The notes below the pieces were generated by a model. The model had not been told where the DNA came from, did no database searches, and saw nothing but the letters and a program-made list of their open reading frames with translations. A stretch of DNA of 64,000 nucleotides from Anthopleura xanthogrammica (lineage: Eukaryota > Cnidaria > Anthozoa > Actiniaria > Actiniidae): contig OZ025210.1 of assembly GCA_964019055.1 (NCBI GenBank), positions 15,089,332 to 15,153,331 on the forward strand, in the 5' to 3' direction. This document shows, one piece after another, positions 1-64,000 of the stretch. The position numbers were made by a program, and so were the translations under genes. Each line of letters opens with the position of its first letter. Positions within the stretch are counted from its first letter, which is position 1.

Positions 1-226
1 AAAAAGACAATGTATAGTTGGCAATCGTCAGCATAAGCATGGAAACGGACACCATGATTACGAGCTATGTCCCCAAGGGGAATTAAGTGAATAGTTTGGG
101 CCCTAGGACTGAACTCTGAGGTACACCACAACATCGGTCTTTAGAATCAGAAAGGGTACCATCAATGGCGACTCTTAGTTTCCTTTCTTCTGTGTAAGAT
201 TTGATCCAATGTAGACATCCCATAGA
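1..226 (-). pseudogene. LINE reverse transcriptase fragment
   Basis: Minus-strand translation gives a non-LTR retrotransposon reverse-transcriptase core. It has a WIKSY segment, then a GVPQSSVLGP block (the usual GVPQGS..GP motif), then PLGDIA and the catalytic YADD box at 24-35. A short deletion with a frame change separates the GVPQ block from the YADD block near position 85-100, so this copy cannot be active. Its upstream coding part is lost where it meets the 18-bp minisatellite at about 227. The element probably continues past the left window edge. The motif order supports a CR1/L2/Jockey-type LINE, but the clade cannot be fixed from so short a piece. Confidence 0.8.
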
Positions 227-1391
227 ACCTATAGAGACTATAGAACCAATATTGACTATACAACCTATAGAGACTATAAAACCCATAGAATCGATAGAGA
301 CTATAGAACCCATAAAACCTATAGAGACTTTAGAACCTACAGAGACTATAGAACCTATAGATACTATAGAACCTATATAGACTATAGGACCTATAGAGAC
401 TATAGAACCTATAGAGACTATAGAACCTATAGATACTATAGAACCTATAGATACTATAGAACCTATATAGACTATAGGACCTATAGAGACTATAGAACCT
501 ATAGAGACTATAGAACCTACAGAGACTATAGAACCTATAGATACTATAGAACCTACAGAGACTATAAAACCTATAGATACTATAGAACCTACTATAGAAC
601 CTATAGAGACTTTAGAACCTATAGATACTATAGAACCTATAGAGACTATAGAACCTATAGAGACTATAGAACCTATAGATACTATAGAACCTATAGAGAC
701 TATAGAACCTACAGAGACTATAGAACCTATAGAGACTATAGAACCTATAGAGACTATAGAACCTATAGAGACTATAGAACCTATAGAGACTATAGAACCT
801 ATAGAGACTATAGAACCTATAGAGACTATAGAACCTATAGAGACTATAGAACCTATAGAGACTATAGAACCTATAGATACTATAGAACCTATAGATACTA
901 TAGAACCTATATAGACTATAGGACCTATAGAGACTATAGAACCTATAGAGACTATAGAACCTACAGAGACTATAGAACCTATAGATACTATAGAACCTAC
1001 AGAGACTATAAAACCTATAGATACTATAGAACCTATAGAGACTTTAGAACCTATAGATACTATAGAACCTATAGAGACTATAGAACCTATAGAGACTATA
1101 GAACCTATAGATACTATAGAACCTATAGAGACTATAGAACCTACAGAGACTATAGAACCTATAGAGACTATAGAACCTATAGAGACTATAGAACCTATAG
1201 AGACTATAGAACCTATAGAGACTATAGAACCTATAGAGACTATAGAACCTATAGAGACTATAGAACCTATAGAGACTATAGAACCTATAGAGACTATAGA
1301 ACCTATAGAGACTATAGAACCTATAGAGACTATAGAACCTATAGAGACTATAGAACCTATAGAGACTATAGAACCTATAGAGACTATAAAC
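227..1391. repeat. 18-bp minisatellite (about 64 units)
   Basis: The plus-strand unit is agagactatagaacctat, about 18 bp, repeated with few substitutions. Because 18 is a multiple of three, the minus strand stays open and reads GSIVSI repeatedly, in frame with the LINE remnant on its left. That open frame is a by-product of the repeat. Blocks containing the rare variants 'acctatatag' and 'aggacc' recur near 370, 470 and 905, so the array grew partly by duplicating multi-unit blocks. Confidence 0.95.
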
Positions 1392-1470
1392 ATGGTATGC
1401 GTATGATGTTGGAATGAAATATGTATATGATCGTACCATACTGTGAAATGTGCTCAGAAAAAAATTCTGA

Positions 1471-1542
1471 GCCCCAAATGGGAATTGAACCCACAACCCT
1501 CCGTATACTAGTCGGACACTCTGCCACTGAGCTACAGGAGAC
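1471..1542 (-). tRNA. tRNA-Thr(AGU)-like sequence, probably degenerate
   Basis: Read on the minus strand this has the A-box-like TAGCTCAGTGGCAGAG, an anticodon loop CTAGTAT (anticodon AGT, threonine), and a B-box-like GGTTCAATTCC in a GTGGG/CCCAT T-stem. The length of 72 nt fits. The acceptor stem contains two mismatches and two wobbles, and the anticodon stem has one A-A mismatch, so a decayed gene or a SINE head is as likely as a working tRNA. Confidence 0.5.
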
Positions 1543-1622
1543 TCTAATTAAGGTCGTTAGTGTGGGTATATTGTGACAGACGTACTGTATATGCTACAGT
1601 CACAGAAATGTCTAAATGTAAA

Positions 1623-1754
1623 AGAATGCAATATTGTATTGTGAACAATTATAGAATAAATTAGGTTGAGGTTTGTTTGGAAAGCATGTTATAAAATAGC
1701 TTTATGTTTCTCGAATCCGCGGCTGGCGAAGACCGGGCCAACTTCTCGCCGGTA
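1623..1754 (+). repeat. Interspersed repeat, copy 1
   Basis: This stretch, from AAGAATGCAATATTG through the GC-rich 'cgcggctggcgaa' to 'cttctcgccggta', recurs almost exactly at 56775-56920. The second copy has a small extra GC-rich segment (ccgggccgaatgccgg). The family is not recognised. The second copy abuts transposon-like copy B. Confidence 0.8.
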
Positions 1755-2059
1755 AGGCCGGTCCCCGGGAATCGGTTTGCAGAGGTCGAAAACGCGTGAT
1801 TACAATTATCAGTACCCTCCCCCACATAGTTAATGATTTGTCACTGACCGTTGAATCCGTGGCGAGACTGATCCGTCCGCCGATGAACTTTTCAAAGTAG
1901 AGCGTATATATTTGCAAATTTCGATGGGAAGAAGTGAAGCGATATGGCCATTTTCGGATTAGATGTGTTGGAAAACTGGGAAAAAAATGGGGCTTAGTTA
2001 TATTATGCCTCACAGCCTTCCTGTACAAGCCACAGTACAAGAAACAAAGTTAGTAGAAG
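1755..2059. other. Sequence without recognised features
   Basis: An open frame of about 112 codons exists on the minus strand (1702-2040). It has no recognisable motif and spans the repeat above, so I do not call it a gene. It may be the 5' part of the YqaJ-bearing element. Confidence 0.4.
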
Positions 2060-2069
2060 AGCCTCAGAA

Positions 2070-2852
2070 ATCAACATTGTTTCTCCAATGAAAAATTGCC
2101 CACTTTCTTTGGATGACATTGCTGAAAAGGCATTAAGAACTAAGCAACGATTATTTGATTCTGCAACTGATGCTAAAGCTATTTCAGAAGATACTTGTGA
2201 GCAGCATAAAACTAGATTGTGGTATGATGTGCGTCAGTCAAGAATAACTGCTTCTAAGTGCAAGAGGTGTTTACTCAAGCCTACCACCAGTCCTACAAAA
2301 GCAATAGCAGAGGTTTTGTCATACAATCCAGCTGTCCAGACAAAAGCTATGAAAGAGGGCATAGAATGGGAACCGAAGATTCTGAAGCAATTTGAAAAAG
2401 AAACTGGCCATGAAGTTAGAAAATCAGGATTCCTTATATCTCAAAGTCATCCTTCCTTGGGGCTTCACCTGATGGTATTACAGAAGAAAACCACCTTGTT
2501 GAGATCAAGAAGATTGTACTGAGAGATGACGAGCTACTCAAAGATGCTGTGTGCCGATTGGGAATTTTTAAGAAATATGGAACTGAACTTGTTATCAATA
2601 AGTCGCATCAATATTTTTACCAGATTCAACAACAGCTGTTTTGTAGCAAACAAACAGTTTGTCATTTTGTTGTTTCAAATGGAGTTGAAATATGCACTGA
2701 TCTTATTTTATTTGACTCTTCTTTCTGGAATGAAGTACTGCCAAAACTGGAGCAGTTCTATTTTGAAAACATTTCCTGAGATTGTTTATCCAAGAATTAT
2801 TCATGGCAATGTAAGATGGAACAAGCTCCTTCCACTTCCTAGGTCATCTTAA
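2070..2852 (+). pseudogene. YqaJ-type nuclease pseudogene, transposon-borne
   Basis: The translation fits the YqaJ/lambda-exonuclease-like fold (Pfam YqaJ family). It has RLWYDVRQSRITASKC, then EGIEWEPKILKQFE, then SPDGITEENHLVEIKK carrying the D...E-x-K catalytic core, then a YFYQIQQQL segment and a CHFVV strand. The frame changes once at about 2461, where one G is missing before the SPDG motif, and again at about 2777 before PEIVYPRI. The gene is therefore broken. In animal genomes such domains commonly ride in DNA transposons, and the setting of repeats on both sides agrees. No neighbouring transposase was found for this copy. The family call is fairly sure, the host element is unknown. 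Confidence 0.75.
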
Positions 2853-2921
2853 TTTCAGTAATTAAATTCAATAATTTCAGATTACATTAGTAATTGAAGA
2901 AGAATAAGCTTCAATATTCGA

Positions 2922-5900
2922 TAAAAGGTAATTTTGTAACCCATTCTAAGTTATAATTCTGGTTTGATGAAATTGAAAGGTAATTTTGTAACCCATTCTA
3001 AGTTATAATTCTGGTTTGATGAAATTGAAAGGTAATTTTGTCACCCATTCTAAGTTATAATTCTGGTTTGATGAAATTAAAAGGTAATTTTGTCACCCAT
3101 TCTAAGTTATAATTCTGGTTTGATGAAATTAAAAGGTAATTTTGTCACCCATTCTAAGTTATAATTCTGGTTTGATGAAATTGAAAGGTAATTTTGTCAC
3201 CCATTCTAAGTTATAATTCTGGTTTGATGAAATTAAAAGGTAATTTTGTAACCCATTCTAAGTTATAATTCTGGTTTGATGAAATTGAAAGGTAATTTTG
3301 TCACCCATTCTAAGTTATAATTCTGGTTTGATGAAATTGAAAGGTAATTTTGTCACCCATTCTAAGTTATAATTCTGGTTTGATGAAATTAAAAGGTAAT
3401 TTTGTCACCCATTCTAAGTTATAATTCTGGTTTGATGAAATTAAAAGGTAATTTTGTAACCCATTCTAAGTTATAATTCTGGTTTGATGAAATTGAAAGG
3501 TAATTTTGTCACCCATTCTAAGTTATAATTCTGGTTTGATGAAATTAAAAGGTAATTTTGTAACCCATTCTAAGTTATAATTCTGGTTTGATGAAATTGA
3601 AAGGTAATTTTGTCCCCCATTCTAAGTTATAATTCTGGTTTGATGAAATTAAAAGGTAATTTTTGTCACCCATTCTAAGTTATAATTCTGGTTTGATGAA
3701 ATTAAAAGGTAATTTTGTCACCCATTCTAAGTTATAATTCTGGTTTGATGAAATTAAAAGGTAATTTTGTCACCCATTCTAAGTTATAATTCTGGTTTGA
3801 TGAAATTGAAAGGTAATTTTGTCACCCATTCTAAGTTATAATTCTGGTTTGATGAAATTAAAAGGTAATTTTGTAACCCATTCTAAGTTATAATTCTGGT
3901 TTGATGAAATTGAAAGGTAATTTTGTCACCCATTCTAAGTTATAATTCTGGTTTGATGAAATTGAAAGGTAATTTTGTCACCCATTCTAAGTTATAATTC
4001 TGGTTTGATGAAATTAAAAGGTAATTTTGTCACCCATTCTAAGTTATAATTCTGGTTTGATGAAATTAAAAGGTAATTTTGTAACCCATTCTAAGTTATA
4101 ATTCTGGTTTGATGAAATTGAAAGGTAATTTTGTCACCCATTCTAAGTTATAATTCTGGTTTGATGAAATTAAAAGGTAATTTTGTAACCCATTCTAAGT
4201 TATAATTCTGGTTTGATGAAATTGAAAGGTAATTTTGTCCCCCATTCTAAGTTATAATTCTGGTTTGATGAAATTAAAAGGTAATTTTTGTCACCCATTC
4301 TAAGTTATAATTCTGGTTTGATGAAATTAAAAGGTAATTTTGTCACCCATTCTAAGTTATAATTCTGGTTTGATGAAATTAAAAGGTAATTTTGTCACCC
4401 ATTCTAAGTTATAATTCTGGTTTGATGAAATTAAAAGGTAATTTTGTCACCCATTCTAAGTTATAATTCTGGTTTGATGAAATTAAAAGGTAATTTTGTA
4501 ACCCATTCTAAGTTATAATTCTGGTTTGATGAAATTAAAAGGTAATTTTGTCACCCATTCTAAGTTATAATTCTGGTTTGATGAAATTAAAAGGTAATTT
4601 TGTAACCCATTCTAAGTTATAATTCTGGTTTGATGAAATTGAAAGGTAATTTTGTCACCCATTCTAAGTTATAATTCTGGTTTGATGAAATTGAAAGGTA
4701 ATTTTGTCACCCATTCTAAGTTATAATTCTGGTTTGATGAAATTAAAAGGTAATTTTGTCACCCATTCTAAGTTATAATTCTGGTTTGATGAAATTAAAA
4801 GGTAATTTTGTAACCCATTCTAAGTTATAATTCTGGTTTGATGAAATTGAAAGGTAATTTTGTCACCCATTCTAAGTTATAATTCTGGTTTGATGAAATT
4901 AAAAGGTAATTTTGTAACCCATTCTAAGTTATAATTCTGGTTTGATGAAATTGAAAGGTAATTTTGTCACCCATTCTAAGTTATAATTCTGGTTTGATGA
5001 AATTAAAAGGTAATTTTGTAACCCATTCTAAGTTATAATTCTGGTTTGATGAAATTAAAAGGTAATTTTGTCACCCATTCTAAGTTATAATTCTGGTTTG
5101 ATGAAATTAAAAGGTAATTTTGTCACCCATTCTAAGTTATAATTCTGGTTTGATGAAATTAAAAGGTAATTTTGTAACCCATTCTAAGTTATAATTCTGG
5201 TTTGATGAAATTGAAAGGTAATTTTGTCACCCATTCTAAGTTATAATTCTGGTTTGATGAAATTAAAAGGTAATTTTGTAACCCATTCTAAGTTATAATT
5301 CTGGTTTGATGAAATTGAAAGGTAATTTTGTCACCCATTCTAAGTTATAATTCTGGTTTGATGAAATTAAAAGGTAATTTTGTCACCCATTCTAAGTTAT
5401 AATTCTGGTTTGATGAAATTAAAAGGTAATTTTGTCACCCATTCTAAGTTATAATTCTGGTTTGATGAAATTAAAAGGTAATTTTGTAACCCATTCTAAG
5501 TTATAATTCTGGTTTGATGAAATTAAAAGGTAATTTTGTAACCCATTCTAAGTTATAATTCTGGTTTGATGAAATTAAAAGGTAATTTTGTCACCCATTC
5601 TAAGTTATAATTCTGGTTTGATGAAATTAAAAGGTAATTTTGTCACCCATTCTAAGTTATAATTCTGGTTTGATGAAATTAAAAGGTAATTTTGTCACCC
5701 ATTCTAAGTTATAATTCTGGTTTGATGAAATTGAAAGGTAATTTTGTCACCCATTCTAAGTTATAATTCTGGTTTGATGAAATTAAAAGGTAATTTTGTA
5801 ACCCATTCTAAGTTATAATTCTGGTTTGATGAAATTGAAAGGTAATTTTGTCACCCATTCTAAGTTATAATTCTGGTTTGATGAAATTAAAAGGTAATTT

Positions 5901-8900
5901 TGTAACCCATTCTAAGTTATAATTCTGGTTTGATGAAATTGAAAGGTAATTTTGTCACCCATTCTAAGTTATAATTCTGGTTTGATGAAATTAAAAGGTA
6001 ATTTTGTCACCCATTCTAAGTTATAATTCTGGTTTGATGAAATTAAAAGGTAATTTTGTCACCCATTCTAAGTTATAATTCTGGTTTGATGAAATTAAAA
6101 GGTAATTTTGTAACCCATTCTAAGTTATAATTCTGGTTTGATGAAATTGAAAGGTAATTTTGTCACCCATTCTAAGTTATAATTCTGGTTTGATGAAATT
6201 GAAAGGTAATTTTGTCACCCATTCTAAGTTATAATTCTGGTTTGATGAAATTAAAAGGTAATTTTGTCACCCATTCTAAGTTATAATTCTGGTTTGATGA
6301 AATTAAAAGGTAATTTTGTAACCCATTCTAAGTTATAATTCTGGTTTGATGAAATTGAAAGGTAATTTTGTCACCCATTCTAAGTTATAATTCTGGTTTG
6401 ATGAAATTAAAAGGTAATTTTGTAACCCATTCTAAGTTATAATTCTGGTTTGATGAAATTAAAAGGTAATTTTGTCACCCATTCTAAGTTATAATTCTGG
6501 TTTGATGAAATTAAAAGGTAATTTTGTCACCCATTCTAAGTTATAATTCTGGTTTGATGAAATTAAAAGGTAATTTTGTAACCCATTCTAAGTTATAATT
6601 CTGGTTTGATGAAATTAAAAGGTAATTTTGTAACCCATTCTCAGTTATAATTCTGGTTTGATGAAATTGAAAGGTAATTTTGTCACCCATTCTAAGTTAT
6701 AATTCTGGTTTGATGAAATTAAAAGGTAATTTTGTCACCCATTCTAAGTTATAATTCTGGTTTGATGAAATTAAAAGGTAATTTTGTAACCCATTCTAAG
6801 TTATAATTCTGGTTTGATGAAATTGAAAGGTAATTTTGTCACCCATTCTAAGTTATAATTCTGGTTTGATGAAATTAAAAGGTAATTTTGTAACCCATTC
6901 TAAGTTATAATTCTGGTTTGATGAAATTAAAAGGTAATTTTGTCACCCATTCTAAGTTATAATTCTGGTTTGATGAAATTAAAAGGTAATTTTGTCACCC
7001 ATTCTAAGTTATAATTCTGGTTTGATGAAATTAAAAGGTAATTTTGTAACCCATTCTAAGTTATAATTCTGGTTTGATGAAATTAAAAGGTAATTTTGTA
7101 ACCCATTCTCAGTTATAATTCTGGTTTGATGAAATTGAAAGGTAATTTTGTCACCCATTCTAAGTTATAATTCTGGTTTGATGAAATTAAAAGGTAATTT
7201 TGTAACCCATTCTAAGTTATAATTCTGGTTTGATGAAATTGAAATGTAATTTTGTCACCCATTCTAAGTTATAATTCTGGTTTGATGAAATTGAAAGGTA
7301 ATTTTGTCACCCATTCTAAGTTATAATTCTGGTTTGATGAAATTAAAAGGTAATTTTGTAACCCATTCTAAGTTATAATTCTGGTTTGATGAAATTGAAA
7401 GGTAATTTTGTCACCCATTCTAAGTTATAATTCTGGTTTGATGAAATTAAAAGGTAATTTTGTAACCCATTCTAAGTTATAATTCTGGTTTGATGAAATT
7501 GAAAGGTAATTTTGTCACCCATTCTAAGTTATAATTCTGGTTTGATGAAATTAAAAGGTAATTTTGTAACCCATTCTAAGTTATAATTCTGGTTTGATGA
7601 AATTAAAAAGTAATTTTGTCACCCATTCTAAGTTATAATTCTGGTTTGATGAAATTAAAAGGTAATTTTGTCACCCATTCTAAGTTATAATTCTGGTTTG
7701 ATGAAATTGAAAGGTAATTTTGTCACCCATTCTAAGTTATAATTCTGGTTTGATGAAATTAAAAGGTAATTTTGTAACCCATTCTAAGTTATAATTCTGG
7801 TTTGATGAAATTGAAAGGTAATTTTGTCACCCATTCTAAGTTATAATTCTGGTTTGATGAAATTAAAAGGTAATTTTGTCACCCATTCTAAGTTATAATT
7901 CTGGTTTGATGAAATTAAAAGGTAATTTCGTAACCCATTCTAAGTTATAATTCTGGTTTGATGAAATTAAAAGGTAATTTTGTAACCCATTCGAAGTTAT
8001 AATTCTGGTTTGATGAAATTGAAAGGTAATTTTGTCACCCATTCTAAGTTATAATTCTGGTTTGATGAAATTAAAAGGTAATTTTGTCACCCATTCTAAG
8101 TTATAATTCTGGTTTGATGAAATTGAAAGGTAATTTTGTCACCCATTCTAAGTTATAATTCTGGTTTGATGAAATTAAAAGGTAATTTTGTCACCCATTC
8201 TAAGTTATAATTCTGGTTTGATGAAATTAAAAGGTAATTTTGTCACCCATTCTAAGTTATAATTCTGGTTTGATGAAATTAAAAGGTAATTTTGTCACCC
8301 ATTCTAAGTTATAATTCTGGTTTGATGAAATTAAAAGGTAATTTTGTCACCCATTCTAAGTTATAATTCTGGTTTGATGAAATTAAAAGGTAATTTTGTA
8401 ACCCATTCTAAGTTATAATTCTGGTTTGATGAAATTAAAAGGTAATTTTGTCACCCATTCTAAGTTATAATTCTGGTTTGATGAAATTAAAAGGTAATTT
8501 TGTCACCCATTCTAAGTTATAATTCTGGTTTGATGAAATTAAAAGGTAATTTTGTCACCCATTCTAAGTTATAATTCTGGTTTGATGAAATTGAAAGGTA
8601 ATTTTGTCACCCATTCTAAGTTATAATTCTGGTTTGATGAAATTAAAAGGTAATTTTGTCACCCATTCTAAGTTATAATTCTGGTTTGATGAAATTAAAA
8701 GGTAATTTTGTAACCCATTCTAAGTTATAATTCTGGTTTGATGAAATTGAAAGGTAATTTTGTCACCCATTCTAAGTTATAATTCTGGTTTGATGAAATT
8801 AAAAGGTAATTTTGTAACCCATTCTAAGTTATAATTCTGGTTTGATGAAATTGAAAGGTAATTTTGTCACCCATTCTAAGTTATAATTCTGGTTTGATGA

Positions 8901-11900
8901 AATTAAAAGGTAATTTTGTAACCCATTCTAAGTTATAATTCTGGTTTGATGAAATTAAAAGGTAATTTTGTCACCCATTCTAAGTTATAATTCTGGTTTG
9001 ATGAAATTAAAAGGTAATTTTGTCACCCATTCTAAGTTATAATTCTGGTTTGATGAAATTAAAAGGTAATTTTGTAACCCATTCTAAGTTATAATTCTAG
9101 TTTGATGAAATTGAAAGGTAATTTTGTCACCCATTCTAAGTTATAATTCTGGTTTGATGAAATTAAAAGGTAATTTTGTCACCCATTCTAAGTTATAATT
9201 CTGGTTTGATGAAATTAAAAGGTAATTTTGTCACCCATTCTAAGTTATAATTCTGGTTTGATGAAATTAAAAGGTAATTTCGTAACCCATTCTAAGTTAT
9301 AATTCTGGTTTGATGAAATTAAAAGGTAATTTTGTCACCCATTCTAAGTTATAATTCTGGTTTGATGAAATTAAAAGGTAATTTTGTAACCCATTCTAAG
9401 TTATAATTCTAGTTTGATGAAATTGAAAGGTAATTTTGTCACCCATTCTAAGTTATAATTCTGGTTTGATGAAATTGAAAGGTAATTTTGTCACCCATTC
9501 TAAGTTATAATTCTGGTTTGATGAAATTAAAAGGTAATTTTGTCACCCATTCTAAGTTATAATTCTGGTTTGATGAAATTAAAAGGTAATTTCGTAACCC
9601 ATTCTAAGTTATAATTCTGGTTTGATGAAATTAAAAGGTAATTTTGTAACCCATTCGAAGTTATAATTCTGGTTTGATGAAATTGAAAGGTAATTTTGTC
9701 ACCCATTCTAAGTTATAATTCTGGTTTGATGAAATTAAAAGGTAATTTTGTCACCCATTCTAAGTTATAATTCTGGTTTGATGAAATTGAAAGGTAATTT
9801 TGTCACCCATTCTAAGTTATAATTCTGGTTTGATGAAATTAAAAGGTAATTTTGTCACCCATTCTAAGTTATAATTCTGGTTTGATGAAATTAAAAGGTA
9901 ATTTTGTCACCCATTCTAAGTTATAATTCTGGTTTGATGAAATTAAAAGGTAATTTTGTCACCCATTCTAAGTTATAATTCTGGTTTGATGAAATTAAAA
10001 GGTAATTTTGTCACCCATTCTAAGTTATAATTCTGGTTTGATGAAATTAAAAGGTAATTTTGTAACCCATTCTAAGTTATAATTCTGGTTTGATGAAATT
10101 AAAAGGTAATTTTGTCACCCATTCTAAGTTATAATTCTGGTTTGATGAAATTAAAAGGTAATTTTGTCACCCATTCTAAGTTATAATTCTGGTTTGATGA
10201 AATTAAAAGGTAATTTTGTCACCCATTCTAAGTTATAATTCTGGTTTGATGAAATTGAAAGGTAATTTTGTCACCCATTCTAAGTTATAATTCTGGTTTG
10301 ATGAAATTAAAAGGTAATTTTGTCACCCATTCTAAGTTATAATTCTGGTTTGATGAAATTAAAAGGTAATTTTGTAACCCATTCTAAGTTATAATTCTGG
10401 TTTGATGAAATTGAAAGGTAATTTTGTCACCCATTCTAAGTTATAATTCTGGTTTGATGAAATTAAAAGGTAATTTTGTAACCCATTCTAAGTTATAATT
10501 CTGGTTTGATGAAATTGAAAGGTAATTTTGTCACCCATTCTAAGTTATAATTCTGGTTTGATGAAATTAAAAGGTAATTTTGTAACCCATTCTAAGTTAT
10601 AATTCTGGTTTGATGAAATTAAAAGGTAATTTTGTCACCCATTCTAAGTTATAATTCTGGTTTGATGAAATTAAAAGGTAATTTTGTCACCCATTCTAAG
10701 TTATAATTCTGGTTTGATGAAATTAAAAGGTAATTTTGTAACCCATTCTAAGTTATAATTCTAGTTTGATGAAATTGAAAGGTAATTTTGTCACCCATTC
10801 TAAGTTATAATTCTGGTTTGATGAAATTAAAAGGTAATTTTGTAACCCATTCTAAGTTATAATTCTGGTTTGATGAAATTGAAAGGTAATGTTGTCACCC
10901 ATTCTAAGTTATAATTCTGGTTTGATGAAATTGAAAGGTAATTTTGTCACCCATTCTAAGTTATAATTCTGGTTTGATGAAATTAAAAGGTAATTTTGTA
11001 ACCCATTCTAAGTTATAATTCTGGTTTGATGAAATTGAAAGGTAATGTTGTCACCCATTCTAAGTTATAATTCTGGTTTGATGAAATTAAAAGGTAATTT
11101 TGTAACCCATTCTAAGTTATAATTCTGGTTTGATGAAATTGAAAGGTAATTTTGTCACCCATTCTAAGTTATAATTCTGGTTTGATGAAATTAAAAGGTA
11201 ATTTTGTCACCCATTCTAAGTTATAATTCTGGTTTGATGAAATTAAAAGGTAATTTTGTCACCCATTCTAAGTTATAATTCTGGTTTGATGAAATTAAAA
11301 GGTAATTTTGTAACCCATTCTAAGTTATAATTCTGGTTTGATGAAATTAAAAGGTAATTTTATAACCCATTCTAAGTTATAATTCTGGTTTGATGAAATT
11401 AAAAGGTAATTTTGTCACCCATTCTAAGTTATAATTCTGGTTTGATGAAATTAAAAGGTAATTTTGTCACCCATTCTAAGTTATAATTCTGGTTTGATGA
11501 AATTAAAAGGTAATTTTATAACCCATTCTAAGTTATAATTCTGGTTTGATGAAATTAAAAGGTAATTTTGTCACCCATTCTAAGTTATAATTCTGGTTTG
11601 ATGAAATTAAAAGGTAATTTTGTCACCCATTCTAAGTTATAATTCTGGTTTGATGAAATTAAAAGGTAATTTTGTCACCCATTCTAAGTTATAATTCTGG
11701 TTTGATGAAATTAAAAGGTAATTTTGTCACCCATTCTAAGTTATAATTCTGGTTTGATGAAATTAAAAGGTAATTTTGTCACCCATTCTAAGTTATAATT
11801 CTGGTTTGATGAAATTAAAAGGTAATTTTGTCACCCATTCTAAGTTATAATTCTGGTTTGATGAAATTAAAAGGTAATTTTGTAACCCATTCTAAGTTAT

Positions 11901-14900
11901 AATTCTGGTTTGATGAAATTAAAAGGTAATTTTGTCACCCATTCTAAGTTATAATTCTGGTTTGATGAAATTAAAAGGTAATTTTGTCACCCATTCTAAG
12001 TTATAATTCTGGTTTGATGAAATTAAAAGGTAATTTTGTCACCCATTCTAAGTTATAATTCTGGTTTGATGAAATTAAAAGGTAATTTTGTCACCCATTC
12101 TAAGTTATAATTCTGGTTTGATGAAATTAAAAGGTAATTTTGTCACCCATTCTAAGTTATAATTCTGGTTTGATGAAATTAAAAGGTAATTTTGTCACCC
12201 ATTCTAAGTTATAATTCTGGTTTGATGAAATTGAAAGGTAATTTTGTCACCCATTCTAAGTTATAATTCTGGTTTGATGAAATTAAAAGGTAATTTTGTC
12301 ACCCATTCTAAGTTATAATTCTGGTTTGATGAAATTAAAAGGTAATTTTGTAACCCATTCTAAGTTATAATTCTGGTTTGATGAAATTGAAAGGTAATTT
12401 TGTCACCCATTCTAAGTTATAATTCTGGTTTGATGAAATTAAAAGGTAATTTTGTAACCCATTCTAAGTTATAATTCTGGTTTGATGAAATTGAAAGGTA
12501 ATTTTGTCACCCATTCTAAGTTATAATTCTGGTTTGATGAAATTAAAAGGTAATTTTGTAACCCATTCTAAGTTATAATTCTGGTTTGATGAAATTAAAA
12601 GGTAATTTTGTCACCCATTCTAAGTTATAATTCTGGTTTGATGAAATTAAAAGGTAATTTTGTCACCCATTCTAAGTTATAATTCTGGTTTGATGAAATT
12701 AAAAGGTAATTTTGTAACCCATTCTAAGTTATAATTCTGGTTTGATGAAATTGAAAGGTAATTTTGTCACCCATTCTAAGTTATAATTCTGGTTTGATGA
12801 AATTAAAAGGTAATTTTGTAACCCATTCTAAGTTATAATTCTGGTTTGATGAAATTGAAAGGTAATGTTGTCACCCATTCTAAGTTATAATTCTGGTTTG
12901 ATGAAATTAAAAGGTAATTTTGTAACCCATTCTAAGTTATAATTCTGGTTTGATGAAATTGAAAGGTAATTTTGTCACCCATTCTAAGTTATAATTCTGG
13001 TTTGATGAAATTAAAAGGTAATTTTGTCACCCATTCTAAGTTATAATTCTGGTTTGATGAAATTAAAAGGTAATTTTGTCACCCATTCTAAGTTATAATT
13101 CTGGTTTGATGAAATTAAAAGGTAATTTTGTAACCCATTCTAAGTTATAATTCTGGTTTGATGAAATTAAAAGGTAATTTTGTAACCCATTCTAAGTTAT
13201 AATTCTGGTTTGATGAAATTAAAAGGTAATTTTGTCACCCATTCTAAGTTATAATTCTGGTTTGATGAAATTAAAAGGTAATTTTGTCACCCATTCTAAG
13301 TTATAATTCTGGTTTGATGAAATTAAAAGGTAATTTTGTAACCCATTCTAAGTTATAATTCTGGTTTGATGAAATTGAAAGGTAATTTTGTCACCCATTC
13401 TAAGTTATAATTCTGGTTTGATGAAATTAAAAGGTAATTTTGTAACCCATTCTAAGTTATAATTCTGGTTTGATGAAATTGAAAGGTAATTTTGTCACCC
13501 ATTCTAAGTTATAATTCTGGTTTGATGAAATTAAAAGGTAATTTTGTAACCCATTCTAAGTTATAATTCTGGTTTGATGAAATTGAAAGGTAATTTTGTC
13601 ACCCATTCTAAGTTATAATTCTGGTTTGATGAAATTAAAAGGTAATTTTGTCACCCATTCTAAGTTATAATTCTGGTTTGATGAAATTAAAAGGTAATTT
13701 TGTCACCCATTCTAAGTTATAATTCTGGTTTGATGAAATTAAAAGGTAATTTTGTAACCCATTCTAAGTTATAATTCTGGTTTGATGAAATTGAAAGGTA
13801 ATTTTGTCACCCATTCTAAGTTATAATTCTGGTTTGATGAAATTGAAAGGTAATTTTGTCACCCATTCTAAGTTATAATTCTGGTTTGATGAAATTAAAA
13901 GGTAATTTTGTCACCCATTCTAAGTTATAATTCTGGTTTGATGAAATTAAAAGGTAATTTTGTAACCCATTCTAAGTTATAATTCTGGTTTGATGAAATT
14001 GAAAGGTAATTTTGTCACCCATTCTAAGTTATAATTCTGGTTTGATGAAATTAAAAGGTAATTTTGTCACCCATTCTAAGTTATAATTCTGGTTTGATGA
14101 AATTAAAAGGTAATTTTGTCACCCATTCTAAGTTATAATTCTGGTTTGATGAAATTAAAAGGTAATTTTGTCACCCATTCTAAGTTATAATTCTGGTTTG
14201 ATGAAATTAAAAGGTAATTTTGTCACCCATTCTAAGTTATAATTCTGGTTTGATGAAATTAAAAGGTAATTTTGTAACCCATTCTAAGTTATAATTCTGG
14301 TTTGATGAAATTAAAAGGTAATTTTGTCACCCATTCTAAGTTATAATTCTGGTTTGATGAAATTAAAAGGTAATTTTGTAACCCATTCTAAGTTATAATT
14401 CTGGTTTGATGAAATTGAAAGGTAATTTTGTCACCCATTCTAAGTTATAATTCTGGTTTGATGAAATTAAAAGGTAATTTTGTAACCCATTCTAAGTTAT
14501 AATTCTGGTTTGATGAAATTAAAAGGTAATTTTGTCACCCATTCTAAGTTATAATTCTGGTTTGATGAAATTAAAAGGTAATTTTGTAACCCATTCTAAG
14601 TTATAATTCTGGTTTGATGAAATTAAAAGGTAATTTTGTAACCCATTCTAAGTTATAATTCTGGTTTGATGAAATTAAAAGGTAATTTTGTCACCCATTC
14701 TAAGTTATAATTCTGGTTTGATGAAATTAAAAGGTAATTTTGTAACCCATTCTAAGTTATAATTCTGGTTTGATGAAATTAAAAGGTAATTTTGTCACCC
14801 ATTCTAAGTTATAATTCTGGTTTGATGAAATTAAAAGGTAATTTTGTAACCCATTCTAAGTTATAATTCTGGTTTGATGAAATTGAAAGGTAATTTTGTC

Positions 14901-16684
14901 ACCCATTCTAAGTTATAATTCTGGTTTGATGAAATTAAAAGGTAATTTTGTCACCCATTCTAAGTTATAATTCTGGTTTGATGAAATTAAAAGGTAATTT
15001 TGTAACCCATTCTAAGTTATAATTCTGGTTTGATGAAATTAAAAGGTAATTTTGTAACCCATTCTCAGTTATAATTCTGGTTTGATGAAATTGAAAGGTA
15101 ATTTTGTCACCCATTCTAAGTTATAATTCTGGTTTGATGAAATTAAAAGGTAATTTTGTAACCCATTCTAAGTTATAATTCTGGTTTGATGAAATTGAAA
15201 GGTAATTTTGTCACCCATTCTAAGTTATAATTCTGGTTTGATGAAATTGAAAGGTAATTTTGTCACCCATTCTAAGTTATAATTCTGGTTTGATGAAATT
15301 AAAAGGTAATTTTGTAACCCATTCTAAGTTATAATTCTGGTTTGATGAAATTGAAAGGTAATTTTGTCACCCATTCTAAGTTATAATTCTGGTTTGATGA
15401 AATTAAAAGGTAATTTTGTAACCCATTCTAAGTTATAATTCTGGTTTGATGAAATTGAAAGGTAATTTTGTCACCCATTCTAAGTTATAATTCTGGTTTG
15501 ATGAAATTAAAAGGTAATTTTGTAACCCATTCTAAGTTATAATTCTGGTTTGATGAAATTAAAAAGTAATTTTGTCACCCATTCTAAGTTATAATTCTGG
15601 TTTGATGAAATTAAAAGGTAATTTTGTAACCCATTCTAAGTTATAATTCTGGTTTGATGAAATTGAAAGGTAATTTTGTCACCCATTCTAAGTTATAATT
15701 CTGGTTTGATGAAATTAAAAGGTAATTTTGTAACCCATTCTAAGTTATAATTCTGGTTTGATGAAATTGAAAGGTAATTTTGTCACCCATTCTAAGTTAT
15801 AATTCTGGTTTGATGAAATTAAAAGGTAATTTTGTCACCCATTCTAAGTTATAATTCTGGTTTGATGAAATTAAAAGGTAATTTCGTAACCCATTCTAAG
15901 TTATAATTCTGGTTTGATGAAATTAAAAGGTAATTTTGTAACCCATTCTAAGTTATAATTCTGGTTTGATGAAATTAAAAGGTAATTTTGTAACCCATTC
16001 TAAGTTATAATTCTGGTTTGATGAAATTGAAAGGTAATTTTGTCACCCATTCTAAGTTATAATTCTGGTTTGATGAAATTAAAAGGTAATTTTGTAACCC
16101 ATTCTAAGTTATAATTCTGGTTTGATGAAATTGAAAGGTAATTTTGTCACCCATTCTAAGTTATAATTCTGGTTTGATGAAATTAAAAGGTAATTTTGTA
16201 ACCCATTCTAAGTTATAATTCTGGTTTGATGAAATTAAAAGGTAATTTTGTCACCCATTCTAAGTTATAATTCTGGTTTGATGAAATTAAAAGGTAATTT
16301 TGTCACCCATTCTAAGTTATAATTCTGGTTTGATGAAATTAAAAGGTAATTTTGTAACCCATTCTAAGTTATAATTCTGGTTTGATGAAATTAAAAGGTA
16401 ATTTTGTCACCCATTCTAAGTTATAATTCTGGTTTGATGAAATTGAAAGGTAATTTTGTCACCCATTCTAAGTTATAATTCTGGTTTGATGAAATTAAAA
16501 GGTAATTTTGTCACCCATTCTAAGTTATAATTCTGGTTCGCTGAAATTGAAAGGTAATTTTGTCACCCATTCTAAGTTATAATTCTGGTTTGATAAAATT
16601 GAAAGGTAATTTTGTCACCCATTCTAAGTTATAATTCTGGTTTGATAAAATTGAAAGGTAATTTTGTCACCCATTCTAAGTTAC
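2922..16684. repeat. 52-bp satellite array (about 265 units)
   Basis: The unit is 52 bp and contains ggtaattttgtcacccattc, taagttataa and ctggtttgatgaaatt. The array is 13.8 kb and uninterrupted. Units differ mainly at two sites: C or A in 'tgt(c/a)accc' and G or A in 'gaaatt(g/a)aaa'. Rare variants recur at exact multiples of 52 bp, showing multi-unit duplication. Only the right end (from about 16535) decays, with 'ggttcgctgaa' and 'gataaaatt' units. There are no spacers, no palindromic unit and no long open frame. Confidence 0.98.
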
Positions 16685-16692
16685 CCTTTTTA

Positions 16693-17913
16693 TAGTACAC
16701 TCGACAAAATTACTCGACTCTGATTGGTCTAGAGGAGTACAATTAGAGCGTTAATTGGTACTCCGCGGGAGTACCAATTAGGTCGCTATGGAAACACGGC
16801 CAAAAGCGGCAAATTTCCCCAGTGAAATGAGTGAAATTCCCAAAAAAAATCAGTGTTTTATAGATTAAAATGGAAAAATGTCAGAAAACTGTTTAATACA
16901 CACATAGGAAGGCCTCAAATTATGATAACTAGACAAATTCAAGACCTAATAAATCATGTTTTGTAGTAGAAAGTCCTTTTTTCTTTCTAGTTTTTGCCAA
17001 ACAATTTGAGTTGGAGTTTTGAATGTTCTCGTTTTACTACCTGTTGTCTTCTGTGGTTTTCTCGAAAAATAAATTCAACACCACAACTACAATAATTGTA
17101 CAATATGTAGAAAACAGCTAACAATAGTTTTAAAGCAAATTTCTTTCCGTTTAGCGAAAAAACACAGCGAGTAGAGGCTCGTTTTTTGTTTTGAAAATAG
17201 TTAAGATCAAATCTTACCGGCAAACTGTCGAGTAGTTGTAGAGAGACGAATTCAGCTATTTATCACAGGTTAATTGATCCTAAGTTATCAATCCAGTCTT
17301 GAAATAATAAAATCTTCAGATAATTCGCCATTCAAAGAAAATAGCAGCGAAATTCTTCAAGCTACAGGAGGGAATGATATCCAAAGCACATGGTCTGATC
17401 ACTGGCGACTCGTTCACGGCAAGCTGTACTTCAAAACTTTTAACTTGAACGACATATTTGTCGCTTTTATCCCTTTTGATGTTGTCCAGCTAACTTATTT
17501 TCAAAGAAAGTATTTTGAAATTGTGTTTTTGCAGTTATTAGCAAATGCTAAGAGGAAAAAAACTTATATTAGCGAACTGTAAACTCTCAACTTTCGCTTA
17601 GTTTTCACACAGTACGTTTTCAAAGAAAAGTCGCTTCTTGATTCGCTGTTTAGCTGTCAGTACTGTCATTCAATAGTTGTAAACATGCATTAAAATGGCT
17701 TTTTACTTGAGATGTAAAAATATTTTCTAGTATTTTGTAGTTCAAATCATACATAAAATACTAATCTAAAATGGTTTTACAGCAACGTTAACACTTTCTA
17801 TGCTGTTCTTGACTTAGCGTTCTTGGAGAAGGGTCGGTTATAGCAATGAAGGCAATGAGGATGAATGAATGCCTTCGCTTCGCATTTTTTATAAAATTTT
17901 GTCGAGTGAACTA
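16693..17913. mobile_element. TIR DNA element with TA target duplication
   Basis: The left end TAGTACACTCGACAAAATT is matched in inverted form at the right end by AATTTTGTCGAGTGAACTA, with one mismatch. Both ends are flanked by TA (16691-16692 and 17914-17915). Inside, 16752-16780 is a palindrome around ggtactccgcgggagtacc. Two short open frames (16987-17223 minus, 17274-17582 plus) have no recognisable motif. TA duplication and size suit a non-autonomous Tc1/mariner-like or other TA-targeting element. It abuts the right end of the satellite. Confidence 0.7.
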
Positions 17914-17920
17914 TAAATAA

Positions 17921-18083
17921 AAAATCGCACGACCTTCTCGTACAATTTGGAATTAATAGGCACTCGTAATGTTTTGAAAGTTCTTTAATTGCACTCGCCT
18001 AAAGGCTCGTGCAATTACAAGAACTTTCAAAACATTACTCGTACCTATTAATTTCCAAATTGTACTCGAGGTCGTGCGATTTC
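17921..18083. mobile_element. Foldback element
   Basis: The left arm begins AAATCGCACGACC and the right arm ends GGTCGTGCGATTT. The two arms of about 75 bp pair almost completely around a loop near 17993-18010, including inverted 'aatgttttgaaagttctt'. It lies five bases from the end of the preceding TIR element. It is a MITE or foldback copy without coding capacity. Confidence 0.75.
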
Positions 18084-18489
18084 CTATACTAATTCATAGG
18101 AAAGCAAGTACTAGTTAATTAGTGATGCTGAGCTGATGTCTGAAAAATATTTATTAATGGTTTATTCACTTAATATTTTATAATATAATTCTAATAACAA
18201 GCAATAATACTTCTTTAAGTTTTGATATCATATATATCAATATTATAATGTTTCAATATTGAATAAATTGTTTTCCTTGATCTCATAACAGTGCTACATG
18301 TAGTGTATTTCAGAAATAAGCCACTATTCTTGTTTTTCAGTCATTCCTATAGGAATAAAAATTTAATGACAAAGACTTAGTGTACGTGTTGGTGTACCTA
18401 GCAATAGAAGCTAATGAAAAATATTTTGTTAGAGGTACACCAACATGGCCACCATGATGTCATGTGAAAACCAAGAATTAACATCAGCT
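18084..18489. other. Flank of the transposase pseudogene, with a short palindrome
   Basis: This is AT-rich sequence without a gene. At 18389-18445 gttggtgtacct is followed by its inverse aggtacaccaac about 30 bases later. It may be a terminal or subterminal structure of the transposase element, but no matching end was found on the other side. Confidence 0.35.
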
Positions 18490-19592
18490 TTAACTAACCA
18501 TTGGTGGGAGAAAATTTGAAAAACAAACTATTACAACCCATGCATCTGAAGCGATATCTGATTGAGTAATTGGAACTGGACGGTCAAAGAAATGCCAGTT
18601 TTTCAGTCTCTCCATATAACATTCTACATGTATTCTAAGACTGGCTATCTTCTTGTTATGCTCTGATTCCTGCTTTGTAAATTGTCCCTTTCCTTTCAAG
18701 AAGTGAGGTAAGGCTAGTCGTGCACCCACAGTGGCTAGGTCATCTTGTATCGTGAACCCCTTATCAGCCATGACCAGATCTTCTCTATTTATGTGTGTCA
18801 AAAAGCCAGATTTGTTAACAATTTCATTATCACTGATAGATCCACAGTATAGATCGCTACAGAATGAGACTACACCATTAGGGGTTATACCTATCAAAGC
18901 CTTCATTGTTGGCCTAGACTTGTAGCTTGAATAACAAAGAGACTTCTTGTCTAAGCTGGAGGGAGACTCCATCTGAAGTTCCGTGCAGTCTATAATTGAG
19001 ACCAGATCAGGATAAAATGTTTTAAAAACAGGAGACATATAAAAGTGAATTTGCTCTTTTGAAGGCCAATGGATACAGATAGGCTCTAATTCCTTTCTCA
19101 TGAACTTTATCCAAGTTCTACAGCTAGTAGATACAGTGGGTACGGAAATCCTAATCTTTCTGCTAGATCTTTCTCAAATGAACCAAGTCTCAACCTCATT
19201 ACCACCATTGTAAACTCTTGCCATGTGTTTAACTTTAGTTTTACCCCAGGCTTACGTGTGGTTAGATCAATAGCAGTCCTGATTTTGTTACCATAACTTA
19301 GGTTATTAGCTTTGCCTTTGAGTAAATCAAAGCAAAATACCATTGTATCATAGTTTGGAAAACCAGTAAAGAAAGAAATATCTTCATCACTGTTTTTGTA
19401 CTCATCGATATCAAACTTTGGTTTCTTGTTGTTAATGTTAATCGCACATCGCATTTCTGATAACTCTCTCTTTAGCAAACGTAACTCTTCTTTAAGATCT
19501 TCCACTTCGTTTTCAATCTTATTTTCAGCTGGAAATATCCCAAATTGATCATCGTTTGAGCTATCTGTTGAAGTTTGTTGCAAGGAGTTCAA
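18490..19592 (-). pseudogene. DDE_Tnp_4-type transposase, frameshifted
   Basis: Two minus-strand frames make one protein. The first part (19592-19107, 161 aa) has a coiled-coil-like stretch (VEDLKEELRLLKREL) and a helix-turn-helix region of the HTH_Tnp_4 type (TWQEFTMVVMRLRLG). The second part (from about 19140 to 18490) holds the DDE domain, with D in IIDCTE, D in MADKGF and E in RIHVE, plus YSSYKSRPTMKALIG. One base is missing near 19140, at the GFPYP/SVPTVS switch, so the frames are not joined. This is the PF13359 superfamily seen in eukaryotic IS5-like/ISL2EU and Harbinger-related elements. No THAP domain was found upstream. The residue after the last E is Cys where Arg is usual. Confidence 0.85.
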
Positions 19593-19829
19593 TACGAGGT
19601 TGTCGTTATTTATCCTATTTCCAGCTATTCTTTCGTGTTGATAACCTGTTTCAAGACATTATATTGTTACTGTTATTGTTATTATGTTCGAGTCAAGTTT
19701 TAGCTAGTCCAGGTAAATATTAAAGAGACATGTTATGATACTATTCAGTAGTGACTTAAAAGACATGGTTAGGATTATTATGAAGTCTATAAGCTTAAGC
19801 TTTCTATATTTCACATTTATATTTTACCG

Positions 19830-20266
19830 CCACCCGGTTGGCTCAGTTGGTTGAGCACCGGACATTCGTGCGGGAGGTCGTGGGTTCAAGCCCCGGCCGG
19901 ACCAACACTCTGGGTCTTAAAATAACTGAGGAGAAGGTGCTGCCTTTGTATTTACATCTACAAACGGTTAGACCTTCCCGTGGCTCGGATGACCACGTAA
20001 AATGGCGGTCCCGTCTCTCCACACTACCTAACCCTGCATCGGAGGGACGTAAAAGAACCACTGAGGACGTAAAGAAACCCTGGCAGTGACCACCCTCAGT
20101 GTCTGGCCTTTACTAATGATTTCTTATTGGGTTGATTGTGGGATGCATGGGTATGGGAGTTTTAAGGGGTTGGGAATTCGTGCAATGTACCTCGAAGGGG
20201 ACCTCGTGTCCTATTGTACAGCACCAGCCTGCGGGCAAATCTCCGCCGGAAATAAAATAAATAAAA
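19830..20266 (+). mobile_element. tRNA-derived SINE
   Basis: The head is tRNA-like, with A-box GGCTCAGTTGGTTGAGCACC and B-box GGTTCAAGCCC about 30 bases later. An unrelated body follows ('ctctgggtcttaaaataactgagg' onward), then an A-rich AAATAAAATAAATAAAA tail. This is standard SINE architecture transcribed by RNA polymerase III. I recall similar sequences from coral genomes but cannot name the family. Target duplications are not clear. Confidence 0.85.
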
Positions 20267-20339
20267 ATGTATACAAGCTTGATTGTTTTATTTACATGTA
20301 TTACTCAGGTAGGCAGGATAGTTAGGGACATATGATAGA

Positions 20340-22620
20340 GGAGTTAGAGGAGATAGATGAAGATCTAGTATCTCCCAGTAAGAAGCTAAAGGTGAATATT
20401 ATCTCATCGATATGATAGAGTGGTTTTCATTAACCCGTGAAACACAGTGTGCTTATTAAAGTGTAATAGTCAAAAACTCTATTGTGGCACAATAGAAAAC
20501 AAAAGAATCAGAGTGAAGTAGAGTGTAATACGCTAAAGTGTGTTTCACGGGTTTATGAAAACCGCTCTAATTTCTGACACGTAGATACTGATGAGTAGTA
20601 AAGTGACCAAAAGTATTGTTTTATGTCTTTTATGAATACTTTAGTATGACAAAAGAACGCCAACTGAAATGAAAGAGGGGAAGATTACGCTGAGTGCAGC
20701 AACTGCAAGAAGAAGAAGAGATGAGATTTACAAGGCTGCTGAAGCAATCAATGGATCCACGAACGGCTGCAGATACTGGGCTTGTTGATACTCTAGTGAA
20801 AAAGTGTAGTGTTGCTACTATAACGAATGTTTTTTCTGGTAACTCTAGGATTAGCGAAAAGGTTATCCCTCTACTTTATAAGCCACACTTGACTAATTAT
20901 GAAAAATCTGATGGTAATATTGCTTCGTAGTGTAGTTACATATTATAGTGGTGGTGTAATGGGTAAGCAGAAATATAGATCTGTTTATAAAAATAGTAGT
21001 TATGATAAGGGTAAACATATAGCAGTTAATAATTGTCCTATACAGTGTGAGAGAGACACCTTGTGATGGTTTAAATGAAGATGAAAAAGCCAATGGTATG
21101 TACCGTTCGAAGGAGCTGTTGTTGATGCTTGCTACACTTTATCTTCATCAAGATGTACACAAACTCATTTGGTTCAAAGGGCAAACTAACACTTTTTTTG
21201 TTTCTTTAGGTGGTGATGGAGCACCCTTTGGGAAAGATGATGTTGCTTTTGCATGGCTTGTTAGTTTTTTGAATGTGGGGAGAGGTGTACTGAGCAGTAA
21301 TGAGAATTTTCTGCTGTTCGGTGCCAACTGTACTGAAAATACCATCCCTGTACAGAGATTTATTAGACTTCTTGTAGCTGAAATCAGTGACATTGAAAAA
21401 TCAAGTCATACTGTTTATGTCAACAAATCCCCAGTTACTGTTAAATTCCACTTTGCAGAGCTCCCCAATGACATGAAAATGCTTCCATTTTTGGCTGGGG
21501 AGCTTTCAAATAGTGCAAAGTATTTTTCCACCTTTGCAAATGTTGATTATGACAGTGCTAAAACTTCTTCTGGTAGTTTTTCTTTAGGTACTGGCACAAC
21601 TTGGAGTCCATGGAGCTATCAACACAGACTTATAGTGGCCAAGCAAGTGGCAGACCTAAAGCAAAGTATTTCTAACAAGAAATTAGCACCTGCAACTAAA
21701 AGATCTAAGGTAACAAACTTCATTGCTAACCAAAAAAGCCGTCAAGAGTTTCCTCCACCCATAGGTAAGTTGATTGACCGTACACATATTGAACCATTGC
21801 ATTTGAAGAATAATGCATGTGCTCTTGCACACAGGTTTCTTTTAACAGAAGTTCTGTTAATGTCTAATTTACCCAAGTCAATTACATTTTCAGAGGTTCC
21901 TAGTCAATCTCCTTTTTTCAAAGTATACATCACATCAATGCATACATGTTGTAATCTTGGTCGCCTTTCAAAGAAACTTGTGAGATGGTTTAATGAAACA
22001 AGGTCTTCCAGTAATAAAAACATGGACTATAGGTTCACTGGTAAAGATTCAAAAATGTTTCTCCACAATTTCAATGTCTTGATTTCATCAGTGATTTCAA
22101 GTGCTATGGCAACAGAGAGGATAAGGATTATCCTTCATATCATTTCGTATATGTGTCTTTGTCTAAGAGACTGTGTTTCTTTATTCAACAGGCTAGAATT
22201 ATCTGAGGACCAGGTAAGTCAACTTAAATCTCTTTGCCATCATTATCTGTGCTTGAATGATTTGTTTTTAGATAATATTAATCCCACTGAAGATATGTTA
22301 GGTATGTATGGGATGGGCCTTGCTCTGAACTCAATGGAGGGAAGAGAGGCAAAGCACATCTCTATCGATCTCTAGCTACAGCAAGAACACTATCTTCAAG
22401 TGTAGGTGGGAACAAGTGTTTCTTCATGAGCATGTATCACTGATATGGCTTAGAGAAAGAGGATACAACTGGAACAACTCTAAATCACCATCTAGTTCTT
22501 ATGTACCAAAGAGGGTTGAAGATCCTACATACTGCTACTGTGGTTTGATGAAAGATGCCAATGGTGATTGTCAAATCTGTAGCCACAGGTACAGGGAAAA
22601 GATAAAGTTGAGTATATAAC
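20340..22620 (+). pseudogene. GGDGAPFGK-family transposon-like protein, copy A
   Basis: The coding part begins around the ATG at 20669 (KITLSAATARRRRDE in copy B). The main open stretch is 21047-22375 (442 codons). Distinctive motifs are GGDGAPFGK, SFLNVG, FLLFGANCTE, KSRQEFPPPIGKLID, EPLHLKNN, YRFTGKDSK and NSMEGREAKH. A possible CxC..C-x2-C zinc cluster (CYCGLMKDANGDCQIC) closes the protein. Relative to copy B this copy lacks two bases near 20762, has stops and a deletion of about 50 bp near 21032, and carries a 4-base insertion at 22368 that shifts the final part. An upstream exon-like segment (EELEEIDEDLVSPSKKLK, about 20338-20391) ends at a GT donor. I recall multicopy homologues in cnidarian genomes but no named enzymatic domain, so the function is unknown. 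Confidence 0.75.
20418..20567. mobile_element. TA-flanked MITE, copy specific to transposon copy A
   Basis: A 150-bp element with terminal inverted repeats GAGTGGTTTTCATTAACCC and, at the other end, GGGTTTATGAAAACCGCTC. It is flanked by TA at 20416-20417 and 20568-20569. Copy B reads straight through the site (56957-56970, 'gatatgataatttctgac'), which proves insertion. Relatives lie at 23278-23407 and 61414-61545 in the opposite orientation. Confidence 0.9.
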
Positions 22621-23045
22621 ATTAGGTAAATCTTTATTTGGTGAAGTCAGGATGAAAGTGTAATTGTTGCTATACATGTTCACAAACCAATTGATTTATG
22701 CATTTTTAACACTATTTTATTTATACCCTGTATATTGTTTAATTATCATTCAAAACAAAATCAGATCGAAACGTCTTGAAAAAACATACTTTAAAACAAA
22801 CCAGAGTCAACTAATTGATTTAAAATTATGAATCCTGGTTGCAAATTCAACATTTTTACAAAATCATTGTATTGATATATTTTGAAACCCTATGCTGTAC
22901 ATTACTTATTTATCATGAATTGTACATTTTTTTGTTATTATGCAAATAAAGGCATTTTAAACCACTCCAATTATTATTTTTTCATTCATGTTTATTCATT
23001 TATCCATACATTGGCAAATCACACTTGGTCACTATACACAACCAT

Positions 23046-23186
23046 TTTTGCTGAATATTGCTGGAGCAGTGTCAGAAAATTGTTGATCTTGCTTGTGTCA
23101 TATTGTAAGGAAGTACTTTTGCTGAGTATTGTTGGAGCAGTGTCAGAAAAATGTTGATCTTGCTTGTGTCATATTCTGATGAAGTA
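23046..23186. repeat. 71-bp minisatellite, 2 units
   Basis: The unit starts ttgctgagtattgctgg and includes ctgttgatcttgcttgtgtc. Two units are present here against seven in the equivalent place of copy B (60826-61326). Confidence 0.85.
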
Positions 23187-23277
23187 CTACACTATTATTA
23201 TGCTGACTAAAATTCAGCAAGTACACAAACAGGTAAGATAGAGAGCATGAGAGTTTATTATAAGGCACTAAAGCATA

Positions 23278-23407
23278 GAGTGATTCTCAAAACATGTGAA
23301 ATAAACTTTAGCATATTATGCACTGCTTCACTCTGATTCTTTTGTTTTCTATTGGGCTATTACACTTTAATTAGTACACTTTGTTTCATGGCTTAATGAA
23401 AACCACT
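23278..23407. mobile_element. TA-flanked MITE, shared by copies A and B
   Basis: The reverse complement begins GAGTGGTTTTCATTAAGCC and aligns along its whole length with the MITE at 20418-20567. TA flanks it at 23276-23277 and 23408-23409. The same insertion is present in copy B, so it predates the split of the two copies. Confidence 0.8.
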
Positions 23408-23628
23408 CTAGAGTGATGGTATGCAGGTAACCCATGAAACAAACACTGACAGTTACCTTGTAATGGCCAAATAGACACAAAAAAGAAAACAATGGAAATA
23501 TGGTCTACAAGTCTAATATATATTTTTACAGTTCAATCACTATTTAAAAATATATATCAATCATGTATTATACATGTTTCTTTCTGACAGTACAACAATG
23601 AACATATGACCAGTAGTTGTAAAGTATT

Positions 23629-23816
23629 GGCAGATCCAGGACAAGGGGGTTCCAAAATGGCAGCCCTGCAGAAAAAGCTGGTGTGCATGCAATCAACTTT
23701 AACAACAGGGGTTCCAATGTCATTTTAATGAGTGTAAAGAATATGATTGTCTACACAAGATTCCACAAAAGGGGGTTCAATGGAGCCCTCGGAATCATAC
23801 CTGGATCTGCCACTGG
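23629..23816. mobile_element. hAT-like MITE with 8-bp target duplication
   Basis: The ends are GGCAGATCCAGG and CCTGGATCTGCCACTGG. Direct repeats AAAGTATT flank it at 23621-23628 and 23817-23824. An 8-bp duplication and a (CAGTG)GC-AGATCC-type end suggest a hAT-derived element. The left end seems to lack the terminal five bases. It is shared with copy B (61754-61942). Confidence 0.75.
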
Positions 23817-25353
23817 AAAGTATTGTAAAAAATTAGGTATTGTTTAGAGTGTGACATGTCTATACATTTATGTAGCATTCTGACAGTAGAACAACAATAC
23901 ATGGGACCTCAGCAGTTGTACAGTAAAATAAAAAAAGTAGATCTACATGGTTCAGATTTGAACATGTCTAGCTCTAACAGTTTAACCATGTAAAAAAAAA
24001 CACAGTAGTAGTATGGTATAGTTCAGTGTAAGCTACACTGTCCCTTTATTACAAGTTATAAACACAAAGAGGGTAGGGTACTTCAAAATCCATCTGATAG
24101 TTGAATAATAAAATACATGTACATGTAGCTAATGAAATAGCTTTTTAAAAGCCTATTGATTCAGAAGTTAGTTAAAAGGGAGACATCTGGAACTACTCAA
24201 AGGCTGGCTGCATGTTTACATTGTAATACAAAAGTGTCATGTATGAGAGGCCAGTAGGTCTAACATCATGCTAGGTATTCAGATTGGTCACATTTGTATT
24301 TGGTATATGACTCACCATACATCTTTATGTGTCAAACTAAGAAAATCATGAACACCTAAAATCAAATTTAGTGTAAAATAATACAAAAGTAAACTGGAAA
24401 TTTTATGCAATGAATCATTTAGGTTTTCATGGATCACCTAGTTTGACTGTTACTTCTAGTAGACAAAAGAAAAACACTTTTAACTTCTTGTATTCATACT
24501 CAGTAGAGTTGTAACAAATGCAATGGGGAAAATGTAAACAGTACTATCTGTATAAAAATATTTTTTTCACATTTTTAGAGACACTAGTTAATAAAAAAGT
24601 AAAGATTTGTAACTATTGGGAATAATTTTATAAATAATTTCAAGTGAATATAAATGTCTCTTCCTTGTAATTTAATATTCATAATCTGTTTCTTCAAATA
24701 CTGTACATGTTCATTTTTGTCCAATTTTGATTTATATATCTGTGCCTTCAAAACAAGAAATAGCATTAAATTGGACTTATGTAAATATTTTTTTTAAGTC
24801 AATAAATAATTATTATGTCTTGTAAATAAACATAATCTCTTTTGAAACAGATAGTGTCCTTTGATTTCTGTTAGCACTTATATTTTATTTTCTGTACAAC
24901 ACAATAATAGCGATGAGGATCAGTCGGTTGAAAGCGAAGAAGATGTAAATGAGGATGAGGAGAAGTTATAGCACTGTCTTACCAGTTTAATGGATGGAGA
25001 AGTTCAATAAAGCCATTAGTAAGAGCTAGATTGCCATCTAGGTGCTAACACCACTTGATTTCATGTAGCAAAACCATCAAATGATTTGGATGAACAGTCT
25101 CAGTGTTGAAAGGTGCAGTTCATTTGGTTGGTGTGTGGCCATAAAAGCAAGAAGCTCATTGTCAAGGTTCACTTTTAAGAGATTTTGGTTCTCTTGTGAG
25201 CTTCAGGGGTTTTCTACAGGTTCTTTGGTTTAATAGCCATAACATTTTGTTGGTTCTCTCCTGTGCTTCAAGGGTTTTATCTGGGTTCACTGGCTTTTAT
25301 CCCTCTTCAATATTTTTTTTTTTAAACAGATTTCATAATTCTGATGGAGATAA

Positions 25354-26466
25354 TTATCTCATAGCACAGTTATGTCGAGGAAATCTATGAATGTTCCACT
25401 CTCCATAATAAAATTGCAGTGACAGCTTTCCAGATGACTTCTTGTAAAAAAAATATTTTGTGTCCTCGACAACAAAACAAAAATAAAGCTTCACTTTATG
25501 GCCAGATCTGCTTGTACTTGAGAGTTTTCGGCTGAAGAATTTATTTACCTCTTTTGTGCTCATTCCAGAAAGCACAGAGAAAAGCTTTTTTAATGAGCAA
25601 AGAGAGGTAAATGAAATTACTTCAGCCTTTTTGTTCCTTGACTGGTAACAGGCTGGTTCCATGAAAGATTCATCATCAGCATTCTTTATGACACAATTAA
25701 TAACTGCAAAAATGTCATAAGGAATGCTGCGGATGAGTTCAGCAAAATATGGTCTTCTGACAGACACTTTCCCTGCCAGTCTCTTCATTATCATGGTCAG
25801 CCATAATCTTGATTCTCTCATCAGCAAAGAACCAGCATTAACGTTTATGCATGACAACAGTTTTGCAGCTGAAACAGAAAAAAAATTTGTTCATTAACAT
25901 ACACATGGATACTGTATGTAAGCTTAACTGATCTGTGAAATAATAGAGGTAGGAATTATACATATTTCATGTAGGACTTATATCAAAATCACTATTTTAA
26001 TCTTAATCTCTTCAAAAGCTATTACATTAATATTTGTAAGTTGATTATTGAATTTACTGCAGGCTTAAAAATTAGCAATAACAACATTGTTAAAGCTGAT
26101 TTTAAAGCCTGTAACTTTTAATCAGACTATTCAAGCAAAGAAAGACGGGAAATTTCTTATCTATTAATTTTCTGATCATGTCTGATAGATTCAAGTAGAT
26201 AGTGGAACATACCTTTCAACCTTTGGGGCTGTTCATCCAAAATATGACGGTTTTGCTACTTGGACAAGAGGCAATAGCAAACCGATGGCATTCTCCTTGA
26301 AGAAGGCTTTATTAAAACCTTCTCCTCCATTAAAACTATCAAGACAGTTTCCTAACCTCTCCTCGTCCTCATTTACATCCTCTTCGATTTCAATTGACTG
26401 ATCCTACTCGCTATCCTCGTGTTGTAAACGCTCAATAACTTCGTTGACGGTAAAACGAGCCGCCAT
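25354..26466 (-). pseudogene. Broken two-exon gene related to transposon copies A/B
   Basis: Exon 1 runs from ATG at 26466 down to 26213 (MAARFTVNEVIERL, then an acidic stretch EIEEDVNEDEER) and ends at a consensus donor AAAG|GTATGT. It has an in-frame TAG after HEDSE and a TGA after PSYFG. A second exon starts after the acceptor ttctgtttcag at 25873 and stays open to 25354 (about 170 codons). Nothing in it matches a domain I know. The exon 1 core is homologous to plus-strand sequence inside copies A (24905-25130) and B (63760-63985), so this is likely part of the same mobile family in inverted orientation. The open second exon could still be chance. Confidence 0.4.
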
Positions 26467-26538
26467 CTTGGATTGTACCTTTAAGCGCGAAACCGCTGAT
26501 CATGACCAATGGCGAAATGTATCGAGGCTATTTATGCC

Positions 26539-27056
26539 ACAGGTAGCCCAAGCTAGGTTTCTGTGGTGTCATATTATAAGAAAATATATGGGGAACTATT
26601 AAAAACCTCAATAAAATCGTCAAAATGTGAAATAAAGTAAATAAATCTTAGCTGACCTTTGAGAAGTTATACCTCTATCGCCCTGCCTGGTTAGAATTCG
26701 GATTCAGCCAGTTTTAGCATTTTAGTGTGTGTGGTAGTGGTAGTGTGTGTGAGTGAAAAGTGTCCCCTATTAGTGCGAAAGCGCTAGAACGACTAGACAC
26801 TTACATAAAGAGATTTTGTTTTTTTATTTTTGAAACTCGTAATGTTTACTGTTGGGATCCCGAGTGTCCTACCTTCTCTTCTTTCTTAACAGTGGAGGGA
26901 AAAAAAATGCCAAAACTGGCTTAATCTTCTCAAAGCTCAGCTAAGATTTCTTTACTTTATTTCACATTTTGACGATTTTATTGAGGTTTTTTTTATAGTT
27001 CCCCATACATTTTCTTATAATATGACACCACAGAAACCTAGCTTGGGCTACCTGTG
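26539..27056. mobile_element. Long-TIR foldback element with 8-bp target duplication
   Basis: The first about 115 bases (ACAGGTAGCCCAAGCTAGG onward) are repeated in inverted form at 26930-27056 with few mismatches. TTTATGCC flanks both sides (26531-26538 and 27057-27064). The middle contains a GT-rich tract (gtgtgtggtagtggtagtg) and no gene. It lies just upstream of the first IgSF gene. Confidence 0.85.
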
Positions 27057-27351
27057 TTTATGCCAAGTGTCATATACACGCATCAAGAATTCCGCGCTGC
27101 TGCTCAATGCCCATGCTCAGAGGATTAAAAAGTGGGATAAAATTTGTAAAATATGCTATATTTTAGTTGTATCTTTCTTGTCAAGTACAATTTTCACTAA
27201 ATATTAACGATCGCGTACCGTTAAGCGAATTCTGAATCAAATATACCGAAAAATTGCATGCATATTATACAAAATATTATCCCACTTTTTAATCCCCTGA
27301 GTATGCGCATCACAACCGTTCAAGCACAAGAAACAATTAAGGAAAAAAAAC

Positions 27352-30300
27352 ATGGCTCACTATATTTTCTGGATTTTTGTGCTACTGATCTGTAAACCAG
27401 GCAAGTATTCATATTTTTTTCAGTGTCCAGTTATCACTAGAAGCTCCATGATACACAAACCTAGAGGTCATTTGAAATAAGTGCGTATTCTCTGTTTTTG
27501 TTCGGTTTGGTAGACGATCAAGAACGCAGTCTATATTGTCTTAAATGCAACAATGTTTTCGGTCAAAATGTTATCACCGATATATCAGAATCAAGCGATA
27601 ATTCCGAATAGAATTTGACTGGAATAAGCATGTAAACACAAACGATCAAACAAGAAGACATATGAAATTGAAATATTCTTACACAGTTCTAAATACGGCG
27701 ACATAAGCTAGTCTGAAAGTTTTACACTACCTTGAATGTTATCAAGGTAGTGTAACTTGATCAAGGTAGAGTGAATGTTATCAAGGTAGTGTAAAACTTG
27801 ATCAAGGTAGAGTAAATGTTATCAAGGTAGTGTAAAACTTGATCAAGGTAGAGTGAATGTTATCAAGGTAGTGTAAAACTTGATCAAGGTAGAGTGAATG
27901 TTATCAAGGTAGTGTAACTTGATCAAGGTAGAGTGAATGTTATCAAGGTAGTGTAAAACTTGATCAAGGTAGAGTGAATGTTATCAAGGTAGTGTAAAAC
28001 TTGATCAAGGTAGAGTGAATATTATCAAGGTAGTGTAAAACTTGATCAAGGTAGAGTGAATGTTATCAAGGTAGTGTAAAACTTGATCAAGGTAGAGTGA
28101 ATATTATCAAGGTAGTGTAAAACTTGATCAAGGTAGAGTGAATGTTATCAAGGTAGTGTAAGACTTGATCAAGGTAGAGTGAATGTTATCAAGGTAGTGT
28201 AAGACTTGATCAAGGTAGAGTGAATTTAATATGGTGACCAGAGTAAATATATTACGGTAGTATAGAACTTTATTAAGGCGGACATTCGCATTGAGGTAAC
28301 ACAAACACATCACGGTAGATAACCACGTCATGACGGAGAAAAAAAATTATGAAACAAACGGCACGCCATAGCGATTTATCCATGCATGATTTGTAAACAT
28401 CCAATGCTTCGTCGAAGCTACGACTGTCTTCTCATCGACAACCTCATTTTAAATCGATAATCTCATCTTCTAATCGATAATTTCACATATAGTGATTTCT
28501 TTTTCTCGTATAATATTTTTTTATTCGAATTCTCGTATAGTTGTTTTTATTCTCATATAGTGATTTCTTTTTCTCGAGGATACCTATCTTTTACAGCGCG
28601 ACGCGCCTTACCGTGGCCACCCTGCCAAAGTTTCGTACAAGTACGATAAATCACTTCTTGCAAAGAATTTCCACATGAAAAAGACTGCCTACGAAAGTAT
28701 TAAGTGTTAGCAAGCCAAAAGAGCAAAACTGGTTTTAGAAATAGAGATTTTTAAGCATTTTCTTCAAGTTCTTGCTCCGAAGTTCAAATATTTGCGGTAA
28801 CAACAAAGCAAGTTCACATGCAAATTAACAGATTCTCGCTTTCTGATTGGTTAACTTGTACGAAACTTTGGCAGGGTGGCCACGGTAAGGCGCGTCGCGC
28901 TGTAAGCCAGGATCCGAGCCAGGATTTAGGCTTTTAGTATCATATTATGAGAAAATCTATCGTAAAAATGTGAAATAAAGTAAAGACCTTTGAAAAGAAT
29001 TACTCAATTGTCGTGTGGTTAGATTTTGAAATCCAGTAGTTGAACATCTTATTTTTTGCTGTGACTATATGCTCGGCACGATCGGTTCTTAATATTAAAC
29101 AGACAGACATCATGAGATTGAAATCGGAGCTAAATGTTTATTCACTACTAAAGGTCAGCCGTACCGAAGCAGATTTATTCGACCGTTGGAAACAAAATAA
29201 AGCGTTAGTTTTAACCCAAACGTGGAAGCGACTCTGGCGCCCGTGGTCCGAACTTTAATTCATTCAGCAAAACAACACAAGTAAGCGCAATCCAATGAAT
29301 TCGAAGCTCAGTGAGTGGAATCATCTTTCGTAAACGGGGTAAACTCCTCACCAGGCTGAAGTTAGCCGCACATTCAGTCGCACATTCGACTTTTGCTCAT
29401 AAATCGCGAAATCGAAAGTAAACCCCACTCGACTTGTTTATAGACTTGTTGCAAATAATCCTGGCTCGGATCCAGGCTCGGATCCTGGCTCCGATCCAGG
29501 CTCGGATCCTGACTCGGGTCCTGGCTCGGATCCAGGCTCGGATCCTGGCTTTACTGCTAGCTTATCTCGTATAGTAATTATATATTCTCGTATCGGAGCA
29601 AGATATTTTGTCACTACTAAAGGTCAGCCGTACCAAAGCAGATTGATGAGACCGTTGAAAACAAAATAAAGCGTTAGTTTTAATCCAAACGTGGAGGCGA
29701 CTCTGGCGCCCGTGTTCCAACGCCGTCAATATTACCCGTATTGGCGGCTCAAAACCGCAATAAGTTTTGTATCTCGATTCTTTTATCGCCCGGCAATTCT
29801 GAGCCGACAATACGGTTTATATTGGCGGCTCTCTCCAGATCAAACTTATAGGAGAATCGCGATATAAGTGTATATTTCTTCGGGAACTTTTTAAAACTTG
29901 AGTTATTTCCAGTATCAAATAAAAAACCAGTAAATCCAGTAAAAAACTTAAATAATTAATTTATCATTGTTTGCTTGCAGTAATGGGTGCTATTACTGGA
30001 CTTACCCTGCTTACTATCTCCGTTGGCGAGACTGCACATTTCCGATGGAATAATACCAACGACAATCCAACCCTTATATATGCTACATGGGGCATAAGAA
30101 AAGGCAACATTGCTGATCCTCAGTTTATCAATGTAGATATAACGAGCAGCAAGGTGTACCTCAACTCAGATCTGGAACCAAACCTTGTAAAACGGCTGTC
30201 CTTTGACGGCGACCTCATGGAAGGTTTCGCATGGTTTACCCTGAAGAACGTTACTGTGAACGATACAAACGAGTACATCGCAAGTATCAGTAAGGACGTT

Positions 30301-33300
30301 AACAGAGTTTTTCATCGCACAGTTGCATTAACTGTAAAGGAACGTAAGAAGGAAGAACAAAATATGATCGGTGAGCTATTGCACTGGTTTTGGAATTTGT
30401 TTCTTACTTTCAGGTATATCTAAAATAAAGATTTTAATTTGAAGAACATTTCTGATTTTTTCTTCTATCTGTTAAGTATTTCATTGATCAAATTTATTGC
30501 ATCCATCCATCCAGTAATTTCATCCTGGCATTCTTTGGCTTATTGATTTCGTCTGTCCTTTCTTTTTCTTTCTTTTTTTTTTTTTTGCCATGAAGAAATC
30601 AATTTGTCTATCTTTCTTTGCAGTTCAGCCCCATGCCAGATTGGTAAACAAACAAAATGCGGGTCATCGTTCCAGCCTAATGACCATGAAATATAATATA
30701 AGAGAATATAAGAATGAATAGCTAACGAACAAAACACTTACTTTTGTATTCTTATATGTCTAGATGTGACTACTAAAGACACGATCACTAAGCAAGCTGT
30801 TCCTTCAATGTCTCCACGAACTTCTAAAACTCTCACGACGAACGGTAATTTGATGACTAATATTTTGTTTTTGGAAACCGATATGTTTCAAATGTGGGGT
30901 ACAGAGCAACTGAATTTCTTCTCGCCGCTATTTTCGGAATCACTTGATATGAGGACATAGTTGTCTACGGTTTATCCAGAATTTGCGGTTTTTCCTCTTT
31001 TGTTACGGTGGTTCCTCAATAGTATACGCGGAATCGTTCAATTTGACGTCGAGACAAAATATTAGGATTTTCTCAAGAAGGCGATTTCTCGTCGTTTTTT
31101 GGTGAAGCACCGTAGTAAGCACCGAAAATCGTTTTCCTATATATTCCCACGAGAGAACCAAGAATTAAAAAAAAACTAATCGATAACAAAAATATTCTGG
31201 TAATGGAAGTAAAATTATGCCATAGGGCAAATGGCCTAGTTGTTGTGGCCTACTTAGAATGAATTGAAACGCACATTTAGCAGCTGTAGTAAGATAATTA
31301 AGGAATGTAAGAAAGTTTTCCTCTAATCTAAACACTTGGGATGTTTGGAGAACACTTGAAAAGCGTAGGGAAACAAAGCCTCAGGCTTAAGCTTTCCTGT
31401 GGCCCGAGATGGCCATGAACTTCCATTTTTTGTGTAAACGATGTTCGTGAAAAAAGGAAAACAAATCGCCGACGAAAGAGAATGATGTGAGCATTTTAAA
31501 TACTCACATCTAAAATGGTGTTTTGACCAATCAGAGCTCGCGTTATATCTTAATTATTTTATAATACACATTCTATCCATGGTCAAATAATTAAAACAGA
31601 GGCCACTAGCTAGGGATATACTGAGCAGCAACTCACGGTACATCTGCTCGCCAGGCCAGTTGCATTTTTGTAGTTTTTAAAGGAACAAACGTATAGTTGC
31701 CAATTCCGTTCATTAACTGTTTTTAATCACCTTTTTTTTTGTTTTTTTGTTACAGAAACAGTAACTGCACCAAATGGTAAGTTGCATGAAAAGCTAATTA
31801 AGTATAATAGACAAGCACATGCACAAACTGTCACCTACACAACATAGCCTGGATATGCTGACTCTTGATCCTTTTATGACGGAACTCATCCTTGCATTGA
31901 TTGGATATATATCCAGTGGATAGCGGCTGGTATAGAAGTAGAACAACAGTGAAAAAATGACATTAAATGTAAGTATATTAAAACAATTCCCTCCAAGATT
32001 TTATCCAAGATTCCAGGTAATCCTTGGGCTCAATATGGAACGAATATGAAAATATTGAAAGTCAATTAGCAAAGTCGTAGCCAACAGAAAAGGAAAAGAA
32101 AGCATCGGGAAAGAAGATAAAGGAAAAGAAAATAGAATTGAGAAAAGGAACATGCATTATCAGAGAAGTATTTTCTGAACAATAATCATGGTATATTTGA
32201 TATCTGATATTTATTTCTTTGTGTGATACTTTTGCCCTTTGCGTATTTTTTCCCTTTCTTTTTTTTCTTTTTTCTTTTTTTTCTTCTATTTTTTCTTTTT
32301 TCTTTGATTTCTATGATTTTATTTTTTACCATAAGAAGTAGAAGTAAAAGTTTACTCACTAAGTGGCGGAGATATTATGGCAGAGCATCATTCTTGACGA
32401 GGAAAATTGCATGGGGAATAAGTAACTGTACGGTCAAAATGAACTATTTTAGAACTATTTTAGATGTCCTCACGGCAGTAGAATATAAAATAAATTGTCA
32501 TTTTCCATCGTTAGAAGTCGATGGATTGGTTGACTGATAAAAGTCTTATAATACTTTTTCAACTCTTATTTTCTTTTAGTAATACACAAGAAGCAGCACA
32601 AGGAATACAGAACCACCGAATATTACTCAAAAGATAACCCAAACATGCTGACGATTACCGCACGGCTGAGCAGCGGAGATATAAATGACAGAGAAACGGT
32701 TCAAACGCGATATTTGCAGGGAAAATAAGTGATTGAACCGCCAATATGAACTATTTACTTATAGGATATTTAGTTCAATCACTTGTCTGTTTGGTGTTTG
32801 TTTGTTTGTTTATTGTTTTTTGTTTTTTTTTGTTACTATTCTTTCTTTATATATAAACTTCACAGGAAGAAGCTGCGCGAGGATACAACTTTCATTTCTT
32901 TCATATAGGTGCCAAAATAAAGCATTTGTTGTCAACGGCTAATCCAAGAAAAGAGGTATGGCCACAGGGAAAGTTACTCTCACTCAAATTTCATAGTTGA
33001 AAAAAAAAGGATATCAAGATACACAGTGAGTTTGTATTGTTTCATTCAGTGGCAACAAAGGTGTTTGAAGAAACAGGCTCCGGGCAGCGACCATTGCTTT
33101 AATCAAATTTATTAAATCAAATTTATATTCAGGCCTATTTTCACCGAACCGTCTCTGCTAAAATACTTTGGACTTTATGTAGTAAATGTATATATTTGTC
33201 AAAAAAATTGGTAAACGGTTTTTAAGTCAGCTAGGTGTGATCTTTACGGGTGATTTACCTGCCTAGAAAGGGAAGAAACGGTTCGAAAGAAGTTTATGAA

Positions 33301-34436
33301 TGTTGGCTTTCTGATGTTAAAAGCATGTGTATGTGTGTATGTGGTTGGTTTTGGGTGGCTGGTTTCAACCGTGGGGTTGAGGGAGGGGGATCGGTATCCT
33401 TAGCACCTCATTATATTCAATTTCACAATAATTTGCTTTGCAGCTTTGTCTCCACAAGATTATGGGTGTTCACGCTCTTTCAAAAGGATCATAGTCGAGG
33501 CATTTCAGGCAATACCTACATATACGTATTAAAGAATAACACGTTTCTTTTTCACTCAAAATAGTTAACAAATAACACCGGCACAAATAATTACACGGTT
33601 TCAGATTCAATCTCGAATTAAATTCGCACGAGTGTGTTTATTTCAAATACTTACCCACATAGGGTGAGTCAGTAGGGTTTGAGCTCTACAGACGATAGAG
33701 TGTTATAGAACAAATACGAATAAAACTGAACTCGAAACTGTTTAATTACTTAAAAACAGACATAAAAAAGCTGTTACTATGTTGATGGATTGATTGATTG
33801 GTTACTCGCTTGCTTGCTTGCATGCTTGATTGGATGATTATTTATTTTTTATAGATTTATTGGTTGATGGAATTATTGAATTATTGACTGACTGACTGTT
33901 TGATTGTCTGATTTATTTATTGATTGATTGGCTGATTAGTTGAGAGTTGGTCCTTATTGCATTTTATTCACACTGTACCTTCTGTTTTCTCTCATATTTA
34001 AATTTAGCTATCATATGCATTTCACCCTTTCTTTATTTTAGAACCAGAAGAGCCTTCACTCTCTCATTCAAAAACAATTGTTATCTTCACCGCTGCCACA
34101 ATTGGTGCAGTATCTCTGATAACGATTGTTATTGTTTTTGCCAAAGTAAGTACTGACTGACCGCACAAGTGGACATTAAACACAATAAGAAATGTCCAAT
34201 CAATATGTCCCAGCCCCACCAACACCCCCGCCCCCCCACCAACCCCCACCCGCACCCACACCACCTACACTAACCCTTTCAAAACATCCTTTACCCAATT
34301 AACATATTAAGATAAAGCTAATTGTCCTCATTAAAAATACTAATTTCTTTTTATATATCTGCAGAAAACGCATCTGTGTAAGAAAAAGAGAAAAAACTCA
34401 CCAAGTGAGGGAAAGCTGATGGAATTCAAAGCCTAA
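27352..34436 (+). CDS. Single-pass IgSF protein, V-like domain, short tail (6 exons)
   Basis: Exons are 27352-27400, 29981-30370, 30764-30844, 31756-31776, 34042-34145 and 34365-34436. The phases are 1,1,1,1,0 and join without a stop to give 238 aa. Exon 1 encodes a signal peptide (MAHYIFWIFVLLICKP) and ends at a GC donor (AG|GCAAGT). Exon 2 is one V-like Ig domain: VGETAHFRW on strand B, YATWG on strand C and NDTNEYIAS on strand F. The Trp and Tyr are kept but both canonical cysteines are replaced (Phe and Ala). Exons 3 and 4 form a Ser/Thr-rich stalk. Exon 5 is a transmembrane helix (TIVIFTAATIGAVSLITIVI) and exon 6 a basic tail ending FKA. All sites except the GC donor are standard GT-AG. 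No tyrosine motif is present. The product is likely a surface recognition or adhesion protein. Reading phase strongly supports the model, the function is inference. Confidence 0.75.
27725..28228. repeat. 41-bp minisatellite in intron 1
   Basis: The unit combines ttatcaaggtagtgtaaaac and ttgatcaaggtagagtgaat, about 41 bp, in about 12 copies. Some units lack three bases (gtgtaacttg). The two half-units are themselves similar (tatcaaggtag / gatcaaggtag), so an older 20-bp repeat may underlie the array. Confidence 0.95.
28591..28905. mobile_element. MITE with 52-bp terminal inverted repeats
   Basis: The left end TTACAGCGCGACGCGCCTTA is matched in inverted form by the right end TAAGGCGCGTCGCGCTGTAA. 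The inverse match extends inward through 'ccgtggccaccctgccaaag'. The arms are GC-rich against an AT-rich core. There is no coding capacity. The ends TTA/TAA may be part of the target duplication. Confidence 0.85.
29141..29256. repeat. Intron 1 duplicated segment, copy 1
   Basis: About 115 bp starting tcactactaaaggtcagccg are repeated in direct orientation at 29607-29723 with about 8% difference. The two copies bracket the palindromic GGATCC repeats at 29456-29553. Confidence 0.8.
29456..29553. repeat. Palindromic 24-bp tandem repeat
   Basis: Alternating 12-bp units ctggctcggatc and caggctcggatc form a tandem in which each GGATCC is a local palindrome. A related inverse piece (agccaggatccgagccagga) lies at 28905-28925, suggesting the two are the ends of one element in intron 1. 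Confidence 0.75.
29607..29870. mobile_element. Intron 1 duplicated segment copy 2 and adjoining MITE
   Basis: The first part repeats 29141-29256. The second part (29724-29870), with 'attggcggctctctcc' and 'ataggagaatcgcgata', is shared with 45107-45300 and 51461-51654 inside introns of the tandem IgSF genes. It contains inverted copies of 'acccgtattggcggctcaaa'. It is a MITE family common to all the IgSF genes here. Confidence 0.65.
32580..32728 (+). CDS. Possible alternative terminal exon of the first IgSF gene
   Basis: After the acceptor ttttcttttag a phase-1 frame reads VIHKKQHKEYRTTEYYSK and goes on for 49 codons to TAA at 32726. It would splice in frame onto exon 4 (31776) and would then end the protein without the transmembrane exon. 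It is tyrosine-rich (EYRTTEYYS, TRYLQ). A diverged second copy of its 3' part lies at 32340-32460. The stretch could be an alternative or relic exon. Only reading phase and the splice acceptor support it. Confidence 0.3.
32940..34030. other. Intron of the first IgSF gene, no further exon seen
   Basis: This is AT-rich sequence with a degenerate GATT/TTGC simple repeat at 33785-33945. I see no exon with good splice sites here. Confidence 0.5.
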
Positions 34437-35540
34437 AGCCATTGTCGTTTCCGTAGTCTTCCCACAGTCCCTTACGATCCAAGCATGAGTTCGGGTTCAG
34501 GGTAAAAATATAAAAATATTTCAAATATCACACTCGGATCATAAGGAATTGTTGGAAGACTATGGAAAGGAGCATGCACAAAACACTGGGATCAATTTAC
34601 CTCAAAATGAGGGCACATCATACAACTGTAAACAACACTTCTAAAATAAGGAGTCCAGGAACTCTCAAAACCAAAAAAAAATTTGCTATTCCAGTAAGTC
34701 GCAAACTTACTAGATTTTGTCTAGGATTTAGGAAATGATCTACCGCGATATTGTAGACTATCCCTGTTGTATATTTTTATTTCAGTAAAGTTAGTCACCT
34801 GAAAAGCACATGTTTCAACCGCTCAATAACTATTGATAGACTTGAGATATCTTACCAGTTACACTTTCACCTTCTGTGAGCATTCTCAAGCTGCAGTTTC
34901 CATGAAAAGCTTTACTTGCTGGATATGAAATATTTTCTGTGGGGTTTTGGTGACTTACTTTATTGAAATAACTGTATAAGCTGGGAATTGGAGTATATAT
35001 AGGTCAACTAGTACTGTAGCTCTAATATGTATATATCACAAGAGGTAAGTCCAGCGTCCATTTTCTTTGACACGGTTATCAAGTGTATAAAGTAATTCAG
35101 ACGATTTAATATTTATAGTTTTAGACTAAAAAAAAGAAGCCTAAAGTAAACAAATGCATTACTAACAAATTTTAATAAAAATAAGCCTATTCATGAATAA
35201 CAATTGAGCTAAACGCCACGAGAGAGCCAGGACACAAAGTCTTAATATGGGCTACGACATCAAAAATATTAAGTGCGATAGGGTTCAATTGTAAAAGCTA
35301 CAATATTATATATTCTTTCTTCTTCATATTGTTATTATTTTTTTCTGCGAATAACCATAGTTTCAGACATTGCGTGTTTTCGGAATTAATAAAAGCGTTT
35401 TCCAAGAAATGGGCCTTGACAGTGTGTCTGGATGTCGTTTCATAATTAATTGTCTCCAATCAGCGTGTCACACAAGGCTTATTGTAAAGCTATTTGCTGC
35501 GAGCCCCAGCGAGCAGCGACACTAATTACGACGGCCTTCA
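34437..35540. other. 3' flank of the first IgSF gene
   Basis: No gene seen. AATAAA occurs at about 35174 and again near 35387, either of which could serve as a polyadenylation signal for the gene ending at 34436. The first is about 740 bases past the stop. Confidence 0.4.
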
Positions 35541-35805
35541 ATTTACGTTGGGATCCCTGTGGTGGCATTGAAATATGCGAGTGATATCTGGATTTTAGGA
35601 TTTCCTAGAATATTTTTCGGAAGGTGTTCGGAGTCTGCTCGCACAGGGTTCGGAAATTTGATTTTTTTCGTAGCATCATCGGAGCATGCTCGGAACTTGA
35701 GAATGACAAGTTTGCATGACAACGTGCACGTTCTTCCACTACACGTTTTTTGTATTCGCATTGAGCAAGGTAAGCATTCTTTAGACTTGAGATATGTTAA
35801 ACGCA

Positions 35806-36219
35806 CACTTATTTATTGCTGGAAGCATTCATCAAGGCCACGAACGATTTGGTGACATTTCACGAGGAAGACAATGTTGTTTTATTAGTTTTTCAGCCCT
35901 TTTATGTGCTCAGAATTTACCAATCGAAGAGTGGACTGCCACCACCGTTGATCAAATTCTAGACGAAGGAAATAAACTTACTTTATATGGATGCTTTTCA
36001 AAAGAGATCTATTCCTGATACAGACACTTTGTCTCTAAATTATCTGCCTAACATAGCTTTTTGTTCGATGGAGGCAAACACCAACAAGTTCTCCATTTCC
36101 GCAAAAACAAATGATTCGCTTATTTGGGCAGAATCACAAACAAATAATCCGCTTATTAGGGCGGAGAACAATACTCAGTCACTCACCTGGGTGACTAATA
36201 TTAATCTAAGTGATTCATA
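35806..36219 (+). pseudogene. Cysteine-protease-like transposon remnant
   Basis: The frame reads GSIHQGHERFGDISRGRQCC, then SALLCAQNLPIEEW and DQILDEGNKL. The frame shifts near 35985 and continues with IPDTDTLSLNYLP. The QG-x3-FG...G-x-QC pattern, with a candidate nucleophile Cys, resembles OTU/C76-type deubiquitinase-like domains that occur inside large animal transposable elements. Downstream conservation cannot be judged. The frameshift means this copy is not functional. The family call is tentative. Confidence 0.4.
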
Positions 36220-36805
36220 ATATTGAACAGTACATTACGCCCATTGAATATAACATCATCTTATTGTTTGTCTAGAATATTAAAGTTGTCTTTTGCATTC
36301 TAAAGATATTTAATTCTTTGATTACTCTAATGGCAACTATTTCCTAGATTTCCAAGATACATTATAAACCTACAGTTCGAAAAATGACTTTATAATATTT
36401 ACAAAGTATACATTCTGTTCTCTTTACAGCCTCTATTAATACATTCTATTCATTTCTTGGTACCTTCATATATTCCATTAAAGTATAAGATTTTGCAATT
36501 ATGTTATAGGCTATGTATCGCAGCATCTCACTTTCTATCAGAAACAGCTAGTTTTAGAACATATTCTAGAATACATCAAACACGAGTTTGACCCTACATA
36601 TGTCATGGAGGCTGTATCTTATGGGAGGATTGCAATCCGGCTTTCCGCTATTAAGACAGAATGAATTAGTTAAAGGCACGGCGACCAAGTTGCTTGATAA
36701 AAAAAAAGACAATTATTACGGTTTACTTTTGTTCAATTCAACCGAGATGGCGAATATCAAAACAAGCAAGGTCAATAAGTTATCGGTGTGAATATTTATT
36801 ATAAG
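36220..36805. other. No gene recognised
   Basis: AT-rich sequence with short open frames only. It may be the decayed continuation of the protease-like remnant. Confidence 0.4.
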
Positions 36806-36951
36806 TAATACCATGGCAATGAGGGATATTAGTGATTAAATGTCCCCGAAGCCGAGGGAGGTTTAGTGGAAGTCTTTTACTAAACCTCCCGAGGCAGAGG
36901 GACATTTAATCACTAATATCCCGAAATTGCCATGGTATTAGTTTGTAATAC
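36806..36951. mobile_element. Foldback element
   Basis: TAATACCATGGCAATGAGGG on the left is matched by its inverse near 36930-36951, and 'gattaaatgtccccgaagcc' by 'ggcagagggacatttaatc'. The arms of about 60 bp enclose a loop near 36868-36882. Confidence 0.75.
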
Positions 36952-37362
36952 CATGATTTCCGAGGAAAACATCAAGAATTATGATCTAAATGAGCTTTAA
37001 ATCAGAATATATTAAAGAGATTTCGTTGAAAGAGCCTTGATGACTCCCTTCTCTGGGGAACGCTGAGGAATGCTCATTGTTAGCACAATAAACTGATATG
37101 TGTCTAATCTATAATACGTCTCATGGGAAAACGTTTTGTTTGAAATCAAATGGTGACCAACAACATCGTTTACGCATGCGCGAATATCGTTTTAGCGTGT
37201 TCACTCAGGCCCAAAGACAAATTTCTCTATCCCACATTGAATAAAGCTTGTAGAAGGAGCACATACATCCTGATTAAAAATGCATCCGCTTTCGAACCGG
37301 GTCTTTCAGACTCGGTGTCCCGATGATTGGGTTGCATGATCAGGGACAACCTCATGAATAAG

Positions 37363-37460
37363 ATGAGGGAAATTTAGTCTCTAAATTTCCCTCATTCTTA
37401 TGGATGAGGGAAATTTAGAAACTAAATTTCCCTCATCCATATGAATGAGGGAAATTTAGA
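37363..37460. repeat. Tandem hairpins of gagggaaatttag
   Basis: The segment alternates gatgagggaaatttag with its inverse ctaaatttccctcat three times, so it can fold into several alternative hairpins. It is probably a collapsed foldback element. Confidence 0.75.
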
Positions 37461-38110
37461 CGATGACAATGACTTCAGTAAATGTTGGTTACAAAGGTGT
37501 TCTACGTCCTACTTTTGCAGGGATTTTCACACCGCCATTATCATCTGGTCATCCTGTTTTAAGGTGGCCATATCTACTAAGGCCTAGCCATAATCTTGAC
37601 TCTTTGAAACAAAAATACGAAAAACATACCATTTTACTACCATACGAACCTTGACAGTCTGAGTGACTGACAGATTACAATTCAAATGAGGATCAAAGTA
37701 TAATAACAATAATTAATGCGATACTCATGCTTAGTAAAATGGCTATCTCATCCTGACAGCGACCAACACTTCTAGTAACAGACAAATGTATGCATTCTAA
37801 GATACTGATTCCCTAGTTAATGCTTTGATACCGACCACGTAAACAATAATAATTCGAATGAATAAGACCGAGGGTTCCTTCTGGTGCACGATTAATCGAC
37901 CGAAACATAGACATATTATCAAAAATAGTAATAATATTCAACTATACCTTAAAAATTATTCACTGACAAGTTTGGTTTCTAAGTATCTTGCGATGATGGT
38001 CAATATTTTATAAACATTTTTGACGATTTCTTTTAGAGTTAAGAACCATGCTTTCAACCTATGTTCCTGTACATCGCGGCACTCGCTTGGCGCCAGGCCC
38101 CCACGATGTG
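37461..38110. other. No gene recognised
   Basis: Nothing but short chance frames, and no repeats noted. Confidence 0.4.
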
Positions 38111-38640
38111 ACACCACAGGAATGACAATGACAATGACAACGACAATGATTTTATTTGCACCTTAAAAATATGCAATTAAATTACAAAATATGTATCCTT
38201 ACATAAAGGTGCGAAGTTGGTTTGTGTAGCTATTTATAACTATATAGCCCTGGCAGAAAATGTGAAGGCTTTGTTGCATGCTGCAAACCAAGCCCGAAAA
38301 TAACTATGGGCGAGGCCAAGGGGGAAGGGGGTACTCCCTATAATTGACTATACAGGGGCTGCTCCGCCCTAAAGGGGTACTTTTTCATGCCGCAGGTATA
38401 CAAAAGTGGTGGGAATTTGTGAGTTTTGGTATAAAAAGGGAAGCTTTTCTTCAAAGGGATATGAAAGGGGTACCTTTCCATGAAAAAATGTATATAAAAG
38501 GGTACCTTGTTGCTGAAATTTAGTATATCAAAGGGTAAGGGGTCGAGAGTCCGGGAGGAGCATCCCCGTATAAAACGCCCCGAAGTACCCTCGACATATT
38601 TTCTTCTATGTTTTCTGTGTTGACATTTCATTTCATTTCA
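38111..38640 (-). mobile_element. Probable retroelement 3' end and degenerate repeat
   Basis: The segment starts with a (acaatg)n tract followed by 'attttatttgcacc', the layout of a LINE or SINE 3' end with a microsatellite tail read on the minus strand. The part after 38330 has repeated 'aaaggggtac' modules and an open minus frame (38338-38631) without recognisable domains. Confidence 0.35.
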
Positions 38641-39105
38641 TTTAAATGATCAGCAATACATTTCAAGCTTGGTATGCAACATTCTTATTTGTTTTTTAAC
38701 CTGACGACGTACAGTACGTTCATGTAACTAAGTGTATTCTCGTAATAAGACGTATTTTCATTTATTTATCATACTTTGAATTATTTATATAGAGTGCAAA
38801 CAGCGCATGTCCGTGAAACATTAGTTATACTAATTACTACAATTTTATGCATATTATATTGTTTTCTATTGTTTAATCAACACTATTTTCTGCTATTTAG
38901 TAATTTTTATTTCACGGATATACTGTTTGCAATTCAATTTTGATTTAGCTTGTTATGGCATAGAACATTTCCTAAGAAAGTTTCGTGTTGAATTAACTGA
39001 ACTTAAAATGCAATAATATACGTGCTTTGATTATATTTTCAGGATACAAAATAATAAATGTTTCGTTTGTAGTACAGAAACGTTATGAGTGATAGGCTTG
39101 CCCCA

Positions 39106-40433
39106 CCAACCATCCAACCATCCAACCATCCACCATCCACCATCCAACATCCACATCCAACCATCCAACCACCAACCATCCAACATCCAACCATCCAACC
39201 ATCCACCATCCAACCATCCAACCATCCAACCATCCAACCATCCAACCATCCAACCATCCAACCATCCAACCATCCAACCATCCAACCATCCAACCATCCA
39301 ACCATCCAACCATCCAACCATCCAACCATCCAACCATCCAACCATCCAACCATCCAACCATCCAACCATCCAACCATCCAACCATCCAACCATCCAACCA
39401 TCCAACCATCCAACCATCCAACCATCCAACCATCCAACCATCCAACCATCCAACCATCCAACCATCCAACCATCCAACCATCCAACCATCCAACCATCCA
39501 ACCATCCAACCATCCAACCATCCAACCATCCAACCATCCAACCATCCAACCATCCAACCATCCAACCATCCAACCATCCAACCATCCAACCATCCAACCA
39601 TCCAACCATCCAACCATCCAACCATCCAACCATCCAACCATCCAACCATCCAACCATCCAACCATCCAACCATCCAACCATCCAACCATCCAACCATCCA
39701 ACCATCCAACCATCCAACCATCCAACCATCCAACCATCCAACCATCCAACCATCCAACCATCCAACCATCCAACCATCCAACCATCCAACCATCCAACCA
39801 TCCAACCATCCAACCATCCAACCATCCAACCATCCAACCATCCAACCATCCAACCATCCAACCATCCAACCATCCAACCATCCAACCATCCAACCATCCA
39901 ACCATCCAACCATCCAACCATCCAACCATCCAACCATCCAACCATCCAACCATCCAACCATCCAACCATCCAACCATCCAACCATCCAACCATCCAACCA
40001 TCCAACCATCCAACCATCCAACCATCCAACCATCCAACCATCCAACCATCCAACCATCCAACCATCCAACCATCCAACCATCCAACCATCCAACCATCCA
40101 ACCATCCAACCATCCAACCATCCAACCATCCAACCATCCAACCATCCAACCATCCAACCATCCAACCATCCAACCATCCAACCATCCAACCATCCAACCA
40201 TCCAACCATCCAACCATCCAACCATCCAACCATCCAACCATCCAACCATCCAACCATCCAACCATCCAACCATCCAACCATCCAACCATCCAACCATCCA
40301 ACCATCCAACCATCCAACCATCCAACCATCCAACCATCCAACCATCCAACCATCCAACCATCCAACCATCCAACCATCCAACCATCCAACCATCCAACCA
40401 TCCAACCATCCAACCATCCAACCATCCAACCAT
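39106..40433. repeat. (CCATCCAA)n octamer microsatellite, about 1.3 kb
   Basis: An almost perfect 8-bp repeat (atccaacc) in about 165 units. Irregular units occur only in the first 100 bases. All reading frames stay open on both strands (TIQPSNHP on plus, MVGWLDGW on minus) because 8 codons span three units. None of these is a gene. Confidence 0.98.
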
Positions 40434-40788
40434 TATTACTATTACTTTACCTCAGCGGTCTCAGCTTTATAGGTTTTTGATAATTAACTTTATTGAAACA
40501 ATTATGTTGTGTTTTTCTGTTTCTTATTCTTGTTAAGAACACTGAGGTTTCAGTGTTGAGATATTCCATGTTGTTTGTAGTCCACGATACCATTTTAAAG
40601 GCTTTGATTATTCGTTTTCAATTGTATACCCATAATTCCTTTCCGTCTTGGAATGACCTATCGCCTATTGCCGTTGGCGATGACAACCTTTTTTCAAATA
40701 AGTGTATATACTAGTCATATGTAATGGAGTCAAGCGACAGACAATGGGATATCAGATCCCACTGGGAATTCTAGATTTTTCAATCTAT

Positions 40789-40872
40789 GATATGAGGCTT
40801 TTCTCATGTTACCCAGGCATACACCATGGTGCCATGGTCTATGCCGAGAGAACGTATGAGAAGCCTCATATC
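40789..40872. repeat. 84-nt imperfect hairpin
   Basis: GATATGAGGCTTTTCTCAT pairs with ATGAGAAGCCTCATATC, and 'ggcatacaccatgg' pairs with 'ccatggtctatgcc' further in. The size suits a small-RNA precursor or a tiny foldback element. The sequence alone does not decide. Confidence 0.55.
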
Positions 40873-41243
40873 ATCTTTAATCTGAAAAGACATTTGAACA
40901 TGCTAAATTGAAACTTTTTAACTTTTATAGGTTTCATATTATATCCTCATTTTCATAACTAGCCTCTTCCCTAGGCATGTCTCGTTTTGTATTTTTTTAT
41001 TTGGAATTCCTCTGCATTGAAGGCGCTTTGACAGGGACATTATCTTACAATGTCGATAGTTCTAGAAACTCATAATATGGGGATTTTTTCTTGTCCTTCA
41101 TTGCTAACCTTTTTAAAGTTAATTTCCTAACCTTCTTAGAGTTAATTTAGTGCTTTCTTCGAGACAATGCCTTGGCATTACAGCGACTGTGCGATACGGT
41201 CCGTGTGTCTGAACAGAACGACATTTAATACGCAGCATTCGAG

Positions 41244-41316
41244 TTCCCAGTAGCTCAGTGGTTAGAGCGTCCGATTAGAGAAAAGAAAGATGGTGGGTTC
41301 GATTCCCATCTAGAGG
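41244..41316 (+). tRNA. tRNA-like sequence, degenerate
   Basis: The A-box TAGCTCAGTGGTTAGAGCG and B-box GGTTCGATTCC are both present at tRNA spacing, with a good T-stem (GTGGG/CCCAT). The anticodon arm (ccgattagagaaaagaaaga) does not pair and the acceptor stem is poor. It is a tRNA pseudogene or SINE head. Confidence 0.5.
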
Positions 41317-41762
41317 TCTGAATTTTTGAGTTCCCATATGTTTCCGCATTGTTTACAATACATTTATTACTTCGTAGATTCCTCGCACTTAATTTGTGAA
41401 ACATTATTAAACTCAGGGGAGAACTATTAGTAATTATCCCCTGTCAAACTATGATGATGTTTTTTTGTGCTTGGGATTAATTGAAGACATGGATGATTGC
41501 TTGTCACAAGTTTGTTGTTTTTTAAATTAGTAGACAATAAGTAGTTTGTGTTTTTATTTTTCTTGATATGATATTTTTAACTATGAGTTTTACGCATAAA
41601 AAAGGGTTGTGTATGTCAATTTGCGTTATTTTAACCATCATGCATTTTGCTTTGCCTTGAATGGCCGAAAAGCGACTTTACGCGTGGCAAAGATTAAGCT
41701 ATGATTGCTAATGCTAATGTGCAATACTCCACAATTAACAATACGATTAGGAGAATTTGTGT

Positions 41763-41763
<1 letters not shown>

Positions 41764-41822
<59 letters not shown>

Positions 41823-42798
41823 TTTATTCATATAGAGCGCAAATCTAAAATTCTAAGGCGCTTTACAAAAGGTGAATAGATATAATATATAAAACAAAAT
41901 GTTGGTCATAGCTTTGTTGCACAAATTGAAAATACCCTATCGCCGCTTACGTCTTAAGGTTAGATGATGGCAATCGTGTAGAATAAGTCAATCATTGTTC
42001 TACTCTGTATTGCCACTCTGGTTGCCTCTGTTATCAGTTGCTTAAACTGGTAAAGCTCATTAGCAGATTTCGACAAACGAGTTGCATAGCTACTATTTTT
42101 TCAGAGTAAATTACAGTTAAAATCTCCCAGAATTTAAACTTTTTTCTTTTCACTGTCTAGCTGTTTCAAAATGGCTTCGTAAAACCCAAACAAATATCCG
42201 CATTTGAGTTTGGAGGTCTATAGCAGGCTAGCACAATGAATGGCTTACAGTTAGGTTTCTTGATTTCAACACAAAGTGCCTCAATCTCATTATTCACTAA
42301 ATCGCACCTATTTATATAATTAATACCTTGGCGCCAGAAAAACACAAACACCACCACCATGTCTATTCCTATCATTTCTCAACAAGTCGTAACCTTCCAG
42401 ACTCACCAAACATGACTGAGTAGTAGGATGAAGTCGGATTCATTAATTGCTAGAAGAATCAAATTTTGACCTCACAACCAATTCATCAATATGAGCTGGG
42501 AGACTTGTTATATTCAATGAGGCCATTTTAAAGCCTCTGACAGGTGGAATGTTGTTCGAGGTTAGATTATTAACTACATTAGAATTAAGATCAAGAGCAT
42601 TTGATTTGAAAATCAGAGGTTAGATTTAAAATAGCTGATAAGGTCTCTTGGCAGGGCAGCCAGTCCAGATTTGTTTAAATGAAGTCTCTTTGAGTTAAGA
42701 CCAGCTTTTGTTACTGTATGAGATATAATATCCCAATCTGGAGTACGGTAGAGAGCTCTCAGGGAATTGTTGTCACTTTTTCGAGCCGTTTCTAGCTT
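41764..42798 (-). pseudogene. LINE remnant: esterase-like tail, endonuclease and 3' end
   Basis: On the minus strand, from 42798 down, the frame reads LETARKSDNNSLRALYR and then LNSKRLHLNKSGLAAL, the C-terminal part of an esterase-like (SGNH/GDSL) ORF1 as in CR1/L2 LINEs. Next comes the start of an APE-type endonuclease (MASLNITSLPAHIDELV; later GYDLLRNDRNR). At 42375-42166 follow the endonuclease motifs EIEALCVEIKKPNCKPF and CYRPPNS. Stops and frame changes occur between. The element jumps to a 3' end at 41764-41880 (agcgctctatatgaataaag) with an (ATT)n tail of about 54 bases. The reverse transcriptase is deleted. Its 5' end coincides with the left end of the tandem duplication. Confidence 0.75.
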
Positions 42799-42969
42799 TG
42801 GCGAGTCAGTTGAAACTGAATTGACACGGAAGATACTGAAATTTAAAGTTTGTTTTATGCAAGATTCATCATAATTCTGAAAGTAATGTTAATAATGTTA
42901 TTAATGAATTATCGATCACCATTTTTTGTTCAAAATTAACTTTCAAAGTGTATTATTTATTCGTACCAG

Positions 42970-43168
42970 CGCAGCCAACATTCACCAATCAATTCCAGCC
43001 AAACAATATAGTCCTTGAGGGTAGAGATCTGCGTATCAGTTGTTCTGCAACTGGAACTCCCACACCAAACATCACTTGGTTGTCACTGAAAGACCAAACA
43101 AAGGAGTTAAAAAGCAAAGGAGTGGGTTACGCTGATCTTATCATACGGAATATCACAAGGCATCAAAA
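42970..43168 (+). pseudogene. I-set Ig exon A, copy 1, truncated
   Basis: It begins after the acceptor gtaccag and reads QPTFTNQFQPNNIVLEGRDL, then CSATGTPTPNITW. It breaks off at TRHQN where the intact paralogue continues GTYLC. The following bases match intron sequence found upstream of the exon at 55601, so a deletion fused exon and intron. The F-strand cysteine and the donor site are lost. Confidence 0.75.
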
Positions 43169-46100
43169 TATACTGCTATTGCTGAACTTAGTATGAAAAT
43201 TATGTTACGTGTTTAGTTTGGGCGACACGGTTAGCTCTTAATCTTATTGAATATTAATGAGTTTTAGAATTACCAATTATCAAATTGTTGAATTATCAAT
43301 TACAAATTATCACATTATCAATCATACAGGACATACTTAAATGTGTATTTTTTTTCGGAACTCTTGATGCGTCTATAACAAGCGATTTTTATGCACATTG
43401 ACCGGCGGGTTTCCTTTGTGACGTCCGCTGACCACAGGCTCAGTCACGCCATGAGATGCTCGAATTTTGCTCGGATTTTATAGCAAAGCAAAGTATACCG
43501 TAGCAATCTAGGAATATGGTCGGTAGTTTTCTTAGTTAGTAAAGAGGAAGATATATAATGTGTATATTCATCAAATTTTGTGTTGTTTTGCACTTCGCCG
43601 AAAGGAATGCTTTGCTATAAGACTATCGAACGACCGACGGTCCTTTGAAATACAGCAGCCACTTTAGCACACTGCAAGAGGGCCTGATGTAAGTATAAAA
43701 ACTTTTATTGATTGATACATAGTTGATCCAAGGGAACAGCTTCCATGTTACTGAAGTAATCCACTATACAATTTTAGAAAGCCGTTCTTGATATTGTTAT
43801 GCGAAGCCAAATGCCATCAAAATGCATAATGTCAACATTGTCACGTAAGCGTAGATTTTCACTCACCTGTACTTGTCAACCCTTCAGCCGCCGACCAAAA
43901 TTTAGAATAAATATAATACAAATCTTTATTATAATGCTAAGTTATGGCATATATTCAACGATTTCATTTATGTACTTAGATATCGAAAATATCTGGCTTT
44001 TTCGGAAGAATCATCATTTACAAAGTGATAAGTTGACACTGTTTTTCGAAAAACATTGGCCTTATCTCTAATTATATCGGAATTTCACTATTTTTGAACC
44101 TCTCAGGGAGTCCAATGATTAAGTAAACGTGCAAAAGAGTTGGAAAAACGGTTGGAAATGCACCAAACTTCTCATCTTGCCATCGTAGTTTGACGATTTG
44201 GAGAAAATATTATGGCTCTCAATGACAGGTTTCAAGCACGGCCTGCGCAAAGAAATTAAGAGGTCCCAATAATTTTATTCTTGAATTCCTTAGACCAATC
44301 ATAGAGTTAAACGATGATGGTGTTGTCATTTGAATATAGCCTTGGCCATTGGAGATATTTGGTCATCAAAATGGCCTATTTTGGCATGTTATTTTATAGG
44401 GTTAATTATTAACGTCTGCTGATTGACAAGGCTTCAATCAAACTACTGCAAACTCCTGTCATGGATTGACAAAAGATGTAAGTATACTCATGTCCAGCCA
44501 AAATAGAATCTGTTGAATTCTGAGAGTTTGGGAGGTCTTCACTTTTTCCATTTTGCAGGGTGAATTTTTTGAGATTTTTGGAAAAAAAGCAGGGGGGGTG
44601 GTCTAACTCCCCCCGGATAATTCCGAATTCCAAAATATTTTGGCATGTAGAGTTTTTGAGTGAAGCCTTTCTCTGTGCCAAGTTTCATTGAAATCGGAGA
44701 GATGGCATGTATCACGTCTGCCTGGTCCTCTCATGGACAGGCTCTTAAATGTGTATTTTTTTTTCTTTACATTAGCGCGGCCAAAATTCACCAGTCAATT
44801 TCAAGCAAACATTATAGTTCTTGAGGGTAGAGATTTACGTATCAATTGTTCTGCAACTGGAAATCCAACACCAAACATTACTTGGGTGTTACTGAAAGAC
44901 CAAATCAAAGAGATAAAAAGCCAAGGAACAGGTTACGCTGACCTTATCATACAGAACATCACAAGACATCAAAACGGGACGTATCTGTGCAAGGCACCAA
45001 CAACCCAAATGAGTATCCGGTGGAAAACCAAACTGAAGTCACTATATGGTGTAAGTATTCAGAGCATCTTGAATTACCGAATAATCTTTTCGATGGTTAT
45101 AACTTATTGCGATTTTGAGCCGCCAATACGGGTTATATTGACGGCGTTGGAAGAATATATATTCCTTATTAGTAGTAGTCGCGAAGCAAATAAGTTTTGT
45201 ATCGCGATTTGCCTATCGCCCGGGAATTATGAGATGACAATACGGGTTTATATTGGCGGCTCTCTCCAAATGAAACTTATAGGAGAATCGCGATACTACC
45301 TCTTATAGCGTTGGCGTATTGTTATAGCTTTTTTTATGACTGACTTGTCTTTTTTTCAGAATGTACCTGCATTTCACAACAAGTTACCAGATAATATTAT
45401 GGACATTGACTTTCTTACTATAAGACACACGAGTCATTTTGACTTTTAACCATTTTTGTTTTATTGATTCCTTTTTTGATTGCCTAGACAAACCTCAAAT
45501 GACGTTTCTAAACGTTTCTGTCGACGAAAAGTACATCTTATTTTGTGTAGCGAGTGGACAGCCACACCCTTTAATCAAGTGGTATTATCCTAGTGGAATG
45601 CAAGTTGAATCTGGGGTCACAGATATAACTGGTGGCAGCAGAATGATTCTCGAAATACCAGAGCACAACGTTGGCTTATATGGAGTGTACAAATGTAACG
45701 CAACAAATGAAGTGGGCTGGGAAGTGGGTTACATCAACATTACCCAAATAAGTAAGGGAAATATTATTTTATTTATATCAGTAGTTAAGATAAAGATATG
45801 TTCATCAAATATAAAAATAAATGGATGTTTTTGTGTTTTTGTAATTTGAATTATTCTATAATTTATCATTACTATTTTGTTATCGACTGCTAAACCTGTT
45901 CGATTTGCTGACTAAATACCCATATCTTAGCGATATGAAGCTCAAGCTATCACTTGTTATTTCAGAACGTCCAACAACAATAACAGTGACAGATAAATCT
46001 GTTATGGTAACCTCGAAACGGGATGTGAAAACAAAAGGTAGCAATGGGAGAGGTACTAGAGTGATTTTACTTTGCTCGTGAAAAAGTAGTAACCTAATCT

Positions 46101-48108
46101 TAATAATGACATTGGAAAAAAATAGAAAATAAAGTTGAACGTGATGAATATCTGTTACCCATATCTTCGCGATATGAAGCTCAAACTATCACTTGTTATT
46201 TCAGAGCGTCCAATGACAATAACAGTGACAGAGAAATATGTTATGGTAACCTCGAGACGTGATAAGAAAACAAAAGGTAGCAATGGGCTAGCTATCAATA
46301 ACTGCTAGAGTGATTTTACTTTGCTCGTGAAAAAGTACTAAGCTAATCTTAATAATGACATTGGGAAAAATAGAAAAAAAAGTTGGATTTGATGTGTATC
46401 GGTTAATTAAGCACCATAATTTTTTTTCCGCTGTTAACGGGCTTTCGAGGAAAGGGCGGAAGGGAGATTAAAACCGATGGGAATGGGAAGTTTCTTCTTT
46501 TCTCCTTCACCACCTTATTTCACCTTCTTTGGAGAACCTGATGTTATCTTTCTCTTAGATATTGTGAAATAAAGTATGTAAAAGCACCATTTATTCCTCT
46601 CGGTTTTTTTTCTTTCTTTCTATATTTTCTTTTCTTTCTTTTTTTAGTCACCCCAACCTTGGCATCATTACAAACAACAGCTAACCATAAATGCGCACTG
46701 CCTTCGTCAAATGCTTTTTATCAAGGTAAGCATAGCATGTCACGAGCCCAATCACACAAAAAAGCTATTCATTGCATCTCATGAATCTAGCACTACTTTT
46801 TGCCTCGCACTTAAAGGAACAAGGGTATCAACACCACTAGTATTTATCGCAACAAAACAAATGAGTTATGGAAATATAGCTGCAATAGCAAACAATAATA
46901 TTGGTATTAATTTATTCGATCCCTAATTATTTTTAAATTATTGTTCATTTCGTTATGGTACAGGAAAAATCTTTGCAATTATGAATCTGTCGATAACGTG
47001 CGTTTCAGTCATAATCAATGTCGTCCTCATAACGTACAATATTTACACCAAGTGTAAAAGAACCAATTTTAAAGGTAAGTATGCATTTTTTTATTTGTAT
47101 TTGTTTTCATTTACTTGTGCTTTATAACGCTGTTTTCCCCTTTTACATCAATGAAAAAATGTGATTCTAAAATTGATTCTGTATTGATGTGGTGGTATGC
47201 TTTATTTGCAGATGACAGGAAAGAGGTTACAAGGTGATGTATTTAGTCTCTCGATAGGAGTAAAAACAAAAAGCACTTGGCTATTTGGCTTTTCTAATAT
47301 AATAAACGATAATGCCAACTGGAACAGCTTAAACCTAAACGATATTCACTGATAAATACTCTGTGTTCTAGAACTATTAGAGAAACTAGTTTCCTTCGAA
47401 ATTAAAAAAAAAATGTTTTCTCCAACAGATTTTCCTGCCCAGTTGTGGCTAGAACACCAAATGAGGTATGATGATGATATTTACCTTGATGTTTTTACTT
47501 AATTTTAATCAAAGAATACAAATATATTTATTTATTATTTCGATATTTCCTGATCTATCGTTCCGTCCTTTTTTTCTCCTTTCCTCCTATCCATCCTTCC
47601 TTCCCTCTTTTCCTTTGATTCCTCCTTCCTTCCTCCCTTCTTCCTCCCTCCTTCCTTCAATTCTTTAACTTCATATTTTTATTATTTTGCAAATCATGTT
47701 TTACATAAATATCAGGGACCAGTTGCTCTAACAACAGTTGAGAATTCTACTACGAATGATGTATTAGCCGAAAATGTATCAAAGATATCCTCAAACGAAG
47801 ACTACGAAAGAATATCAGAAAAATCTGAGCCATCCTCGGATTCCGGGAATTCAGCACAAGGGAAAAATTTGTGTGACGTTCAACTTTCACAGACTCACCA
47901 TGATTATCAAGAGCTTTTAAATAGTGATGCTTTGATGACGAACATACAAAGCTATCAGGCACTAAACAGGACTCTAGGAGACAGTGTTAGACGAGAAGAA
48001 CTTCCCATGCCTCTCCGAAAATACGAAGAATTAAACTTTGCAAATAACCCACAAAGTTTGGAATATCAGAAATTACATCTGTATGCAAATATTGGAGACA
48101 AAAAGTAA
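42970..48108 (+). CDS. IgSF receptor with tyrosine-motif tail, tandem copy 1
   Basis: Exons found by splice signals and phase: I-set A 42970-43168 (truncated), I-set B 44776-45050 (frameshift), Ig C 45488-45751, stalk 45966-46037 and 46205-46276, stalk 46648-46725, transmembrane 46964-47074, 47212-47233, 47429-47465 and tail 47716-48108. From exon C on all phases fit and there is no stop before TAA at 48106. Ig C has CVASG, WYYPSG and YKCNAT. The membrane helix is FAIMNLSITCVSVIINVVLI. The tail carries YERI, YQEL, YQAL, YEEL, YQKL and YANI. No signal-peptide exon was found upstream, where a LINE remnant lies. If the I-set exons are skipped (both have phase 1 at each end by design) the rest can still be translated. 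Otherwise the gene is dead. A role in self/non-self or pathogen recognition is inferred from resemblance to cnidarian Alr-type proteins. Confidence 0.6.
43357..44743. mobile_element. 1.39-kb insertion flanked by a 20-bp direct repeat
   Basis: CTTAAATGTGTATTTTTTTT occurs at both sides (43336-43355 and 44744-44764). The third paralogue has a single copy and no insert (55570-55590), which gives the empty site. A long target duplication suggests a retroposed element, yet no reverse transcriptase or A-tail is seen. It is duplicated unchanged at 49711-51097. Confidence 0.7.
44776..45050 (+). pseudogene. I-set Ig exon B, copy 1, one-base frameshift
   Basis: It reads RPKFTSQFQANIIVLEGRDL, then INCSATGNPTPNITW and NGTYLC. 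One A is missing just after the codon pair following that Cys (gcacc against gcaacc in the exon at 55601). The rest is out of frame although the donor gtaagt is intact. The exon is 275 nt against 276 in the intact paralogue. Confidence 0.8.
47716..48108 (+). CDS. Cytoplasmic tail exon, copy 1
   Basis: This 130-codon last exon starts at GPVALTTVEN after the acceptor atatcag and ends at GDKK. It has six Yxx(L/I) sites. LEYQKL is a strict ITIM. YQEL and YQAL are separated by 12 residues and YEEL and YQKL by 10, both within ITAM spacing. The rest is polar and probably disordered. Such sites recruit SH2 proteins when phosphorylated. Confidence 0.8.
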   Translation, partial: GPVALTTVENSTTNDVLAENVSKISSNEDYERISEKSEPSSDSGNSAQGKNLCDVQLSQTHHDYQELLNSDALMTNIQSYQALNRTLGDSVRREELPMPLRKYEELNFANNPQSLEYQKLHLYANIGDKK

Positions 48109-48496
48109 CACCGCAAATATACTGTCATCGGTTTGTCATGTTCCTGTTTCGGTGCTTTTCATTCGTGACCATGCGATGCAAAACTGTTTTCGCTTTTGAC
48201 AACAACATCGACTAAATTTCTACTTATAACTTCCTTCGATAACTTTCGTATAAATGTCTTAATGATGTTACTTGTCACAAGTGAGTGTTTTTCACACACA
48301 TCATTTCTTAACCTTTTTTTGTTGTTATATTTTAGAGTTTTAGAGAGAATTAAGAATTTAGAAATATTTTATCACAGTTTTGTTTTAAGAATTATAATTT
48401 TGTGTATACTTTTCGTGGTTTGAAACTGAAATGTCAGGTTAGACTGAAAGCCATAATGTTCGTTGTGTGAACAATCGATATTTAAAAACGGATATA

Positions 48497-49152
48497 ATTA
48501 CTCGGGCTACCTGCAAGGCAGGCCGAGTCTAGGTTTCGGTTTTCTATCTATCTATCAGTCTATCGACGATGTTAGAAGTAAGTAAGCCTGCGCTGCTCGG
48601 CGGTCAGCGGTGTTCCCCTGCAATCATGAAAACGAGGCGGCTTGACGACAACTCATGTGACTTGCTTTGCTCTTCGAAGGTCCTTTTAATCGCTGCTCCT
48701 CGTGGTTAGAAATATCTGAAAACTTCTAGAAAAGTCATGGCGAATTGCTGTTCTTCTGAGACGCTCAAAACACATACAAACGCACACGCCGTTCGCGGTA
48801 GACCCACTCTAAAATATGTCGAGCGTTTTCGGAACGGGCCGATCCGCGAACTCAAAGAGAAATGCCAAAAGAATACTAGAAAAACTAGAAATACTAGAAA
48901 AATCAAAGCCAAAGAAACTCAAATGAACTCAAATGAACCTCAAACGAACTCAAATGAACTTAGAGGTACTCAGAGGGATTCAGAAGGAAGAACAAATGCT
49001 AACTCTTTAGTAAGCAGGAACATTGACAACGAAAATGAGAAAGACAGGGAAAATATCCCAAACAACATGAACGCCATATTGGAATCTGTCAAGATAACAT
49101 TTAATGCGTTTCCAGAATCAAGAAGCGTTGGACATATATCAATGACAGTGAG
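48497..49152 (+). other. Sequence between the tandem units, unknown open frame
   Basis: It is not present to the left of unit 1. An open frame (48737-49228, 163 codons) starts MANCCSSETLKTH, has a basic Arg/Lys/Asn-rich middle (KNTRKTRNTRK, repeated NSNE) and runs 25 codons into unit 2. No domain is recognised. It might be the 5' part of a retroelement ORF1 or a real first exon. A TCTA microsatellite (ctatctatctatc) lies at 48545. Confidence 0.35.
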
Positions 49153-49323
49153 TGGCGAGTCAGTTGAAACTGAATTGACACGGAAGATACTGAAATTTAA
49201 AGTTTGTTTTATGCAAGATTCATCATAATTCTGAAAGTAATATTAATAATGTTATTAATGAATTATCGATCACCATTTTTTGTTCAAAATTAACTTTCAA
49301 AGTGTATTATTTATTCGTACCAG

Positions 49324-49522
49324 CGCAGCCAACATTCACCAATCAATTCCAGCCAAACAATATAGTCCTTGAGGGTAGAGATCTGCGTATCAGTTGTTCT
49401 GCAACTGGAACTCCCACACCAAACATCACTTGGTTGTCACTGAAAGACCAAACAAAGGAGTTAAAAAGCAAAGGAGTGGGTTACGCTGATCTTATCATAC
49501 GGAATATCACAAGGCATCAAAA
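49324..49522 (+). pseudogene. I-set Ig exon A, copy 2, truncated
   Basis: Same truncation as in copy 1, ending at TRHQN. The deletion therefore predates the tandem duplication or was spread by conversion. Confidence 0.75.
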
Positions 49523-52500
49523 TATACTGCTATTGCTGAACTTAGTATAAAAATTATGTTACGTGTTTAGTTTGGGCGACACGGTTAGCTCTTAATCGTA
49601 TTGAATATTAATGAGTTTTAAAATTACCAATTATCAAATTGTTGAATTATCAATTACAAATTATCACATTATCAATCATACAGGACATACTTAAATGTGT
49701 ATTTTTTTTCGGAACTCTTGATGCGTCTATAACAAGCGATTTTTATGCACATTGACCGGCGGGTTTCCTTTGTGACGTCCGCTGACCACAGGCTCAGTCA
49801 CGCCATGAGATGCTCGAATTTTGCTCGGATTTTATAGCAAAGCAAAGTATACCGTAGCAATCTAGGAATATGGTCGGTAGTTTTCTTAGTTAGTAAAGAG
49901 GAAGATATATAATGTGTATATTCATCAAATTTTGTGTTGTTTTGCACTTCGCCGAAAGGAATGCTTTGCTATAAGACTATCGAACGACCGACGGTCCTTT
50001 GAAATACAGCAGCCACTTTAGCACACTGCAAGAGGGCCTGATGTAAGTATAAAAACTTTTATTGATTGATACATAGTTGATCCAAGGGAACAGCTTCCAT
50101 GTTACTGAAGTAATCCACTATACAATTTTAGAAAGCCGTTCTTGATATTGTTATGCGAAGCCAAATGCCATCAAAATGCATAATGTCAACATTGTCACGT
50201 AAGCGTAGATTTTCACTCACCTGTACTTGTCAACCCTTCAGCCGCCGACCAAAATTTAGAATAAATATAATACAAATCTTTATTATAATGCTAAGTTATG
50301 GCATATATTCAACGATTTCATTTATGTACTTAGATATCGAAAATATCTGGCTTTTTCGGAAGAATCATCATTTACAAAGTGATAAGTTGACACTGTTTTT
50401 CGAAAAACATTGGCCTTATCTCTAATTATATCGGAATTTCACTATTTTTGAACCTCTCAGGGAGTCCAATGATTAAGTAAACGTGCAAAAGAGTTGGAAA
50501 AACGGTTGGAAATGCACCAAACTTCTCATCTTGCCATCGTAGTTTGACGATTTGGAGAAAATATTATGGCTCTCAATGACAGGTTTCAAGCACGGCCTGC
50601 GCAAAGAAATTAAGAGGTCCCAATAATTTTATTCTTGAATTCCTTAGACCAATCATAGAGTTAAACGATGATGGTGTTGTCATTTGAATATAGCCTTGGC
50701 CATTGGAGATATTTGGTCATCAAAATGGCCTATTTTGGCATGTTATTTTATAGGGTTAATTATTAACGTCTGCTGATTGACAAGGCTTCAATCAAACTAC
50801 TGCAAACTCCTGTCATGGATTGACAAAAGATGTAAGTATACTCATGTCCAGCCAAAATAGAATCTGTTGAATTCTGAGAGTTTGGGAGGTCTTCACTTTT
50901 TCCATTTTGCAGGGTGAATTTTTTGAGATTTTTGGAAAAAAAGCAGGGGGGGTGGTCTAACTCCCCCCGGATAATTCCGAATTCCAAAATATTTTGGCAT
51001 GTAGAGTTTTTGAGTGAAGCCTTTCTCTGTGCCAAGTTTCATTGAAATCGGAGAGATGGCATGTATCACGTCTGCCTGGTCCTCTCATGGACAGGCTCTT
51101 AAATGTGTATTTTTTTTTCTTTACATTAGCGCGGCCAAAATTCACCAGTCAATTTCAAGCAAACATTATAGTTCTTGAGGGTAGAGATTTACGTATCAAT
51201 TGTTCTGCAACTGGAAATCCAACACCAAACATTACTTGGGTGTTACTGAAAGACCAAATCAAAGAGATAAAAAGCCAAGGAACAGGTTACGCTGACCTTA
51301 TCATACAGAACATCACAAGACATCAAAACGGGACGTATCTGTGCAAGGCACCAACAACCCAAATGAGTATCCGGTGGAAAACCAAACTGAAGTCACTATA
51401 TGGTGTAAGTATTCAGAGCATCTTGAATTACCGAATAATCTTTTCGATGGTTATAACTTATTGCGATTTTGAGCCGCCAATACGGGTTATATTGACGGCG
51501 TTGGAAGAATATATATTCCTTATTAGTAGTAGTCGCGAAGCAAATAAGTTTTGTATCGCGATTTGCCTATCGCCCGGGAATTATGAGATGACAATACGGG
51601 TTTATATTGGCGGCTCTCTCCAAATGAAACTTATAGGAGAATCGCGATACTACCTCTTATAGCGTTGGCGTATTGTTATAGCTTTTTTTATGACTGACTT
51701 GTCTTTTTTTCAGAATGTACCTGCATTTCACAACAAGTTACCAGATAATATTATGGACATTGACTTTCTTACTATAAGACACACGAGTCATTTTGACTTT
51801 TAACCATTTTTGTTTTATTGATTCCTTTTTTGATTTCCTAGACAAACCTCAAATGACGTTTCTAAACGTTTCTGTCGACGAAAAGTACATCTTATTTTGT
51901 GTAGCAAGTGGACAGCCACACCCTTTAATCAAGTGGTATTATCCTAGTGGAATGCAAGTTGAATCTGGGGTCACAGATATAACTGGTGGCAGCAGAATGA
52001 TTCTCGAAATACCAGAGCACAACGTTGGCTTATATGGAGTGTACAAATGTAACGCAACAAATGAAGTGGGCTGGGAAGTGGGTTACATCAACATTACCCA
52101 AATAAGTAAGGGAAATATTATTTTATTTATATCAGTAGTTAAGATAAAGATATGTTCATCAAATATAAAAATAAATGGATGTTTTTGTGTTTTTGTAATT
52201 TGAATTATTCTATAATTTATCATTACTATTTTGTTATCGACTGCTAAACCTGTTCAATTTGCTGACTAAATACCCATATCTTAGCGATATGAAGCTCAAG
52301 CTATCATTTGTTATTTCAGAACGTCCAACAACAATAACAGTGACAGATAAATCTGTTATGGTAACCTCGAAACGTGATGTGAAAACAAAAGGTAGCAATG
52401 GGAGAGGTAATAGAGTGATTTTACTTTGCTCGTAAAAAAGTAGTAAGCTAATCTTAATAATGACATTGGAAAAAAATAGAAAATAAAGTTGGACGTGATG

Positions 52501-54664
52501 AATAACTGTTACCCATATCCTCGCGGTATGAAGCTCAAACTATCACTTGTTATTTCAGAGCGTCCAATGACAATAACAGTGACAGAGAAATATTTTAGGG
52601 TAACCTCGAAACGTGATGTGAAAACAAAAGGTAGCAATGGGATAGCTAGTAGAGTGATTTTACTTTGCTCGTGAAAAAGTACTAAGCTAATCTTAATAAT
52701 GACATTGGGAAAAATAGAAAATATAGTTGGATTTGATGAATGCCTGTTACCCATATCTTCGCGATATGAAGCTCAAACTATCACTTGTTATTTCAGAGCG
52801 TCCAATGACAATAACAGTGACAGAAAAATATTTTATGTAACCTCAAAACGTGATAAGAAAACAAAAGGTAGCAATGGGCTAGCTATCAATAACTGCTAGA
52901 GTGATTTTACTTTGCTCGTGAAAAAGTACTAAGCTAGCTAATCTTAATAATGACATTGGGAAAAATAGAAAGTAAAGTTGGATTTGATATATATCGGTTA
53001 ATCAAGCACCATAATTTTTCTTTTCGCTGTTAACGGGCTTTCGAGGGAGGGGCGGAAGGGAGATTAAAACCGATGGGAATGGGAAGTTTCTTCTTTTCTC
53101 CTTCACCACCTTATTTCACCTTCTTTGGAGAACCTGATGTTATCTTTCTCTTAGATATTGTGAAAGAAAGTATGAAAAAGCACCATTTATTCCTCTCGTA
53201 ATTTTCTTTCTTTATATAATTTGTTTTCTTTCTTTTTTTTAGTCACCCCAACCTCGGCATCATTGCAAACAACAGCTAACCATAAATGCGCACTGCATTC
53301 GTCAAATGCTTTTTATCAAGGTAAGCATAGCATGTCACGAGCCCAATCACACAAAAAAGCTATGCATTGTATCTCATGAATCTAGCACTACTTTTTGCCT
53401 CGCACTTAAAGGAACAAGGGTATCAACACCACTAGTATTTATCGCAACAAACCAAATGAGTTATGGAAATATAGCTGCAATAGAAAACAATACTATTGGT
53501 ATTAATTTATCGATCCCTAACTATTTTTAAATTATTGTTAATTTCGTTATGGCACAGGAAAAATCTTTGCAATTATCAATCTGTCGATAACGTGCATTTC
53601 ACTCATAATCAATGTCGTCCTCATAACGTACAATATTTACACCAAATGTAAAAGAACCTCTTTTAAAGGTAAGTATGCTTTTTAACGCTGTTTTCCCCTT
53701 TTACATCAATGAAAAAATGTGATTCTGAAATTGCTTCTGTATTGATGTGGTGGTATGTTTTATTTGCAGATGACAGGAAAGAGATTGCAAGGTGATGTAT
53801 TTAGTCTCTCGATAGGAGTAAAAACAAAAAGCACTTGGCTATTTGGCTTTTCTAATATAATAAACGATAATGCCAACTGGAACAGCCTAAACCTAAACGA
53901 TATTTACTGATAAATACTCAGTGTTCTAGAACTATTAGAGAAACTAGTTTCCTTCGAAATTTAAAAAAAAAATGTTTTCTCCAACAGATTTTCCTGCCCA
54001 GTTGTGGATAGAACACCAAATGAGGTATGATGAGGATATTTGCCTTGATGTTTTTACTTTTAATCAAAGAGTACAAATATATTTATTTATTATTTTGATA
54101 TTTCCTGATCTATCGTTCCGTCCTTTTTTTTCTCCTTTCCTCCTATCCATCCTTCCTTCCCTCTTTTCCTTTGATTCCTCCTTCCTTCCTCCCTTCTTCC
54201 TCCCTCCTTCCTTCTATTCTTTAACTTCATATTTTCATTATTTTGCACATCATGTTTTACATAAATATCAGGGACCAATTGCTCTAACAGCAGTTGAGGA
54301 TTCTACTACGAATGATGTTTTAGCCGAAAATGCATCAAAGATATCCTCAAATGAAGACTACGAAAAAATATCAGAAAAATCTGAGCCATCCTCGGATTCC
54401 GGGAATTCAGCACAAGGGACAAGTAAATGTGAAGTTCAACTTTCACAGACTCATCATGATTATCAAGAGCTTTTAAATACGGATGTTTTGATGTCGAATA
54501 CACAAAGCTACCAAGCACTAAACAGGACTCTAGGAGACAGTGTTAGACGAGTAGAACCTCCCATGCCTCTCCGAAAATACGAAGAATTAAACTTTGCAAA
54601 TAACCCACAAATTTTGGAATATCAGAAATTACATCTGTATGCAAATATTGGAGACAAAAAGTAA
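49324..54664 (+). CDS. IgSF receptor with tyrosine-motif tail, tandem copy 2
   Basis: Exons: I-set A 49324-49522 (truncated), I-set B 51130-51404 (frameshift), Ig C 51842-52105, stalk 52320-52391, 52559-52630 and 52797-52867, stalk 53243-53320, transmembrane 53558-53668, 53770-53791, 53988-54024 and tail 54272-54664. The I-set lesions are identical to those of copy 1. Ig C is identical in protein. The third stalk exon is 71 nt instead of 72 and so shifts the frame unless skipped. The first two are intact. The membrane segment reads FAIINLSITCISLIINVVLI. The tail differs from copy 1 at 16 of 130 residues but keeps all six Yxx(L/I) motifs (YEKI in place of YERI). AATAAA at about 55102 could end the transcript. 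No signal peptide exon was found. Confidence 0.6.
51130..51404 (+). pseudogene. I-set Ig exon B, copy 2, one-base frameshift
   Basis: Same missing base after TYLC as in copy 1, and the encoded stretch is identical. The donor gtaagt is intact. Confidence 0.8.
52320..52867 (+). repeat. Tandemly triplicated stalk exon module
   Basis: Three modules of about 240 bp each hold one 72-nt phase-1 exon (RPTTITVTDKSVMVTSKRD and relatives) with its flanking intron. Copy 1 has two modules. The third here lost one base. Module number is thus variable between the two genes. Confidence 0.8.
54272..54664 (+). CDS. Cytoplasmic tail exon, copy 2
   Basis: It starts GPIALTAVED and ends GDKK. By my count it differs from copy 1 at 16 codons by amino acid and at about 6 silently. 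The Yxx(L/I) motifs and their spacing are unchanged (YQEL-12-YQAL, YEEL-10-YQKL, then YANI). Confidence 0.8.
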   Translation, partial: GPIALTAVEDSTTNDVLAENASKISSNEDYEKISEKSEPSSDSGNSAQGTSKCEVQLSQTHHDYQELLNTDVLMSNTQSYQALNRTLGDSVRRVEPPMPLRKYEELNFANNPQILEYQKLHLYANIGDKK

Positions 54665-55078
54665 CACCGGAAATAAAATGTCATCGGTTTGTCTTGTTCC
54701 TGTTTCGGTGCTTTTCATTCGTGACCATGGGATGCAAAACTGTTTTCGCTTTTGACAACAACATTGACTAAATTTCTACTTATAACTTCCTTCGATAACT
54801 TTCGTATAAATGTCTTAATGATGTTACTTGTCACAAGTGAGTGTTTTTCACACACATCATTTCTTAATCTTTTTTTGTTGTTATATATTAGAATTTTAGA
54901 GAATTAAGAATTTAGAAATATTTTATCACAGTTTCGTTTTAAGAATTTAAGTTTAAAAATTTTAGTGAGAATTATAATTTTGTGTATACTTTTCGTGGTT
55001 TGAAAATGAAATGTCAGGTTAGACTGAAAGCCATAATGTTCGTTGTGTGAATAATCGATATTTAAAAACGGATATAGT

Positions 55079-55384
55079 TTTAAAATGAAATGATCAATTC
55101 AAATAAAAGAATCATTAAAAGGGTGCACTTTATTTGGAGCCTCGCTCTGTTGTGCTGTCCCTCACCTTTTAGATGTTTGTCTTACAATTATAATGTGTGT
55201 TTCTTGTATTATTGTCTTTATCTATATTTTTGATTCATATTTTGTTATTTAGATTTTATATATTTTTAAGGTGGAAGCTATGTAAATAAATAAATAAACA
55301 AATAAAGGAAAGTTGATAGAAGCAAACCAGATTACGAGTAAATATGTGCTAACCTAATGATCTCTCGAAGCAGGAGACCATTTA
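55079..55384. other. Flank between unit 2 and the orphan exon
   Basis: AT-rich with a short (aaat)n tract near 55285. No gene seen. Confidence 0.4.
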
Positions 55385-55876
55385 GAGCGCATACAATGGG
55401 AATATACTGCTATTGTTGAACTTAGCATGAAAAATATGTTACGTGTTTAGTTTGGGCGACACGATTGGCTCTTAATCTCATTGAATATTAACGAGTTTTA
55501 GAATTACCAATTATCAAGTTGTTGAATTATCAATTACAAATTATCACATTATCAATCATACAGGACATACTTAAATGTGTAATGTTTTTCTTTACATTAG
55601 CGCGGCCAAAATTCACCAGTCAATTTCAAGCAAACAGTATAGTCCTTGAGGGTAGAGATTTACGTATCAATTGTTCTGCAACTGGAAATCCAACACCAAA
55701 CATTACTTGGGTGTTACTGAAAGACCAAACCAAAGAGATAAAAAGCCAAGGAATAGGTTACGCTGACCTTATCATACAGAACATCACAAGACGTCAAAAC
55801 GGGACGTATCTGTGCCAGGCAACCAACAACCCAAATGAGTATCCCGTGGAAATGAAAACTCAAGTCACTATATGGT
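55385..55876 (+). CDS. Orphan intact I-set Ig exon (third paralogue)
   Basis: The exon is 55601-55876 (276 nt, phase 1 at both ends) after the acceptor tttacattag and before the donor gtaagt. It encodes a complete I-set domain: RPKFTSQFQANSIVLEGRD, CSATG, NITW, YADLIIQNIT, GTYLCQATN and TQVTIW. The upstream 55385-55600 matches the intron of the tandem genes but lacks their 1.39-kb insertion. No partner exon follows, since transposon sequence begins within about 400 bases. It is a relic of a third gene copy that preserves the undamaged state. Confidence 0.75.
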
Positions 55877-56270
55877 GTAAGTATCCTAGAATATTGTACG
55901 TAAAAATTTTTTTTTTTGCTAAACATGATGCATAGTGGTCTAAATTCGGCACAAACAAACCATATAAGGCATGATAAACACATGTTTGTACCGAAGCTAG
56001 ACCACAAAGCAAAATATTTCCTTTCTCAGAAAAGGTGTATGAAAGCAATATATTTTTTGATCCTTTTAAATTTTACCTATGCTTAAATCCTCCATTTATT
56101 CAAGATGTAATAGCTGATGTTGTGTAAGCTTGATTTTTTTTATTGAAAACTTGCCATTTTTACACAGTCTGTACAACTTTTTTCCTTACGAATCACAAGG
56201 CAACATTTTGGTTTTTGAGCCTGCAGTCATGTGGTCTCGAGATGAAGCCATAAAAATTGTATAATGGCAT
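55877..56270. other. No gene recognised
   Basis: Intron-like AT-rich sequence following the orphan exon. No further exon with a fitting acceptor was seen. Confidence 0.4.
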
Positions 56271-56340
56271 AAGTAATCATATGGTTTCGATTTCAATTTG
56301 GGATTAATCCCAAATTGAACGAGAAACCATATGATTACTT
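56271..56340. repeat. 70-bp palindrome
   Basis: AAGTAATCATATGGTTTCG pairs with CGAGAAACCATATGATTACTT and the centre is ttgggattaatcccaa. It has essentially no loop. It directly precedes the next element. Confidence 0.85.
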
Positions 56341-56342
56341 GT

Positions 56343-56749
56343 TAATAATATACATGAAAAATCTTACAAACTTTACCGTCCGACATTGAAAATCTCAAGA
56401 AAAACTCTGAGCGCGCGCTCAATGACGTGAGATAGCGTCAGCAGCGCGCGCTCTTCAACTAAGACCGACAAAAGATTTATTCAAAAACAAAGAAAATCAC
56501 CAACTTTTTAGCCATTTTCACCGCTTAAACTTGTTCCTTCACGATCGGAAAATGCATAGTCTTGATGCTTAATAATGTTATCAACAGCAGAATAAAAAGA
56601 AATTGGTTTCAAGACCGTTTTCGGAAATTGTAATTTGCACTGTGTTACACTTTTTTGCACTGTGTTACAGATTTTTGCACTGAATTACCTCTAAAATGCA
56701 CTGTTCATCAGCCAATCAGAATCGAGTAATTTTTTTATGTATATTATTA
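56343..56749. mobile_element. MITE with TAATAATATACAT ends
   Basis: The left end TAATAATATACATGAAAAA is matched by the inverse TTTTTTTATGTATATTATTA at the right. It contains gcgcgcgctc in inverted pair around 56411-56453 and three 'ttttgcactgtgttaca'-like repeats. No coding capacity. Confidence 0.75.
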
Positions 56750-56774
56750 TTAGAATAACAATTCTTTTTGTGAT

Positions 56775-56920
56775 AAGAATGCAATATTGTTTGTGAACAA
56801 TTATAGAATAAATTAGGTTGAGGTTTGTTTGGAAAACATGTTATAAAATAGGTTTATGTTTCTCGAATCCGCGGCTGGCGAATCCCGGGCCGAATGCCGG
56901 GCCATTACTTCTCGCCGGTA
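56775..56920 (+). repeat. Interspersed repeat, copy 2
   Basis: Matches 1623-1754. Here it joins copy B of the transposon-like unit without a gap. Confidence 0.8.
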
Positions 56921-56925
56921 GAAGC

Positions 56926-59900
56926 TAAAGGTGAATATTATCTCATCGATATGATAATTTCTGACACGTAGATACTGATGAGTAGTAAAGTGACCAAAAG
57001 TATTGTTTTATGTCTTTTATGAATACTCTAGTATGACAAAAGAACGCCAACTAAAATGAAAGATAGGAAGATTACACTGAGTGCAGCAACTGCAAGAAGA
57101 AGAAGAGATGAGCTTTACAAGGCTGCAGAAGCAATCAATGGATCCACGAAAACGGCTGCAGATATTGGGCTTGCTGATACTCTAGTGAAAAAGTGTAGTG
57201 TTGCTACTATAACGAATGTTTTTTTCTGGTAACTCTAGGATTAGCAAAAAGGTTATCCCTCTACTTTATAAGCCACACTTGACTAATTATGAACTAGACG
57301 CTGGTTGCAGCGTGCACTGGGATACCTGGACCGGGTGGGACCAGGGGCAGGGGAAGGGGGAGGGTCCTAGGGTGCCCTTGACCCACACTTTGTGGAAAAA
57401 GAGTGATCAATTATGAAATAAGTATGATGTATCGTACTCTCGAGGCCCTCGTTTTCTTTTTTCGTCGTTTTTCAAAAGACAGTGAGAGACTGCCTACTAT
57501 AAATGTACAATGAAGCTATTTTGGGGAAAAAAAGTTAAATCAAAAACTAAATCATCGAAAATACCCATTTTGTTGAAGTCCAACTTCCATATCCTTCCGA
57601 TTCCAGTCCGAGTTTTATCATACTTAATTAAGTCGCAGACAGAAAGTCGGCAAAGCGAGCTGACGGAGAAACGTTTTCTTTAGCTCAGCATTTTGTTTAC
57701 TAGTTGAGTCCTTCATTTAGAACGGTAAGACGAGCAAATAATTGCTCAAAACGTCCCTCAGAATTGCATTACATTTTATAATTTTGTATTCGTATATATT
57801 TGTAAATCAGTCGACAGTTCGTAAATATTTAACGAGTCCCGTGAGTTGAATGAATCTGAGGGTCAAAAGGCATGCGTTCGATTTTTAAAACATGGAATAT
57901 GTTACAATTATTTGCCGATTTAACATGGAATAATTATCATTACTCTTTCTTAATATCAAAATGAAAGTCCGAATAAACTTCTTTGTACCTCATGTTTATT
58001 TGTAGTAGTGTTGTTGAGTCAAAACATTAAATATAGCATCCGAGAATCGGGTCGCTAAAACTCAAATGAAGTCATGACGTCCTATCTGTTTGAATTTAGC
58101 TTGGAGATCTTTAACACAAGAATTATTTGCTAATTTGTAACTTGGTACTGATACTACAGACAATATTGCGTTGAATAGCTGAGTTAAAGCACGAGTAGTC
58201 AATTAAAGTTAGATATTTGCCAAGATAAATGAAAATTCTTTAGAAATCTTGGTTTGATTAGAATTATCCTTGTTTACGAATAAATAAAAAATTCTGACTC
58301 AGCTCAGTCTTGAATTACAGCAGTCAACGATATAGAGCATGCGTAGACATTAAATTATGTCACGTGATAAGCTAGCTCCGCCCTCTATTAATTACTTGGC
58401 AACATAGTGGCATTGATTGACAGGTGACACATATTAATTAATCGGATTCATAGACGGGAACCCTGTGGCAGATGCCCGCTAAGGACTCTTGGGTAAGGGC
58501 GCAATGACCCTCCGGGTAGTATTGCGCAATTTGTTCATTTTGTCGCGAAGAAGACACAAAAAAAAAAAAAAAAAAAAAAAACCAAAGACATTTTATGACT
58601 GTGATACCACAGGTATCCCAGTAAAAATCTGATGGTAAATATGCTTTGTAGTGTAGCTACATATTATAGTGGTGGTGTAATGGGTAAGCAGAAATATAGA
58701 TCTGTTTATAAAAATAGTAGTTATGGTAAGGGTAAACGTAAAGCAGTTAATAATTGTCCTATTCCTAGATTAGTACCTTATAATAAGCTTATTGACATAG
58801 GTAAGCTATACAGTGTGAAGAGAGACACTTTGTGATGGTTTGAATGAAGATGAAAAAGCCAATGGTATGTACCGTTCTTTGAAGGAGCTGTTGTTGATGC
58901 TTGCTACATTTTATCTTCATCAAGATGTACACAAACTCATTTGGTTCAAAGGGCAAACTAACACTTTTTTTGTTTCTTTATAATTAGGTGGTGATGGAGC
59001 ACCCTTTGGGAAAGATGATGTTGCTTTTGCATGGCTTGTTAGTTTTTTGAATGTGGGGAGAGGTGTACTGAGCAGTAATGAGAATGTTCTGCTGTTCGGT
59101 GCCAACTGTACTGAAAATGCCATCCCTGTACAGATATTTATTAGACTTCTTGTAGCTGAAATCAGTGACATTGAAAAATCAAGTCATACTGTTTATGTCA
59201 ACAAATCCCCTGTTACTGTTAATTTCCACTTTGCAGAGCTCCCCAATGACATGAAAATGCTTGCATTTTTTGGTTGGGGAGCTTTCAAATAGTGCAAAGT
59301 ATTTTTCCACCTTTGCAAATGTTGATTATGACAGTGCTAAAACTTCTTCTGGTAGTTTTCTTTAGGTACTGGCACAACTTGGAGTCCATGGAGCTATCAA
59401 CACAGACTTAAAGTGGCCAAGCAAGTGGCAGACCTAAAGCAAAGTATTTCTAACAAGAAATTAGCACCTGCAACTAAAAGATCTAAGGTAACAAACTTCA
59501 TTGCTAACCAAAAAAGCCATCAAGAGTTTCCTCCACCCATAGGTAAGTTGATTGACCGTGCACATATTGAACCATTGCATTTGAAGAATAATGCATGTGC
59601 TCTTGCACACAGGTTTCTTTTAACAGAAGTTCTGTTAATGTCTGATTTACCTAAGTCAATTACATTTTCAGAGGTTCCTAGTCACTCTCCTTTCTCAAAG
59701 TACATCACATCAATGCGTACATGTTGTAATCGTGGTCGCCTTTCAAAGAAAATTGTGAGATGGTTTAATGAAACAAGGTCTTCCAGTAATAAAAACATGG
59801 ACTATAGGTTCACTGGTAAAGATTCAAAAATGTTTCTCCACAATTTCAATGTCTTGATTTCATCAGTGATTTCAAGTGCTATGGCAACAGAGAGGATAAG

Positions 59901-60460
59901 GATTATCCTTCATGTCATTTCGTATATGTGTCTTTGTCTAAGAGACTGTGTTTCTTTATTCAACAGGCTAGAATTATCTGAGGACCAGGTAAGTCAACTT
60001 AAATCTCTTTGCCATCATTATTTGTGCTTAAATGATTTGTTTTTAGATAATATTATTTAATCCCACTGTTTGGCATGTTGGCTATGTTATTCCCATCCAC
60101 ACTTAAGATATGTTAGATAAGTATGGGATGGGCCTTGCTCTGAACTCAATGGAGGGAAGAGAGGCAAAGCACATCTCTATCTCTAGCTACAGCAAGAACA
60201 ATATCTTCAAGTGTAGGTGGGAACAAGTGTTTCTTCATGAACATGTATCACTGATATGGCTTAGAGAAAGAGGATACAACTGGAACAACTCTAAATCACC
60301 ATCTAGTTCTTATGTACCAAAGAGGGTTGACTGAGATCCTGCATACTGCTAAATGTGGTTTGATGAAAGATGACAATGGTGATTGTCAAATCTGTAGCCA
60401 CAGGTACAGGGAAAAGATAAAGTTATATAACATTAGGTAAATCTTTATTTGGTGAATTCA
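56926..60460 (+). pseudogene. GGDGAPFGK-family transposon-like protein, copy B
   Basis: The same protein as copy A, broken in different places. The N-terminal part starts at about 57057 (KITLSAATARRRRDELYKAA) and keeps the bases missing in A, but has one extra T near 57225. An insertion splits the gene at 57294-58622. After it, 58632-58835 gives SGGVMGKQKYRSVYKNS and the segment deleted in A (PRLVPYNKLIDIGKLYSV). Frame changes follow near 58835, 58981 (extra 'taatta'), 59272 and 59362. The 59413-60060 stretch (AKQVADLKQ to LFLDN) is open. The segment WHVGYVIPIH, absent from A, is present near 60066 but out of frame. The last part contains NSMEGREAKH. Between them the copies show that an intact source element existed. 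Confidence 0.75.
57294..58622. mobile_element. 1.33-kb insertion in copy B
   Basis: Copy A reads through at this point (tgactaattatgaa|aaatctgatgg near 20900), so the segment was inserted in B. It has an inverted pair actgggatacctg (57316-57328) / caggtatcccagt (58610-58622), the second marking its right end. A 24-base A tract lies at 58558-58581. No coding sequence was recognised. Confidence 0.75.
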
Positions 60461-60825
60461 AGATGAAAGTGTAATTGTTGTTCACAAACCAATTGATTTA
60501 TGCATTTTCAACACTATTTTATTTATACCCTGTATATTGTTTAATTATCATTCAAAACAAAATCATTGTATTGATATATTTTGAAACCCTATGCTGTACA
60601 TTATTTATTTATCTATTTATTTTATTTAGTTATTTATCATGCTTGCATAATTTGTGAGACATGAATTGTACATTGTTTTGTTTTAAAATATGCAAAATAA
60701 AGGCATTTTAAACCATTTCACATCTCCAATTATTATTTTTTCATTCATATTTATTCATTTATCCATACATTCACATATCACACTTGGTCACTATACGCAA
60801 CCATTCACTCATTCCTTGCTATATG

Positions 60826-61326
60826 TTTTTGCTGAATATTGTTGGAGCAGTGTCAGAAAATTGTTGATCTTGCTTGTGTCATATTGTAAGGAAGTACTTT
60901 TGCTGAGTATTGTTGGAGCAGTGTCAGAAAACTGTTGATCTTGCTTGTATCATATTGTAAGGAAGTAATTTTGCTGAGTATTGCTGGAGCAGTGTCAGAA
61001 AACTGTTGATCTTGCTTGTGTCATATTGTAAGGAAGTAATTTTGCTGAGTATTGTTGGAGCAGTGTCAGAAAACTGTTGATCTTGCTTGTATCATATTGT
61101 AAGGAAGTAATTTTGCTGAGTATTGCTGGAGCACGGCGTCAGAAAACTGTTGATCTTGCTTGTGTCATATTGTAAGGAAGTAATTTTGCTGAGTATTGCT
61201 GGAGCAGTGTCAGAAAACTGTTGATCTTGCTTGTGTCATATTGTAAGGAAGTAATTTTGCTGAGTATTGTTGGAGCAGTGTCAGAAAAATGTTGATCTTG
61301 CTTGTGTCATATTCTGATGAAGTACT
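60826..61326. repeat. 71-bp minisatellite, 7 units
   Basis: Seven units of the repeat that has only two units in copy A. Most carry 'gaagtaattttgctgagt'. One unit has 'gagcacggcgtcag' at 61130. Confidence 0.9.
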
Positions 61327-61413
61327 ACACTATTATTGTGACTAAAATTCAGCAAGTACACAAACAGGTAAGATTAGAGAGCATGAGAGTTTATTATAAG
61401 GCACTAAAGCATA

Positions 61414-61545
61414 CAGTGATTCTCTTAAACCTGTGAAATAAACTTTAGCATATTATACACTACTTCACTCTGATTCTTTTGTTTTCTATTGGGCTATTAC
61501 ACTTTAATTAGTACACTTTGTTTCATGGCTTAATGAAAACCAATC
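61414..61545. mobile_element. TA-flanked MITE, shared copy in B
   Basis: Counterpart of 23278-23407, at the same site of the unit. The terminal bases have mutated (CAGTGATTCTC and AACCAATC). Confidence 0.75.
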
Positions 61546-61753
61546 TAGAGTGATGGTATGCAGGTAACCCATGAAACAAACACTGACAGTTACCTTGTAA
61601 TGGCCAAATAGACACAAAAAAAGAAAACAATGGAAATATGGTCTACAAGTCTAAATAAATATCTTTTTGACAGTTCAATCACTATTTATATGTACATGTT
61701 TCTTTCTGACAGTACTACAACAATGAAAATATGACCAGTAGTTGTAAAGTATT

Positions 61754-61942
61754 GGCAGATCCAGGATAAGGGGGGTTCCAAAATGGCAGCCCTGCAGAAA
61801 AAGCTGGTGTGCATGCAATCAACTTTAACAACAGGGGTTTCAATGTCATCTTAATGAGTGTTAAGAATATGATTGTCTACACAAGATTCCACAAAAGGGG
61901 GTTCAATGGAGCCCTCGGAATCATACCTGGATCTGCCACTGG
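61754..61942. mobile_element. hAT-like MITE, shared copy in B
   Basis: Counterpart of 23629-23816, with the target duplication AAAGTATT on the left and AAAGTATA on the right. Confidence 0.7.
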
Positions 61943-62240
61943 AAAGTATAGTAAAAAAAATAGGTATTGCTTAGAGTGTGACATGTCTATACATTTATGT
62001 AGCTTTCTGACAGTAGAACAACAATACATGGTCAGCAGTTGTACAGTAAAATAAAAAAAGTAGATCTACATGGTTCAGATTTGAACATGTCTAGCTCTAA
62101 CAGTTTAACCATGTAAAAAAAAACACAGTAGTAGTATGGTATAGTTTAGTGTAAGCTACACTGTCCCTTTATTATAAGTTATAAACACAAAGAGGGTAGG
62201 GTACTTCAAAATCCACCTGATAGTTGAATAATAAAATACA

Positions 62241-62466
62241 AGTAATATAATAATAACAATATTTAATCAGGAAACTCTATCACTACAGTGGTTTTCATAG
62301 AGGTCCTAATAACTAAAATAAATATATACAAAAAAGATATATAAGAAATATATATATATATTTACAATTCAGAAATAAATGAATGATAATTAATAATATA
62401 ATTAATTAATAGATAAATATTAAAAAAATAAAAAATCTAAAAAGAAGAGAACAAATTTCTCTTAAA
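62241..62466. mobile_element. B-specific insertion with 8-bp target duplication
   Basis: AAAATACA flanks both sides (62233-62240 and 62467-62474). Copy A has one AAAATACA and no insert (about 24111). The body is AT-rich, with 'tatcactacagtggttttca' near its left end. No coding capacity. Confidence 0.8.
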
Positions 62467-62560
62467 AAAATACATGTACATGTAGCAAATGAAATAGCTT
62501 TTTAAAAGCCTATTGATTCAGAATTTAGTTAAAAGGAAGACATCTTGAACTACTCAAAGG

Positions 62561-63059
62561 TAAATGTAACCATGTATATATCTGTATAATATAGTGTTAC
62601 AAATGCATGGCTTTCTTGAAACCAAATAGTTCTTTATACCATGATTAATATGCATGTTTTTTATTAATTTATGCAGACGTAATCAGATAAATGAAAAAAT
62701 AATATTAATATAAGGGTTGAAATATTGTATACAAATATGAATTAGGGTTCTGCAAAAGCAGTGCCAAGGCGCTTTGTCATGAAATCCTCATTTGCATGTC
62801 TGGCTCTATCATGAACATATTGAACAACAAACAGGCCTGTAGCAGGGGGAGGGACCCAGAGGGCCAGGTCTCCCAATAATTTCAGATGTACTGTATATCA
62901 CACTGAATTTTTTAGGTCTGTTTCTAATACATAGGGTGTTTTAGAATATAGCACAACAAATACTTTAGACCTCAGCACTCCCCTTCCCCCTATATGTTTG
63001 GCTTTGCTAAGGGCCTGACAAATGTATACACCGAATACAAACACAGTGTCCAATTCTAC
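62561..63059. other. Segment present in copy B only
   Basis: Copy A goes directly from 'gaactactcaaagg' to 'ctggctgcatg'. Here 499 bases lie between. The flanks share only GG, which fits a deletion in A better than an insertion in B. The segment has no recognised content. Confidence 0.6.
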
Positions 63060-64000
63060 TGGCTGGCTGCATGTTTACATTGGAATACAAAAGTGTCATG
63101 TATGAGAGGCCAGTAGGTCTAACATCATGCTAGGTATTCAGATTGGTCACATTTGTATTTGGTATATGACTCACCATACATCTTTATGTGTCAAACTAAG
63201 AAAATCATGAACACCTAAAATCAAATTTAGTGTAAAATAATACAAAAATAAACTGGAAATTTTATGCAATGAGTCATTTAGGTTTTCATGGATCACCCAG
63301 TTTGACTGTTACTTCTAGTAGACAAAAGAAAAACACTTTTAACTTCTTGTATTCATACTCAGTAGAGTTGTAACAAATGCAATGGGGAAAATGTAAACAG
63401 TACTATCTGTATAAAAATATTTTTTCACATTTTTAGAGACACTAGTTAATAAAAAAGTAAAGATTTGTAACTATTGGGAATAATTTTATAAATAATTTCA
63501 AGTGAATATAAATGTCTCTTCCTTGTAATTTAATATTCATAATCTGTTTCTTCAAATACTGTACATGTTCATTTTTGTCCAATTTTGATTTATATATTTG
63601 TGCCTTCACAACAAGAAATAGCAGTAAATTGGACTTGTGTAAATATTTTTTTTAAGTCAATAAACAATTATTATGTCTTGTAAATAAACATAATCTCTTT
63701 TGAAACAGATGGTGTCCTTTGATTTATGTTGGCACTTATATATTTTTTCTGTACAACACAATAATAGCGATGAGGATCAGTCGGTTGAAAGCGAAGAAGA
63801 TGTAAATGAGGATGAGGAGAAGTTATAGCACTGTCTTACCAGTTTAATGGATGGAGAAGTTCAATAAAACCATTACTAAGAGCTAGATTGCCATCTAGGT
63901 GCTAACACCACTTGATTTCATGTAGCAAAACCATCAAATGATTTGGATGAACAGTCTCAGTGTTGAAAGGTGCAGTTCATTTGGTTGGTGTGTGGCCATA

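Follow-up and report, generated by a model that had tools for sequence, protein, structure and literature searches.

The best described cnidarian system of this kind is the allorecognition complex (ARC) of Hydractinia, in which, as far as the available portions of three papers describe it, IgSF genes and pseudogenes are clustered in one chromosomal region and encode proteins that cross the membrane once and whose V-set and I-set domains are unusual, and candidate allorecognition genes carry ITAM and ITIM motifs (PMC11067881, PMC11999971, PMC12065747). For Podocoryna, the accessible text of a 2026 preprint uses a BLASTP score above 50 bits, a TM-score above 0.5 and an rmsd below 2 to Alr1/Alr2 as criteria for Alr proteins, and it announces a manuscript in preparation on cross-cnidarian homology of allorecognition genes, so that the general idea is not new (PMC13119343). 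Outside the cnidarians, the fester co-receptors (FcoR) of Botryllus are outlined in the available text as type I proteins, 520-610 residues long and encoded in a cluster, that combine Ig domains of the V and C2 types with a tail bearing ITIM, hemITAM or core Yxx(I/L/V) motifs (PMC12065747), and the oyster protein CgIgIT2 is presented, in the part seen, as an invertebrate Ig receptor with five Ig domains and an ITAM tail that signals (PMC11999971). In its accessible sections, a review of anthozoan immunity gives the Hydractinia Alr loci as the named cnidarian allorecognition molecules (PMC7563517), and Syk/Zap70-type kinases are reported, in the portion available, to track the Bcl10/CARD-CC pathway back to cnidarians, their upstream ITAM receptors being only inferred there (PMC5978004). 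Among the open-licence papers listed, no description of the anthozoan cluster reported here was found. Anemones and corals discriminate themselves from conspecifics, and a mapped receptor cluster with conserved immunoreceptor tails would make both clone recognition and the receptors upstream of Syk testable by genotype, binding and knockdown.

The DNA analysed here is a 64-kb stretch of an anemone genome (the window). It sits inside an array that spans 1.4 Mb of a contig 16.5 Mb long, and the mitochondrial contig speaks for a hexacorallian source. The two tail exons of the window probably form the 3' ends of genes in a large IgSF family that is clustered and encodes single-pass proteins of immunoreceptor type, candidates for a role in self/non-self or other immune recognition; it is the occurrence of immune-receptor-type tyrosine signals in the tails of a large receptor cluster that makes the family a good candidate for self/non-self discrimination. 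The best reading is that the family is organised like the Hydractinia ARC, with homology to Alr and a recognition role both putative. The likeness, as far as the Hydractinia sources go, lies in clustering, in single-pass V-set/I-set proteins, in ITAM/ITIM-like tails and perhaps in divergent alleles kept apart by assembly. The anemone family differs in being anthozoan rather than hydrozoan, in I-set domains that keep the ordinary Cys-Trp-Cys pattern, in having two types of V domain (V-A and V-B) in one modelled gene, in tails of three to six motifs common to loci on two contigs, and in many more matched V exons, although matches are not genes. Huene et al. in 2022 are said to have described Alr domains without many of the diagnostic motifs.

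The resemblance to Botryllus FcoR, by description in the source seen in part, also covers clustering, type I topology, Ig domains and tyrosine-motif tails, whereas FcoR has a sushi domain, lies in the fuhc allorecognition locus and belongs to a chordate. Vertebrate receptors of the SLAM/CD2 type and paired ITIM/ITAM receptors resemble the anemone family in having tails with several tyrosines and a disulfide-less V-set domain ahead of a cysteine-bearing Ig domain, but the SLAM-type switch motif TxYxx(V/I), tried as a candidate, is present in 0 of 26 intact anemone tails, and homology was supported by none of the tests run. CgIgIT2, presented in the available text as a single molluscan protein with five Ig domains, shares with the family the state of an invertebrate Ig receptor with a tail motif.

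Tandem copies in the window

Table 1. Exons recognised in the window (positions counted from its first letter)
Feature	Position	Strand	Detail
V-A exon, V-set-like, without canonical cysteines, phase 1-1	29981..30343	+	acceptor ttgcttgcag, donor gtaaga
Copy A Ig1, truncated pseudo-exon, I-set type	42972..43169	+	profile positions 1-67 of 92 only
Copy A Ig2 exon, I-set type, 1-base frameshift	44776..45050	+	275 bases, two frames
Copy A Ig3 exon, intact I-set domain, phase 1-1	45488..45751	+	Pfam Ig_3 1.7e-7, I-set 2.6e-7
Copy A stalk exon 1	45966..46037	+	
Copy A stalk exon 2, repeat of stalk exon 1	46205..46276	+	
Copy A stalk exon 3	46648..46725	+	
Copy A transmembrane exon	46964..47074	+	19-residue mean hydropathy 2.3
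Copy A juxtamembrane exon	47212..47233	+	
Copy A second tail exon	47429..47465	+	
Copy A main tail exon, six Yxx(L/I) motifs, stop	47716..48108	+	
Copy B Ig1, truncated pseudo-exon	49326..49523	+	
Copy B Ig2 exon, frameshift identical to copy A's	51130..51404	+	
Copy B Ig3 exon, intact I-set domain	51842..52105	+	
Copy B stalk exon 1	52320..52391	+	
Copy B stalk exon 2	52559..52630	+	
Copy B stalk exon 3	53243..53320	+	
Copy B transmembrane exon	53558..53668	+	
Copy B juxtamembrane exon	53770..53791	+	
Copy B second tail exon	53988..54024	+	
Copy B main tail exon, six Yxx(L/I) motifs, stop	54272..54664	+	
Intact Ig2 exon of third, partial unit	55601..55876	+	Ig_3 2.2e-15

An initial annotation of this DNA had placed tandem IgSF receptors at 45488..54664. 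For the exons it named these coordinates are exact, running from the opening base of copy A's I-set exon to the final base of the copy B stop codon, but the tandem unit begins near 42.8 kb, and the two units extend over 42799-48496 (A) and 49153-55076 (B). They diverge by 2-8% in the 3' half. The immune-receptor layout that had been proposed is borne out from Ig3 to the stop, where in both copies an I-set domain, a stalk, one helix and the tail follow each other in-frame and open across seven introns with consistent splice signals and phases; the idea that the copies are complete receptors is weakened, since Ig2 is frameshifted and Ig1 truncated, leaving one intact Ig exon (Ig3) per copy, and no V exon lies between A and B. 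These same defects, together with a frameshift (judged by eye) in a third stalk repeat, located near 52.8 kb in copy B, and with stops in other units of the 200-kb region examined and in some tail matches, favour the view that A and B are decaying or incomplete duplicates whose tails persist while full receptors are no longer made. To this we give a little less than an even chance, as the open reading from Ig3 to the stop, the purifying selection on tail exons across paralogues and the in-frame junction of the window V-A exon with Ig3 when the broken Ig exons are skipped all argue against it. The domain exons are of phase 1-1, so that in-frame skipping or exchange is possible.

That V-A exon is the only V exon recognised within the window, and by the rule used no signal-peptide exon for it was found in the 24-30 kb part. 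Downstream of the intact Ig2 exon of the third unit, no Ig3, helix or tail was recognised within the window. A homologue search with the joined Ig3-to-tail sequence of copy A gave 0 matches at E<=10 in a set of 5.8 billion proteins, which is assumed to scarcely cover this clade.

Tyrosine motifs of the tails

The six Yxx(L/I) motifs that had been reported in identical order in both main tail exons were confirmed (YERI/YEKI, YQEL, YQAL, YEEL, YQKL, YANI). They hold every tyrosine of the 150-residue tail in both copies, and six such motifs were reached in 0 of 100,000 shuffles of each window tail. LEYQKL fits the ITIM consensus as claimed, though some ITIM match is also held by 27-28% of the shuffled tails. 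The proposed ITAM spacing stands (YQEL-x12-YQAL and YEEL-x10-YQKL, a spacing reached by 1.9% of shuffles), but the strict form, (D/E)xxYxx(L/I)x6-12Yxx(L/I), is weakened, its acidic -3 residue being found in 1 of 26 intact tails and in neither window tail. The A and B tails differ at 19 residues, with one difference inside the six motif windows. Ordinary duplication explains the motifs they share, and the two copies alone are therefore not independent evidence; it is the family-wide conservation of the motifs that provides this.

Tails were gathered as sequences similar either to copy A or to a single tail of the second type (type II), and stop-bearing matches were omitted, so that the figures for retained motifs cover intact relatives only; from 30 tails taken, four truncated or frameshifted ones were left out. 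The remaining 26 fall into two types, about 30% identical, with three to six sites in fixed order, and YxxL/I/V holds 139 of their 140 tyrosines. All 26 meet the ITIM consensus (I/V/L/S)xYxx(I/V/L), and ITAM-like spacing occurs in 25. In 8 of 21 tails YQEL seemed to be missing, but this was an effect of alignment gaps, the letters there reading YQEL or YQQL. Across 21 tails, dN/dS was 0.22 (0.06-0.55) for motif codons and 0.52 (0.36-0.73) for other codons, which supports purifying selection on the tails across paralogues, with the lowest estimate in the tyrosine motifs and overlapping intervals.

Every YxxL/I site also fits the YxxPhi consensus for clathrin-adaptor sorting, and PDB matches of the V-B profile include DCC, contactins, NCAM and Robo, perhaps through generic Ig features. 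It nevertheless seems unlikely that these are ordinary adhesion receptors whose sites are sorting signals rather than phosphotyrosine immunoreceptor motifs, given that three to six sites stand at fixed spacing, that all 26 tails retain an ITIM -2 residue, that the first site lies 50 residues into the tail in the window copies, and that the array is multigene. A single ordinary adhesion gene is disfavoured by copy number and tail constraint.

Extracellular domains and the genomic array

Both V types resemble V-set structures by profile, yet have no canonical cysteine pair. The best 60 of 108 PDB matches of the V-A profile are all IgSF and include TIM-3 (best E 1.2e-3), CD4, MPZL1 and CAR; which of them count as V-set is our presumption. 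CEACAM, MXRA8, CD226, PD-L1 and TCR gamma are among the best 60 of 287 for V-B, and the two types are related to each other (hhalign probability 88). At the B- and F-strand cysteine places, located by spacing, none of 31 V-A sequences has Cys, the residues being Trp (30) or Arg (1) and Ala (27), Thr (3) or Ser (1), respectively. In 12 V-B sequences, with strands assigned by eye, the B-strand Cys is present in none and the F-strand Cys in eight, and an invariant Cys precedes strand D. Single V-A sequences lie under the Pfam V-set cut-off (13.2 against 26 bits), and this model matched 4 of 18 V-A members at E<=1, an unrelated family being matched no less. A single-sequence AlphaFold model of the window V exon had a mean pLDDT of 32 and was discarded. 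The I-set domains retain the canonical motifs.

One gene of the array could be modelled whole, giving a type I single-pass protein of 640 residues in the order signal peptide-V-V-I-I-TM-tail, with both V types, no internal stops and GT-AG at 8 of 8 introns; a stop-containing V-B fragment is passed over in the model, for which the short exons were picked by eye. With this model and with 58 tail, 103 V-A and at least 150 V-B exon matches in the anemone's own genome, which are not counts of genes, the clustered IgSF family that had been suspected is supported. On contig C5, 91 of the 103 V-A matches lie at 10.0-15.95 Mb, and 56 of the 103, with 33 of the 46 strongest tail matches, at 13.94-15.48 Mb. 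The tails at 14442824 and 14534530 are a pair tied in bit score. A second tail group is on contig C6, where three V-B exons lie 3.3-4.1 kb upstream, on the same strand, of tails 78-82% identical to that of copy A, and where two loci share stalk and helix exons with the window copies; for one gene of this contig no V or Ig exon was recognised in the 3 kb above the gene.

The chances are about even that part of the gene number, with the near-identical blocks surrounding the window possibly included, stems from the assembly, both haplotypes having been kept together on a single contig. Among 83 exons of the C5 core (50 of the 56 V-A matches, six weak minus-strand ones being omitted, and 33 tails), 46 fall into groups of equal bit score, collinear offsets occur near 543, 569-576, 635-640 and 843 kb, two equal-score groups compared over 3.4-kb loci are 99.6-100% identical in their aligned parts, and a 52-kb contig (C40) repeats one block. 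Divergent Alr1 alleles are likewise separate in the Hydractinia assembly, according to the part of the source available (PMC11067881). The blocks are, however, interleaved rather than arranged as two simple tandem halves, and the divergence of 2-8% between A and B in the 3' half also speaks against this view.

V-A dN/dS was 0.30 over all 31 sequences, 0.40 in the window group (n=5) and 0.74 (0.48-1.29) in the largest group (n=17), and thus gave no clear sign of positive selection in these sets. Amino-acid change in the V domains is greater in columns 41-70 and 111-120, a pattern compatible with either microbial or self ligands. A large germline array with repeated I-set and V-set exons and immunoreceptor tails would fit equally well a set of innate-immune or symbiont-recognition receptors, not histocompatibility, with germline-diverse V domains binding microbial or algal ligands and tails setting activation thresholds, and contigs of the assembly with alveolate-like COX1 (labelled by eye) may mean algal or other alveolate partners. 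We regard this alternative as somewhat less likely than not.

Proposed signalling

For a recognition role of the ARC-like family, we infer the following course. Outside the cell, one or two V-set domains without the canonical disulfide would be followed by I-set domains and, in some members, by a stalk, all joined by the predicted splicing, and the V domains would engage, possibly by homophilic binding, a ligand on a cell in contact. Src-type kinases would then phosphorylate the tail, whose ITAM-like pair YQxL-x11/12-YQxL may recruit a tandem-SH2 kinase such as Syk and whose ITIM-like site [LS]xYxxL may recruit a tandem-SH2 phosphatase; with both in one tail, activating and inhibitory output could come from the same tail. 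A fuller version, that the array is the anthozoan counterpart of the Hydractinia ARC, a megabase-scale histocompatibility locus of V-V-I-I receptors with ancient ITAM/ITIM-Syk/SHP signalling, in which exon exchange and gene conversion have distributed tails among different V domains, is put forward tentatively, and we hold it more doubtful than probable. If true, it would supply both the genes of anemone clone recognition and the upstream receptors of cnidarian Syk. Near-identical stalk, helix and tail exons are found next to differing V types. The genome holds 50 SH2 exon matches, and it is from adjacent pairs among them, such as C10:11494257/11494999, that the presence of Syk and SHP is surmised.

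Organization of the tandem copies

Tandem IgSF receptors had been placed by the initial annotation at 45488 to 54664, and these limits are exact: an I-set exon opens at 45488 and a stop codon closes at 54664. The tandem unit stood, but its two copies (A and B) are longer than had been named, and each has a single intact Ig exon within that interval, because the Ig2 exon carries an identical 1-base frameshift in both copies and the Ig1 exon is truncated in both (67 of 92 profile positions). Between Ig3 and the stop codon each copy has eight exons (Ig3, three stalk, transmembrane, two short tail and one 393-base tail exon) with AG/GT borders, compatible phases and a joined frame that is open in both. 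When the broken exons are skipped, a V-set-like exon upstream of copy A, of the type termed V-A, is predicted by reading frame to join Ig3 of that copy. Identity between the copies, calculated per 300-column window, was 98-100% up to approximately 46.1 kb (42799-46100 vs 49153-52450) and 92-98% beyond, a step that suggests either exchange or gene conversion of one half, or two duplications of different age.

Direct repeat blocks flank the receptor copies; their pieces larger than 300 bases are 93-98% identical, with one at 85%, and they enclose a 450-residue frame whose best Pfam match has an E value of 0.047. The 8-base CCAACCAT array creates long spurious frames. A DDE transposase frame is presumably that of a PIF/Harbinger-type element.

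Coordinates of features in the window and of the modelled gene on contig C5
Feature	Sequence	Position	Remarks
18-base unit array	window	222-1388	
52-base unit array	window	2922-16683	13.8 kb; 264.6 copies, 97% matches
DDE transposase frame	window	18493-19173	minus strand; Pfam DDE_Tnp_4, E 1.2e-39
Direct repeat block	window	20568-25143	
V-set-like (V-A) exon	window	29981-30343	upstream of copy A
8-base unit array	window	39106-40433	
Copy A	window	42799-48496	
Copy B	window	49153-55076	
Direct repeat block	window	56955-64000	
Modelled gene, signal peptide	C5	157403-157475	offset 13,950,000
Modelled gene, end of tail exons	C5	176197	offset 13,950,000

Tail motifs and Ig domains

Six motifs per tail had been reported, and the 150-residue tail indeed has six tyrosines, all of them inside Yxx(L/I); shuffling each tail 100,000 times never produced six such sites. 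The ITIM match that had been noted is present, yet 27-28% of shuffled tails also have one, and because of these shuffle frequencies an ITIM match alone means little while the YxxL/I site count means a lot. ITAM-like spacing was also upheld (1.9% of shuffles reach it), but the full consensus with its acidic -3 residue occurs only once among 26 intact tails. These came from a sample of 30, consisting of the two window copies, 23 other matches or loci with the same kind of tail (type-I), and one further type-I and four second-type (type-II) tails from the 200 kb of C5 annotated below; the sample excluded near-identical copies and any match listed with stops. Four sampled tails were truncated or frameshifted, and the other 26 represent 25 distinct proteins. 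Each intact tail has 3 to 6 sites, and 139 of the 140 tyrosines lie inside YxxL/I/V. The ITIM consensus was found in all 26, and YQxL-x11/12-YQxL in 25. Five sites are retained in 21/21 type-I tails (YQEL being read as YQEL/YQQL), and the sixth, YANI, in 14, with Phe in the remaining 7, all of them copies on contig C6. The type-II tail has the motif order of type-I at approximately 30% identity. For the 21 type-I tails, dN/dS was 0.22 at motif codons (bootstrap 0.06-0.55) and 0.52 in the remainder (0.36-0.73), with overlapping intervals.

The I-set domains of the family are ordinary. At the places assigned by spacing to the V-A cysteines, none of 31 members has cysteine: the B-strand place is Trp in 30 and Arg in one, and the F-strand place is Ala in 27, Thr in three and Ser in one. 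Cysteine occurs elsewhere in the domain in 11 of the 31. Single V-A sequences fell under the Pfam V-set cut-off; a profile of 18 members matched TIM-3 (E 1.2e-3), CD4, MPZL1, CAR and sodium channel beta-2, with IgSF proteins making up all 60 of the matches listed (of 108). The second V-set-like type, V-B, has the B-strand cysteine in 0/12 members, the F-strand cysteine in 8/12, and an invariant cysteine before strand D. Its profile matched CEA at 1.3e-10 on the chain as a whole, where no individual stretch passed, and CEACAM1 at 3.7e-10 in a 23-position stretch; most of the profile aligned with MXRA8 (1.3e-5) and PD-L1 (0.013). Adhesion proteins were matched too, DCC and contactins among them. 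Profile comparison relates V-A to V-B (hhalign probability 88, E 3e-6, 25% identity). The V-A dN/dS was 0.30 across 31 members and 0.40 in five window-like members; the largest group (n=17) gave 0.74 (0.48-1.29). In this group columns 41-70 and 111-120 had a higher pN than pS, and columns 71-110 the reverse (pooled pairs, no formal test), a column pattern suggestive of diversified V-A loops.

The family in the genome and its proposed working

The assembly totals 289.8 Mb in 125 contigs, with C5 at 16.47 Mb; the window occupies C5 positions 15089332-15153331. Exon matches, which are not genes and whose totals are no measure of haploid gene count, numbered 58 for the tail exon (E<=0.001; C5 13.95-15.30 Mb, C6 15.26-15.92 Mb and the 52-kb contig C40), 103 for the window V-A domain (91 on C5), and at least 150 for V-B (C5, C6, C9, C20, C21 and C40), the last being a lower bound with 150 of 174 candidates scored. 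More distant V-A/V-B matches lie outside the C5 core, at C5 10.0-13.8 Mb, C6 14.9-15.0 Mb and on C20, C21 and C9, suggesting that V exons of these kinds cover several Mb of C5 with outposts on other contigs. Within the core, 46 of 83 V-A and tail exons fall into equal-score groups with collinear offsets, and two groups compared over 3.4 kb were 99.6-100% identical in aligned parts; these groups may be recent segmental duplications or retained haplotypes.

Profile annotation of 200 kb (C5 13.95-14.15 Mb) showed recurring V-A, V-B, Ig2, Ig3, helix and tail exons, with all strong matches on the plus strand and some units interrupted by stops or frameshifts. One gene was modelled complete, with a signal peptide, V-A, V-B, Ig2, Ig3, helix and three tail exons, giving a predicted 640 residues with no internal stop and GT-AG at 8/8 introns. 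The model bypasses a stop-bearing V-B fragment at approximately 170.4 kb, and its signal-peptide and short tail exons were chosen by rule and by eye. Two C6 loci have stalk, helix and tail exons (tail 85% and helix 86% identical to copy A). V-B, first found adjoining C6 tails, has exons approximately 0.85 kb past a tail; in three C6 pairs the next same-strand tail follows 3.3, 3.4 and 4.1 kb downstream of the V-B exon, and we read these pairs as V-B-first genes. In the 3 kb above one C6 gene, no recognised V or Ig exon was found.

The receptors probably work at cell contacts, with variable V domains outside and phosphotyrosine docking sites inside, and their output would be activation, inhibition or both. 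Symmetric phase-1 exons would allow head/tail exchange. Adjacent SH2 exon pairs are present in the genome, and one publication describes Syk/Zap70 kinases and inferred ITAM receptors for lineages including cnidarians (PMC5978004). The Hydractinia complex is organised alike (PMC11067881), the likeness being one of arrangement, and the Botryllus FcoR set has much the same layout (PMC12065747). Allorecognition complexes are located on chromosome 3 in Hydractinia and on chromosome 7 in Podocoryna (PMC13119343). There is a modest chance that the cluster is an anthozoan histocompatibility locus.

COX1 frames and the mitochondrial contig

COX1 frames unlike the animal's own were found on C59 (17 kb) and C44 (11 kb). 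By eye they are alveolate-like, and possibly derive from an alga or other alveolate associated with the animal that was sampled. The mitochondrial contig, C125, is 20,039 bases long and reads TGA as Trp. With genes named by eye, its cox1 is split in two around a further reading frame, nad1 and nad3 lie between two nad5 pieces, and a 646-residue frame lies between cox2 and nad4; the only tRNA genes found were two (Met, and one with anticodon UCA). Taken together, the cox1, nad5, tRNA and TGA features are hexacorallian, and the 646-residue frame most likely points to a sea anemone.
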